Source of the DNA: Pseudocercospora fijiensis CIRAD86
Taxonomy: Eukaryota > Ascomycota > Dothideomycetes > Mycosphaerellales > Mycosphaerellaceae
Direction of reading: 5' to 3'
DNA length: 64,000 bases
Assembly: GCF_000340215.1 (NCBI RefSeq)
Contig: NW_006921533.1
Coordinates: forward strand, 6,353,424 to 6,417,423
The position numbers and the translations under genes are program-made. This document shows, piece by piece, positions 1 through 64,000 of the stretch (positions are counted from its first letter, which is position 1; each line of letters starts with the position of its first letter). The notes beneath the pieces were generated by a model. The model saw nothing but the letters and a program-made list of their open reading frames with translations, was not told the origin of the DNA and searched no databases.

Positions 1-2547
1 GTATTTAGGTCCGCTCCTTTAACGTCGACTAGGTCTATATTATAGAACAGGTATAGTATCGGAGATAGTAGGGATCCTTGCGGTATTCCCGTTCCTACGC
101 TATACTACTTAGAGCTCCCTTTAGCTATCCGGAGGGTCGTTTTTCTATCGACTAGGTAGCTTCAGAGCTACCCTACTATCTCTACCGGTAGACGCCGCTT
201 TTAAAGGTTGTATAGTAGCCGCCGATAGCTTATATTATCGAAGGCCCTAGAGACGTCGAGAAAGAGGGCGCTAACGATCTTATTCTAATTCTAACTAGCG
301 TAGATCGTTTCTATTACTAGGTAGAGGGCGTGCTCCGTAGAACTCGCTTTTCTCCCTCCGTAGTAGGTATCTAGTAGAAGGCCGTAGTATTCTACTACGT
401 ACGATATTCGCCTAGTAAGGACTATATCTATTATCTTACTAATCGTATTAAGTAGCGCGATTAGTCGGTACGATTTAGATTCGCGGTATATAGATTTCCC
501 TAGCTTTCGAAGTACTACCGTTATTAATTCCTTAAAGGAGGCTAGGTAGTACTATAGGTCGAGGGCTAAGTTATACGTTATAGCGAGTATTAGCGCTAGC
601 AGGTCTATTGCGGTCCTTATTGCCCTATTCGGGATGTCGTCTAGGCCTAGTACTTTATCTAGGCTAGTGCTTCGAATAGCCTCCTTTACTTTATGCTCTA
701 TAATCGGCGGTATAACTACTAGTAGTCTATATTTAGCGTTATCGATATTAGTTTCGTCCGCTAGCGGGGGTTCTAGGAAGAAGACAGATTGTAGCAGGTC
801 GGCCTTATCGTCCGCTAACTTATATTCCTTCCCTAAACCGTCTACGAGTGTTAGTATAAAGGTAGGCGTCTATACGTCCTTATTCTTCGTCTACCGTCGA
901 AGTGCCTAAAGATCCTTTATTATTCGGACTTATAAAACCCTTTCTCTATATTCTATCCTATTCGAGAGTAAGATCGCCTTATACCTAGCCCGCTTAGCTT
1001 ACTAGTAGGCTATTAGGTCTTCTACTGCTCCCGAGGCGAGCTATCGCTGTTTAGCTCTCTTTGCGTTAGCTATTACCTCTTAATATTCTTCGCTAAACCT
1101 AGGTCGAGACCTCGGGCTAAGTCGAAGCAGTAGTGTCGTTTCGGCAAGTGCCTAATTAATAGCTTAGGCGATTAATACCGTAAGATCGTTAAGGTCTCCC
1201 TAGTATCGGACCTAGTATAGGCTCGGTAAGAGTTCCTTAAGTCTTTCGATATACTTCGCTTCGTCTATCTTGCGGTAGTATCGTTTCTCTACCTAGGGCG
1301 CCCTCGGGATAGTATACTTAACTAGTATAGCGACTAGGAGGTAGTCGGAGTGCTTATCGAGTAGAGACTAGGTCTAGTATTCGATAATTTACTCCTATAT
1401 TCTCTCTATGCCCTATACTAAGTCGATAGTAGTTCCCTATTGCCCTATCGAGTCCGGTAGCCGTATAATCGTTCCTAGTTCTAGATATAGTTCTAGTCTA
1501 AACTGGGAGGCTATTTTAAACTATACTATATTCGATATAGCGTATCTACCGCCGACTGCTCGGTCGGCCTATTTCTCGTAATAGAGATTAAAATTACCGA
1601 TTACGATCTAGTTATTCGCCTTAGTTGCTTCTAGCGCGCGAATAAGTATAGGTAGTATACTCTTCTCCGGGAGCCCTTAGAAGGTTTTATTATAAGGCGC
1701 TTTCGGTAGCGGGTTGTATATATTATAGATAGTAATAGGAGTGCTATCTTATAGGCGAATAGTAAGCGAGGAGTTATACCTCCTATAATCCTAGAGCTCT
1801 AACTTCTCCTTCGGGATTCGGCGGGAGATAAGCTAGTAGATCTTCGGCTTCCTTGCCTCCGGTATTACCGTATAGTACCAATCCTTTAGCGGGTTATGTA
1901 CTATTCTAGTAAGTAGATTAAGCTACGGTTCCTAGAAGGCGATAATATCGTACTATAGTACGTTCTTATCTCGTAGGAATTCCGCTATAGTACCGTATAA
2001 CTTCCTTATATTATACTATATAATGTTTAGGTATTCCGGATCGTTACTTATTATAGGTATTAACGTCGGATGTGCTCTTTGCTCGCTAACGCCTTGCCCG
2101 TAGCTTATAGCCTAGGTCGTTTATTCGCGAGTATTCGCCGGCGTCCTTACGCTTCGTACGTCCGCTTAACGTCGATACCGTAGACTAGCTTATTTCCGAG
2201 TTGTCTCCTCCTATTGCTATTAGGTCGTCGTCGGCGGGTAGTCGCCGCTATATAAGCTCTAACTCTTTATTCTCCTAGTTCTCTTTGTCTGCCTCTTTAT
2301 TTTAGGGTTTATCGAACGCGAGTTTTCTAGTAACGGCCTTCGGGGTTTTACCGAATCTAGCGTTCGCGTCCTTGTCTACTAGCACTCTACAGGTAGTGTT
2401 TACGTCTACGCTCTTGCTAGACTTGTAGTATAGGCTACCCGGGAGTAAGCCTACCTTTCTCTTAGTTGTCTTCTTCTTTTTCTATACTAGCGTAAATCCT
2501 TCTAGTTCTTGCTCCGTCTATAGATTAGTAGGCGCCCCTAGAGGTAG
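1..2547 (-). mobile_element. Tad1-like LINE, ORF2 part (endonuclease and reverse transcriptase), RIP-mutated
   Basis: Read on the minus strand, positions 105 to 1 give a reverse-transcriptase block with the core GIPQGSLLSPILYLFY, followed by an acidic stretch typical of Tad1-clade fungal LINEs. Near 2035-1865 the same strand reads NIRKLYGT...FLRDKNVL then YDIIAF and EP, the start of an AP-endonuclease domain. Interrupting TAG/TAA codons sit where Gln or Trp is expected (for example AFQEPW), the RIP pattern. The element continues past the left edge of the window. It is cut off from its 5' part by the hAT insertion at 2548. The family call is from motif recognition, so the clade is less sure than the LINE call. 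Confidence 0.8.
2540..2547. repeat. 8-bp target-site duplication, left of hAT copy 1
   Basis: AGAGGTAG directly before the left terminal repeat, identical to 12149-12156 after the right one. Confidence 0.9.
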
Positions 2548-2567
2548 TAGACCCCGTAGTAGTTCGG
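2548..2567. repeat. Left terminal inverted repeat of hAT copy 1
   Basis: TAGACCCCGTAGTAGTTCGG. It pairs with 12129-12148 and is the same sequence found at both ends of copy 2. The outer bases abut the AGAGGTAG target duplication. Confidence 0.9.
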
Positions 2568-2979
2568 GTTGGTTTGGTTTGGTTTGCTAAGCCGAAACTC
2601 TAGTTTAGTTTAGGTTGGTTTGCTAAGCAACTATATAAGTAGCTAGTTCGAACTATATAATTTATCGGTTTTTAAGAAGTGTACGAATATATACGTAGCT
2701 TCAAGCAAGCCCTTTATAAGACTTAGTAGTGTAGCCGGTAGCGTGGCCGGCATTTTTAGTCCTTAGTACTTATAGAATTTTCGAATCCTACTTAGGCTAC
2801 GTAGTTGTATAAAGGTACTTATATAACCTCAAATCTATAGACAATTAGCTAAGGGCACTAACTAATTAAAAGCATATATATACATATACAAGGTATTATA
2901 GTTTAGTTCGGAAACTGCACTCCTTAGGTATAAATTTTATCCTTTCGTTTACGGTTTAATTCCCTAACTGCTTAGCAGA

Positions 2980-3519
2980 ATGTCTTTATCTAGATCTAGG
3001 TAGAACTTATCGATTTCCCTAGAAGTCCTCCTCCTTAAGAAGTTTATACACTTTCCTACCGAACTATTCGATAATATTAAGTACTAGGATAGCTCCTCCC
3101 TCGGTATCGGTATAGTATATAAAAGAGCTATAAGGTAGCTCTATAGAACGTTCTACTAGTTACTCGCTATACTAAGGCCGAATACTAGTTCGTTCCTTAG
3201 AACTCTTAGTTATTTAGGAGATATAAAGGGTAGGGCAGGTAGTAACTTCGTATTGTATAAGGAGGTAGAGGCTACTATAGAAGAGGCCTTCAACCTATAG
3301 AAGATAGTAAAAGATATAGAGGCAGCTACAGGTCTAGGTACCTAGTTGAATTTTCAGTAGGTAGAGTATAAGGATATTTAGAGGGAGTATTAGGTAGAGT
3401 TGCGAAGGCAGGTGTATAATATGCTCTAGAAAATAGGGATAGTGCCTATAACTATAACTATTAGGCTCTTTAACCTTCCTTATTTTTCCCTGTTTTCTTT
3501 TTATAAAAATATAAACTAA
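2980..3519 (+). pseudogene. Unknown cargo ORF of hAT copy 1 (convergent to the others)
   Basis: An ATG at 2980 opens a 180-codon frame starting MSLSRSR and ending FSFYKNIN with TAA at 3517-3519. It is interrupted only by TAG codons at positions that would be Gln or Trp before RIP. Middle parts read SLEVLLLKKFIHFPTELFDN and GSNFVLYKEVEATIEEAFNL. The same frame exists in copy 2 on the minus strand (54248 to 53709), where the start ATG has become ATA, so it is a conserved part of the element. It runs opposite to the transposase and histone-like genes. I do not recognise the family; the charged helical look gives no firm function. Confidence 0.5.
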
Positions 3520-3702
3520 TACAAATCAACCGGAATGTCTATCTTCTTTTAGTTCTTTAAAAAACCTAGTAGCGTAGCTAGTAGCGTAGCCGGTAGCGTA
3601 GCCGGTAGCGTAGCCGGCCTTTTTACTCCTTAGTACTAACGGGATTTTAGGAGACTTCCATTCCGTACGGCTAATAAAGCATACTATACTATATACATAT
3701 GC

Positions 3703-4516
3703 TTAGAGAGTATTTAGAGCGCGGTATATAGCGCCGTATAACAGCGGCTCATTTCGTATATAGAAAAGCTTGTAGATAATACTACGAACATCCTTTCTAC
3801 TAGAATATCTATCCTACCTAGCACCGTCTCGAATATAGATATTCTAGCCTTTCAGAATCTAATCGAGTGCTTTAAAATCCTTGTCTATAATCGTTATACG
3901 CTTCGCGTAGATAGCTATAAGGTTAACCGCTAAAATAGTATTAGTATAGTCCGAAAAGAGGTAGAAGAGAAACATACATTCGAAGATACGAACTAGGTAG
4001 GCTTCTATAGCCTCTTAAAGGGCGCCTATCGCGGAGGCTTAGAAGCGAAGGTCCGTTCTATAATCCTAGGCAATTTCGCGAACAAGTCGTTAGAAAGGAG
4101 CTTTACGGATTAGGAGCTAAGAACTCTTCTAATACTGCCGAATCTTACGGAGGGCTACGGCTAAAGAAGGATTAGTAAAAAGATAGTAAGAATGCCGGCT
4201 ACGCTACCGGCTACGCTACCGGCTACGCTGCCGGCTATAAATAGGACTTACTTCCTAGGCGCTATCGACGCTTCGCACGATTGCTACTAGTAGTAGAAGC
4301 GCTAGTTATCGTCTTACGTAGAGCCTTGCCCGCCGTTGTCTTACGCGGAGCCTTACTCGCGACGCCCTTTCTAGTACCGGAGCTAGCGGTAGTAGTAGTA
4401 GCCCTCTTACGTTAATGTACTATACTCGTTCTACTATTTCCGGTCTTATTACGACCCGTAGAAGCACTAGGTCCCTTCTTGCGAGGCGTCGTAACTTAGT
4501 TAAGTAGACTCGCTAT
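3703..4516 (-). pseudogene. Histone H3-like gene B in hAT copy 1 (three exons, RIP-mutated)
   Basis: Three exons on the minus strand: 4516-4252, 4160-3978 and 3929-3703; 675 nt, 224 codons plus TAA. Exon 1 is a basic Ser/Thr/Lys tail containing VASKAPRKTTAGKALRKT, recalling H3-tail repeats. It ends ...RRQRLG (with TAG at Q). Splicing to exon 2 in phase 1 yields GTVALRKIRQY, exactly the H3 alphaN start. Exon 2 goes on with LLIRKAPF, RLIREIA, DYRTDLRF, ASAIGAL and EAYLVRIFE. Exon 3 gives VNLIAIYAKRITI and a KD motif, then a C-terminal extension of about 55 residues not seen in canonical H3. Stop codons fall almost only where H3 has Gln. Intron 1 (91 bp) holds the GCCGG repeat and TACTAAT; intron 2 (48 bp, GTATGT...TTTTAG) does not. 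The start codon is ATA, taken as an RIP-mutated ATG. Certain as an H3 fold; its former role is unknown. Confidence 0.85.
4161..4251 (-). repeat. Intron 1 of H3-like gene B with GCCGG minisatellite, copy 1
   Basis: GTAAGT donor, four CCGG cores at 12-bp spacing (4193-4239), then TACTAATCC and CTTTAG. Its phase 1 position joins GGA-A to CC, giving the GTVAL of histone H3, which confirms both the intron and the reading frame. Confidence 0.8.
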
Positions 4517-5059
4517 TATAAAAGTCGTCGAATTAAGGAAAAAAGTGCGTTACAAAGGTGTACGAAGGCGCGCGCGGAGCGAGGGTATTACGGAGGTAGT
4601 AGATATAGAGCGTAGAGGTATAGGTATCGATACGAAGGTTGAATATAGCGGTAGTATCGCGGTATCGCTAGGTAATAGAGTAAGCTTCGCGCAAGCCTAT
4701 ATTATAGTAACGTTAGAGCAAGGAAAGAAGGCAGGCACGGCTAAAAAAGGTAGGTACGGCTAAAAAAGGTAGGTACGGGAGACTTTGAAATATAGCCGGT
4801 ATATATAGCCGGTATAGTAATAGGCGAAAGCCTCCTTTTAATAAATAGCCGGCGTAATAATAGTATCTTACTATAGTATAGATATTCTTTAGTAATGCCT
4901 TTACTAGCTATAGTAATCTTATAAGTAACCTAGGCCTATTGCTAGTAAATATAAGAAATATTAGGTAGGCTATACTAAATAAGCTAGTTATTTAGCAGAA
5001 AAAGGCCTACTACCGTCTCTATATGCCGGCTACGAGTACCGGCTATCGCTCTAAATTCA

Positions 5060-5735
5060 ACTCCGCCCTATCTCGGAGGCTAAGGTACCGAGCGGAAACC
5101 CTATAGCTTATATTTACTCGGTTATCGCGGAGCGCTTGTAGGTAAGGTATTAGAAAAGAGTATAAAAAGTACGAGAAGAGTATCCTAGGATATAGGTCGT
5201 AAGTGAATAAGAGTAGTACGCCTAGTTATTTATATAGTACGTTACTCTATACGACTAAGAGCCTATATTATCTTATACTTCGCTTATAAGACCTCGACTC
5301 TACTAGTATACTATCGATCTCTTCCTCGGTCGCTAATACGCTATCTTAATTCTTCTTCGAGTTACCGGACTTAGTGCCGCAATAGTACGCATCTGTAGCT
5401 ATATAATAGCGCTACGCATTATAGAGAATTTCTCGTTAAAGTTTCTCTCTCGCAGGCTTACTGTCTGCCTCGTAGTATAGAGGATCAAAGTGCTAATACT
5501 AAAGAATCTCCTTATAGTTAGGATGCTAGGGCTCCTTAGGACCTTTATGTTTTAGGTCTAAATAGAGACGTATTATAAACGTTCTATCGCCCTTTCGCTT
5601 ACTACCCGCTAGGTCGCGATATACGAAGAAACTAATCTAAATATAGCTCGTCTCTATAATAGCCGGGTAAATATAGAGCGCTAGGTTTCTACTTCGTACC
5701 TTAGATTTAGGGACGGCGCGGAGATAAAATTAGAA
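5060..5735 (-). pseudogene. Uncertain decayed ORF between the two H3-like genes, hAT copy 1
   Basis: Between the two H3-like genes lies about 0.7 kb bounded on both sides by GCCGG-repeat tracts. In the minus frame, allowing Gln/Trp at TAG/TAA, it reads as a continuous hydrophilic protein with pieces such as FFVYRDLADSKRKGDRTF and RLYLDLKHKGPKEP. The same reading is kept in copy 2 at about 51,500-52,170 on the plus strand. No family is recognised. Because RIP scatters stops in all frames, the coding strand is not fully certain. Confidence 0.35.
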
Positions 5736-5819
5736 ATATAGCCGGTACCTATAGCCGGTAAAAGGATGCGAAAATAGGCCTCCTCCTAGGTTAATCTAAC
5801 GACTAAATACAATTTCTAA

Positions 5820-6461
5820 CTAATCCGCTATAAACCGACGCCGAATTTTAGCTAGAAGCTGTATATCTTTATTTTAAAGAGTAACCCGCTTCGTATAGAT
5901 AGTAAGGAGGTTTAAAAGCTTAAGCTCGGTTACGAGAAATGCCTCTATAGCTTCCTAAAGAGCACTAATCGCCTTAGCCGTAAATCGTATACTAGACCGA
6001 AAATCTAATGTAATTTCTCGGACGAGTCGCTAGAAGGGAGTCTTAGGGATTAAAAGCTCGGTCCCTCTTTTATTTTAGAAAAGCCGGATCTAGCGAAGGG
6101 TAATAGTACCTAGTTTAAAGCGCCGCTTCTTTATCGTCGAGTCCTACCTTGTTCCCTTTCTTTTAATAGAAAGATAACTTTTCTTCGCAATAGTCTTCGT
6201 CCGCCTACTCTTTTTAGCCTTCTCCTATCTACCTATAGCCTTCTTATTTTTCGGTACTGTTTTCCGAGGAACCCCCTTCCTTCGTATATACTACGGAGAG
6301 CCTTACTCTTCCGATATCTCGTTCTCGCTATAGTCTCCTTATACTTAGCTTGCTTTACCCTTACCCTTTAGCCTCTAAAGATATTTATCTATACGTTTAG
6401 GCGACGAGGGTATATCGGTAGGACCTAGAAAATTAATAAGCATATAATCGTAAGGAGACAT
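5820..6461 (-). pseudogene. Histone H3-like gene A in hAT copy 1 (intronless, long basic tail, RIP-mutated)
   Basis: A 642-bp frame (213 codons plus stop) starts at the ATG at 6461 (MSPYDYMLINFLG) and ends with TAG at 5822-5820. The first ~110 residues are a Lys/Arg/Ser-rich tail. The core follows: KKRRFKLGTITLR, TELLIPKTPF, RLVREIILDF, RFTAKAISAF, EATEAFLV, NLLTIYTKRGTL, NKDI and LLAKIRR. These line up in order with the H3 core from PGTVALREIRR to KDIQLARRIRG with no gap, including the H3-length loop 1 (CENP-A loops are usually longer). Internal stops sit at expected Gln positions. The tail is longer than the ~40 residues of canonical H3. It lies between the transposase and gene B on the same strand. 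Strong as an H3-fold gene; whether it was an H3 or a CENP-A mimic cannot be told. Confidence 0.88.
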
Positions 6462-6779
6462 TAATGCTTCTTATCTTCTAGAACAAATAGTCTTCTATTA
6501 AACCGCCTTATTAGGTTATCGTTAGATTCGAATAAAGGATAGTAGCTTAAGGAAGGGGAGGTAGCCGGCTTAGGAAGGCCCGAAGAGCCGAATCCTTAAG
6601 GTATATTTGTCTTTAAGAATATAGGGAAAGGGAAGAAGGAGAGGAAGAGCGAATAGAGAATTAGAAATAGTCCGTAGGTAAGCGGGGTCGGTTGCTATAG
6701 CAACTAGTCTGTTTAGGTCCTAGGAATTCGAAATATATTTCGGATATATGCCGGCTATATACGCCGGCTATATTACCTT

Positions 6780-9700
6780 ATACGTAAACGCTTCGTCTCC
6801 TTAAAGCTGCTCTAAGCCTATATACGTTTCCGCTTCTCGACCCGGTATCGCCTTCTACCTCCGCCCTTCTCCTCTTCGTTATCGCTAATTAGGGTTTCGC
6901 TTAGACTAAATTTCGTATTCTCTTCGCGCTCCTAGGTTTCTTCGATCTTAAGGTTTTCTAATTCCTCGATTAACTCCTTTAGTATAATCTTTAGTAACCT
7001 ACCTTAGCGATTCTAGTAGAGGAGATAGTATCGGAATACTATAATAGATTCGAAGGTAGTAGGCGAGTATATTCGATTAAAGCGGCCCTAGTAACGAGCG
7101 ATACTAAAAGACCTCTTATAGCCTATGCCTACGCTCGGGATAGCGAAGACGTCCCGAGCGACCGACGCTATCGTTAGAAACTTAGGCTCTAACCGCTACT
7201 ATATAGCGAGAATATCGTCTCCGAATTCGTCTAGAAGACTAGTAAGATCTAGAGATTATTAGCCCTCTTTCCGAGCCTACGGGTTTGTACTTACTCGCGC
7301 GCCGATAGAGATTGAACTCTTCTTTATTTACTTTAGTAGTTGCTTCCTCTTCTGCCTCTACTTTCTACCTACGAAACAGGTATAATGTCGGAGCCTTCTA
7401 AACCTTCTTTTTCTTTATAGGAGCTGCATTTAGACTAGTTTCTTTCCGACGCTCGTAGAATATCTTTTCTAGAATAGTCTAGTAATACTTCGGCTATACT
7501 TCGTCCGCCTTCTATTCTAGCCTCTGCTAGTATATATCCTTTTCTACCGGGTTAAGCAAGTACGTAACGCTATAGATATCCCCGAACGAGTTAAAGGTAG
7601 TACTGTAATATTTATGTAACTTAGTATAGGAGGTATCTATAGCTTTCGTTATAGCTACTTTCTAGGGAACGCTCTTCTTAGCTAGCTTAGCTACGGTTTC
7701 CTCGAGCTCGTTAAAGAGCTAGTTATAGTACGTAAAGACAAGGTAGATCGTCGGTCCTCGGGTTCTTCTAATCGTAGTAGTAACCTTCGCGTAATACTTA
7801 CTAATATCGACGAGATACTCTGCTTAGCGCTATTCGGCGGCGGTAAGGCCGAGCTACTTAATACCCTCGGAACTCTAATAGATCTCGAGAGCGGTACGTA
7901 AAGTATATCCCCTCGTAACTATATAGAAAGTCGAATCGAACCGGGTCTTAACGTCTTAGGTAAAACGGAGTAGGCGCTAAGGAGGCCGCTTTTGCTATCG
8001 CTTATTCTATACGATATTCTAAGTATCGGTTTTAGGGCGCTCGATTAGGTTCTTTTAAATAGCCTCGAATCGGTTATATCTCTATAAGCTCGAGTTCGTA
8101 TATATTACTAGACGACGAAGCTAGAGAAAAAGAGTTAGAACTATACTAGGTTGCCGGCTATAGGTACCGGCTACGGATAAAAGTTATACCTTATATAAAA
8201 CGAGAGCGAGGCTCTCTACCTTATCCCGTCTTATTGCTATAATAAGTTTCTCGACTTTCGACTTTGCTTTATCCTTATCTAGGATCTTCTATTAGTCGTC
8301 GTTTAATAATGCAATTTTAAGCGTCTTAAAGAGGGCTCGGATCGCGATTTGAACTATATAAGCGAGATAGGGAAACTTCTATAGGGATATAACTAGCAAC
8401 GACGTCGGCTCCGATTCGTTAGGGCTAGGGCTATTAATAGGCTCCTCTTTATTATTATTATCGTACGTATTGTCGTACGTATTCGGAATCGTAGCGAGCT
8501 TAACATTCGGAAGATTAAGCTAGATTATAGACCTTATAATCTCCTCTACGCACTCGACCCTATCGATACAATTAGTAATTTTAAAGACATATGCGAGTAA
8601 ATTGTATATATAACGCTTTATACAATGTTCGATTATTACTAGCGTTATCCGTAGTAATCGAGATTAGTTTCGTTGTTACGCTAACCCTATCTATTGCCGT
8701 ATAGACAAGCTTCGCTATATCCTTACTAGTATAGGAACCTAGAATTTTAGGGAATCCGATTATAAGTTCCTAGAGTTTCTAATCCGAATTAATAAAGTAT
8801 AGTATAATCGAGAGGAAGGAGGCTCTTATAGTCCGGCTTAACTAGCTATCGATAGTAATAGCTACTCGGCGAGTATTACGGAGGATCTCCCGAATGTCGT
8901 CTAACGTAGCCTCTTTGTTCTTTTCGAATATAATACGCTAGGTTGTCGCGCCGAGAAATAGGGGAGGGTAGTTTATAAGATATAGGTATGTCTTCTATAT
9001 AGACTCCCTTTCGTAGAAGTCTTTCGGAAGACCGTTTGTAGCTAGTATTTCGTTTGCTAGTTGCTTAAAGTCTTCGGGGGAGAAATCGGTAGCCTTTAAT
9101 CCTAGAGCTTCCTTAAGCGTAGCCTATAATAATTAGCTAGACCTCTACGGTTGATTTAAGTAGCCGGAATCTATAGCCGGAATCTATAGCCGGCAGCTGT
9201 AGCCGGTAGCTGTAGCCGGTAGCTATAGCCGGCATTTTAGAAGACGTACCTCTTTCTAGAACGCTGTATCTATATTAACTCTCCTTTCTCCTTAAGATTC
9301 CCGATACCGTTTAGAATAGAGATAGTTCGTAGGTAATAAGTTCCTATCCCCTAGTTTCGGGTATTTTAAGATTGAACCGTAGAAGTTATAGACAATTACT
9401 AGTTAACCTTTAAGTCGAGAAGTCGTATAACGGTGCAATGCCCCCTCTATAAAGAACTTCTAGAATGTATCCGTTCGCTCCTTACTCCCCTATCGCATCG
9501 AGTACTTCCGGAGTTTATACTCCTTCGAACGTAAGTATAAAGGGAACTATATCTTATAGACCTATTAATTAAACTGCTCTATATACTCGGGTTTCTAAAG
9601 ATACGCCTAGCTAGCCTTTTCGAAGATTTCCGGGTTAATACTCGATATTCTTATATCTCCGAACAACCTTCTGCTTAGACTCCGTAAAGGTAAGGACTAG

Positions 9701-9850
9701 GTAGTAGTACCCTATAATGAATTCCTACTACTAGGATTCGGAGAGGATAAATCTAGCCCTAATTGTCGTCTAGGACTCGATAGGCTCGAAGGTAAGTATA
9801 CAACCTCCTCTCGACGTTGTCGCAATCTCGCTCGTATACTAGACTGTTTC
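6780..9850 (-). pseudogene. hAT transposase gene, copy 1 (RIP-mutated)
   Basis: Read on the minus strand, the gene shows the ordered blocks of a hAT (Ac-like) transposase. There is an N-terminal region, then LPEDFYERESI, NTRRVAIAIDS, SRTIRASFLSIILYFI, LIIGFPKILGSYTSKDIAKL and ISITTDNTSNN, the RNase-H-like core with its DN motif. Then come TIYLVFTYYN with LFNELE and a C-terminal dimerisation region with SVARDVLAIPSVGIG and KRSFSIARYQGRF. Stops fall at expected Trp or Gln codons. An intron at 9249-9124 (126 bp) carries the GCCGG minisatellite; the matching intron of copy 2 is one 13-bp unit longer. Exon limits at both ends are approximate. It would have mobilised the element; it is dead now. 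Confidence 0.85.
9124..9249 (-). repeat. Intron of the hAT transposase with GCCGG minisatellite (six CCGG units)
   Basis: Donor GTACGT follows GAAAGAG, and the acceptor TAG precedes GCTACGCTTAAGG. The middle (9161-9233) is a 13-bp tandem repeat of the type GCCGGCTATAGCT with six CCGG cores, followed by a CTAATTA branch-like site. Copy 2 has seven cores in the same intron, so the repeat number varies between copies. Confidence 0.7.
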
Positions 9851-10029
9851 GACTATCGTCTCGTTGTTACCCTTCCTAGTGTAGCGCCTAGTGTATATAC
9901 AATGTCGGTCGGCATATTTTAAGGTTTCGTACGGTAAGGTAAGGACTTAGGAGTAGTAGATGTATACTAGTAGCTATAGGGAAACATCCTTTCTTTTATA
10001 GCATCGTATCGTTAGGAATAGCTAGGTAG

Positions 10030-10155
10030 TAAATAGCTAGCTACCTTTTTTTTTGTTTCCTAGCTACCTAACTACTAGATTTTTTTTCCTAGCTACCCTA
10101 GCTAGCCTAACTACTAGAATTTCTTTCCTAGCTACCCTAACTACCTGAATTTTGC
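10030..10155. repeat. TAGCTAGG/CTACC tandem repeat in hAT copy 1
   Basis: Three to four imperfect units of about 35 bp of the type CTAGCTACCCTAACTACTAG with runs of T. The same array is at 47,085-47,205 in copy 2, so it is an intrinsic spacer between the basic ORF and the transposase. Confidence 0.6.
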
Positions 10156-10199
10156 CTTCTATACGGCGGCTCTCTCCTACTAACGGAACCGAGCTACTA

Positions 10200-11550
10200 T
10201 ACCTAACGAATCTAAGCTCGTTTTCAGTCTTAATCTATCCTCTTTCGGTATAAGACACTCGATAAGCAAATGCTTAGGCCGAGTCTAACTACGAAACCTA
10301 AGACTAACTAATAGCTCTATTAACTAATCCTAATCCTCGAACTCCTTCCGCTTTTTAGTAAAGACCTTAAAGAGCGCTCGAGCTTCTTCGGGTACCTACG
10401 GAGTAGTCGAGATAAAGCCGTATCGCTAAAATAGGTAATCCTTCGGAGGCTTATATAGAGATTTAGAGAATTCTAACGCTAACCTATCCTACTAGTAGCT
10501 TAGATTCCGGATACAAGCCCTCTCTACCTTAGTAAAGATTTTATATAGTAGTAGCACTCTACCTTCGAGAAACGCTTTCTATTTAACTGTTAGTATCTGC
10601 CGGCTACGAACGCCGGCTATATATGCCGAGTATAGAATAATTACCTATACCCCTTCCTCCTATAGTAATACTTCTACCGTCCCTAGATACCTAGCCCCGA
10701 TCGTATTAATCGCAAGCTACTTTGCCTTTATAGACGCAAAGGCTTCGCTCTAATACTAATAAAGAAACTTCTACTCTATATCGAGGATATAAAGACGACT
10801 AGTCTTGATTCCAATCCTTACTAGCTTTTCGTAGTAGCTTTAACTATGATTTTCTAGATTAATAGGACTTATGCCTTAGCCCTTTACTAGTATCTCGTCT
10901 CTTTAACTATACTCGATCTACTCCTAGCGCTTATCGTCTATAGCGTTAGGCCCTAAGACTGTACCTGTTACTAGATCGACGTATAGTATCTCCTCGCTTT
11001 TTTCAGTTCCTTTATTCGTAGTATTAAGCTCTATCGCGGTATCCTAAACTCTAGCATTGTTGTTCTCGGCTATCTAAACATCTCCGTTACTATCGGTCGT
11101 ATCGATAGAGGTAGCGGCTATAGGTCTAAATGCTATTAGTTAACGTGTTAAAGAAAAATATGCCGGCTATAGCTACCGGCTACGGCTGCCGGCTATAGCT
11201 GCTAGCTACGGCCGCTAGCTAGATTAACTTACGCTGCTAGAACTTTACGCTCGAAAACTAGCCGCAATTCTTTCCTCCTCTTAGCCTTCTCTTAGGTTGT
11301 CTTCTTATTCTAACCTTTACTTTTTTCTATAGGCGCTAGCTATCGATAGAATACCTTATTCCGCGCCTTTCTTCTCTTATCCTTAGCTCTTTTATCCTTA
11401 TCTATCTTGTCCTTTCTCTCGTAGTCTCGTACGGAATTCTTCTTCGTAGAGTACTCCTCTTTAGTCTTACGCTTTTTAGTTAGACGCTTAGGCAAAACAA
11501 ACTCGCGGTCTTTAGTTCTATCTTCTATTTAGCGCGCGGCGCGCTTCTCT
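10200..11550 (-). pseudogene. Basic unknown cargo protein of hAT copy 1 (multi-exon, RIP-mutated)
   Basis: On the minus strand this starts with a very basic segment including KDREFVLPKRLTKKRKTKEE and runs of Lys/Arg/Asp, typical of a nuclear protein. It is followed by an intron carrying the GCCGG tract near 11,160-11,220, then a segment with DLVTGTVLGPNAIDD, a second GCCGG intron near 10,600, and a last part with KPPKDYLF, TRPKHLLIECLIPKEDRLRL. It is the first minus-strand gene from the right terminus, ahead of the transposase. The empty sites of both LTR elements of copy 2 lie in it: 11,3xx for the first and about 11,040 for the second. No family is recognised; it may be an accessory transposition protein. 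Confidence 0.45.
11161..11220. repeat. GCCGGCTA minisatellite in an intron of the basic cargo gene, copy 1
   Basis: Units of 12-13 bp with GCCGGCTA(T/C)(A/G)GCT. In the matching intron of copy 2 (38857-38963) the array is followed by TTAACTAATAG and an ATTTAG acceptor. Confidence 0.7.
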
Positions 11551-11702
11551 CTTACTATTGTAAGGGAAAGGGGCGGGGGCGTAGCGTATAGTAGTTATTG
11601 TCGGTATAGGTATAGAGGAAGAAGTTAAAAGTGTAAGAATGTCGCGAAGCCCTAATTGTTGCCGCCTACGTAACGTTATATAGGTAAGCTTTCGCAACTA
11701 TA

Positions 11703-12012
11703 GCAACTACGCCCCGGTAATAGCAACTACGCCCTAGTAACGGCAACTACGCCCTAGCAACGGCAACTACGCCCTAGCAACGGTAATAAAGCGTAGTAAA
11801 TACAACCTAGTAACTATTATAGCCGGCAATCGTAGCCGGTAGTCGAATAAGAGTATCCTTGTAGCAAAACTACGCCCTAGTAACGGCAACTACGCCCTAG
11901 TAATAGCAACTACGCCCTAGCAACGGCAAAAGAGCGTAGTAAATATAACAGAGTTACTATTATAGCCGGCAATCGTAGCCGGCAGTCGAATAAGAGTGTC
12001 CTTATAGTAAAA
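11703..12012. repeat. Subterminal repeats of hAT copy 1
   Basis: A 20-bp unit CAACTACGCCCTAGTAACGG is tandemly repeated about four times at 11,703-11,782 and about three times at 11,868-11,927. Each array is followed by a copy of a longer unit ending GCCGGCAATCGTAGCCGG...GTCGAATAAGAGT. Such subterminal arrays are where hAT transposases usually bind; here that is inference. Copy 2 has them at 31,355-31,665. Confidence 0.75.
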
Positions 12013-12128
12013 CCAATACAGTCTCTAGTTTAAACTAGGAATCTATATAGTTCGAAAAAACTAAACCGGAACTAGGGAGCTAGTTCGCCGCTAAGAAACT
12101 AAACTATATACGTTTAGTAGTTCGGAAA

Positions 12129-12148
12129 CCGAACTACTGCGGGGTCTA
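12129..12148. repeat. Right terminal inverted repeat of hAT copy 1
   Basis: CCGAACTACTGCGGGGTCTA, the inverted match of 2548-2567 with one transition. Just inside it, TTCGGAAACCGAA at 12121-12133 can form a small hairpin that is also kept at the matching end of copy 2. Confidence 0.9.
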
Positions 12149-12156
12149 AGAGGTAG
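12149..12156. repeat. 8-bp target-site duplication, right of hAT copy 1
   Basis: AGAGGTAG directly after the right terminal repeat. An 8-bp duplication is diagnostic of hAT-type integration. Confidence 0.9.
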
Positions 12157-13820
12157 TACTAGTAGATCTATATATCTTAAGGACTATAGTTGTACGTTTA
12201 TAGAGCTTCGGCGGCTAATTACGACTTGCGGCGATCTATATATCTTAGGGTTCGGAGTAGGCCCTTTTGCGGAGGCCTCCTTTAACTAACTATTAGCCGC
12301 TTTATCGTTCCCTCCTATTGTTTACGAAGGGCGTATACTAGTTAGCGTTTTCCGAGCCGCTAGGGTCTTCTTAGGTTTAGTAGAGATAGATAAGTCCCCG
12401 CCGTCGACCGTAGATAGCCCTAGAGTAATATCCTTCGCTATCTCGGGGAAGAATAGGTTGTTTTTTACCCTCTCCTTTACCTACTTAATACGCTAGAGTT
12501 CTGCCTTACAGTTCTTGCATTCCGATAACTACGCGCTATACGGGCTATAGTAGAGGGTATACTTCTTCTTACCTCCTAGCTAAGAGGCCTCGTAGCTCTT
12601 CTCTAAGTATAGCGGCTCCCTTAGGTTCTCTTCTTTAGCTTTCTTACTATACTATCCGTATACGAATAGTTTAAAACAATAGCGTACTACGTAACTATAT
12701 TGTTTGCAAATTTGGTACTACGTAACCTAGTATTCGTAGTCGTATTTAACGACTCGATAGCTACGTCCTTTCTAGACGAGTTTACCGGCGGCGAGTACTA
12801 TATTTGTATCTTCTACGGTTCCGAACTTTATAACTAGCGTACCTATTAGCTTCTATCTCTACGGTACTGCGAGCTATCCTATCTAGGTAATGTCTACGCT
12901 TCCGAGAATATAGTAGTTATTTGTCCGAAGTAGTTTACGCTCTACGTCGGACCTAATTCCTCTTTCGGATCCCTTTAGTATCTAGTCTAATATTCTAACT
13001 GCCTATATTACTATTCTGTATTCCAGCTAGACTACGGTTGCTTTGTCGCCTAAGTATTACTTCTATTCCTTTGCAAGCTTAATTAGGCGTTTAGCGGTCG
13101 CTCTATTTACTATAATAAGGATAACATCGCCGCTTTTAAGGAACCTAGCGCTATTAACCTATTTGTGCTTCCTAGGCGCAATTGTTAGTACGCTATTAGT
13201 AATCTTTCCCGATTAGGATAGCGTGTTATTAATATACTCGACTATAGCGAGTTCTAGCGTAGCTATATTTCGTAGAGCTACGGCCTCCTAGGGATCTCCT
13301 ATCTTAACCTTGATTTCGTAGAGCTCCTACTTATTAATCCGTGCTAATCCTGTCCTATTCCGGGCTTGTACTAAGGCCGGGATTATAGTAGAAGGAGGGG
13401 ATATATAGCGGCGGCAGCGGCGTAGGACTATATTCGGATACTCGTAAAGGCGGGTCCCGCTCTAGTCTTTATCTCGGAGACTATAAGATTCGTCTATTTC
13501 GTAGATGCGGCGATATTAGTAATGCAAGTAGCTAGCTCGTCGAACTTCTCCTCCTAAGTATATAATACGTCGATATAAGCGCCGATAGACTTAGAGAGGG
13601 CCTTAAATACTACCTAGGGTAGTACTTTCGGGGATTAGCTGTTAATTGTCGCGTATTCCCGCAGAGCTATTAGCTCCTACTAGAGTATAGTAGCGTATAC
13701 TAATACGTGTTTAGACTGTATACCGACCGAGGGCTATTTACTCGTTTTTAGCGATATCGCGCGCAGTAGCGCAATAGCGCGCGTGCTAAATAACTAAATA
13801 GACTACGGCGGATACGATAG
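12149..13820 (-). mobile_element. Tad1-like LINE, 5' part with ORF1 (gag-like), RIP-mutated
   Basis: This is the other half of the LINE at 1-2547, separated by the 9.6-kb hAT element. Reading minus, about 12,730-12,650 holds a degenerate zinc-knuckle region with spaced Cys residues around KQYSYVVRYC, as expected of an ORF1 nucleic-acid-binding protein. The sequence stays RIP-like (TpA-rich, CpA-poor) up to roughly 13,820, where unmutated DNA begins. That transition is taken as the 5' limit of the element; its exact end and target duplication were not identified. No intact frame remains. Confidence 0.65.
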
Positions 13821-14133
13821 ACAGTGTTTTGAAAGTGTGTGGGTGACTTCGTACTTAATGTTGTGTTTTCGTCGTAAGGTACGAACCATTGGCCAACTAA
13901 GCGAGTAGTCTGTGCACCGAGACAAGCTCCGTACGTCATCCTACATAGCTTACAGTACACTTCACACTTCACCAGCTTACACCATGTCAGCTGAAGCAGA
14001 ATCTCGATGATACAGCCTAACGACAAAGGCAGAAATGTGAAGAACGTCCAGCGAGGTATGCAGAGAAGAGCGGTGTGAGGTGAAGCTTCTGTTTCACCAG
14101 CATGCGGAGGTACATGTACTTCCCGTAATCGAG

Positions 14134-14592
14134 ATGCCTCCATACTCACCAGATGTGCGATCAAAAGAACCCCAGCGAAATCCGCTGGGAGAGACCCTGC
14201 TAGAACGCCACAGGACCTTCATCGCAGCAGTCAACAACCGCACTTTCGACAAAGCCCATGCCTCCTCCGAATGGGTAGCCAGCGACTTCACTGCAGAGCT
14301 AATGAACTTCCCCTTTCTCTCATCTTGGGGCCAGTACTGCGAAATGTTTCGAGACGTTGTGACGGCTAGTCCGGAGTACTTCATCAATGTTCTAGAGCTT
14401 ACAGCGCATGTCAGAGAAGACCTTGGCCGGGTGGAAGTATTTTGTCTTGCTGAGGAGATAGGCCAGCCACCTGGAGTCAAGACGCTTGCGACTTCGAAGT
14501 TGACTTGGAAGCGTGATCTTCAGAGCGGGAAGTGGTTGTTGTGGAAGCATAGTATGGTGAGAGGGGCTGATTGGGATGGCTTTGGACTGTGA
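14134..14592 (+). CDS. Small NTF2-like (SnoaL-type fold) hypothetical protein
   Basis: A 152-residue protein from the ATG at 14134 to TGA at 14590-14592, no intron. The frame extends to a GTG at 14080, but ATG 14134 is the first real start. The pattern helix (LLERHRTFIAAVNNRTF), helix (SWGQYCEMFRDVV), then beta strands ending TSKLTWKR...SGKWLLWKHSMVRG suits an NTF2-like/SnoaL fold, common in fungal proteins of unknown role. Its C-terminal half resembles that of the protein at 19685-20275 (both end in W-x-[LV]...[MN]-[SM]-[MNL]-VRG). It is convergent with the sugar transporter downstream. It begins about 300 bp from the RIP block yet is itself unmutated. Function unknown. Confidence 0.65.
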   Translation: MPPYSPDVRSKEPQRNPLGETLLERHRTFIAAVNNRTFDKAHASSEWVASDFTAELMNFPFLSSWGQYCEMFRDVVTASPEYFINVLELTAHVREDLGRVEVFCLAEEIGQPPGVKTLATSKLTWKRDLQSGKWLLWKHSMVRGADWDGFGL

Positions 14593-14744
14593 TTCATACG
14601 ATGCTTCGTGGGAGAAGGAATCAAAGCTGATCTGCCGGACGACGAAAGTGCTATATGGCAGAGGCCCCAGTCAGAGGAGGCCACCCTGGGCAGGAACATG
14701 CAGACCGACAAATCGGCAATCCATATTGGACCCTGCGACCATGA

Positions 14745-16365
14745 CTACGCAGCTTCTTCGACCTTCTCGACCGTTGTGGCCTTCCCATCTCCCAGCTTGT
14801 CGTCTCCTATGAGCTCAAGCAATTCAATTTCTCGGCATTGGTAGTCTTTGAACTTCCTGGCCGGAACCTTTGCCGCAAAGATCTCGTCCAGCTGCTCAAG
14901 AGACCTTCCCTTCATCTCTGGCATGAAAAAGAAGAAGAACACAACGCAAGCGAGATTCGAAGCTGCCCAAATATATCCATATTGCGCGCCCAAATTAAGA
15001 TCCTTCGGGTTGATGAAGTACGGTGAACAGAAGCTGCAGAGCCAGGCAAAGATGTAGCCGATAGAAGTTGCGCTGCCTACAGTGTATGCCCTCAGTCGCG
15101 AGCTGACCAGCTCCGTCGCCACAGGGTATGAAGTCGCGCCGACACAGGAGTTATAGCCGAATTGGAAGACTGCCATGAAGCCGACCAGAACGCTCCCGCT
15201 GGACTTGGCCATTGGGTTGATGCTCCAGACGATGGCAGGGATCAGTTGCGAAATGCCGCAGATGGTAGCGCCGATCATAAGAATCGATCTTCTCCCGAAC
15301 CAGTTCTTCATCGCATACATGCCGACATTGACTCCTATGAAGCCGATGCAAGTGTTCATGATTGAGAACTCAAAGCTCTTGGTAATGCCGGAAATGCTGA
15401 AGAAGTATGTTTGATACGCAATGATGAACCAGACGCCACTGCCACTTTGGCTTGCGATGATTCCGTAGCAGAGCAAAGTTCTTCTAAGATCAACGCCTGA
15501 AGAATAGGCACATCAGCAATAAGTTGTTGATTGGTATAGCCAAAGTGTAGTTCTCACCTTTAAACATATCGAGGAAGCCAATGCTTTTCGCAGTAGCTTG
15601 CTCCTCTTCCGTACCTCTGATCATTTCCACCCACTCCAATTCGAAGACTTCCTGTGGTAGCTCATCACTTCTGAGCTTGCCCAGAGCGCGGCGAGCCTCA
15701 CTCTCTTTCCCTTTGTGCAAAAGCCATCTCGGCGATTCCGGTACGAAGAACAAGCCCGCCGCCAGAAACGCAGGCACGATGTAGAGGCAAGCGATCGGAA
15801 TCTGGTAAGAGGACTTATCGAACCGCTTGGAGGTGTAATTGGTGACCACGCTTCCGATGATACTTCCAATATTGACCCAGTACGCGAACAGCGCCACCAT
15901 AACGCCTCGTATATGAGCCGGAGCCACCTCCGAAACGTATACATTCGAGAACGTAACCAGAAACCCGTTCGACAGCCCCATCAACAAGCGTCCAAAGTAC
16001 AGCACACCAGTGTTTTTCGTCGCTAATTGCACCGCACACGATACAGCACCGAGGATGCAGGCCACCCAGAGCCCTTCTCTTCTGCCGAAATACGAACTGA
16101 AAGGACCTGCGGCTAGAGAGGACAGAAAGGATCCTAGGGTGAGGAGTGAAGATATTAGTTGCTGGACGGTGCTGTCAATGCCGTATCCGATGGGATTGCT
16201 CTTGTCTGGGTAGCCGAAGACTTTTAGGAAACCTGGCATTGCTTGCAATGAGCCTATGGCTGCCGAGTCGAAGCCGTATTGCATATTCGCTGTCGCGACG
16301 ATGCAGCAGACTACTATGCATTTTCGACTGGTCCATAGCGATGTGGTGGAAGGTGTGGTGTCCAT
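14745..16365 (-). CDS. MFS sugar transporter (maltose/hexose permease-like)
   Basis: Two exons on the minus strand, 16365-15558 and 15496-14745, separated by a 61-bp GT-AG intron; splicing restores FLDMFK-GVDLRRTLL. The 519-residue product is normal for the sugar porter family. Visible motifs are a first helix with QYGFDSAAIGSLQAMPGF, FGRREGLW after helix 2, GRLLMGLSNGF, PESPRWLLHKGK in the central loop, FGRRSILMIG after helix 8, and PEMKGRSLEQLDEIF after the last helix, with about twelve hydrophobic segments. The start is the ATG at 16365 (MDTTPSTTSLW); the frame reaches further only through a TTG. It would act in the plasma membrane as a proton-coupled sugar importer; the substrate cannot be read from sequence. 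It diverges from the Zn2Cys6 factor at 17503. Confidence 0.9.
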
Positions 16366-17502
16366 GTCGCATGTCTCAATGATGATGAATGTGGTGGGAG
16401 GGAGTGAGAGCAATATTTACTATTGCGGAAGTTTAATCATTTTCGCGGTTTCGTGCCCAGCTTTGAAGAGATGGCATGTTGAAATAACTGCCGAGCAGGC
16501 TCCAAATAGCAGCTCTCGCTGTGCAATAATGTGCTTCTTGACTTTGACTGAAGATTCTCTGGCCGGGTAAATGTCCCCCGGATAATGCGCATTGGTTCTA
16601 GCGTAGTGCGGAGTAAGAAGGAGAACCCGGCACTTCTGAAGATCTCTTCTGGTTGCGAGCAGGGTATAATAATCAATTGGAAAGTGTTTTTGCTCGTCTT
16701 GCGCTCTCTTCGGAAACCTAGAGACAAGTGAGGTATGAGCGCGAAGAGGAAGCTTCCTTCCGCCACTGGCCCGACTGGGTGCTTCTTGGCCACTCTCCCG
16801 CAGAAACTGCCCTGGTGCCACTGGTTAGCTGGTTCAAGACGGTAACATAGCCCACCCTTGCAAGTAAGCCCACCTGATGATCAGGCTCTGCGTAGCATAT
16901 AAGCCCACCCCAAATAGGGCAACTCGGAAATAAGCCAGGCACTAGCAGTCTGAGTGCTAAGAGGGCCCGAGTCGAGCATTCTGAAGACTAGAGATCTTGA
17001 GGACTCGAGGCCTAGAGGATAGCCAAGTACTCGGAAGCTATACATGACTCAGCAAAGTGCCTGGCTATTAGGGAAGGATACTTACCTGGCTCTAATGCTC
17101 TATGAGCCTCTACCTCGCTGTCTCCTAGGAATCACTCCCTCCCTACCTAATATGGACAGGTTGGTCAAAACAGCAATGAACCCATGGACACGCCGACCGC
17201 CTTGTGCGTCCTCCTATGGCTAGCGCGTCGACGCAAGACGTTAAGCGCGGTGGAGCTGCTACCGGCGGGAGATGGTCCAAATTTGAGTTCCCAGGTCCGG
17301 AGTGCTTGGTGCAGATAAGTGAATGGTACGGTAGGCGATCTGCAGTAGTTTCTGTCATTCCAGCGGACAAGTGGGCAGGTAAACGCCACGGATTTTCAAT
17401 TGGGCTCTGGAAGAGGCAGAGCGCATCGTGCATGCCAAGAGAAACTCCACCTGCTAAACGGGTGCTCCATGCAAGGAGCCGACCACATCTCCCATCATCA
17501 TC
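16366..17502. promoter_or_regulatory. Shared divergent upstream region of the sugar transporter and Zn2Cys6 regulator
   Basis: No supportable gene in this 1.1 kb. It separates the start codons of the transporter (minus) and the regulator (plus), so it should hold both promoters. Noticeable are three nearby copies of AGCCCACC at about 16,850-16,910 and an 11-bp inverted repeat pair at 16,933 and 17,056. Short overlapping ORFs in several frames here look like chance. Confidence 0.5.
16933..17066. repeat. 134-bp segment bounded by an 11-bp inverted repeat
   Basis: AGCCAGGCACT at 16933-16943 and its exact complement AGTGCCTGGCT at 17056-17066. The segment between is rich in GACT/GAGG-type short repeats and has no ORF. 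No clear target duplication was seen, so a MITE is possible but unproven. Confidence 0.3.
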
Positions 17503-19462
17503 ATGCCCACAAATCAGGACCATAATACCAGGCCGAAGAAGCTGCAGCGCATCTCGCAGGCTTGCGATTTGTGTCATAGGAGGAGCATACGCTGTCGTCC
17601 CAGCGTTGAAAATCCTCAATCAAAATGCCAGAATTGCTATGATTTCGCTGTGAACTGTACATACAAGCGACCGTCTCGACGACGGAGGAACCCCTCTGCT
17701 GGAGGTGCACCACCAAACCTCCTGCCTACGCAGCAACAACATCATGCAGTCTCGGTACGATTAGCGGTGTTTATGGCTGAGCAATGCTAATGCTTCATAG
17801 CCGAGTTCTCCAGTCGTCAAGTTGGAAGGTGGACAGAGTCTCAATAATGCTTCATTCCCCGGGAGCTTCGTCCCTCCAGATTACACCGGAGCATACATGA
17901 CAGTTCGCGAAGGCAAATCCACTGATTTGCTGGGAATTGCCTGGAGGTCGTTTGCCGCTGCCAGTCGACGGACCATTGACCAGTACATGGAGATATACAT
18001 GGACGTCGTATACCCAATCTTCCCACTATTCCATGGGCCTAAGCTGTGGGACCGTCTCCGAAAACGACAACACTTGACCGATCGAGGATTCTTTGCATCA
18101 GTAATGGCAGCATGTGCGCTTGCAGCGGCTCGAGCTCGTGATGGTGTGATTGGTGGTAAGTACCAGTTTGAGGAGACGCTGGAGAATTCGCCAGAGATAT
18201 TCTTCTCAGCAGCGCAGGACGCGATCTCTAAAGATCTGACCAAATCTACTGGAATCGACTTTCTACGAGCATGTGCCCTGCTCGCCCTCACAAGCATGCA
18301 GTATGGCCAGATTGCGTCAATGCACCAGTATTTTGGACACTACACGACGTTGAGCGCGACACAATCATTTCACGACGAAGATAAGTGGCCTTCAAATCTG
18401 AGTCAACAAGAGGTGGAAGAGCGAAGACGACTATTTTGGTCCATGTATTGCTTCGATGTTTATCTCTCCGTGGTATTCAATACGATGGTGAAGACTCAGG
18501 AAACGCATTCAAATGTGTGCTACCCAAGCGAATCTTCGGACGAGGAAATATCTGCAGGCATGGCGAGCACAAGCGACAGCAACAATTGGCTGAGAGGATG
18601 GAACTTCACCACCGATTTATACCGTGTTCTCGAGCATACCATCAAACGCATCCGCGGCAACAGGCAGCGAAGAGAAGATCGCATCTCTATTGTCCGCATG
18701 ATGATTTCGGATACCATTCCTGATCTACAAATCATGGAAAACGTGATCGATCTCTACTACCAGCTTCCGCCTCGATTCAATGACTTCAAGGCTCCAGTCG
18801 TGGGCGATAGGAGCCAGGACATATTCGGCTTTCAAGCTGCGAACATCCAAGCCACGTTGCAGCTCGTCCGCATCACGCTTTTCGAATCGCACAATAGGCA
18901 CAATGTGCTCCAGAAGTGCGACGTTGCGGAACAGGTACTCACTACTTTCCAAAGCATTGCACCGCACTATCTTCGCGCGATTTCGACGCCGCTGATATAT
19001 CATCTCGGCGGCATAGGCCAAATCCTAGCTCAGGTCATGCAAGGCGTCCTCACAGAAGACTCGTACCAGCGCGTGAGATCGCTCCTTGGGTCCATGGCGG
19101 ATCTGCTTGAGGAGCTAGAATCTGGCCTATCGCCGACAGCCGGCGCGAGCACAGGACTTCGATACCAGATCGACCGGATCGACCAGTACATGAATGCGCA
19201 GCGAGAGATGCTGGCATCTACTATGCACCACCCTCACTCTCAAGCACATGCTTCGAATGGCATGACAGCGTCTATGATTTGCTCGGGACAAATGCCCAAT
19301 GGCTCTCAGCTTCCTATAAACTCTCTGGGCATGAGAACGCCGCTTGGCGAGTTCCAGCTACCAGCAGACCTTACAGGGGACTGGCCATGGCCTTTTGAAT
19401 TTGCATCACAGGACGCGAACGGACAGCTATTGAGCGGCTTTGAGGAGAACAACCATTATTAA
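17503..19462 (+). CDS. Zn2Cys6 fungal transcription factor
   Basis: Exons 17503-17754 and 17801-19462 with a 46-bp phase-0 intron (GTACGA, branch TGCTAAT, acceptor CATAG). The product has 637 residues. The zinc cluster is at residues 21-52, C-x2-C-x6-C-x10-C-x2-C-x6-C, starting CDLCHRRSIRC and followed by a basic linker KRPSRRRR. The middle holds a fungal-specific transcription factor domain: MEIYMDVVYPIFPLFHGPKLW near residue 140, then FFASVMAACALAAARARDG and RRRLFWSMYCFDVYLSVVF. The C-terminus is low complexity and may activate transcription. It is divergent from the sugar transporter, and such pairs are often regulator and target. No species-specific orthologue name is justified. Confidence 0.92.
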
Positions 19463-19684
19463 TGAGACGCAGGGGATCACAGCACCCATCACGCGAGATT
19501 TCCGATATTCTCAACAGAGCAAGAATACCAAGTTACAGCCCGGATACGAGAAATGTACGAAAGAGCATTGAGCAGGATAATTCATAACAGTAAGAGATTC
19601 GGCGGCGGCAGGCACGCAAGGCATGTACAGTACAAAGATTTAATATATGGTACAGCAGCATGTACAAACCAGAAAATCACACCA

Positions 19685-20275
19685 TCAATCATACCCGGCA
19701 ATTCCTCGTACAAGATTCATACCAGTCACCACCCAAGTCTTATTCTCGCCTTGACGCTCCCAAATCGTCGAAGAGACCTGTTCCGTACACGTTCCAGCCG
19801 GCAACCCACTAACCTTTTTGAACGACCAGACCTTCGCCTTCAAGCCATTCGCATACACCTCGACGACATTCTCAACAACTTCCAGCCGATAATCAGGCAT
19901 ATGCTTCAACATCTCACGATGTTGTGAGAGATGGAATGCAAGGCTCGAATGCGGATAACCTTTCATCGCACTTGATGATGACACATCCGGATTTTCCTCT
20001 GCGACTCGAAGTTCTTCTCCAATGTGTTTCCAGATCAGAGGATCTGATAGGCCTTCTTCGCTGCACATTAGGGATGAAAGGGTATCGATTAAGTTTGAGA
20101 TGTATAGCGCTGTAGCTGTAGCTGAAATTGAGGCTGAAGGCTTTGTGGATTTTGCGGTGTACTCGAAATTTGGGCATAGGATTTCGAGAGATGGGTGGCG
20201 GATGCCGAGGGCTTTGGGTGGGAGTGCACACTGGTTGGAAGATGGAATGGAGTATCGGCAGGATCTTCGCTGCAT
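19685..20275 (-). CDS. NTF2-like (SnoaL-type fold) hypothetical protein, relative of the 14134 gene
   Basis: A 196-residue intronless frame from ATG 20275. The first ~25 residues are poorly ordered, so translation may begin inside. A helical middle (ATALYISNLIDTLSSLM, DPLIWKHIGEELRV) is followed by HREMLKHMPDYRLEVVENVV, VWSFKKVSGLPAGTC, VSSTIWERQGENKTWVVTG and MNLVRG. From the DYRLEV segment to the end it can be aligned by eye with EYFINVLEL...TSKLTWKR...WLLWKHSMVRG of the protein at 14134-14592, so the two are probably members of one family. It is convergent with the Zn2Cys6 gene (222 bp apart). Function unknown. Confidence 0.6.
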   Translation of the reverse strand: MQRRSCRYSIPSSNQCALPPKALGIRHPSLEILCPNFEYTAKSTKPSASISATATALYISNLIDTLSSLMCSEEGLSDPLIWKHIGEELRVAEENPDVSSSSAMKGYPHSSLAFHLSQHREMLKHMPDYRLEVVENVVEVYANGLKAKVWSFKKVSGLPAGTCTEQVSSTIWERQGENKTWVVTGMNLVRGIAGYD

Positions 20276-20926
20276 GGTCTTCTAAGTCCTGTCCAGACGC
20301 TGATAATGTACCTGAGATGTGTGGTACTTGGAGGTTTGGTTCCAAAGCTCCAGCTGTGCTGCCTGCATGCATGTGCTCGAACAATTGTTCAAAATCCTAT
20401 GTTTCTGTATTAGCCTCCGGCCGTTTTGTTGTTTGTCAATGGAGACATTCAACAACCTATCCAAGAGAGGCTGAGGTATCTACGTTATGATAAAGATTCG
20501 GGTAATCATGCCGCCTTGTATCGAAGGATCGCGTGTGGATGATCAGTCAGCAAACTCTATGAGATGTCTCGGAGAGAGCGGCACCAATGCTCTATTGGAC
20601 CTGTTCCAACGCATATTGACTCCACAAACTCGCGAGAGGTCTGGATGGATTTGAGGTTGATGCCATAGCAAGCATTACTCGTTGATCAAGATGGAGGGGA
20701 TTGGAAGCAAGTTGCAAACAACACTTCTGACTGTGACTGACAACACAATCACGGCCCGACTTTCTTCCGCGAGCGCATCTAACACCTATCACGCTGCACT
20801 TTAGCTCCCTCCTCTGAGAGCTGATCATCGCGCGCGATCGGTAATAGATCAGGTAGTACATAGTACCTCGATCACGCCCGAGTTAAGTCGCATTCCATCT
20901 CTTCCCCATTCCCTCACCTCATCAAA
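20276..20926. other. Intergenic region, no gene seen
   Basis: It holds the upstream regions of the divergent genes at 19685-20275 and 20927-21661. Short ORFs here overlap each other and show no domain or codon pattern. Confidence 0.5.
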
Positions 20927-21661
20927 ATGCACATCGCCCCAATCCGCAATCCCCAACCCTCCACACCCTCCCAAAACACTCCAATGTCCCTACAAGAAAC
21001 CTCCCTCCTCCTCAACCTCCCCTCGGAGCTACGGAACCAAATCTACGAAGAACTCCTCATCCTCAAAAACCACGAGAACCAAAGAAACCCCCGGATCCAC
21101 GCCAACATCCTCCCAACCTGCCACAAGATCCACGCAGAAGCCACCCCGATCCTCTACACCTGCAACACCTTCCTCGCCCACCCAACCCTCCTCGCCGCAT
21201 TGCCGCGCTTCCTCCTCGACCGCCTAACCCTCACACCTCTACCACTCCCCATAACCCACGCGCGCGTCGCGAAATTGATAAAGCGGTTTTTCCTCCACGT
21301 CCGCTTAGACACAGATCCCAGATTTTCGAAAACGCAGGCGACGGAGAGTTTTAGCGGGGTTGAGGAGTTGGAGATAGAAGTTTTCCAGTCGAGTTATGGG
21401 ACGTGTGATTTTGGGGTTTTGAGGTTGTTTGAAGGGATCAGAGGGGTGGGGAGGGCGAGGGTGCAGGGGAGTGTGGGGGATGGGGGGTATGCGAGGTGGT
21501 TGGAAAGGTCTATGATGAGTGGGTGGAAGGAGGAGGTGAGGGGGTTTGAGGAGGAGTTTGTTGGGGGTGGTATGTATGGACCTGACGCAGGTTATGAGTG
21601 GACATTGCTGAGTGTGAGCACAGATCGAGCTTGGGATGCGTGGACACATGGAAATAGGTGA
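20927..21661 (+). CDS. F-box-like / DUF7730-type hypothetical protein
   Basis: A 244-residue intronless frame; a second ATG at 20984 (MSLQETSLLLNLP) is an equally good start. The N-terminal motif SLLLNLPSELRNQIYEELL followed by ILPTCHKIHAEATPILYTCN is the LPxELRxxIYE...CRxxxxExxxxLY pattern of a large family of Dothideomycete F-box-like proteins. The rest is divergent, with an acidic ...EELEIEVF segment. The coding strand changes from very C-rich (20,930-21,300) to very G-rich (21,340-21,580) within the gene. A small 3' intron (GTATGTATGG near 21,571) cannot be excluded. Role perhaps as a substrate adaptor; unproven. Confidence 0.7.
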   Translation: MHIAPIRNPQPSTPSQNTPMSLQETSLLLNLPSELRNQIYEELLILKNHENQRNPRIHANILPTCHKIHAEATPILYTCNTFLAHPTLLAALPRFLLDRLTLTPLPLPITHARVAKLIKRFFLHVRLDTDPRFSKTQATESFSGVEELEIEVFQSSYGTCDFGVLRLFEGIRGVGRARVQGSVGDGGYARWLERSMMSGWKEEVRGFEEEFVGGGMYGPDAGYEWTLLSVSTDRAWDAWTHGNR

Positions 21662-21685
21662 TGTGATGCTCGTTCGACTATCAGA

Positions 21686-23147
21686 TCAGAACGAATCTGA
21701 ACTCCTCCGCAAACCCATCTTCTCGTCCAAAAAACTCGGGCCTTCACTCTCCATCTCCGGCTTATGGATACGCACAAGCGACAAGAAATAATCCTCCAAA
21801 GGCAGCAAATTCAGCAACAATCGTTCGCTATTCCACGCCACGCCGCAAACGATCGCACCTGCCACGGCATCGAGGATGAAATGGTTCGCTGTCGCAATGA
21901 TTGCCACGAGGATCAACAGTGGATATGCCAAGCCTAGCGCAACGCATGAAATTCTCCAAGCGCTGGGGAGCTTTGTTCTGAATCGCCAAAATTTGACGAA
22001 ATGTGTGGTGTCGTTTCGAGAAAGAGGAATTGTAGCGATAGTGAAACCGATGAGCGCCGAGTAGCCGAAGTGAAGGGAAGGCATTGCGGCGTATTGGTTG
22101 CAGAACTGGAAAGATAAGATCGCCAGTCAGTAAATGACAAAAAAAAAATGAGATGGAAGTTGTCACACTCACCTTATTCTGCGTCCAAACACTACTTTCC
22201 CCTCCGGCGCCATGAACAGTATCAACAAACCCATAAGATTTCGCTTCCGTCGCATCCTCCCCCTCATACTCAGCATCACTCAAAAGCCGCGGCGGCATGC
22301 AAGGCCAGACGGTAAAAACGGCAAAAGCCAACAAATTACACATCGCCATCGTGCGTCTCCTCGCCTGATACAACCGCGTGCGCGTCGCCGCCCCAGCCCT
22401 CCGGCGCGCCGTAATCGTGAAATAAAACCACCCGATCAAAAACAAAATCGTGCCGGGAATGTGGATGAAACTATACACACGATTGATCCACAGCATCGCG
22501 TGCGGGTACTGCAAGAAAAATGTCTGAATCCCAGGTTCCCAGAAAATCCCCAGGGCCTGTTCCATTCGAGCGACTTGGAGGGCGTGGTGACGTGCGGTGT
22601 GCACGGTTCCTTGCACGAGGGTGACGGCGGTGAAGGCTCGGGCGAGTTGGTAGATCCAGTAGATGAGGGCCCAGTACCAGACTTCGACGAGGAAGGGGAG
22701 TTTTTGCAGTACACGGCTCAGGAGGCGAGGGGAGAAGGGTCGTGTGTTGGGGGATTTCACGGATCGGGTCCAGCCTAGGAGACTGATTTCTCTGGTTTGC
22801 CATGTTGTTGTTGTTGTTGTATTATCATCTTGATGATGATGGAAAAGGCAGGTTTAGCATGTAGTAATAAAGTAGTATAAATCATCATGAGGAAGCGAGT
22901 TATGTGCTGTGATTGATTGATCCTTACCTTGGGGATTTTTTTCGAGGAATTTATTTTCTGGATTCCACGCTCCTGGATTTTTTTCACTGCGTGGACTTGA
23001 AGATCCGGATTCCAAATTATCATCTCTCTTGTGTATAAATCGCGTAGCGCTGGCACTGGTACTGGTCGTTTCTCGATTTACGAAAGTCCCTCCCACGAGC
23101 AAAGAGATGACGACTAAAGGTTCGATGAAAGCGCCCGCGCCGCCCAT
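21686..23147 (-). CDS. PAP2-superfamily membrane phosphatase (PAP2_3 / Aur1-like)
   Basis: Three exons: 23147-22928, 22774-22173 and 22105-21686; introns 153 bp and 67 bp, both GT-AG. Product 413 residues. Exon 1 (MGGAGAFIEPLVVISLLVGG) is joined by splicing NPQ-GW-TRSVKSPNT; without it the downstream frame lacks any nearby ATG. Several transmembrane segments follow (EVWYWALIYWIYQLARAF, GTILFLIGWFYF, CNLLAFAVFTVWP). The lipid-phosphatase motifs are CMPPRLL, then PSLHFGYSAL (in place of PSGH), then ATANHFILDAVAG with the catalytic His and Asp. PSLH and the spacing point to the PAP2_3 group with inositolphosphoceramide synthase Aur1. It is not Aur1 itself by overall sequence. It is convergent with the gene at 20927, 24 bp apart. 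Confidence 0.8.
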
Positions 23148-24467
23148 TCTAAGATTCCTCAAGCCGTTACGTAGGGTTGGTTCTGTAGTTCTAGTAGAGG
23201 AAGTGCTCACGAGAGCAACAGAGCAGTGGAAATGGAAGTTCTGACAAGGAGGAGACAGAACAGTAAAAAGATCACGCGATCTTATTACCTGCGTGCTCAC
23301 TCACAAAGCTTCTCACTCCTCCTGCTTATTATACAACCTCATGCATGCCCTCTTCATCATAGTTCATATGTACATGAGGTAGTTATCCGTTCCGCGCAGA
23401 GCCGGGGACAACATTATTAACAACAGTACATCATCTTCGGCGATGACACAGCGTGTGTGGCGTCGGCATGCTTTCTGTTGATAGGTGAAGTCACTGGAGC
23501 AGTGGAGGCTCTCATCAGCGCTAGGCGGTGACGGAGTTGCGAGGAAGCCGAGAAGCCGACGACCGCATTTACACTTCACGTAGACGCCGATCAATTGCTA
23601 TCGATAGATCGACGTCCAGCTATGGTAATATATGATGGTATCTAGGGCTGGACTGGGCTAGCAATACCCCAAACAATACTGCATGTTTGTTGCTTGTCAT
23701 CACCAAGACTTCCACGTCGTTGGAAGGGATAAGAAATGCAACGCAAAATGCCAGGAATTTTTCTTTCATACCGAGCGAGTATTTTCCAAGCCAACTCAGC
23801 GCACCTTCGGCTCCGGGCAGAAGGCAATAAGCACTGGTCGCAAGAAAAACGATGACTACAGGAGAGAGATTTTTCGCAACATGTCCGCTAAACAGCAACC
23901 ACTCACTCCCGTGCAAGAGACTTGTCCAAACACACACACCCACACACAAACTACATAGCAAAAGCAAAGCACAGATCCACAATGATTTGCCTTCCCTTTG
24001 AAAACCCCCATCCCCCATCATCCGTCCTCGCCCTCGGGGTATATCCTTCAAGGCCCGTCTTTCCATCCTCGATAGATTCCATCTTCTCCAAGCCATAGAG
24101 GCCATTCTTCCTCTCATCAGACCAGCCCCCAAGATCCATTCGTGTCCGCGCTCGCACTGCGGCAGTATAAACGCCGTTTTGACTAAAAATTAAGAGAGAT
24201 TCGTAAAATCCGCGACTCGCCCAGGGCGTTTTCGTTTCCCCTGCTACCCGCACACACATAGATAGGGACAAAATCAACACGCCAGATCCCGAAAAAAAAA
24301 GTTCGCCAGGCTTTGCAAGCAAAAGCATCCACATGAAATTATGGGTATATTACGAATGGAGGTTCTTCCAACGCCGAGATGAACTAGTGGCCGTGGTAGT
24401 GTGGCCTGTCTGAGGCGCGTCATAATCGTCGACATCTGTCTTCAAAGCATACTGCAGCTTAATTTCT
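23148..24467. other. Intergenic region with only weak ORFs
   Basis: Upstream of the PAP2 gene and downstream of the homeobox gene. It contains (CA)n-rich stretches around 23,930-23,955 and the weak frame at 23951-24334. The homeobox 3' untranslated region probably covers part of it. Confidence 0.4.
23951..24334 (-). CDS. Doubtful small ORF with a signal-peptide-like start
   Basis: 127 codons from an ATG at 24334 (MWMLLLAKPGELFF, then GVLILSLSMCV), hydrophobic at the N-terminus. A second minus frame (23620-24132) with hydrophobic segments overlaps it, which argues that the composition alone creates such frames. No homologue is recognised and the location fits a 3' untranslated region of the homeobox gene. 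Listed only as a candidate. Confidence 0.15.
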   Translation of the reverse strand: MWMLLLAKPGELFFSGSGVLILSLSMCVRVAGETKTPWASRGFYESLLIFSQNGVYTAAVRARTRMDLGGWSDERKNGLYGLEKMESIEDGKTGLEGYTPRARTDDGGWGFSKGRQIIVDLCFAFAM

Positions 24468-26712
24468 TCATTGCTGCTGTCCAAGCGAGTGAGGATCGAC
24501 GAAGAACATTGGTTGGTTCTGCATGTCGAATCCCTGTCCAGGGCTTTGATGGAACATCTGCTGCTCATCCGAGACGTGTTGCATCTGCCCGGGGCTAGAG
24601 TACATCTTGGATTCTTGATAGAGCATGCCATTCTCGGCAGCCGGGCTGTTGAACATCGCTGTCTGATCCTGGGACGGCGTCGAGAAGGAGACGCCGCTAT
24701 CTTGGTGCATCTGGCCAGGCTGTTGGGACGGCGAGTGGTAGTTCGAGCCAGTCGGGTCGTGCTGAGGGCTTTGATAGTTCATCTGCGATTGCCCGTTCAT
24801 GTTAAGGTTGCCATCCGGACCACTTGCCGGCGGCGATTGGAAGTTGAACATGCCTTCCGGCATTGGTGACTGGAAGCTGTCGTCCGCGATCGGGCTTCGG
24901 AAAGGCAGCGCGATCTGCTTGTTAAATGACTCCGACAGGTAAAGTGCTTCGTCACTGAGCTGAGAGTGCTCACCCGGAGTGCCAAAGATATCTGCACTCT
25001 GGCTGCGACCCATGCCATTCAGCGGCGGCGAGTGATCCGCAATGATCGGGTCGCCGTGACTGGTGACAGCAGACAAAGGTGTCGTGCTGGTACCCAGCAT
25101 TGAAGCGGGATCGACAGCCAGGAAACCGTTGTTGAACTGTGGGTTGAAGTGAGTCGACTGCATGCCTTCAGCGGCCGGCGCAGATGTGAAGAATCCTGGC
25201 GTGCCATATTCGCTTGGAGAATTAGCCGTGGTCGCGGACAAGGAGCCATTGAATTGAAGACCCATGTTGTAGCCCGAGGAGGTATCGATGCTCAAGTGAG
25301 GACCAGCAGCGCCGTTAGCAAACCCTTGTGGCACTTGGTGTTGTGGGACCGGTGCAAAGATGTTTGGATCCTGCATGGGTACGTGTGGCGGCTGGTTCTC
25401 TTCCTGGATCAAGAAGGATGGCATTGGTGCTTGCTGCCTGAGCATGTTCAGATCGATCGCCACAGGCACAGAGCGGCTTCGTTGACGCTTGTGGCCGCGG
25501 GGACCTGGTGGGCCCATCAGAGCAGCATTTGGATCCTGCGGTGGGAAGAGGTGCATGCCACTGTGTGGGTGCATCATGTGGTTTGGCTGACTCGCAGGTC
25601 GGTGACCGATGGGAGAAACAGGCGCGGAGACGGCGAAGGCAGTCGGGTCAAAGAAGTTGTTGTGTCGATTCTGATAAGCCTCGAGCGACACGAGCTTCGC
25701 AAGCTGACCGCTGAGGACCTTGGATGGCCCGCCGAGGTGGTGAACCATGACTTGGCTGGCTTGTTGGTCTTCGGTAAAGTCGCCGCATTCGTAGAAGCCG
25801 CCGCTGCCGGAACTGTCCATGTAGAACTTGGGTGGGCGAGTCAATTCAATGACCAGACCTCCAGATCGCTGAGATGCGCCCTCTGCAGCTGCGAGAACAT
25901 CTCCCTGCTCAAGGGTAATATTCTTGATCCACGCAAAAGGGTACTCAATCTTGTATCCGGCGGAGTCGTTATTAATGTAGTAGGTCACGCACGCTTTGTC
26001 GGGTGAATAAAAGATAACCAGATCCATGGTGCTTTGGCCAACGCGTCGCCAAGTGCCAATAGAGAGAGATCGACAGTGGAAGTGCTGGATGACAACCTTG
26101 GCGGAAGATGCATCGGTATTCAGGCAGAGGGAGCCATTGCCATAGGGAGTGTAGCCAGGTCCAACTCTTCCCAGCATTGTGCCTGGGAGTCCCTTTCCAG
26201 GGCCATAGGCTTGCATAGCCAGATACTGACGCATCGACTCAGGTATGCTATCGCAGTCTTCGCCGCTCTCGATACTTCGCTTCGCAATGTTCTTTATCTT
26301 GGCTCGCCTGGGGTCAAGTCAGCATCAATGAATATTTGGGATGAACACCTCATTGGTCCTACCTATTCTGAAACCAGATCTGCACCGATCGCTCGGTCAT
26401 ATTGATCTCGGATGCTATGCGCTCTCGCACAAGCGCGGTCGGTGTTGGGTTCTTATTGAACTCGACCTCCAATGTCATGAGCTGGTCCTGGGTGGCTCTT
26501 TGGCGCTTCTGGTTCTTTTGTTGTTGGGTGAGGGTGCTTTTCCGCGGTGGCCTGCGCGAGGCATTGTTGGAAGCATTGGCATTGGCACTCGATGCATTGC
26601 TGTTGGTGGTGCTTGCGTTGTGGGAAGGTGAAGACTGCGGAGGCGTCATTTTGAGGTTCGCGTCTTGCTGGTGTGGTTGGGCGAGTTGTTGCGGCTGCAT
26701 CACGTCGGCCAT
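24468..26712 (-). CDS. Homeobox transcription factor (HTF1/MoHOX2- and Phx1-like)
   Basis: Exons 26712-26363 and 26307-24468 with a 55-bp intron (GTAGGA...CCCAG) that interrupts the homeodomain third helix and restores WFQNRRAKIKN. Product 729 residues. The start is ATG 26712 ([12 protein letters not shown]). Residues ~50-75 are Asn/Ser/Ala-rich; the homeodomain spans about 90-150 ([38 protein letters not shown]). A conserved downstream domain, [25 protein letters not shown] with [20 protein letters not shown], is typical of the fungal family with Magnaporthe HTF1/MoHOX2 (conidiogenesis) and fission yeast Phx1. The C-terminal ~350 residues are Gln/Pro/Ser-rich, likely activation sequence. The long upstream region fits a developmentally regulated gene. 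Confidence 0.9.
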
Positions 26713-27197
26713 TTGGCCGGCTTTTTCACTGCCTGGTGGTATGATACAATAATGAGATGTGGTTGATTGGTGGCACTGCCGCCGAGATTCGCGTTCGGTC
26801 GGTGTCGAGAGCAAGGCGGATTGGCGAAAGGCGGAGTCCTAGTCCGATAGTTGGAAGCGGGCTAGGGCGTGGATTGAAAGGGATGAAAAGTGTGCTGGTG
26901 TTGTACAGACAGATCCGACGACCAGGCGGACGTGTACGTGTGAATGGAGAGGCCACTGGCTCTTGCGTTGCGGTGCGGCGTTCGGTCGATGCAGCGGGAG
27001 TCGCTCGTCGGTCGATTGGCGATTAATCGGGATCGTATCCAGCGTCGCAGGGAAGCAAGCAATAAAGAAAGTAAGGAGTGTCGCCGTCGGAGCCGGAAAG
27101 AGTGTACGGCTGCCGAAGAGGCTTGAAAGAAGGGCGTCAAAGAAGGGACGAATACAGCATCAAAAGAATGACGATGGCTGTATTCTGCAGCGAGAAT

Positions 27198-27230
27198 AGG
27201 CAGGCAGGCAGGCAGGCGGGCGGGCAGGCG
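27198..27230. repeat. (GGCA)n/(GGCG)n microsatellite
   Basis: AGGCAGGCAGGCAGGCAGGC followed by GGGCGGGCAGGCG; a short tandem array in the homeobox leader region. Confidence 0.85.
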
Positions 27231-27486
27231 ATAGACGACTAGTAAGGACGATAACGAGACGAGCAAGTCAACGTCGGTGTGGAGTGACGATGGGTGAAAT
27301 TAGATGATTGACGACAGGAGACGACACGAGACAGCGGGCAGAGGGCAGTGTGAGCACAGGACAGGCTCAGGACACGCTCGCGCTGAGAAGGGAAGGACGG
27401 GAGTGCGCCTGCTGGCACTGGCACTACTGGCAGCAGGTGGCAGCAGCGCGAGAGGAGTCGGCCGGCCGCGGCGCACGGCCTCGCGG

Positions 27487-27488
<2 letters not shown>

Positions 27489-27525
<37 letters not shown>
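27489..27525. repeat. (GGCACA)n microsatellite
   Basis: About six tandem GGCACA units in the homeobox upstream region. Confidence 0.9.
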
Positions 27526-27526
<1 letters not shown>

Positions 27527-29136
27527 GGCAAGGGCGAGCAGGCAGGCCAAGGCAGGAGCCCCAAACCGGCCTAGCGCGGGATCACCGCGACCATGCAACC
27601 CTGCGCACCACCGCTCCGATCTGTGATTGGGTTGGCCTCGCCCGTCGCCGACCATCCATGCTCGCTTCGAAGCACTGCATGCTGGCTCTGCCTCTGCTGG
27701 TATCGAGTATCGGCGTGGTGCTGGCTCCACCTCCTGAAGTCAGCATCAAGAGCCGGACACCAGCACCAGCAAGCAAGCAACACACCACCCCCACCCGCGA
27801 TGCTCCGGCGCAGAGTTATAGCCCGCGCCTGGTCGACGAGGAAGCCCTCGCCTGTGATGAGCAGTATTGCCATCGTTGATTCATCCGTTCGATCGCGTCA
27901 GAAGCACGATAACACAGTACATATCTGCCTCAAGCCGCCCGGCAGCGCCATGCGATCTGCGGCCTCCGCATCCCTTATAGAGTTGAGCCTCCTCAGCGCT
28001 AGCTGGCAGGCCTAGCACGTCTCGTCTTCCAAAGTCTCAGTATGGAAGTCCGGGCGGGGGCGCCTGAGCCTGAGCCTGTCAGGGTGAAGCAGTCTTGGCC
28101 TTTTCACGGAAACACACATACATACAGCACCACATACCCTACCTCCTACCGCCTTGCAACGCCGCTGTGTTGCCGATGCACGCGACCTGCTCCAATGCTT
28201 GCGTGACGTGAACAATGCGACAAGCGAGCGTAGCACACGCCTTCCAACGCAACTTCCAACATCGTCTTGCACTCACGGCTGTATATAGCCTTCCAAGGTT
28301 GCGACAGATGTGAGAAAAGGGCCTCCATCCGGGAAGCATATCCGCCGTACAGCGTCTACTGTACCGCGGTGCCCGCTTTTTGCCGTCCCGCTCATATGTG
28401 AGACAAGCGCCTGGAGTGCACCAACACTTCTCTCTCACCCGTCACGAAAACAGTACCTGGTATGTGCACTACTTATCCGCACCCGCACCAACCTGAAGAA
28501 GCCAGCGAAAATCACCGCAGGCCTCCTCATCCTCCATCAGCAACATTGATGAGCATCACGAAAAGACGCGTCGACAAGATCTCTACGCGCCCATTCGATG
28601 ACAAGTAACCTTACCTCAGCCCATCCAGTCCTTCCCTTCCCTTCGTCCATGTGCCACCTTCGAATTCTTGTTGGTCAGCTCGATCGCGCGAGAAGATCGA
28701 CGGGAACGGGTACCTGACAGAAGCTCAGGTACGCGCCAGCGGCCAGCCGCCAAAAGCTTTCCCTCCTGAAACCAAACCGGGCCAAAAAAAACCCCCCCAT
28801 GCCATCACGTGCAAGAGGTCGGCGCGCGCGCTTCATGCACGACATCCTGTCCTGTCCTCGATTATTGCAAAGTCTGATAAATTCCTATATGTACACTTGT
28901 TGATGAACTTCTAACATGGAAAGTCGGAAGATAGGTACAGTAGACGCAAACGTGCGCGCACGCACTGACGAAGCGAAGGAACGAAACGAAACGAACGACA
29001 TCATTCACGTCATCGTCGATCCCGCCCGTTGAGACAACCCGCACGTGTCGCAGCTCTTCCTTCTCCCACCTTTGACTTTCTGCTTCCTCGTCGGTTAGCT
29101 ATATATCAGCAACTGCAGGGGTGGCACGGGGCAGCC

Positions 29137-29151
29137 GGAGTTGCTAGCAAC
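29137..29151. repeat. Left copy of a 15-bp direct repeat flanking the RIP block
   Basis: GGAGTTGCTAGCAAC, containing the perfect 12-bp palindrome GTTGCTAGCAAC. The same 15 bases stand at 55727-55741 on the other side of the 26.6-kb repeat block. Confidence 0.7.
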
Positions 29152-29169
29152 GCCAGCCCTACCAAGCCC

Positions 29170-31213
29170 CGCTAAACCTTATACAGATCGTAGTCTTGGC
29201 ACACCTACATCCTCCGCTTATCCTAAATTTTCTATATAACCTCTTCTATTAACCCCTATATTCTATAATAGACCTATCTACGCCTAACGACGTCGCTACC
29301 CTTTAGCAGCTTCGATAACGAGTGTTTAACCTTATAGAAGACATTAAAACAGATACTAATAGATAGAGTTTAATCTAGAAACTATATAGCAATTAATACA
29401 CCTAGAAATCTACTAAGAAGCTATCTATAATAATACCCTATATAAAGATAGGGCTATACTATAAGAAGTCCTACTTCTATTATATAGAAAAGTAGCGCCT
29501 TAATAAGCTAAACAAGGAAGCAGTAGATATTAAGGACAGGCGTATATTTAAGCCGCTTAAGAAGGAGTATAGAATAGGCTTTGTTACTAAGGTTAAATAC
29601 CGTAATAATAAGGCTACTAGAAGAGTTAGTATTCGTCGCTATACTGCTATAACTAAATATATATATACGCTCGACTATCTTAATAGCCGGAAGGTTTGCT
29701 AATATATTAAAGATAAGGTTAAAAAGCAAATCGATTACTCGCTATAAGCTAGAAGAACCTTCGACGCCTTATAGAGGCAATATAGTAACAATCTCGGTAT
29801 CTCTTATCTCGATATTAGTGCTATATACAATGCCGCTAAACAATCGCCTTATTATAACTATAATAAGCGCTTTGTAACTTAAGAAGAGAGAGGCAATACG
29901 GACCTTTAATTATAGGCTATTATACGGACTACAAAGGAGCACAACCTATACTTTAAATAGTTTAGTATTAATACTAAAGATAGCATTAGGAAAGGCTTTA
30001 TATAGGCAATAGAAGAAGGTATTTAGTTGTTAATAAAGTACGGCAAATTAATACTACTAGACGATATATACGAAGTTAATTAACTAGATTAGAAGCTATT
30101 TAACGTCCTTATAAGCGACGACAACCTTAAATAGCGGCCTATAGTACACGCACTACTAGAAAGCAAATATAGTGTTATCTACGCGTAAGTACTTAGCTAT
30201 ATAGCTTCTTAGGGTCGTTGTAGTAAGCCTAGCGGCTAGCAGTTACAATAGTCTATTCTTAATAACTCGGTATCTAAATAATAGGCTATTCGAGATATAT
30301 TTCTATAGGTTTATACCTACCTATGCTAACGACACTCGTTATAGACTATCCGCCGCAAATTTCCGCTTAAGAGTGCTTATAAGAAGGTCTAGAAGAAGCT
30401 CGTATAGGTTATGCTATACGTAGAGTCTAAGGAAGAGGTAGAGGTTAGAATATAGGCTGCTTTTAATACCCTTCCTAGCGGCAAGAACGACGAGAAGTAT
30501 AGCTATATAGAACGAGAATAGTTAGTCGAGCACGCTTAGATATAGACTACCTGCTAGCGGAGGAACAATCTACTGCTTATATATATAAGTACTATATAAT
30601 AGTACCTTCCGTCCTCTTAGAGCGGGTATTTGCTAACTGCTATTACTTAGGTACGTACAACGTCGCTAGTTAAGGGTTACTACTCCGATTTCAAGAGCGA
30701 TATTAGCACTATTAAAGGCAACTTCTTACTCTCCGGTACCCTTATATACTCGCTAAAGGTAGACAGGAAGTAGTATAACAATGCTAATAAGGCTTCTACG
30801 AAGAACAATATACTTTACCTATTTAGTCGACTATAAGGCGATTACGAGCGGTTTAACGAGCTTCTATATTGCCTTTAAAGCCTTATTACTAAGCAGTATC
30901 GACTCGCTTAGAAGCGCGCTAATAGCGGCCTTCTAAATTAGTTACGATATTAACTATAGATCGATAACTACATCCCTAATATATACTAGTGTTACTTCTA
31001 GAAGCAGTATTACTAACCGTATCGCTATATCTAGTACGATTAAGAGATTAAAGGTAGTAGAATAACTACTTAATAGGTAGATTGCTATATAGACCGTTTC
31101 TTCGACCCTAAAGGCTTTAATAGCGATATTAACTTAACTAAGACACACTTAGAATAGCTTATTAACGAGAATCTACTAGAAGAAGATAAGGAAGGTAAGG
31201 TAGAGACTCTTCG
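29170..31213 (+). pseudogene. MULE-like transposase gene, 5' part (RIP-mutated, split)
   Basis: RIP-mutated DNA begins near 29,170. On the plus strand about 30,044-30,190 reads GKLILLDD, YEVN, KLFNVLI, RPIVHALLESKYSVIYA with TAG at Trp/Gln positions. This matches the core of Mutator-like (FAR1/SWIM-type) transposases, where a D-x-TY-x-N block is followed by a hydrophobic strand and a RPIAH-type segment. Earlier parts carry ARRTFDAL and GISYLDISAIYNA. The gene is cut at 31,213 by hAT copy 2 inside a continuing reading frame (KVETLR | TITKDRY at 54,689). Family assignment is by motif only; no terminal repeats were found. Confidence 0.55.
31206..31213. repeat. 8-bp target-site duplication, left of hAT copy 2
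   Basis: ACTCTTCG, same as 54681-54688. Confidence 0.9.
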
Positions 31214-31354
31214 TAGACCCCGTAGTAGTTCGGTTTCCGAACTACTAAACGTATATAGTTTGGTTTCTTAGCGGCGAACTAGCTCTCTAGTTCCGGTTTA
31301 GTTTTTTCGAACTATATAGATTCCTAGTTTAAACTAGAGACTGTATTAGTTTTA

Positions 31355-31665
31355 CTATAAGGACACTCTTATTCGACTGCCGGCTACGATTGCCGGCTAT
31401 AATAGTAACTCTATTACATTTACTACGCTCTTTTGCCGTTACTAGGGCGTAGTTGCCGTTACTAGGCCGTAGTTTTGCTATAAGGATACTCTTATTCGAC
31501 TGCCGGCTACGATTGCCGGCTATAATAGTTACTAGGTTGTATTTACTACGCTTTATTACCGTTACTAGGGCGTGGTTGCTATTACTAGGGCGTAGTTGCC
31601 GTTACTAGGGCGTAGTTGCTATTGCCGGGGCGTAGTTACTGTAGTTGCGAAAGCTTACCTATATA
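31355..31665. repeat. Subterminal repeats of hAT copy 2
   Basis: Tandem units GGCGTAGTTGCCGTTACTA in two arrays separated by duplicated CTCTTATTCGACTGCCGGCT blocks; the inverted counterpart of 11,703-12,012. Confidence 0.75.
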
Positions 31666-31968
31666 ACGTTACGTAGGCGGCAACAATTAGGGCTTCGCGA
31701 TATTCTTATACTTTCAACTTCTTCCTCTATATCTATACCGACAATAACTACTATACGCTACGCCCCCGCCCCTTTCCCTTATAATAGTAAGAGAGAAGCG
31801 CGCCGCGCGCTAAACAGAAGATAGAACTAAAGACCGCGAGTTTGTTTTACCTAAGCGTCTAACTAAAAAGCGTAAGACTAAAGAGGAGTACTCTACGAAG
31901 AAGAATTCCGTACGAGACCGCGAGAGAAAGGACAAGATAGATAAGGATAAAAGAGCTAAGGATAAGAG

Positions 31969-32687
31969 TGTTATAGTAGCTGCCTAGAAAGCACCGACAA
32001 GTCCTACAAGCTAGCCGCTATACTATAAAGTAATATCGGATTTGAGTTGCCTTAGTAGTAGGGGCCCCTAGCGAAGCAGGTCGCCTAGTTAGCCTAGGTC
32101 GCCTAGTACGCCTAGTACGCCTAGTACGCCTAGTACGCCTAGTACGCCTAATACGCCTAGTACGCCTAGTACGCCTAGGTCGCTTACTTAGCCGTATAAC
32201 GTAACATCTTAGGGACTCCCGCGGAGGCCGTATATAGCAGAACAATACGTTACACATTAATATACAAACGACGGGACTGCACTAAACTATGCGCACGTAT
32301 ATACGGACGACAGTAAGCGAGACATATAGAGTCGTAGGACAGATCCGAGTAGTAGGAAGGAACCGGAAGGTAGGGAAGAGCTAGGAGAAACATATTTACT
32401 TAAGAGCGGTTAAACGAGTTCGTATACGCGCGCTACGCTAGTTAGCTAGGAGACAAAGGCGCTACGAGATAGCGGACAAGCAGGATATACGTGCTTACGC
32501 TTACGCGTCGGACGCGCTAGACGGCCGTAGGGCGGAATACTAAGGAAGGGGCTCTCCCTCTAAGGTACCCTTCTTCCTTTCTTCGTAGTTCGTCTTATAT
32601 AGATAGTAGCTATATTGATTTAGTGCTCCCTTTAGTTTAGTTCGAAGTTTCGTACGCATTCTTACTGCTTAGCTACTAACCCTTATA
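31969..32687 (+). repeat. 5' LTR of gypsy element 1
   Basis: 719 bp, the same length as the 3' LTR. It contains a 9-bp minisatellite (CCTAGTACG)n at about 32,090-32,185. Confidence 0.9.
32095..32185. repeat. 9-bp minisatellite inside the gypsy-1 LTR
   Basis: About ten units of CCTAGTACG with a few variants. On the minus strand it translates as repeated RRT and so creates a spurious ORF. The 3' LTR has the same array. Confidence 0.85.
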
Positions 32688-32739
32688 TTACGAACTGCTT
32701 TAAAAAACGCCTCTATTAAGATAGATACGCCCGACGAAT

Positions 32740-35700
32740 AGATTTAAAATATAAGACCTAACGAAGTACCCGATTTTTTAAGCTTAGTATAGAATAAGAT
32801 CCCCGCTACGCGCGAATAGCTAGATTACGCCTACGCTACCGACCCGGAACTGCTCGTTAACCTGCTTAAGGCTTATAAAGATGCTACTCGTTTCCTCTCG
32901 GTCTCCCGTACTAGCCTTAGTACGGCTCTTAGCGACGCGAATGCTTCTATCGCGGAAAAAGAAGACGAGGTAGGCCGCCTCTAGTCGCAGCTCGCCTCTA
33001 CTCGCTTAGGCGCCGCGGTACCCGCTTCTTACCTATTTATACCTACTTCGAATAAGAGTAAGAAGCTAAGCGACCCCGAACGCTTTACCGATAAGCGTAA
33101 AGTGTACGAAGAATTTAAGATATAGGTTAAGATCCGCTTTCTCGCTAACGCCGACTACTATCCGACTAAAGCTTTAAAGACCGGATTTATATTTTTTCTG
33201 CTCGGTAGCTCCGCCCTTAATTCCTACCGCAGCCTCTTAGAAAATGTAGAAACAACTATAACGGCTACTATCTAGAAGGCCCTCGACGCTAGTTTCGGCG
33301 ACCCCGACCGTAAGTAAACTACGCGCCTAAACTTAGACAAACTTAAGCAAGCAAACAAGACCTACTAAGAGTACTATACCGCCTTCTAATACGAGATTAG
33401 GTACGCCGAATACCCCCCGGACGTCGCTAAATAGATCTTAGTACGCGGCCTTAGCGAAGAAATGATGCTATAAGTCCGCGATAAGGATACGGAGAATCTA
33501 AACATTACCGAACTGTACGCCTTACTTACGCGTATCGATAATACGACTCGAAACTTCGCGAAAATTATCGCTAACCGCGGAGGCGCCCGTACGAATGCCG
33601 GTCGCTTTACGTCGCCGTTCGCTACGCTACCGTCGAAGTTATAGACAGCTTAGACGCCGGCTTTAGTACTAGCTCCGGCTATAGCCCTAATACCGCTAGG
33701 CGCCTAGCCTGCCGCCGATCCGATAGATTTAAGCGCTGCCTCGCTTAGCGCCCGTCTACGCGCGCCCCTAGTAAATAGTAAGCTTTTAGAAGAAGAGAAG
33801 TAGCGTCGCCGTACGGTAGGAGAATGTATCTACTACGGAGTAAAAGGACATATTGCTCGCCTTTGCCCGTCTCTCGTCGGCCGGCTAAATATACTAACGA
33901 TATAGCGAGTCGCCGCCGCGAATGTTATAACTCTAGATACGCCTTTACCGGCTAGCGCTGCTCCGAGCGGCTAGGGAAAAGCTTAAACCTTGTATATAGT
34001 CGCTTATAAGGTTTATTCGTTCTAAAACTAAGAGTATCTGCTACTACCTTCCCTTTCTCTAGCTCGGCTATAGAGAAAGAGTTAGTCTACTAGCCTTTCG
34101 TAGTAGAAACGTTAATAGGAAATTAAAAGAAATTATTAAAAACTATAGCTCTTATTAACAACGGCGCAACCGGCTACTCGTTTATAGATTACGACTATAC
34201 GAGAGAGCTCGGCTTAACGTTCTAAGACCTTACGTACGCTCGGGAGTTAGAAATGTTTAACGGTACGACCGCGGCCGCCGGTAAGGTAACCTAGATCTAC
34301 TACTTATCTATTACTATCGGCCTGTATACCGAATATATTATGTTTTTCCTTACGAAACTCCCGAAGACTTACCCTGTTATTCTTAGTCTTCCTTAGCTTA
34401 AAAAGTATAACCCAGTTATCGACTAGGCCTCCGAATCTCTATCCTTTACGAGTAAGCATTACGCTAAGTACTACTTTAACGAATCTAGTTCTACCTCCGA
34501 TACTCCCCGAGATCGTACCGTATTCGCTATTAGCGCGGCTACCTTCTCGCGTCTTACCCGCGATAAACGCACTTAGATCTTCGCTATAATAATATAGGAT
34601 ATCGAGAAGGCTATCCGAAAGTTCGACGAAGAACTAACGGATTTAAGAACGAAACTACCGAAGGAGTATTAGCACCGACTCTACTAGTTTTCGAAGAAGA
34701 ACGCCGATATTCTACTACCGCACCGGCTAGGTATCGACTATAAAATCGAGCTAATTAACGGTAAGCCGCCGCCGTACGGCCCTCTCTACTCGATGTCTCG
34801 AGATAAGCTCCTCGTACTAAAGAAATACCTCGAAGACAACCTATAAAAGGGCTTTATCCGCCCTAGTTCCTCCGAAGTAGCCGTACTAGTTATATTTGCC
34901 CGGAAACCCGGCGGAGGTCTCCGTTTCTACGTAGACTACCGGGGCCTTAACGCGTTAACGAAAAAGAACCGCTACCTAATCCCTCTCGTAAACGAAACGC
35001 TCGAACGCCTTTCGAAGGCTCGCTAGTTTACTAAGCTCGACGTAATCGCCGCCTTTAACGCGATCCGTATTGCTAAGGGAGACGAATAGTTAATAGCCTT
35101 CCGAACCCGTTACGGCCTTTTTGAATACCTAGTCTTACCGTTCGGGCTCTATAACGGACCTAGCACGTTCTAATTATATATTAACGATACGCTTAAAGAA
35201 TTCCTAGACGCCTTCGTCTCGGCGTATATAGACGATATCCTAATTTATAGTAAAACGAAAGCGGAACACTACGAACACATCGAAAAGGTACTTAAGAAAC
35301 TCGTAGAAGCTAGACTATATATCGATATCGATAAGTGCGAATTCTATAAGCAAGAGATGAAATTCCTCGGCCTTATTATCTCTTTAGAAGGTATTCGAAT
35401 AGATCCCGGTAAGATCGAAGCCGTTCTAAACTAGGGAGTGCTACGAAACGTAAAAGAAGTCTAGGGCTTCCTCGGTTTTGCTAACTTCTACCGGAGATTT
35501 ATACGGAATTTTAGCGGAATCGCCCGTCTACTTATAGCACTTACGCGGAAAGACGTCAAATTTGAATAGTTACCGGCCTATTAAGAAGCCTTCGACTAGT
35601 TACGGCAAAGTTTTACGACCGTACCGATCCTATAGTACTTCGACTTCGATAAAGAAACGCGCCTAGAAACCGATGCTTCCGACGGTATAACTAGCGCCGT

Positions 35701-37700
35701 TCTCCTTTAACGAACGACCCCGGAAGATACGTAGCTGCCCGTAGCCTATCTCTCTAAGAAGATATCCTCCGCGGAATGCAATTACGATATCTACGATAAG
35801 GAGCTCCTCGCAATTGTTAAGGCTTTCGAAGAATAGCGCCCGGAACTCGAAGGTTCTAAGTTACCGATCTAGGTTAGCTCGGATTATAAGAACCTTATCT
35901 ACTTTCTTAAGAGCAAAATCCTTAGCTATAGGTAGGTACGCTAGAGTAAGTTTCTTTCCCGGTTTAACTTCGTTATTTAGTATACGCCCGGTAAAGCAAA
36001 CTTATAGGCCGACGTACTTATAAGGCGCAACAGAGACTCGCCTTTAGATCGAGGTCCGTAGCGTAAAGAATAGTCTATCCTTAAGGAGTATAACCTTAGC
36101 TAGGAACTATACGAGCTCCTCGGAGACGACTTTACCGGCTTAGAGCCTCTCGTAGTATCCTTTATACTAATAGCCGCTCCTGCCTTTCTTAGAGACGACG
36201 ATAGCTCGGACGACGAAGATACGAGTTTAGAAAGCTTAGATAGCGACTAGGAAAGCGAAGAGGAAGTATAGGACCTCCTCGAACCTACCTAGCTCGAATA
36301 GTAGCTTACGATAGCATACGCCGAAGACGCTTTTACTAAAGGTCTAATTCAAGCTTTATAGAACGAGGAGCGGTTATACGAGAATGTTTCTCTCTCGGAG
36401 TACGAGCTCCGTAGAACTCTACCGCGAGCACCCTATATAATATTTAGAAATGCCCTCTACGTCCCGGATTTCGAAGATTTACGTAACTAGATTATACGTT
36501 CCGCTTATAACCCTCTCAGAATAGTATATCCCGGTCGAGCTAAGATATTATCTTAGCTCCGGAAGTAGTACTACTAGCCTAATCTATACCGGGATATCGA
36601 CCGATTCGTTAAGAACTACGTAGTATACCGTAGAGCGAAAGCAGATACGCGTAAGCCGCAAGGGCTACTGAAATCTCTTAAAGTCCCTCTACGACTATAG
36701 CAATATATTTCAATAGATTTCATTATAGGCCTACCGAAAGGATCCGACTTTAACGGCCTCTAGTTTTAAAATATGCTAGTCGTAGTTTGCCGCCTTACGA
36801 AACGTAAGAAGGTATTGAATACCCGCAGCCTAACTGCAAAGAATACGGCTTAGGTCTTCTACCGGGACGTGTAGAAAGATATAGGCCTACCTGAATTAAT
36901 TGTATCTAATCGCGGCCCGAATTTCGTTGCCCGTTTTTAGAAGCGCCTCTACGAACGATTGAAAATTCAAGCGCGCCTTTTAACGGCTTACTACCCGCAG
37001 ACTGACGGGCAAACCGAACGCGCTAACGCGTAGATCGAGTAAATTATTAGGTGCTTCTATAATTACTACTAAAACGACTAGCTTAGATTAACGCCTTCTA
37101 TTAAATTTGCTATTAACAATTAGGAGTCGGCTACAACTTAGACTACGCCGTTCTACGCCTCTACTAGATTTTACCCTCGAACCGGTATAGAACCGATAGA
37201 GATCGAACTAGAGCCCCCGGCAAACGATCCGGAAAGAGACGCCGATGCCTTCGCTCTTTAAATAGCCTAGACTTACTAAGAGCTCTAGGACGAGATAAGG
37301 TATGCCTAAGAAGTATACGAGCACTACGCTAATTAGCGTAGACGCGCCGCGCTAGATTACTAGGTCGGAGATTACGTCTACCTCGACTTACGATATATTA
37401 GAACTAACCGACCTTCGAAAAAGCTCGACTAGAAAAATCTAGGACCCTTCCGAATTATAAAGAAAATCGGTATATACGTATACGAACTAGATCTCCTAGA
37501 AAATCTTAACATTTACCCGGTTAAACACGTTATTAACCTAAGAACCGCCGGAGAAATCGCGGACCCTAAAGACATCCCGCCGATACCGGAAGCTACCGAG
37601 GCTACCGATTAGGCCGAAGACGAGCCGGAATCTGCCTTAGGTATAGTACGGGCGATTATCGGATAGAGCTTTAGTAACACAAATTTCGGAAATCTCAACC
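32740..37700 (+). pseudogene. gag-pol of gypsy element 1 (RIP-mutated)
   Basis: gag at about 32,740-33,800 (DPERFTDKRKVYEEFK, RYAEYPPDVAK). Reverse transcriptase at about 34,780-35,270 with [40 protein letters not shown] and the intact catalytic YIDD in AYIDDILIYSKT. RNase H near 35,640 (ETDASDG). Integrase at about 36,640-37,500 with ISIDFIIGLPKGSDFNG, YYPQTDGQTERANA and the C-terminal GPFRIIKKIG module. Frequent TAG codons replace Trp and Gln. No working protein remains. Confidence 0.85.
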
Positions 37701-37992
37701 CTCCCGGGCCGTAGGGAGAGGTATAATAGAAGGGGTACTTAGACGAGGATATAACCTAGGAACCTCTACGCTATATTATCTTCGCCCGCGAAGCAATCGA
37801 GGAATTCCTACGAGACTATACCGACTATACGATAATAGAAGGAGCTGTCCTAGAACATTTTCTCTAAGAAGCGTACGAATAGAATTTAGATTAAGGTCTC
37901 TAACCCGAACTAGGACAAGAACACTAGCACCTATTATATACGGACCTCCTTTAGCGTCGTAGGAACTCCGCGTAGAACGAGGGGGGGGCTAC

Positions 37993-38711
37993 TGTTATAG
38001 TAGCTGCCTAGAAAGCACCGATAAGTCCTATAAGCTAGCCGCTATACTATAAAGTAATGTCGGATTTGAGTTGCCTTAGTAGTAGGGGCCCCTAGCGAAG
38101 TAGGTCGCCTAGTTAGCCTAGGTCGCCTAGTACGCCTAGTACGCCTAGTACGCCTAGTACGCCTAGTACGCCTAATACGCCTAGTACGCTTAGTACGCCT
38201 AGGTCGCCTACTTAGCCGTATAACGTAATATCTTAGGGACTCCCGCGGAGGCCGTATATAGCAGAACAATACGTTACATATCAATATACGAATAACGGGA
38301 CTATACCAAACTACGCGTACGTATATACGGACGATAGTAAGCGAGATATATAGAGTCGTAGGACAGATCCGAGTAGTAGGAAGGAACCGGAAGGTAGGGA
38401 AGAGCTAGGAGAAACATGTTTGCTTAAGAGCGGTTAAACGAGTTTATATACGCGCGCTACGCTAGTTAGCTAGGAGACAAAGGCGCTACGAGATAGCGGA
38501 CAAGCAGGACATACGTGCTTACGCTTACGCGTCGGACGCGCTAGACGGCCGTAAGGCGGAATACTAAGGAAGGGGCTCTCCCTCTAAGGCACCCTTCTTC
38601 CTTTCTTCGTAGTTCGTCTTATATAGATAGCAGCTATATTGATTTAGTGCTCCCTTTAGTTCAGTTCGAAGTTTCGTGCGCATTCTTACTGCTTAGCTAC
38701 TAACCCTTACA
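37993..38711 (+). repeat. 3' LTR of gypsy element 1
   Basis: 719 bp; near-identical to 31969-32687 with scattered C/T and G/A differences. It has the same 9-bp array at about 38,103-38,205. A G-run (GGGGGGGG) lies directly upstream at 37,981, at the polypurine-tract position. Confidence 0.9.
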
Positions 38712-38856
38712 AGAGAAGAAAGGCGCGGAATAAGGCATTCTATCGATAGCTAGCGCCTATAGAAAAAAGTGAAGGTTAGAATAAGAAGACAATCTAAGAG
38801 AAGGCTAAGAGAAGAAAAGAATTGCGGCTAGTTTTCGAGCGTAAAGTTCTAGTAGC

Positions 38857-38963
38857 GTAAGTCAATCTAGCTAGCGGCCGTAGCTAGCAGCTATAGCCGG
38901 TAGCCGTAGCCGGCAGCTATAGCCGGTATATTTTTCTTTAACACGTTAACTAATAGCATTTAG
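38857..38963 (+). repeat. Intron with GCCGG minisatellite in the basic cargo gene, copy 2
   Basis: GTAAGTCAATC donor; array of AGCCGGTAGCCGTAGCCGGC type at 38,871-38,929; branch-like TTAACTAAT; acceptor ATTTAG. Confidence 0.65.
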
Positions 38964-39061
38964 ACCTATAGCCGCTACCTCTATCGATACGACCGATAGT
39001 AACGGAGATGTTTAGATAGCCGAGAACAATAATACTAGAGTTTAGGATGCCGCGACAGAGC

Positions 39062-39258
39062 TGTTAGAACTAAAGAGGTTACATGTAATTAGTATATAAC
39101 CGGGCTCGAGTAAAGCTAGGGTCTTAATACCTTAGGCAGGGCTTAGCGCTTAGTAATAGGCTAACTTGCCTACCTTCCTCCCTCTCCTCCTAGCTCCTTA
39201 TCGAATACTACCTATACCTACTACTACCCTATCTACCTACTAATATACCCTTCTTATA
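39062..39258 (+). repeat. 5' LTR of gypsy element 2
   Basis: 197 bp, matched by 45996-46192 with transition differences only at a glance. Confidence 0.88.
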
Positions 39259-39515
39259 TAGTATTTAATCCACCCTTTAAGGGTAGTAGCTAGATAGTCC
39301 TTATTTTAAGCTTTTAGCGGTATAGCTACGAACAAGACTAATCTAACTATATTGCGCCCGAAGAACAGGACCTATACGTACTATCCTATCGAAACAACTG
39401 TACCAATTATTAAGCAAGGCCTTCTATATAGCCTATTATACTAAGTCAAGCATACTAAGCCAATATCTACTAATTCCGCTATATCCGTATCTTAGGGGCT
39501 AATAATATATTATTA

Positions 39516-42500
39516 GTGTCGCCCCTTATAATAGCCGGTTTATTACGAAACAACAACCGTGCTGCCGCTAGCAGCGCTAGTAACGACAACGCTAGTAGCA
39601 CAGTTCCCGCTAAAGTACCTACTAAAGTACCTCCTACTAAAGAGCCTGCCGGAGAGCCTGTTAAAGAAGAACCTGTAATTCTAGGTAACGACCTAGAATT
39701 GCCTATCGACGACATTCTTAACAATATTATTAACCGCCGATATAGCTAGCCAGCCTTTAGTCCCTAACTAGTAGCGAGACTTCAAGAAGCTACCTAAAAC
39801 AGGCTTACTGCCTTGCGTTAAGAACAATAGCTAAAGGATAATCTTCTCGAGATTCGCCGCCTCTAGGAATCTCTAATAACTACTGCTAAGCTAATAGTAG
39901 GACCTTCTTTACTACCTATCTAAAAGAAGGACGCTAAACTTAAGGACTATACCGTATTTAATAGCTCTAGTCGAAAGCAGTATAACGACTATATTCGTAA
40001 CTGTAAACTTAACTAGCGCAATATACTAAGAGCGCTACTAGACGACTATTCCTTAGTCGTATACGCTATATAGTACATTAATGGCGACCTAAAGCGTATA
40101 TAGGATAACTATTTCGACTCCCTTAATAACTAGACTACTGTTTAGTAGCAAACCTACAAAACTATTATACTAGACACCCTTAGAAACCCTATACTAAGGC
40201 AATAATACGCTTAGGACCTGTATCTTCGAGCTAAATAGAAGACTAATCAATCGGCTCGCTTATTTAAAGCCTATTTAAAAACCCTTAAAGACGACCTTCC
40301 GCCTAAGACTAATTCTATATAGATCTCCGAGATACGCCTAAAACTTAGATAGGAGCTTATCCTCGAATTAGACCGTCGCCGTGTGTTTAAACAAGCTAAT
40401 CTAATACGCATTCAATTTATAGTCGAAGTGGAAACAGCCGAACGGGCTATTTAGCTCTAATAACGACTAGAATCGAGGATCCGACTAGCTAGTACTAACC
40501 GTAGCAACCGTAGCCGCGGAGGAAACTAAGGTTCCTACTAGGACAACAATGCTAATAATAGGAACAGTAACGATCGTAGAAGAGGCCGTAGCCGCCGGCT
40601 ATATAGAGGGGGCCGCGATAGGGGCTATAGAAGGGGCTCGTATCCCTATAATACTAACCGCTCGACTAATAATAGCAGCAATAATAGCTACGGCAACAAT
40701 CTCCCGACCGGATTAAAGTGCTTTAATTGTAATAGTACTAGCTATCTACTAGGCTAATGCGACAAACCTAAGGACTAGGCCCGAATTAACCGTGCTTCCG
40801 CTAAGTATAGGAAATACCTTTTAGCCGCTAATGCTACCTTAGTCGGCTCTTTTAATTAGTCGAAAAAAGAGTAAGCGCCGCACTAACTATTAGCCTTATG
40901 CGGCGTAAGACTATCGACATTATGCTAGCTATAATACGCTCCTACCTTATATAGGACACGAAGGGCACTACCTATTAAACTAAGGTTATACTAGATCTAG
41001 GAAATTCAGTTAGCGCCCTTATTAGCTATCGCCTAGCTAAGTAATTAGACCTTCGATAACTGCCGAAGACTAACCTACTAACCCGTGCTTAGTTTAATAA
41101 CGCTCGGCACTTAACCTATAGGGCCTACTATATTCCTATAGCTCTAAAGGACGACCTCGGAAATGAGCGCCTACTAGACTTTACTGCCTACATAGTAGAT
41201 ATAGATAGCCTCCTATCCGATATTGTTATTAGTAACCCTATTCTTAAGTACTACGCTATAGCTATAGACCTAGGCCTCTAGAAGTAGCGATTTAGAATCG
41301 CTAGGAAAGAGGACATTAAACACATTAATGTTAGCGAGTGCCCTAACGATATTAGGGTCCTATTTATTAGCAACCTAACACCTACCTTAGCTAACCCGAC
41401 TGCCGATCTACTCGGTAGTAATAACGATAAACTAGTGCCCCCTAATAGTATAGATCCTAAACAACTTAAGCGTATACTAGAACCTATTCGGGAGACCTAT
41501 ATTAATGTATTTAAACACTACCTAGCATCGACATTGCCTATATTTAAGGAGACGGATTATAAGATTAATATTATAGAGGGCAAGGAGGTTCCTTTTAGCC
41601 CCCTCTACAACCTTAGTAAGCGAGAGCTTACTATGTTACGCAAGTACCTAGAGGAAAACCTAGCTAATAGTCGAATTCGGTATAGTAACAGCCCTGCTAG
41701 TGTACCTATCCTATTCGTACTAAAGAAGGAGGGTAGCCTACGCCTATATATCGACTATCGTAGGCTTAACGCTATTACTATTAAAGATCGCTATCTACTC
41801 CCCCTTATTAATAAGACCCTCGATCGCCTTTCTAGGGCTTACTACTATACTATACTAGACATTAAGGATGCGTACTATCGTATCCGTATTCGTAAGGGTA
41901 ACGAATAGAAAACAGCCTTCCGTACTCGCTATAGCTATTTCGAATACTTAGTTATGCTATTTAGCCTAGCTAATACCCCTATAACATTCTAGTCCTATAT
42001 CAATCGAGCCCTTTTAGGCCTATTAGACTATCTCTGTATAGTTTACCTAGATAACATCCTAGTTTATACACATTTACCTAATATTATAGAATACTAGGCC
42101 GTAGTGCGTAAGGTCCTCGACCGCCTACGAGCCTATAGACTATATTACAAACCTTCTAAATGCACCTTTGCTACTAAGGAGGTATCCTTCCTTAGCTTCC
42201 TCGTATTAACTAAGGGTGTTAAGGCTAATCCTAATCGGATTAAAACTATTACTAAATAGCCTGTTCCTACGTTAATTAAGGAACTATAGTCGTTCCTCGG
42301 CTTCGCTAATTTCTATCGCCGCTTTATTAAGGGCTATTTACGGTATATAATGCCCCTAACTGAGCTTACTAAAACTAAGGCCAACCTAACTAGGGAGTTT
42401 AAATGGACTAATAGAGCATAAGCCGCTTTTAACGGCCTAAAGCAACGCTTTACTAATGTCCCCTTATTGCACTATTTCGTACTAAGCAAGCAGATCCGAA

Positions 42501-44770
42501 TTAAGACTAACGCTTTACAGTTCGCTATATCGGCTATTATGTTATAGCAATTAGATCATAACTATTACTAGCACCCGATTGCCTTCTTTTTACGAAAGAT
42601 AATCGATATAGAACGTCGATATAAGACCTACGAGTAAGAGCTCTTAGCAATCGTAGAAGCCTTTAAGTATTAGCGCTACTATCTTGATAGTGCTTAGTAC
42701 ACAATTCAGGTCTATACAGACTATAACAACCTGCGTAGCATTACTAAGGTTATAAGGGTTATAGGTCGACAGGCTAGATAGGCCGTCTACCTCGCCGGGT
42801 TTGATTTTAATATATTATATCGGCTAGGCGTAAGTAACCCTGCTAATAGCCTATCGAGGCGACCTAATTACAACAGCGAGACTTAGTATATCAATTTATT
42901 GTTTCTAACCCTGTAGTATAAGATTGCTATAGCCCGTATTGTTAATAAGTAAGCGTAGGATAAGCGGACTTCCGGACCCCGCGGCGGCAACAAATACTAT
43001 AGCGGAGTTGTCGTTCTTCTAGTATACGTTAAGAAGGACGTAGATCGCTCGAGCTATAATAACTCGATTAAGGACATTGCTATCTATAGTAATAGTCTAT
43101 ACAGCGATAGCACTATAGAAGAGGTTATAGTAGTTCCGGCTACTAGTACTATTAGATGTATACAATGCGTACCTCGTTTAATAGCAAGGGTACTATTAAA
43201 TAACCTTGCAAATAGGGATAGTTAATCGTTTATAGATAAGCTATTACGTACTTAGCAGAGGGACGCCTTTACTGTCGAGCGCATTAATAAGCTTGTAAGT
43301 AGGCGGGCGACTCGATCTAGTAAGAGTAACAACAATTAGTCGATCGACGACAAAGGTTACTTAAAGTTCAAGGGCAGATACTATATCCCCGCTAAACAAT
43401 CGATTAGATAAGAGCTTTTAAAGAGGCACTATAATAGTAAGCTCGCTAGTTACTATAGTATAGAGAGGTCGTACGAGTTACTATCGCGTATATACTACTA
43501 GCTAAATAGTAAGCGGTATATAAAGGAGTATATATAGACCTATACAGTATACTAGCGAGTTAAAGCACTAAAGCACTTACTATTTAGCGAGTTGTCTTCA
43601 CTTCCTGTTCCTAGGAAGCTATTTGCTAAGCTTATAATAGACTTTATTATAGGCCTTCCGCCTACTAAGCGTAGGGGTAGCAAGGATATGTATAATACTA
43701 TCCTTATTATAGTAGATCGATTTACTAAAGGCGCTCGATATATCCCGGCGCGAAAAGATTAGACTGCTATTAATATAGCAGAAGCGCTATAGAACAATAT
43801 CTTCTATACCTATTAGGGGACCCCTAAGGGGATAGTGTCTAATCGTAGATCGATACTAACATCTTACTATTAGAGCGAGATTTGCTTATAGCTAAGACTA
43901 AAGCATCGGCTATTAATAGCCTTCTATCTATAGACTAACGGTCAAACAGAGAGGCAGAATGCTACCCTATAGCAGTACCTACGCAGTTACATTAACGAGA
44001 ACCCTAACGACTAGGTTAACCTCCTATAACTAGCTAAATTCGTATACAATAATAGTGTCCACTTATCGACTAAGGTGTTACTATACATAGCTATAATAGG
44101 CTAGAACGCTACTATGCTACAAGACCTACTATCGCTCGAGGCCGAGCGTAAGGAAAGGGAAGCGCGTTAAGTACCCGAAATACTAGCGGCTATTAAGAGG
44201 GTTTAGAAGATACGAGAAATCTATACTAAGATAGCCGAGAAGTTAACAAAGGCTTAAGAGTACTAAAAGACCTACTACGATAAGCACTATACGCTAATAA
44301 CCTTCAAATAAGGCGATATAGTTATACTAAGCACTAAGAACCTCCGTATCCGTAAGTACCTATTACCTAATAGCAAAACAAGGCCTAAGCTCGTACTAAG
44401 ATACATTGGCCTATTCCGTATTCGAGAGGCTAAGGGCATACAGGCCTATTAGTTGTAGCTTCTACCTTATTATACTATCTATAATACCTTCTATATATCC
44501 CTCCTTAAGCCGTACTACCTACGCGAAGGGGATAAAGCCCCTACTAAACACGAAGACATACTAGCGGATAGTAAAGAGCTATAGTCTATAGAACGTATTC
44601 TAAAGTACCGGACTAGGTAAGGCAAGAAGGAGTACCTATTAAGATAGTAAGGCTATTTACCTAAATAGGACTTATAGGAAGCTAAAGGTTCCTTTAAGGA
44701 TATAACTAAGTTGTTAGATGAGTATTAGACTAGCGTAAAGAACAAGAAGAAGGCTAAAAGCTTATAATAT
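39516..44770 (+). pseudogene. gag-pol of gypsy element 2 (RIP-mutated)
   Basis: gag opens around 39516 (MSPLIIAGLLRNNNRAA). A zinc knuckle at about 40,725 reads CFNCNSTSYLLG and CDKP, with Tyr where the CCHC His belongs, a CAT-to-TAT change expected of RIP. The longest open piece, 41435-41908 (157 codons), is reverse transcriptase: FVLKKEGSLRLYIDYRRLN, YYYTILDIKDAYYRI. The catalytic box at about 42,043 is VYLDNILVYT, Asn replacing the second Asp. RNase H and integrase remnants (IIGLPPTKRRG, QTNGQTERQN-like) follow to about 44,500. Inactive. Confidence 0.8.
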
Positions 44771-45995
44771 TACTATTAAGGCCTAGGATTAATGCTACCC
44801 CCGGGGTGCTATTAGCTAACTAATTAGAGGCAAGCAATTGTTAGTAATAAGAGACAATAAGACTACACTACTATAGTGAACGCGCACCGAGTGTTAATAA
44901 GCGCGCTACGACGCGTTAATTAGTTACTGCTCTTTTAAAGACTCTACCTCTTGTTCCTTTATTCTACCGAGGCCTCGAGGCCTAGGTAATCGACGAGAAT
45001 ACGCGCGCGCGTGCGAATAACGGTGTGTTAGAAGATAGCTAGCGCGGCTATGTTAGTAACGGTGTTGCGGAGTATATTACTATTTAAGAAAGGAAGGACA
45101 CCGCTATATTAGTAACGGTGTTACCGAGTATATTATTAGTCGAAGAAGGAAATCGAAAGTAAGGTAAAGTTAGCGCTAAGACGACTAGCGCCGCCATTAT
45201 CGACATTACTTGCTATTGTCGCTACGCCTATAGATATAACCTTACCTACACTACGAGCCTAAGGCACCTTAATCAAACTTTGATTAAAACTTTAAGGCTA
45301 AGTTAAAACTTTAAGCCGCCTAAAAGATTAAGCGACTAATAGACTAACTAACTAAGGGCAAAACTATAGAGCTAAGCTAGCCGGGGTCAATCTTACGGAT
45401 AATAGGTTACTCCTCGATCTATCTAACCCTTTAAGCGAGGCGAACCTCTACTACTACACTTATAATAGCCTTTACCTATAGAAACTAGACGAGCTGTGTT
45501 TTTTCGGAAAAGATAAGATAAGATTGATAATTAAAGGCTACTAAACCTAGCTAATTAGGGCTAGCGAAACTACGAACAATAAGAACAATAACCCTCGGAA
45601 GCGGACAACCCTCGGAAGCGGACATTGCTAGGTCTTTTAAGAGTAGACGCAAAGAACTCGATACGATATTACTTAGAACGGAGGCAGTGCTGCAATACCT
45701 CGTACGTCTACCTGTTATAGTAGGGAAGACGCGCTCGTATTGTAATTAGTCGAAGGCCTTTAATTCTTATAGATATATATTACTTTATAGTTTATTATAT
45801 ATAGAGATAGCGCAGTTAGAGTTAGACATTGTACTATATTAGAGGTAAGGTTTGATATAGTTATATAATCGGTAGTTGTGCGTTCAATTTAGCGCGGGCT
45901 AAGCGGCTTATTAGACCTACTAAGTTAGCGACAATAGAGGTTAAGACTAGAACGAAGACCGGCTACGAGGGCGCGGCCTTTAGAAGGGAAGCGTA

Positions 45996-46192
45996 TATTA
46001 GGACTAAAGAGGTTATACGTAATTAGTATATAACCGGGCTCGAGTAAAGCTAGGGTCTTAATGCCTTAGGCAGGGCTTAGCGCTTAGCAATAGGCTAACT
46101 TGCCTGCCTTCCTCCCTCTCCTCCTAGCTCCTTATCGAATACTACCTATACCTACTACCACTCTATCTACCTGCTAATATACCCTTCTTATA
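45996..46192 (+). repeat. 3' LTR of gypsy element 2
   Basis: 197 bp, same length as the 5' LTR; TG at the start has become TA. Confidence 0.88.
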
Positions 46193-47084
46193 AGAGCTTA
46201 ATACTACGAATAAAGGAACTGAAAAAAGCGAGGAGATACTATACGTCGATCTAGTAACAGGTACAGTCTTAGGGCCTAACGCTATAGACGATAAGCGCTA
46301 GGAGTAGATCGAGTATAGTTAAAGAGACGAGATACTAGTAAAGGGCTAAGGTATAAGTCCTATTAATCTAGAAAATCATAGTTAAAGCTACTACGAAAAG
46401 CTAGCAAGGATTAGAATCGAGACTAGTCGTCTTTATATCCTCGATATAGAGTAGAAGTTTCTTTATTAGTATTAGAGCGAAGCCTTTGCGTCTATAAAGG
46501 CAAAGTAGCTTGCGATTAATACGATCGGGGCTAGGTATCTAGGGACGGCAGAAGTGTTACTATAGGAGGAAGGGGTATAGGTAATTATTCTATACTCGGT
46601 ATATATAGCCGGCGTTCGTAGCCGGCAGATACTAATAGTTAAATAGAAAGCGTTTCTCGAAGGTAGAGTGCTACTACTATATAAAATCTTTACTAAGGTA
46701 GAGAGGGCTTGTATCCGGAATCTAAGCTACTAATAGGATAGGTTAGCGTTAGAATTCTCTAAATCTCTATATAAGCCTCCGAAGGATTACCTATTTTAGC
46801 GATACGGCTTTATCTCGACTACTCCGTAGGTACCCGAAGAAGCTCGAGCGCTCTTTAAGGTCTTTACTAAGAAGCGGAAGGAGTTCGAGGATTAGGATTA
46901 GTTAATAGAGCTGTTAGTTAGTCTTAGGTTTCGTAGTTAGACTCGGCCTAAGCATTTACTTATCGAGTGTCTTATACCGAAAGAGGATAGATTAAGACTA
47001 AAAACGAGCTTAGATTCGTTAAGTATAGTAGCTCGGTTCCGTTAGTAGGAGAGAGCCGCCGTATAGAAGGCAAAATTCAGGTAG

Positions 47085-47205
47085 TTAGGGTAGCTAGGAA
47101 AGAAATTCTAGTAGTTAGGCTAGCTAGGGTAGCTAGGAAAAAAAATCTAGTAGTTAGGTAGCTAGGAAACAAAAAAAAAAGGTAGCTAGCTATTTACTAC
47201 CTAGC
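47085..47205. repeat. GTAGTTAGGTAGCTAGG tandem repeat, hAT copy 2
   Basis: Inverted counterpart of 10,030-10,155: three to four imperfect units with A-runs, located between the basic gene and the transposase. Confidence 0.6.
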
Positions 47206-47976
47206 TGTTCCTAACGATACGATACTATAAAAGAAAGGGTGTTTCCCTATAGCTACTAGTACACATCTACTACTCCTAAGTCCTTACCTTACCGTACGAA
47301 ACCTTAAAACATACCGACCGATATTGTATATATACTAGGCGCTATACTAGGAAGGGTAACAACGAGACGATAGTCGAAATAGTCTAGTATACGAGCGAGA
47401 TTGCGACAACGTCGAGAGGAGGTCCTATACTTACTTTCGAGCCTATCGAGTCCTAGACGACAATTAGGGCTAGATTTATCCTCTCCGAATCCTAGTAGTA
47501 GGAATTTATTATAGGGTACTACTACCTAGTCCTTACCTTTATAGAGTCTAAGTAGAAGGTTGTTCGGAGATATAAGAATATCGAGTATTAACCCGGAAAT
47601 CTTCGAAAAGGCTAGCTAGGCGTATCTTTAGAAACCCGAGTATATAGAGCAGTTCAATTAATAGGTCTATAAGATATAGTTCCCTTTATACTTACGTTCG
47701 AAGGAGTATAAACTCCGGAAGTACTCGATACGATAGGGGAGTAAGGAGCGAACGGATATATTCTAGAAGTTCTTTATAGAGGGGGCATTGTACCGTTATA
47801 CGACTTCTCGACTTAAAGGTTAACTAGTAATTATCTACAACTTCTGCGGTTTAATCTTAAAATACCCGAAACTAGGGGATAGGAACTTATCGCCTACGAA
47901 CTATCTCTATTCTAAACAGTATCGGGAATCTTAAGGAGAGAGGAGAGTTAATATAGATATAGCGTTCTAGAAAGAG

Positions 47977-48115
47977 GTACGTTTTCTAAAATGCCGGCTA
48001 TAGCTGCCGGCTATAGCTGCCGGCTATAGCTACCGGCTATAGATTCCGGCTATAGATTCCGGCTATAGATTCCGGCTACTTAAATCAACCGTAGAGGTCT
48101 AGCTAATTATTATAG
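47977..48115 (+). repeat. Intron of the hAT transposase with GCCGG minisatellite, copy 2 (seven units)
   Basis: GTACGT donor, 13-bp units at 47,992-48,079 with seven CCGG cores, AGCTAATTATTATAG acceptor region. It is 13 bp longer than the same intron in copy 1. Confidence 0.7.
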
Positions 48116-49049
48116 GCTACGCTTAAGGAAGCTCTAGGATTAAAGGCTACCGATTTCTCCCCCGAAGACTTTAAGCAACTAGCAAACGAAATGCTAGCTA
48201 CAAACGGTCTTCCGGAAGACTTCTACGAAAGGGAGTCTATATAAAAGATATACCTATATCTTATAAACTACCCTCCCCTATTTCTCGGCGCGACAACCTA
48301 GCGTATTATATTCGAAAAGAATAAAGAGGCTGCGTTAGACGACATTCGGGAGATCCTCCGTAATACTCGCCGAGTAGCTATTGCTATCGATAGCTAGTTA
48401 AGCCGGACTATAAGAGCCTCCTTCCTCTCGATTATACTATACTTTATCAATTCGGATTAGAAACTCTAGGAACTTATAATCGGATTCCCTAAAATTCTAG
48501 GTTCCTATACTAGTAAGGATATAGCGAAGCTTGTCTATACGGTAATAGATAGGGTTAGCGTAACAACGAAACTAATCTCGATTACTACGGACAATACTAG
48601 TAATAATCGAACATTATATAAGGCGTTATATATACAATTCACTCGTATATGTCTTTAAAATTACTAATTATATCGATAGGGTCGAGTGCGTAGAGGAGAT
48701 TACAAGGTCTATAATCTAGCTTAATCTTCCGAATATTAAGCTCGCTACGATTCCGGATACGTACGATAATACGTACGATAATAACGATAAAGAGGAGCCT
48801 ATTAATAGCCCTAGCCCTAACGAATCGGAGCCGACGTCGTTACTAGTTGCATCCCTATAGAAGTTTCCCTACCTCGCTTATATAGTTCAAATCGCGATCC
48901 GAGCCCTCTTTAAGACGCTTAAAATTGCACTATTAAACGACGACTAATAGAAGATCCTAGATAAGGATAAAGCAAAGTCGAAAGTCGAGAAACTTATTAT
49001 AGTAATAAGACGGGATAAGATAGAGAGCCTCGCTCTCGTTTTGTATAAG

Positions 49050-49118
49050 GTATAACTTTTGTCCGTAGCCGGCACCTACAGCCGGCAACCTAGTATAGTT
49101 CTAACTCTTTTTCTCTAG
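49050..49118 (+). repeat. Second hAT transposase intron with GCCGG motif, copy 2
   Basis: 69 bp: GTATAACTTT donor, GTAGCCGGCACCTACAGCCGGC, TTCTAACTC branch-like site, CTCTAG acceptor. Confidence 0.6.
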
Positions 49119-50777
49119 CTTCGTCGTCTAGCAATATATACGAACTCGAGCTTATAGAGATATAACCGATTCGAGGCTATTTAAAAGAACCTAATCGAGC
49201 GCCCTAAAACCGATACCTAGAATATCGTATAGAATAAGCGATAGCAAAAGCGGCCTCCTTAGCGCCTACTCTGTTTTATTTAAGACGTTAAGACCCGGTT
49301 TAATTCGACTTTCTATAAAGTTACGAGGGGATGTACTTTACGTACCGCTCTCGAGATCTATTAGAGTTCTAAGGGTATTAAGTAGCTCGGCCTTACTACC
49401 GCCGAATAGCGCTAAGTAGAGTATCTCGTCGATATTAGTAAGCATTACGCGAAGGTTACTACTACGATTAGAAGAACCCGAGGACCGACGATCTACCTTG
49501 TCTTTACGTACTATAACTAGCTCTTTAACGAGCTCGAGGAAACCGTAGCTAAGCTAGCTAAAAAGAGCGTTCCCTAGAAAGTAGCTATAACGAAAGCTAT
49601 AGATACCTCCTATACTAAGTTAGATAAATATTATAGTGCTACCTTTAACTCGTTCGGGGATATCTATAGCGTTGCGTACTTGCTTAACCCGGTAGAAAAG
49701 GATATATACTAGCAGAGGCCGGGATAGAAGGCGGACGAGGTATAGCCGAAGCATTACTAGACTATTCTAGAAAAGATGTTCTACGAGCGTCGGAAAGAAA
49801 CTAGTCTAAATACAGCTCCTATAAAGAAAAAGAAGGTTTAGAAGGCTCCGATATTATACCTATTTCGTAGGTAGGAAGTAGAGGCAGAAGAGGAAGCAAC
49901 TACTAAAGTAAATAAAGAAGAGTTCGATCTCTATCGGCGCGCGAGTAAGTATAAACCCGTAGGCTCGGAAAGAGGGCTAATAATCTCTAGATCTTACCGG
50001 TTTTCTAGACGAATTCGGAGACGATATTCTCGCTATATAGCAGCGGTTAGAGCCTAAGTTTCTAATAATAGCGTCGGTCGCTCGGGACGTCCTCGCTATC
50101 CCGAGCGTAGGTATAGGCTATAAGAGGTCTTTTAGTATCGCTCGTTACTAGGGCCGCTTTAATCGAATATACTCGCCTACTACCTTCGAATCTATTATAG
50201 TATTCCGATACTATCTCCTCTACTAGAATCGCTAAGGTAGGTTACTAAAGATTATACTAAAGGAGTTGATCGAGGAATTAGAAAACCTTAAGATCGAAGA
50301 AACCTAGGAGCGCGAAGAGAATACGAAATTTAGTCTAAGCGAAACCCTAATTAGCGATAACGAAGAGGAGGAGGGCGGAAGTAGAAGGCGATACCGGGTC
50401 GAGAAGCGGAAACGTATATAGGCTTAAAGCAGCTTTAAGGAGACGAAGCGTTTATATATAAGGTAATATAGCCGGCGTATATAGCCGGTATATATCCGAA
50501 ATGTGTTTCGAATTCCTAGGACCTAAATAGACTAGTTGCTATAGCAACCGACCCCGCTTACCTACGGACTATTTCTAATTCTCTATTCGCTCTTCCTCTC
50601 CTTCTTCCCTTTCCCTATATTCTTAAAGATAAATATACCTTAAGGATTCGGCTCTTCGGGCCTTCCTAAGCTAGCTACCTCCCCTTCCTTAAGCTACTAT
50701 CCTTTATTCGAATCTAACGATAATCTACTAAGGCGGTTTAATAGAAGACTATTTGTTCTAGAAGGCAAGAAGCATTA

Positions 50778-51419
50778 ATATCTCCTTACGATTATATGCT
50801 TATTAATTTTCTAGGTCCTACCGATATACCCTCGTCGCCTAAACTCGTAGATAAATATCTTTAGAGGCTAAAGGGCAAGGGTAAAGCAAGCTAAGTATAG
50901 GGAGACCGTAGCGAGAACGAGATATCGGAAGAGCAAGGCTCTCCGTAGTATATATAAAGGAAGGGGGTTCCTCGGAAAACAGTACCGAAAAATAAGAAGG
51001 CTATAGGTAGATAGGAGAAGGCTAAAAAGAGTAGGCGGACGAAGACTATCGCGAAGAAAAGTTATCTTTCTATTAAAAGAAAGGGAATAAGGCAGGACTC
51101 GACGATAAAGAAGCGGCGCTTTAAACTAGGTACTATTACCCTTCGCTAGATCCGGCTTTTCTAAAATAAAAGAGGGACCGAGCTTTTAATCCCTAAGACT
51201 CCCTTCTAGCGACTCGTCCGAGAAATTATATTAGATTTTCGGTCTAGTATACGATTTACGGCTAAGGCGATTAGTGCTTTTTAGGAAGCTACGGAGGCAT
51301 TTCTCGTAACCGAGCTTAAGCTTTTAAACCTCCTTACTATCTATACGAAGCGGGGTACTCTTTAAAATAAAGATATATAGCTTCTAGCTAAAATTCGGCG
51401 TCGGTTTATAGCGGATTAG
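50778..51419 (+). pseudogene. Histone H3-like gene A in hAT copy 2 (intronless, RIP-mutated)
   Basis: The same 642-bp frame as 6461-5820 in copy 1. The start ATG has become ATA (TpG to TpA). The core reads LGTITLR, IRLF, TELLIPKTPF, RLVREIILDF, IRFTAKAISAF, EATEAFLV, NLLTIYTKRGTL, NKDI, LLAKIRRRF. Stops in the core fall where H3 normally has Gln: PF-stop-RL, AF-stop-EA, DI-stop-L. The basic tail (KKAIGR, KKSRRTKTIAKKSYLS) is about 110 residues. Two copies with identical frame length argue that it was a real gene of the element before RIP. Confidence 0.88.
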
Positions 51420-51499
51420 TTGGAAATTGTATTTAGTCGTTAGATTAACCTAGGAGGAGGCCTATTTTCGCATCCTTTTACCGGCTATAGGTACTGGCT

Positions 51500-52170
51500 A
51501 TATTTCTAATTTTATCTCCGCGCTGTCCCTAAATCTAAGGTACGAAGTAGAAACCTAGCGCTCTATATTTACCCGGCTATTACAGAGACGAGCTACATTT
51601 AGATTAGTTTCTTCGTATATCGCGACCTAGCGGATAGTAAGCGAAAGGGCGATAGAACGTTTATAATACGTCTCTATTTAGACCTAAAACACAAAGGTCC
51701 TAAGGAGCCCTAGCATCCTAACTATAAGGAGATTCTTTAGTATTAGTACTTTAATCCTCTATACTACGAGGTAGATAGCAAGCCTACGAGAGAGAAACTT
51801 TAACGAGAAATTCTCTATAATACGTAGCGCTATTGTATAGCTATAGATACGCACTAAGTCCGGCAACTTAAAGAAGAATTAAGATAGCGTATTAGCGACC
51901 GAGGAAGAGATCGATAGTATACTAGTAGAGTCGAGGTCTTATAAGCGAAGTATAAGATAATATAGGCTCTTAGTCGTATAGAGTAACGTACTATATAAAT
52001 AACTAGGCGTACTACTCTTATTTACTTACGACCTATATCCTAGGATACTCTTCTCGTACTTTTTATACTCTTTTCTAATACCTTACCTAGAAGCGCTCCG
52101 CGACAACCGAGTAAATATAAGCTATAGGGTTTCCGCTCGGTACCTTAGCCTCCGAGATAGGGCGGAGTTG
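51500..52170 (+). pseudogene. Uncertain decayed ORF between the two H3-like genes, hAT copy 2
   Basis: Counterpart of about 5,060-5,735 in copy 1; reads SFFVYRDLADSKRKGDRTF and LYLDLKHKGPKEP between GCCGG tracts at 51,480 and 52,185. No family recognised. Confidence 0.35.
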
Positions 52171-52711
52171 AATTTAGAGCGATAGCCGGCACTCGTAGCC
52201 GGTATATAGAGACGGTAGTAGGCCTTTTCCTGCTAAATAACTAGCTTGTTTAGTATAGCCTACCTAATATTTCTTATATTTACTAGCAATAGGCCTAGGT
52301 TACTTATAAGATTACTATAGCTAGTAAAGGCATTACTAAAGAATATCTATACTATAGTAAGATACTATTATTACGCCGGCTATTTATTAAAAGGAGGCTT
52401 TCGCCTATTACTATGCCGGCTATATATACCGGCTATATTTCAAAGTCTCCCGTACCTGCCTTTTTTAGCCGTATCTACCTTTTTTAGCCGTACCTGCCTT
52501 CTTTCCTTGCTCTAACGTTACTATAATATAGGCTTGCGCGAAGCTTACTCTATTGCCTAGCGATACCGCGACACTACCGCTATATTCAACCTTCGTATCG
52601 ATACCTATACCTCTACGCTCTATATCTACTACCTCCGTAATACCCTCGCTCCGCGCGCGCCTTCGTATACCGTCGTAACGCACTTTTTTCCTCAATTCGA
52701 CGACTTTTATA

Positions 52712-53525
52712 ATAGCGAGTCTACTTAACTAAGTTACGACGCCTCGCAAGAAGGGACCTAGTGCTTCTACGGGTCGTAATAAGACCGGAAATAGTAGAAC
52801 GAGCATAGTATATTAACGTAAGAGGGCTGCTACTACTACCGCTAGCTCCGGTACTAAAAAGGGCGTCGCGAGTAAGGCTCCGCGTAAGATAACGGCGGGC
52901 AAGGCTCTACGTAAGACGATAACTAGCGCTTCTACTACTAGTAGCAATCGTACGAAGCGTCGATAGCGCCTAGGAAGTAAGTCCTATTTATAGCCGGTAG
53001 CGTAGCCGGCAGCGTAGCCGGTAGCGTAGCCGGCATTCTTACTATCTTTTTACTAATCCTTCTTTAGCCGTAGCCCTCCGTAAGATTCGGCAGTATTAGA
53101 AGAGTTCTTAGCTCCTAATCCGCAAAGCTCCTTTCTAACGACTTATTCGCGAAATTGCCTAGGATTATAGAACGGACCTTCGCTTCTAAGCCTCCGCGAT
53201 AGGCGCCCTTTAAGAGGCTATAGAAGCCTACCTAGTTCGTATCTTCGAATATATATTTCTCTTCTACCTCTTTTCGGACTATACTAATACTATTTTAGCG
53301 GTTAACCTTATAGCTATCTACGCGAAGCGTATAACGATTATAGACAAGGATTTTAAAGCACTCGATTAGATTCTAAAAGGCTAGAATATCTATATTCGAG
53401 ACGGTGCTAGGTAGGATAGATATTCTAGTAGAAAGGATATTCGTAGTGTTATCTATAAGCTTTTCTATATACGAAATAAGCCGCTATTATACGGCGCTAT
53501 ATACCGCGCTCTAAATACTCTCTAA
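52712..53525 (+). pseudogene. Histone H3-like gene B in hAT copy 2 (three exons, RIP-mutated)
   Basis: Exons 52712-52976, 53068-53250 and 53299-53525, equal in length to copy 1 (265, 183 and 227 nt). The spliced core reads GTVALRKIRQY, KSS, LLIRKAPF, RLIREIA, DYRTDLRF, ASAIGAL, EAIEAYLVRIFE, then SVNLIAIYAKRITI. Five TAG/TAA codons replace Gln at positions where canonical H3 has Gln. Intron 1 (52977-53067) holds four CCGG repeats and TACTAATCC. The donor of intron 2 has been mutated from GTATGT (copy 1) to ATATAT, both TpG-to-TpA changes. Start ATG is now ATA. Confidence 0.87.
52977..53067 (+). repeat. Intron 1 of H3-like gene B with GCCGG minisatellite, copy 2
   Basis: 91 bp as in copy 1; GTAAGT, four CCGG cores, TACTAATCC, CTTTAG. 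Confidence 0.8.
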
Positions 53526-53708
53526 GCATATATATATAGTATAGTATACTTTATTAGCCGTACGGAATAGAAGTCTCCTAAAATCCCGTTAGTACTAAGG
53601 AGTAAAAAGGCCGGCTACGCTGCCGGCTACGCTGCCGGCTACGCTACTAGCTACGCTACTAGGTTTTTTAAAGAACTAAAAGAAGATAGACATTCCGGTT
53701 GATTTGTA

Positions 53709-54248
53709 TTAGTTTAGATTTTTATAAAAAGAAAATAGGGAAAAATAAGGAAGGTTGAAGAGCCTAATAGTTATAGTTATAGGCACTATCCCTGTTTTCT
53801 AGAGCATATTATACACCTACCTTCGCAACTCTACCTAATACTCCCTCTAAATATCCTTATACTCTACCTACTAAAAATTCAACTAGGTACCTAGACCTAT
53901 AGCTGCCTCTATATCTTTTACTATCTTCTATAGGTTAAAGGCCTCTTCTATAGTAGCCTCTACCTCCTTATATAATACGAAGTTACTACCTACCCTACCC
54001 TTTATATCTCCTAAATAACTAAGAGTTCTAAGGAACGAACTAGTATTCGGCCTTAGTATAGCGAGTGACTAGTAGAACGTTCTATAGAGCTGCCTTATAG
54101 CTCTTTTATATACTATACCGATACCGAGGGAGGAGCTATCCTAGTACTTAATATTATCGAATAGTTCGGTAGGAAAGTGTATAAACTTCTTAAGAAGGAG
54201 GACTTCTAGGGAAATCGATGAGTTCTGCCTAGATCTAGATAAAGATAT
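53709..54248 (-). pseudogene. Unknown cargo ORF of hAT copy 2
   Basis: Minus-strand counterpart of 2980-3519, same 540-bp frame; start ATG mutated to ATA. It converges on H3-like gene B. Confidence 0.5.
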
Positions 54249-54680
54249 TCTACTAAGCAGTTAGGGAATTGAACCGTAAACGAAAGGATGAAATTTATAC
54301 CTAAGGAGTGCAGTTTCCGAACTAAACTATAATACCTTGTATATATATATATATGCTTTTAATTAGTTAGTGCCCTTAGCTAATTGTCTATAGATTTGAG
54401 GTTATATAAGTACCTTTATACAACTACGTAGCCTAAGTAGGATTCGAAAATTCTATAAGTACTAAGGACTAAAAATGCTAGCTACGCTGCCGGCTATACT
54501 GCTAAGTCTTACAAAGGGCTTGCTTAAAGCTACGTATACATTCGTACACTTCTTAAAAACCGATAAATTATATAGTTCGAACTAGCTACTTATATAGTTG
54601 CTTAGCAAACTAACCTAAACCAAACTAGAGTTTCGGCTTAGCAAACTAAACTAAACTAACCCGAACTACTGCGGGGTCTA

Positions 54681-54688
54681 ACTCTTCG
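54681..54688. repeat. 8-bp target-site duplication, right of hAT copy 2
   Basis: ACTCTTCG, same as 31206-31213; one copy removed restores the MULE-like reading frame. Confidence 0.9.
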
Positions 54689-55690
54689 CACTATTACGAA
54701 GGACCGTTACCTTCTATTACGTAGTATACTCGAGAATATTATATACGACTATTATTAGAAGGCGAAGTAGGTAGAGGCGGTTATTCTAGCTAACTTGTTA
54801 TACGCCTATCGGACTAATATTGCTATATAGTATTAGTCTAAATATATGCGACTATTGGTAGCGGTAGAGCTATTATAATAGCTCTAGTAGTATCGATAGC
54901 GATACGACAATAGTACGTTATTTGCTATCTAATAGGCATAGGTCGATATAGGCGTAGGCGCCTTACTATTAGTCTACTAGTAATAACAACCTCGCTAAAT
55001 ATAATAACCGCGATAGGCGAGGGACCTATTTGCGCTAGAGGAGGGCACTTAGCGCGCGCTAGAGTATACGGCGACTACTTTCTATACTAATTAGTATAGA
55101 AACAGTTACTACTATCCTTCGCTGTCGTTCTAGGCCTCTCCGCTATCGCAATTTAAGCCTACGTAGGTAACTAACTCGGTACTATAAAATACGTACGCCG
55201 TAGGCGACGGCACCTTCTAATATAGTATACCTTCTTTAAACGACGGCAGTTTAATAGATATAATACGCTAGGTCCTTTACTAATAGCGCCTTCTATATAT
55301 ACCTACTATACTAAGCGGTCTTCGCTACTCTATAGTAGCCGCCGATATACCGACGCTATAGCCGTTAAACCTATTAAGACATACGCTATAACAATAGTCG
55401 CTAATAGACATATTACAACTTAGTAATCGGTAGGTAGGGGTATTTATTAACGACCGACGATACTTATTAGAAGAATAGTAGTAGCTATTTAATAGTAGGA
55501 CCTTTAGTAGTAATCTATACTATAGCGGCGGTAGCGGTAGTAGTAGCGGCAGCGGTAGCAATAGACAATAAGGCAAGAGTAAGTAGATATACCTCGAATT
55601 TAGTATAATAGCTATACTATACGTTAACTTTAGCTTTATTAAGTTATCGCTAGCGACCTTAGTAGAAATTACTATATTCCTAAAGCCCTT
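54689..55690 (+). pseudogene. MULE-like transposase gene, 3' part (RIP-mutated)
   Basis: The continuation of the frame broken at 31,213. It starts at the base after the right ACTCTTCG duplication and goes on with TITKDRYLLLRS and EAVILANLLYAYRTN. RIP density falls off near 55,690. The last stretch has a GGCGGTAGCGGTAGTAG-like simple repeat around 55,525-55,562. Confidence 0.5.
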
Positions 55691-55726
55691 TTGAATTTGA
55701 AGCACATTTCAACTAAATTCATTAGG

Positions 55727-55741
55727 GGAGTTGCTAGCAAC
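55727..55741. repeat. Right copy of the 15-bp direct repeat flanking the RIP block
   Basis: GGAGTTGCTAGCAAC, identical to 29137-29151. Confidence 0.7.
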
Positions 55742-56231
55742 TCGAGGTAAGGGGTGGGACTGGGGTAAAAGTGGGTCGAGCCAATCAGCGCGAGTTGCTG
55801 ATATATAGGCCACTTCCTCGTCACAGAAGAACCCTGCATGCCAAGAGCCAGGGGTGAGTCGCGCAGTGCCAGGATCATGCGGAACAGGAGAACGCCTCCT
55901 TTTCTTTGCTTCTCATCGACAACAATACCATCCCATCATCGTCGACAAGTACCGTGTCGTGCCGTAGACAGAGGGGTGAGAGACAAGGTAAGGTTACATT
56001 CAAAATTTATGCTTCTGCTACGATACGCTTGAGTATATCCGGGACAGAAAAGTGCCAAGTTTGTTCATCACTGTGAGAGAGAAAGAGAGCCTTTCTCACC
56101 CAAACCCACCACCAGAAGAAACGCCGCCAGTGTCGCGTCGCCGTGAATTTCGCCTCACACACCGTTATCATGATCAAAGCCAAGACCAAGTCCAGACGGC
56201 CGATGACTGTGCATGTCCTTCGATCTCCTCC
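55742..56231. other. Unmutated intergenic DNA between the RIP block and POL3
   Basis: Normal composition from about 55,695 on. Holds the 3' untranslated region of POL3; small ORFs in several frames show no domain. Confidence 0.5.
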
Positions 56232-59200
56232 TCACCAAAGCGTAGCATCCCGATCGAAGCGCACCAATTCCTTACCCGCATCTTCAACATCCTTCTTCGC
56301 CTTCATCCGCATATAGAAAATCGGACAATCCCTGCTCGCGCAGATGACCTCGTTATGCATACTGCCTTGACACCTCTGACACTGCGTCCACAGCCGCGCA
56401 AACCTCACCTCCAACTCCGCCGTCTTACTCAGAGACCTCTGATACAACTCACCGAATCGCCCCCTACATTCCTCACCCACAGCCCCACCCTGTTCTTCTT
56501 TCGAAATCAAAGGTTTCTTACAGCCCAAACACGTCTCCGTCTTTTTCGCGAATTTCATGAGACCGCCCATCGTCGGCGCAGCGACGGAAATGGCACGCGT
56601 GTGTTCGCCCGTGAGTAGAGAAGCCGCTTTCTTCTCGCCTAAAATGGGCTCGAAGATTCGGCCCAAGGGCTTGGCGAGCTGGTTATCGAGATAATATTTC
56701 GTGTCGATGGGAAGGTTGTGTTCGAGCACGAACATTGGATCTTCCGATTTTTCGTAACCTTTCGAGCCCGCGGCACCCTTGACCATCACGTACGCCACAC
56801 GATCACCCAGCGCAGGCGCCGACCCTGCATCGCGTTTGCGCATGCGCTCGGCCAGTTCAGTGTGTGCCTGCTTGGAGGCGTAATCCGATTTGCTCAGCGC
56901 TTTGGTGATGACCAGATTTGACATGTCGATGCGGTTTTGCAAGAGTTCTGATATGGTTTCCTTGACATAGCTGTGCTAAAGTTAGCTGGATGGCAAATAA
57001 TTGTGGGGCGCTGCAAAGCTGCAGAGATCTGCGGACTTACTCCTGTGCACCCTGCACGTCCTGCTCGATCAGAAGCATCCTCAGACTGGTTTCAATGACG
57101 TTCTGCACGAGTCGACAGTTGTCTCTGCGCACTGTTTCGATACCCTTGGTATCCATCTTGTCGTACTTGGTGGTGTTTGTCCAGTACAGACCAGCATACC
57201 GCTTCTTGTTGATCAGAAGATACGGATAGTAGACTTTTTCGAACTCCAGCTTGATCGGTTTGATGAATTTGCTCGACACATAGTTTGCGGCATCCTCGCC
57301 CAATTCCATCGCTTTGGCCAGGTCATTGGGTCCGAATTTGACCATGACAGAGTCGGTGTCGCCATAGATGACCTGTGCGTCGTGGCTGTAACCGTTGGCG
57401 ATAGTATATCGTGCTTCTACCTCAGCTTTGGTCTTTTCAATCATCTGTCGCCCGTACGACGTCGTGCTGCTGGCTATTGCCAAGCAAGGCAGTTTGCCGA
57501 CTGTAGCGCCAGTGAGACCGTAGACGGAATTTGCGGAAATCTTCAAAGCCAGTTGACGACCATTCAGCACAGCCTTCTTGAAGGGATCAGTCTCGACAGC
57601 CAACTCCTTCTTCGCACGCTTTCTGGCTCCCAGCAATTCTTCGAGAATTTGCGACAAAAGTCCTTTTCGAACCTTGGTCGTACAGAAGAGGTCGCCATTG
57701 GGTGTGACAATGTAGTCTTCATCCTTCTTCAGGTCGAGCTTCTCTATGGCAGTCTTGTTGAGAAGCGTGGTGTAGCACAGGTTGTGGGCCTGCATGATAC
57801 TGGGGTATAGTGAAGCAAAATCTAGAGTTGCAACAGGGACGTCGTAATAGCCTCGAGTAGGCTCAATGACAGTAGCACCCTCGTATTGCTCGTCAGAGCT
57901 GTCCGTTTTCAGGTTGGGAACCACTAGCTGCTGCTCCAATGCTTTTCTGAACAGCTGACTGATGAACTTGATCTGCTGTCCCTTCGCAAGGAGAAAGTTG
58001 AAAGGAACACCCGTGACTCTCGCCATTTCGGTGTAGTTGACCAGACACATCAATTTATCCATCAGTCTTTGCGGAAGATACGCGTCCTTCAGGCAGTAGA
58101 CCGCCAATCTTCGTCGTGACTCTGGCGTTCCGTTGTACAGCTCCGTAATCATGGTGTGGTGGACATCTTCTTTTTGCTCGTTCAGAAAGTGCGCTGACAC
58201 AGAGTTCAATGTATAGCTTCGCAACTGGTAGTCTCTCTGAATGAGCTGGAGAAGATCAAGTTGTAGTCTACCATTGGTGTTGGTTGCTTTGGCATCGCGG
58301 TTACCCATCTGCTTGCTGGCAAAGTTGGTGTCCTTTGCAACCGACTTGACATTCCTTAAACGTGATAGGAAGGGAAACCTCGCCACTTTGAGATGGGCGG
58401 CACGATCCAGAAGATACGGGAAGTCGAAGTTGGCGATGTTGTATCCAATGATGACATCTGGGTCAACCTCCTCGATGAAGTCTCTCCATGCCATCAACAT
58501 CTTTTCTTCCTGATCAAATTCAAAGAGCTGGGTGTTCACGATGAGACTGCAAGTGTCCATGCAGAACACATTCCGCACGAATGGTTTCTCTTCACCATAC
58601 CGCGTCACGACGTTCGCAATTTGAATGACCGGGTCGACGTTCGCTTCGGGGAATACGCCTTTTCGTCCAGCACATTCGATGTCAAAACTCAACACACGTA
58701 ACGGTGCCATCTTGGACCATTCTCCGTCAATCGGGTGTGCAATAATGTCGCGATAGTGGCAGTACGCCTCGATCTGGCACTGTCCTTGCCGATCTCGCTC
58801 TGGAAGCATGGTGTATTTGCCAGCGTTGATGCCAACCCATGACATGCCAGCCATTTTCGTGTCGACCATGAAACGGAGCACGTATGCGATCATGTCGAAT
58901 GTCAAAATGCCTCCTTCTGCCACTTTCCACATGCCCTTATAGTTCGCATTTCCGGTTTCAATCGCCGTTCGAAGGCGACTGATGTATTTCGGGTCGGTCA
59001 CGGTAATTTTCAGGTAAGGGCTCTTGGTATTGCCCTGGAAGCCGTACATGTTCTCGCGGAGGACCATCTGGACGGAGTGGATGGCAGCGGAGTGTTGAGC
59101 CATGGAGCTCTCGAGGAAGACCTTGAAGGGTTCGCAGTCGTTTTTGGTGAAGGAGACTGGGGCGGCGACATATAGATAATGCAAGAAATCAGTGACATGG

Positions 59201-59625
59201 AGCAGCACCGAATGTCCTTCCTCCGTCACACCGAACAGCTTGACTGTCGCCTTGCCGCCATGCAGTGTGCCTTCCTCCGCATCGATGGCCTGGAAGGTGA
59301 TATCGCTGGTCTTGGGGTTGAAGTTGTCGAGGCTCGGACGTGCCCATTTCTGGTCTCTCTCGGCATTATTCTCTTTCAGGTCGCCAATATCTTGGGTGAG
59401 CTTCTCAAGGACTTCGGTCTCAAAGTGGCTCTTGGGCTGACTAGAGCCAAGCTGACTGCCATTGGGACCTCTCTTTCCCGGCACTCTGAGCGCTGGCTTC
59501 GAGTCGGCATCGAGCTTTCTCTTCTTCTGTGGCGATGCTTGCTGGTTCCGGCGAGATTGAGTAGTTTCTTGCAAGACCCGCTTGCTGGGAACATTCGCCG
59601 GGCCCTGTGTCAGCACGCCGGGCAT
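56232..59625 (-). CDS. POL3: DNA polymerase delta catalytic subunit
   Basis: Exons 59625-57041 and 56970-56232, 70-bp intron (GTAAGT...TAGCACAG) joining [13 protein letters not shown]. Product 1,107 residues, normal for the B-family delta polymerase. Exonuclease motifs: [12 protein letters not shown] (Exo I), [13 protein letters not shown] (Exo II), YCLKDAYLP (Exo III). Polymerase motifs: [21 protein letters not shown] region (A), [13 protein letters not shown] (B), [10 protein letters not shown] (C). It replicates the lagging strand with PCNA. The C-terminal CysB cluster that binds [4Fe-4S] is complete ([19 protein letters not shown]). The CysA site reads CLGC...GEEC: one Cys of the second CxxC pair is Gly. 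It diverges from CSN5 over 517 bp. Confidence 0.97.
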
Positions 59626-60142
59626 TCTGGCGGTGTTGAGTGAATGGTGAAGGGTGCAGTTTACTAGAGCGAGCGTCGCGTCGGATGGGATGGTACGTGT
59701 AGCGCGTCACCCTGGCGCCCGTGTCAAATCAATGTCCAAGCTCCCTCGACTTGCTGCACCTGACTCTGAGCTTCGCGGGCTTCTCTTCTCGTTGCCCTCA
59801 CAATCCGTGCATAGCACAGCACAGCACAGCTTGGAAACGATCCTTTCGGCTTTCGCATGTGTCTCTAGCGAAGTGAATGTTCATCTCGTGCCGCTCACGG
59901 CCTTCCCGCTGACATCGTCGCATCTTCAACGAGTGGCCCACAGAGCTTCGTTTCTCAGGCAAACATCCATCGCAACTCTCGCCTGACATTACCCGCACAA
60001 AACATCAACTGTGGCCTGGCTCGTCTTCTGACAGTCAAAGTCCAAGCACACTTCTCACAGGCCAAGTATGATAGAGGGTGCTCGATAAACCGACCCGACA
60101 CTTTCCTACCTATCTCTTTCGCCACAGCTACAGACGCCGCCA
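59626..60142. promoter_or_regulatory. Divergent promoter region of POL3 and CSN5
   Basis: 517 bp between the two start codons; no gene seen. It contains an AGCACAGCACAGCACAGC repeat at about 59,812-59,829. Confidence 0.55.
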
Positions 60143-61256
60143 TGGAGTCGCAGCAAGCCTGGGGTGAGTGACTGTGCACTATGCTCCCGCGCTATGAAAC
60201 TGACTGTCTCTAGAAACCGAGAAGTCGGTCAAATTAGTCGACCCGAACCGAGACGCGCTCTACAAGTACGATGCAGCCGAACAGAAGAAGATCAACGAAG
60301 CTCGACCGTGGCGCTCAGATCCACATCACTTCAAATATGTGCGCATATCGGCCGTCGCCATGGTCAAAATGGTGATGCACGCGCGCTCGGGAGGAGACAT
60401 CGAGGTGATGGGCTTGATGCTAGGATACGTGGAGCACGAAACATTCATCGTCACTGATGCTGTGCGATTACCCGTCGAAGGCACCGAGACGAGAGTCAAC
60501 GCAGCAGACGAGGCCAACGAGTACGTGGTCAAATTCTTGGAGCGGTCGCGTCAGACAGGACAGCTGGAGAATGCTGTGGGGTGGTATCACAGCCATCCGG
60601 GCTACGGCTGCTGGCTCTCCGGTATCGATGTCTCGACTCAGCACAGTCAGCAGATGTTTCAAGATCCGTTCCTTGCCGTGGTAGTCGACCCGCATCGCAC
60701 CATCAGCTCTGGCAAGGTCGATATCGGCGCTTTCAGAACCTATCCCGAAGGCTACAAGCCTGACGGCCAGGAATCGGCTGCTGAAGGCATGGCTGCAGTT
60801 CCGATGGCTAAGGCCCAGGACTTCGGTGCGCACGCCAATCGCTACTATCCCCTCGAAGTCTCCCACTTCAAATCGACGCTCGACAATAAGCTACTGGAGG
60901 CACTCTGGAACAAGTACTGGGTGCAGACTCTATCCGCATCGCCACTCGACACCAATCACGACTATGTCACAAAGCAGATTGAAGACTTGGCCGGCAAGAC
61001 TGCTGCAGCCGCTAGCAGTCATTCAATAAAGGGCATGCCACCAATGGGCCCATCCAGGAAGAGGGGCGGGGACGAGCAGATTGCTAAGATTGTCAAAGCT
61101 GCAGAGAAAATTGCCAGCGAGGAGAAGATGGGCCTCAGCGCTGCTGTTGTTAAGGAGCAAGTATTCGCGAACGGCGCTGCGGAAATCGCAGAGACGATCA
61201 AAATTGATGGGAGCAACGGCGTCGACACGCAGATGGAGGATGCAAAGGCTTCATGA
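60143..61256 (+). CDS. csn5: COP9 signalosome subunit 5 (JAMM deneddylase)
   Basis: Exon 1 60143-60164 encodes only MESQQAW plus one base. A 49-bp intron (GTGAGT...CTCTAG) leads to exon 2, 60214-61256. Product 354 residues, usual length for CSN5. The MPN+/JAMM domain is complete: Glu in GGDIEVMGL, then [14 protein letters not shown] with both His, Ser and the zinc-binding Asp. It removes NEDD8/Rub1 from cullins and so controls SCF ligases. N-terminal [14 protein letters not shown] and [20 protein letters not shown] are typical of CSN5 rather than the proteasome relative Rpn11. The very short first exon would be missed by simple ORF calling. Confidence 0.96.
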
Positions 61257-62182
61257 GAGAGCAGCAGCCGGGGATGATATGATGCATGGTGATAGATTGG
61301 GGATATGCTGTAGCCAGCTGCGAGCAGGCATGAGCGGCTCACGGCTCCACATTCGAGCGATCGAGCACGGCGGCGGTCAAAGCTCCCGAAGGCACGCAAA
61401 GCACGCGACATGCGCGGAGTGCCACGAGTGATACGCATGGTGGTGAATGGGCTTAGACTCGTAGCTATGAAGAGCTATAGATGAATGAAAAGAGAACATA
61501 ACGGCGATGAATTTTCAAAGATGCATTTGGCATTTATCTTTGCGGCCGTTGTCCCAATAGCGCATGCCTATAATGTTACCGACTTTGGAACTATTCCGTT
61601 TCTCCAAGCGGACTGTCGGTCCAAACACAATTCGATGGTAGCAACGGTGTACCGTGCACTGTATATAGAGGCCCTTGTGGCTTCGAGGCCTTCAAGGTGT
61701 TCGCTCCTTCCACAGGGCAAGGCCTACAATAATACATACTATCCAAGAACTGTCGAATCTGTTCCGAGTTTGATCTTGACGAAGGCCCATGCAGTTCGCC
61801 CAAAGCAGAAGCTTACTATTATCGGCAACGGCAATGAGCGCGTTCAACGAACACCCTTCTTCTCTTCTTCCATAGACATAGCAACACCCCAAACTCATTC
61901 ACCAGCTGTAGACCACGCCAAGCGCCCAAGGCCAGGTGCCCTTCTTCCTTCCATCGCCGCGCCGCTTGCCAGAAACGCTCCCGCATCAAGCTCCATCGCA
62001 CACTGCTACTTCCGGCCTTCACTACACATCTCACCAAGCATGCCCATGTACAACAGCCTATTTGTTTTGCCGTGATCGCAGGCACCGCACTGCACTCTGC
62101 AGCATGACTACGCGACGCATAGCATCGAACCCCGAAACGACATTGCGCCGGCGCGCGCGGAGCTGATGGCGCATTGTCCGCC
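61257..62182. other. Intergenic region between CSN5 and the FMP27-like gene
   Basis: Probably the CSN5 3' untranslated region and the FMP27 promoter. One 196-codon frame lies here (separate entry); otherwise nothing. Confidence 0.4.
61485..62075 (+). CDS. Doubtful ORF with a hydrophobic N-terminus
   Basis: 196 codons; near the start MHLAFIFAAVVPIAHAYN looks like a signal peptide, the rest has no recognised domain and a composition close to background. Antisense frames of similar openness overlap it. It could be a small secreted protein or chance. Confidence 0.2.
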   Translation: MKREHNGDEFSKMHLAFIFAAVVPIAHAYNVTDFGTIPFLQADCRSKHNSMVATVYRALYIEALVASRPSRCSLLPQGKAYNNTYYPRTVESVPSLILTKAHAVRPKQKLTIIGNGNERVQRTPFFSSSIDIATPQTHSPAVDHAKRPRPGALLPSIAAPLARNAPASSSIAHCYFRPSLHISPSMPMYNSLFVLP

Positions 62183-64000
62183 ATGCCTGTGCCGACGATA
62201 TCATTCCTCTTGGGCCTGGTCGTGGTGGCATATCTGTTCACACTCGTGGTGTTTGCCATCTTGCGCATAGTTACGGGTGTCTCAATCCAGCGAGTGGGCT
62301 ACACAGGTTTCAGGCGCATCGCTTTCTCTCCCCGCCATGGCATCAAGGTCAACATTCGTGGCGTTGGCCTCTCTGTGCATCGCCCAACGTTCGCCCTACC
62401 AACCTGGTGTAGCTTGGTTGTCACAGAGCTGGTAGTGACACTGAACCTGCAGGCAATCGACGAGGCGGCAAAGCAGCAAAATGGGAGCTTTGAGAAGGCC
62501 AACGGCAATGCACCGCCGAGACCCAAGACGCCAGCCGAGCAAGAGCAGGAGGACGAGGAGGGCCGCGGGAGGCTTTGGCGGAAGCTCACCGAGACGAAAG
62601 AGACGATCAAGAGACTGCATAGACAGATCAACTGGCTCAGACTGCTGGACCTGATCGCGACTGCTGTGACTTTGAACATTGAAGGAGTTGGGTCTCTCAC
62701 GCTGGAGCGCTTGACGCTTTCCGTGGACACGCGCAGACAGACAGTTGATCGCAGTAGGCTGTTCCAGCATAACAAGCATCAGCCGCAGACTCAAAGTCCT
62801 GCAGAGTGGAAGTCGATGATTAGAAGCGTCCTCTTCACACCCGAAGGTCGCGAAGATACCGAAATTTTGGACTACTGCACTGTCAACATCCATGGAATGC
62901 TTCATCGGCAGCGTGAGGGGCTACGCGATGCGTCAATCGCGTTGAAGCTCGGTCGTCTCAATCTACCTTACGATGATTTTGAGCATGCGATGCGGTGTGC
63001 AGATCTCCTCCGAGGCCGATATGCTCAGCCTCAGCATGACGGCGCCACCGACCTATCGCTGGCAGACGTTGTTGATGAGCTGGATAGGCCTGGCAGCCGC
63101 GACGAGAACATTGTTCGAGCCGTGTCAGAGTCCCGGGCTTTCGTCGCTTCCGTCCTGCGTGGCATTCAGGAGATCCAATTCGCCGTGGGATTTGTTGGTC
63201 TAACTAAGAAGCTGGACCTCAAATCGCACGGAAACAAGGAAGTCTACTTCAACTTTGCTATGAAGGAGCTAGGCTTAGATCTTTTGCGTCTCGACCCGAA
63301 AAGTCCAGCGCATCGGATGTACTTCTCGCCCAACGACATTGCTCATCAAGGTCTCCTCACCGGCATTGCCATCGCAGCAGGTATTGACGATGGGCATGAC
63401 CACCCGGAGCGCATGCTCTATATACCTATGGTCACAGCCACTGTCAAAACCACTTTACCTTCGCGAACGATACACTACTCGAGAGTCGAAGATCCCAGCG
63501 ATCGAAACACGAATATCTTGTATGCCAATTTCGTATGCACTTCTCCTTCTCTAGACTTGGACCCGAAACACCTGCCACTCGTTCGCGAGATCACAAAGCA
63601 GCGATCGGAGCGCAAACGCCGGCGTAGTCCGAGCAGCGCTCATCACCAGCTGATATCGCAACTACTACCTAAAGCGCACCTGAAGCTTTCCATCCAGGAG
63701 CCAGTTGTCCGCATATCGCTCCCACCCTTAGCCAAAGACGCTGCAGACGATGACTTCGACTTGCTGATATCATCGGTATCGTCGGTGGCATTGGAATGCG
63801 AGTCTTCGCACGCAACAGATGGCCAGATACACTATAGCCTCAATTCTTACTACCGACACTCGCGCCATCGGCTTTATTACCAGGCTGCAGCCGGCGACAG
63901 GCATGACCTTCTGCACAGCGACTTCGTGGAAGTACAAGTCGATCTCAACGCTTTCCCTGACGTTGCTGTGAATGCCACCGGTCGCGCTCAAACCTTTACG
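62183..64000 (+). CDS. FMP27: FMP27/Hobbit-like bridge lipid-transfer protein, N-terminal part
   Basis: An uninterrupted frame of 606 codons from ATG 62183 to the window edge, no stop and no intron seen. The N-terminus has one membrane anchor (FLLGLVVVAYLFTLVVFAIL), then RIVTGVSIQRVGYTGFRRIA, and VGLSVHRPTFALPTWCSLVVTEL, which match the start of fungal Fmp27 (SABRE/Hobbit, BLTP2). A charged insert follows (EQEQEDEEGRGRLWRK). Family members are usually 2,500 residues or more, so most of the gene lies to the right. These proteins form long hydrophobic grooves that carry lipids at ER-plasma-membrane contacts. Csf1, another bridge protein, starts differently. Confidence 0.85.
   Translation, partial: MPVPTISFLLGLVVVAYLFTLVVFAILRIVTGVSIQRVGYTGFRRIAFSPRHGIKVNIRGVGLSVHRPTFALPTWCSLVVTELVVTLNLQAIDEAAKQQNGSFEKANGNAPPRPKTPAEQEQEDEEGRGRLWRKLTETKETIKRLHRQINWLRLLDLIATAVTLNIEGVGSLTLERLTLSVDTRRQTVDRSRLFQHNKHQPQTQSPAEWKSMIRSVLFTPEGREDTEILDYCTVNIHGMLHRQREGLRDASIALKLGRLNLPYDDFEHAMRCADLLRGRYAQPQHDGATDLSLADVVDELDRPGSRDENIVRAVSESRAFVASVLRGIQEIQFAVGFVGLTKKLDLKSHGNKEVYFNFAMKELGLDLLRLDPKSPAHRMYFSPNDIAHQGLLTGIAIAAGIDDGHDHPERMLYIPMVTATVKTTLPSRTIHYSRVEDPSDRNTNILYANFVCTSPSLDLDPKHLPLVREITKQRSERKRRRSPSSAHHQLISQLLPKAHLKLSIQEPVVRISLPPLAKDAADDDFDLLISSVSSVALECESSHATDGQIHYSLNSYYRHSRHRLYYQAAAGDRHDLLHSDFVEVQVDLNAFPDVAVNATGRAQTFT

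What the first reader, a model, noticed from the sequence alone, without database searches (positions are those of the whole stretch)
2548..12148. A hAT DNA transposon carrying two distinct histone H3-fold genes
Inside the hAT element, next to the transposase and on its strand, are two frames with the histone H3 core. Gene B gives, across a phase-1 intron, GTVALRKIRQY, LLIRKAPF, RLIREIA, DYRTDLRF, EAYLVRIFE and NLIAIYAKRITI. Gene A gives LGTITLR, LLIPKTPF, RLVREI, EATEAFLV, IYTKRGTL, NKDI. Stops fall at positions where H3 has Gln, as RIP would cause. Both genes recur in the second copy with identical exon lengths, so they are stable parts of the element and not a chance insertion near one copy. 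I know of no hAT element with histone cargo. Possible roles (inference): altering chromatin at the element, evading heterochromatin, or centromere/kinetochore mimicry.
Basis: partly seen in the sequence, partly recalled or inferred. Interest (0 to 1): 0.97.

Follow-up and report, generated by a model that had tools for sequence, protein, structure and literature searches.

The report
Dead hAT transposon carrying two histones
A mutated jumping gene in what appears to be a banana-pathogen genome carries two histone H3 genes; this was published in 2019, but one of the two seems to keep introns and both are shared by two branches of the element, hinting that they were old and perhaps working cargo.

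Summary
Window 2548-12148 is a 9601-bp element with TAGACCCCG inverted ends and a perfect 8-bp duplication. It carries two RIP-mutated H3 genes above the Pfam cut-off.

It is not new. The genome fits Pseudocercospora fijiensis. Dhillon et al. 2019 (PMC6710886) described this hAT family there, with one or two H3-like copies per element (784 in total). Manning et al. 2013 reported an H3-carrying hAT in Pyrenophora.

My evidence departs from the 2019 paper in three ways.
(1) Gene B looks intron-bearing. Intron 1 (91 nt) is in the same phase as, and one codon from, a host H3 intron. The published '16-aa insertion' fits a 48-nt intron. This argues against a pure retrocopy for B.
(2) A second subfamily (75-86% identical where alignable) carries both genes in the same order, so the pair predates the split.
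(3) RIP-proof transversions between subfamilies are rarer at nonsynonymous sites (A+B ratio 0.36, p 0.002). The signal comes mainly from gene B. Gene A alone is not significant, and neither is the transposase used as positive control, so constraint is suggested, not shown.

All 148 scored element H3 matches contain stops. What the histones did is untested.

The parts
2548..12148 (.). complete element, 9601 bp, with TAGACCCCG/CGGGGTCTA inverted ends
2540..2547 (.). 8-bp target-site duplication agaggtag, left
12149..12156 (.). 8-bp target-site duplication agaggtag, right
4252..4375 (-). gene B exon 1, the part alignable by eye to the H3 tail; the true start is not determined
4161..4251 (-). gene B intron 1, 91 nt, GTAAGT...TACTAAT...TAG, phase 1
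3978..4160 (-). gene B exon 2, H3 core, 183 nt
3930..3977 (-). gene B intron 2, 48 nt, GTATGT...TACTAAT...TAG; fits the published 16-aa insertion
3844..3929 (-). gene B exon 3, end of the H3 core, to a TAG
5820..6218 (-). gene A, H3-like part, intronless, ends at a TAG
6219..6461 (-). possible N-terminal extension of gene A, open in the same frame with ATG at 6461 (apart from stops read as X); its coding status is not supported by codon-position counts
8620..9135 (-). transposase-like exon (by eye; no Pfam match over cut-off)
7310..8699 (-). middle transposase frame (by eye; no database match)
6950..7258 (-). hAT dimerisation exon, sub-threshold Dimer_Tnp_hAT match at 7097-7213
31214..54680 (-). 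second copy of the element, split by later insertions, TSD ACTCTTCG at 31206-31213 and 54681-54688

Best explanation
[quoted passage not shown] Beside its transposase the active ancestor carried two paralogous H3-variant genes. Both were in the element before its two subfamilies split and moved with it (shown by orthology). Gene B has intron-like stretches, one of them next to a host H3 intron, so it probably derives from chromosomal H3 DNA rather than from a spliced transcript; gene A is intronless. While the element was active the proteins were probably made and at least partly kept by selection (suggested only). The most likely role (inference) is that the variants entered nucleosomes and made the element's chromatin easier to transcribe or harder to silence. 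RIP later put stops into every scored copy.
For: Ends, TSD and two Histone matches. Genome size and largest scaffold as published, and the intact H3 on contig 6 as published for scaffold 6. Intron 1 changes the reading frame, has GTAAGT/TACTAAT/TAG, and lies one codon from host H3 intron 2 in the same phase. Exon 2 is 183 nt in 21 of 22 copies, intron 2 48 nt in 21 of 22, while intron 1 varies between 79 and 103 nt. Subfamily 2 keeps both genes and both introns. The exon-2 tree pairs A with A' (99/99) and B with B' (91/78). Transversions between subfamilies: third codon positions 27/249 against 23/498 at the first two (p 0.0028); nonsynonymous/synonymous ratio 0.36 for A+B (p 0.0019) and 0.30 for B (p 0.0023). 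Gene A's H3 part changes less than the intergenic stretch 6470-6740 (15/372 against 24/265, p 0.011).
Against: Gene A alone: nonsynonymous/synonymous transversion ratio 0.52 (p 0.12), and 0.60-0.73 (p 0.30-0.51) with another alignment. Position 2 against four-fold sites is not significant for A or for A+B (p 0.58, 0.21). The transposase, as positive control, is not significant either (0.45-0.76), so the test is weak. Gene B rests on one B' copy, its exon 2 shows no codon-position pattern (6, 6, 7 of 60), and it is faster than its own introns (p 0.0008). Against host H3 gene A shows no codon-position pattern (22, 14, 22 of 90). Intron 2 is in frame without a stop in the window copy, and its donor reads GT in only 6 of 22 copies, AT in 15 and GC in 1. 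No RNA evidence.
Confidence: 0.6

Rival explanations
1. Published reading: the transposon passively captured a spliced H3 transcript (retrocopy); the extra copies never served the element and were pseudogenised by RIP; the 16-residue difference between the two copies is a mutation.
For: Gene A is intronless. The 2019 authors found exon-exon junctions without intron sequence in deRIPped copies. Gene A alone gives no significant sign of constraint.
Against: Gene B's 91-nt stretch is frame-changing, has splice signals and lies one codon from a host intron. The 48-nt stretch has donor, branch and acceptor signals, and its removal restores H3 length. Gene order and introns are kept in a diverged subfamily. 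B transversions favour synonymous sites.
Confidence: 0.3
2. Centromere or CENP-A mimicry: the element's genes derive from, or act as, CENP-A.
For: Gene B shares IRQY with the host CENP-A, and both genes lack the PH of the H3 'KKPHRY' motif (by eye).
Against: Loop 1 is H3-like in both genes and not the longer CENP-A form; the host CENP-A intron lies elsewhere. The exon-2 tree joins the four element genes with each other and not with CENP-A, though CENP-A is a long branch.
Confidence: 0.05
3. Private capture or misreading: the histone frames are chance, or sit next to one copy only.
For: None found.
Against: Histone E-values of 7e-21 and 5e-16; presence in 17 and 19 of 20 fetched copies and in subfamily 2.
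Confidence: 0.01

Closest known systems
Histone H3-carrying hAT family of Pseudocercospora fijiensis (Dhillon et al. 2019, PMC6710886)
   Same: Apparently the same family in the same genome: ~9.5-kb element, 8-bp TSD, one or two H3-like copies differing by 16 residues, CA-to-TA RIP, original H3 on scaffold 6.
   Different: The paper infers a retrocopy without introns, one repeat family and passive cargo. I find intron-like stretches in gene B, a second subfamily with both genes, and a sub-threshold dimerisation domain that the paper could not identify.
H3L-carrying hAT of Pyrenophora tritici-repentis (Manning et al. 2013, PMC3538342)
   Same: hAT element with transposase, further open frame and an H3-like gene between the inverted repeats (passages).
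   Different: 5.6 kb and 2.3 kb, one H3L, 26 mostly intact copies; the 2019 paper reports no similarity between the two hAT elements. I could not compare sequences.
Canonical fungal histone H3 (host gene, L001)
   Same: Same fold; gene B intron 1 lies one codon from host H3 intron 2 in the same phase.
   Different: Gene B exon 2 is 42/60 identical and gene A core 46/90, X counted as different; gene A has two extra codons.

Membership tests
hAT superfamily | 8-bp target-site duplication | tested here: met
   Both window copies 8/8. Of 20 fetched copies, 12 hold the right end: 8 identical, 2 with one mismatch, 2 cut by the stretch end (6/6, 4/4); 8 of 20 show no right end.
hAT superfamily | terminal inverted repeats | tested here: met
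   TAGACCCCG / CGGGGTCTA at the ends of both window copies.
hAT superfamily | transposase with hAT dimerisation domain | tested here: inconclusive
   Dimer_Tnp_hAT E 0.027, 14.7 bits against a cut-off of 21.4; the genome search with PF05699 did not list this element; the 2019 paper reports DUF659.
Histone H3 | histone-fold profile match, closest to H3 | tested here: met
   Pfam Histone over cut-off; best PDB sequences are H3.
Histone H3 | incorporation into nucleosomes | not testable with these tools
   All scored element copies contain stops.
CENP-A | CENP-A-type longer loop 1 | tested here: not met
   By eye against host L026.
H3 retrocopy | no introns | tested here: not met
   Gene B has two intron-like stretches; gene A does meet it.
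Published P. fijiensis H3-hAT family | same genome, length, TSD and H3 pair | tested here: met

The most novel reading that the evidence does not exclude
Fungal hAT transposons of this kind carried their own evolving, spliced histone H3 variants as working cargo, kept by selection across element subfamilies and used to shape chromatin at the transposon, rather than passively captured host H3. The mostly intact Pyrenophora H3L elements would be a second case.
Probability: 0.3. Interest if true: 0.75.

Novelty: already known. Interest (0 to 1): 0.38.

Why it matters
The element is in print as passive capture followed by mutational death. If the H3 genes instead belonged to the element, kept introns and were under selection before RIP, then DNA transposons have encoded core histone variants as functional cargo, and the question whether transposons rewrite their own chromatin could be tested with the intact Pyrenophora copies.

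Tried and rejected
Chance or private capture: rejected. CENP-A mimic: disfavoured. Constraint on gene A judged against host H3: not supported. Coding status of gene A's N-terminal extension: not supported by counts. Protein search with gene A: 8 candidates, none at E 0.001; with gene B: 14 H3 proteins of 16 candidates; with the transposase frame: 2447 candidates, none. Pfam of other frames: nothing over cut-off. PF05699 in the genome: 47 matches, none at this element's dimerisation exon. The 3' flank of gene A (46/161 fixed transversions) was left out of the flank test because its alignment is doubtful; with it included the p value is 7e-9. The first gene A length count (399 nt in 15 of 22, shorter in 7) was dropped because upstream indels shift the offset; presence was recounted. 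One search stopped with an error before its last controls, which were redone.

Literature: text searches were made; besides the 2013 and 2019 papers the listings showed nothing on this topic. Seen of PMC6710886: abstract, start of the text, Results, Methods, part 1 of 2 of the Discussion. Seen of PMC3538342 and PMC4981457: passages only.
Full report
What is there. Window 2548-12148 is bounded by TAGACCCCG and CGGGGTCTA and by the 8-bp duplication agaggtag. A second copy, 31214-54680 on the other strand, has its own duplication ACTCTTCG and is split by later insertions. With stops as X, Pfam Histone matches two places on the minus strand above its cut-off, and the best PDB sequences for both are H3. 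Over the host-aligned cores 15 of 18 stops sit where the host H3 has Gln.

Where it is. The genome has 73.9 Mb in 30 contigs, the first of 11.88 Mb, with an intact H3 exon on contig 6. The P. fijiensis genome paper gives 74 Mb and a largest scaffold of 11.8 Mb (passages), and the 2019 paper places the original H3 on scaffold 6. The species is therefore inferred with high confidence, but no tool names it.

It is already in print. Dhillon et al. 2019 describe this family: 784 H3-like sequences, full-length elements of 9.5-9.9 kb, an 8-bp TSD, CA-to-TA RIP bias, one or two H3-like copies per element differing by a 16-residue insertion, no introns found, and a captured transcript or retrocopy inferred. 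My genome searches had 772 histone candidates and 781 gene-B-type candidates, 150 scored in each. Manning et al. 2013 describe an H3-like gene in a hAT of Pyrenophora (passages). Five text searches found no further paper on the topic.

Gene B looks intron-bearing. Exon 1, whose lysine-rich end resembles the H3 tail by eye, ends at 4252, and exon 2 starts at 4160 in another frame. Taking out 91 nt with GTAAGT, TACTAAT and TAG joins them in phase 1 at the codon for Thr45. Host H3 intron 2 is in phase 1 of Gly44, one codon away. Exon 2 ends at 3978; a 48-nt stretch GTATGT...TACTAAT...TAG follows, whose removal restores the H3 length. It is the 16-residue gap in the PDB alignments and fits the published insertion. 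Over 22 copies (20 fetched plus two in the window), exon 2 is 183 nt in 21, intron 2 48 nt in 21, and intron 1 91 nt in 18, 79 in 2, 92 in 1 and 103 in 1. Donor 1 reads GTAAGT in 20, and branch and acceptor 1 are unchanged in 21. Donor 2 begins with GT in 6, AT in 15 and GC in 1. The AT forms are what RIP of TG to TA would give. The GC copy (L035) has eight private Cs or Gs in the gene B region, several of them clustered in intron 2, unexplained. Against the intron reading of the 48 nt: it is in frame and has no stop in the window copy. Subfamily 2 has both stretches, 103 and 48 nt. There is no RNA evidence.

Two subfamilies. Of the first 30 histone loci, 28 are element copies; 3 of these (L003, L010, L016) match the element at only about 75-86% in the alignable stretches and carry gene A'. 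L052, next to L003, carries gene B'. The search with B' lists 11 further places of 82-92% protein identity, on contigs 11, 17, 20 and 23. A 60-column tree of exon 2 pairs A with A' (99/99) and B with B' (91/78) and joins all four at 82/82, below the tool's starred level. So both genes were in the element before the subfamilies split; a single origin of A and B is likely but not shown.

Was the cargo constrained? RIP makes only transitions, so I counted transversions between subfamilies. (a) By codon position in single copies: A 5, 2, 10 of 126 (p 0.033), B 7, 9, 17 of 123 (p 0.032), A+B 12, 11, 27 of 249 (p 0.0028); but gene B exon 2 alone gives 6, 6, 7 of 60, and position 2 against four-fold sites is not significant (A p 0.58, A+B p 0.21). 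(b) Synonymous against nonsynonymous transversions, stop codons skipped: A ratio 0.52 (p 0.12), B 0.30 (p 0.0023; exon 2 0.45, p 0.086; exon 3 0.13, p 0.0018), A+B 0.36 (p 0.0019). With the multiple alignment, A gives 0.60-0.73 (p 0.30-0.51), its two shifted frames 0.95-3.4, the transposase dimerisation exon 0.68-0.76 and the middle frame 0.45-0.49, none significant. The positive control therefore fails to reach significance and the test is weak. (c) Conservation against flanks, sites fixed in six window-type copies (window copy plus 5 of the 20 fetched) and three subfamily-2 copies: gene A H3 part 15/372, dimerisation exon 11/305, middle transposase frame 25/310, intergenic 6470-6740 24/265; gene A against intergenic p 0.011, its positions 1+2 p 0.0012. 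(d) Against host H3: B exon 2 7, 4, 13 of 60 (p 0.036), A 22, 14, 22 of 90 (p 0.5). Gene B exon 2 is faster than its own introns (12/120 at positions 1+2 against 1/138, p 0.0008), which I cannot explain. Together: constraint inside the element is suggested, better for B by codon logic and for A by comparison with flanks, and not established.

Transposase. Frames upstream of the histones on the same strand look like a hAT transposase by eye, but the only Pfam support is a sub-threshold Dimer_Tnp_hAT match (E 0.027), a domain the 2019 paper could not identify.

How it most likely worked. Inferred: an autonomous hAT carried two H3 variants that were translated while it was active, entered nucleosomes and affected how the element's chromatin was read or silenced. 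Shown: anatomy, copy structure, intron-like signals, orthology across subfamilies. Suggested: constraint. Not shown: expression, splicing, nucleosome entry, any effect.

Verdict. What remains of interest is the possible correction of the retrocopy and passive-cargo reading.

Noticed in passing
window 2732-11977, e.g. 4194-4231 and 9161-9227: A GC-rich TAGCCGG-type minisatellite recurs in 15 clusters across the element, one of them inside gene B intron 1, whose length varies by 12 nt between some copies.
   Followed up: partly
window 31969-38710 and 39063-46192: The second copy is interrupted by two insertions bounded by direct repeats of about 300 and 195 nt, like LTR elements.
   Followed up: no
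L035, gene B intron 2 region: One copy has eight private C/G states in the gene B region, several clustered in intron 2, unlike the other 21 copies.
   Followed up: no
window 2979-3515, + strand: A long frame with few stops near the left end; no Pfam match.
   Followed up: no
G000 contigs 11, 12, 17, 20, 23: The best gene B' (subfamily 2) matches all lie on these contigs; 17, 20 and 23 are small (0.83, 0.59, 0.33 Mb), and the genome paper suspects small scaffolds of being dispensable chromosomes.
   Followed up: no
L026 (G000:C5:606604): Intact CENP-A-like host gene.
   Followed up: no
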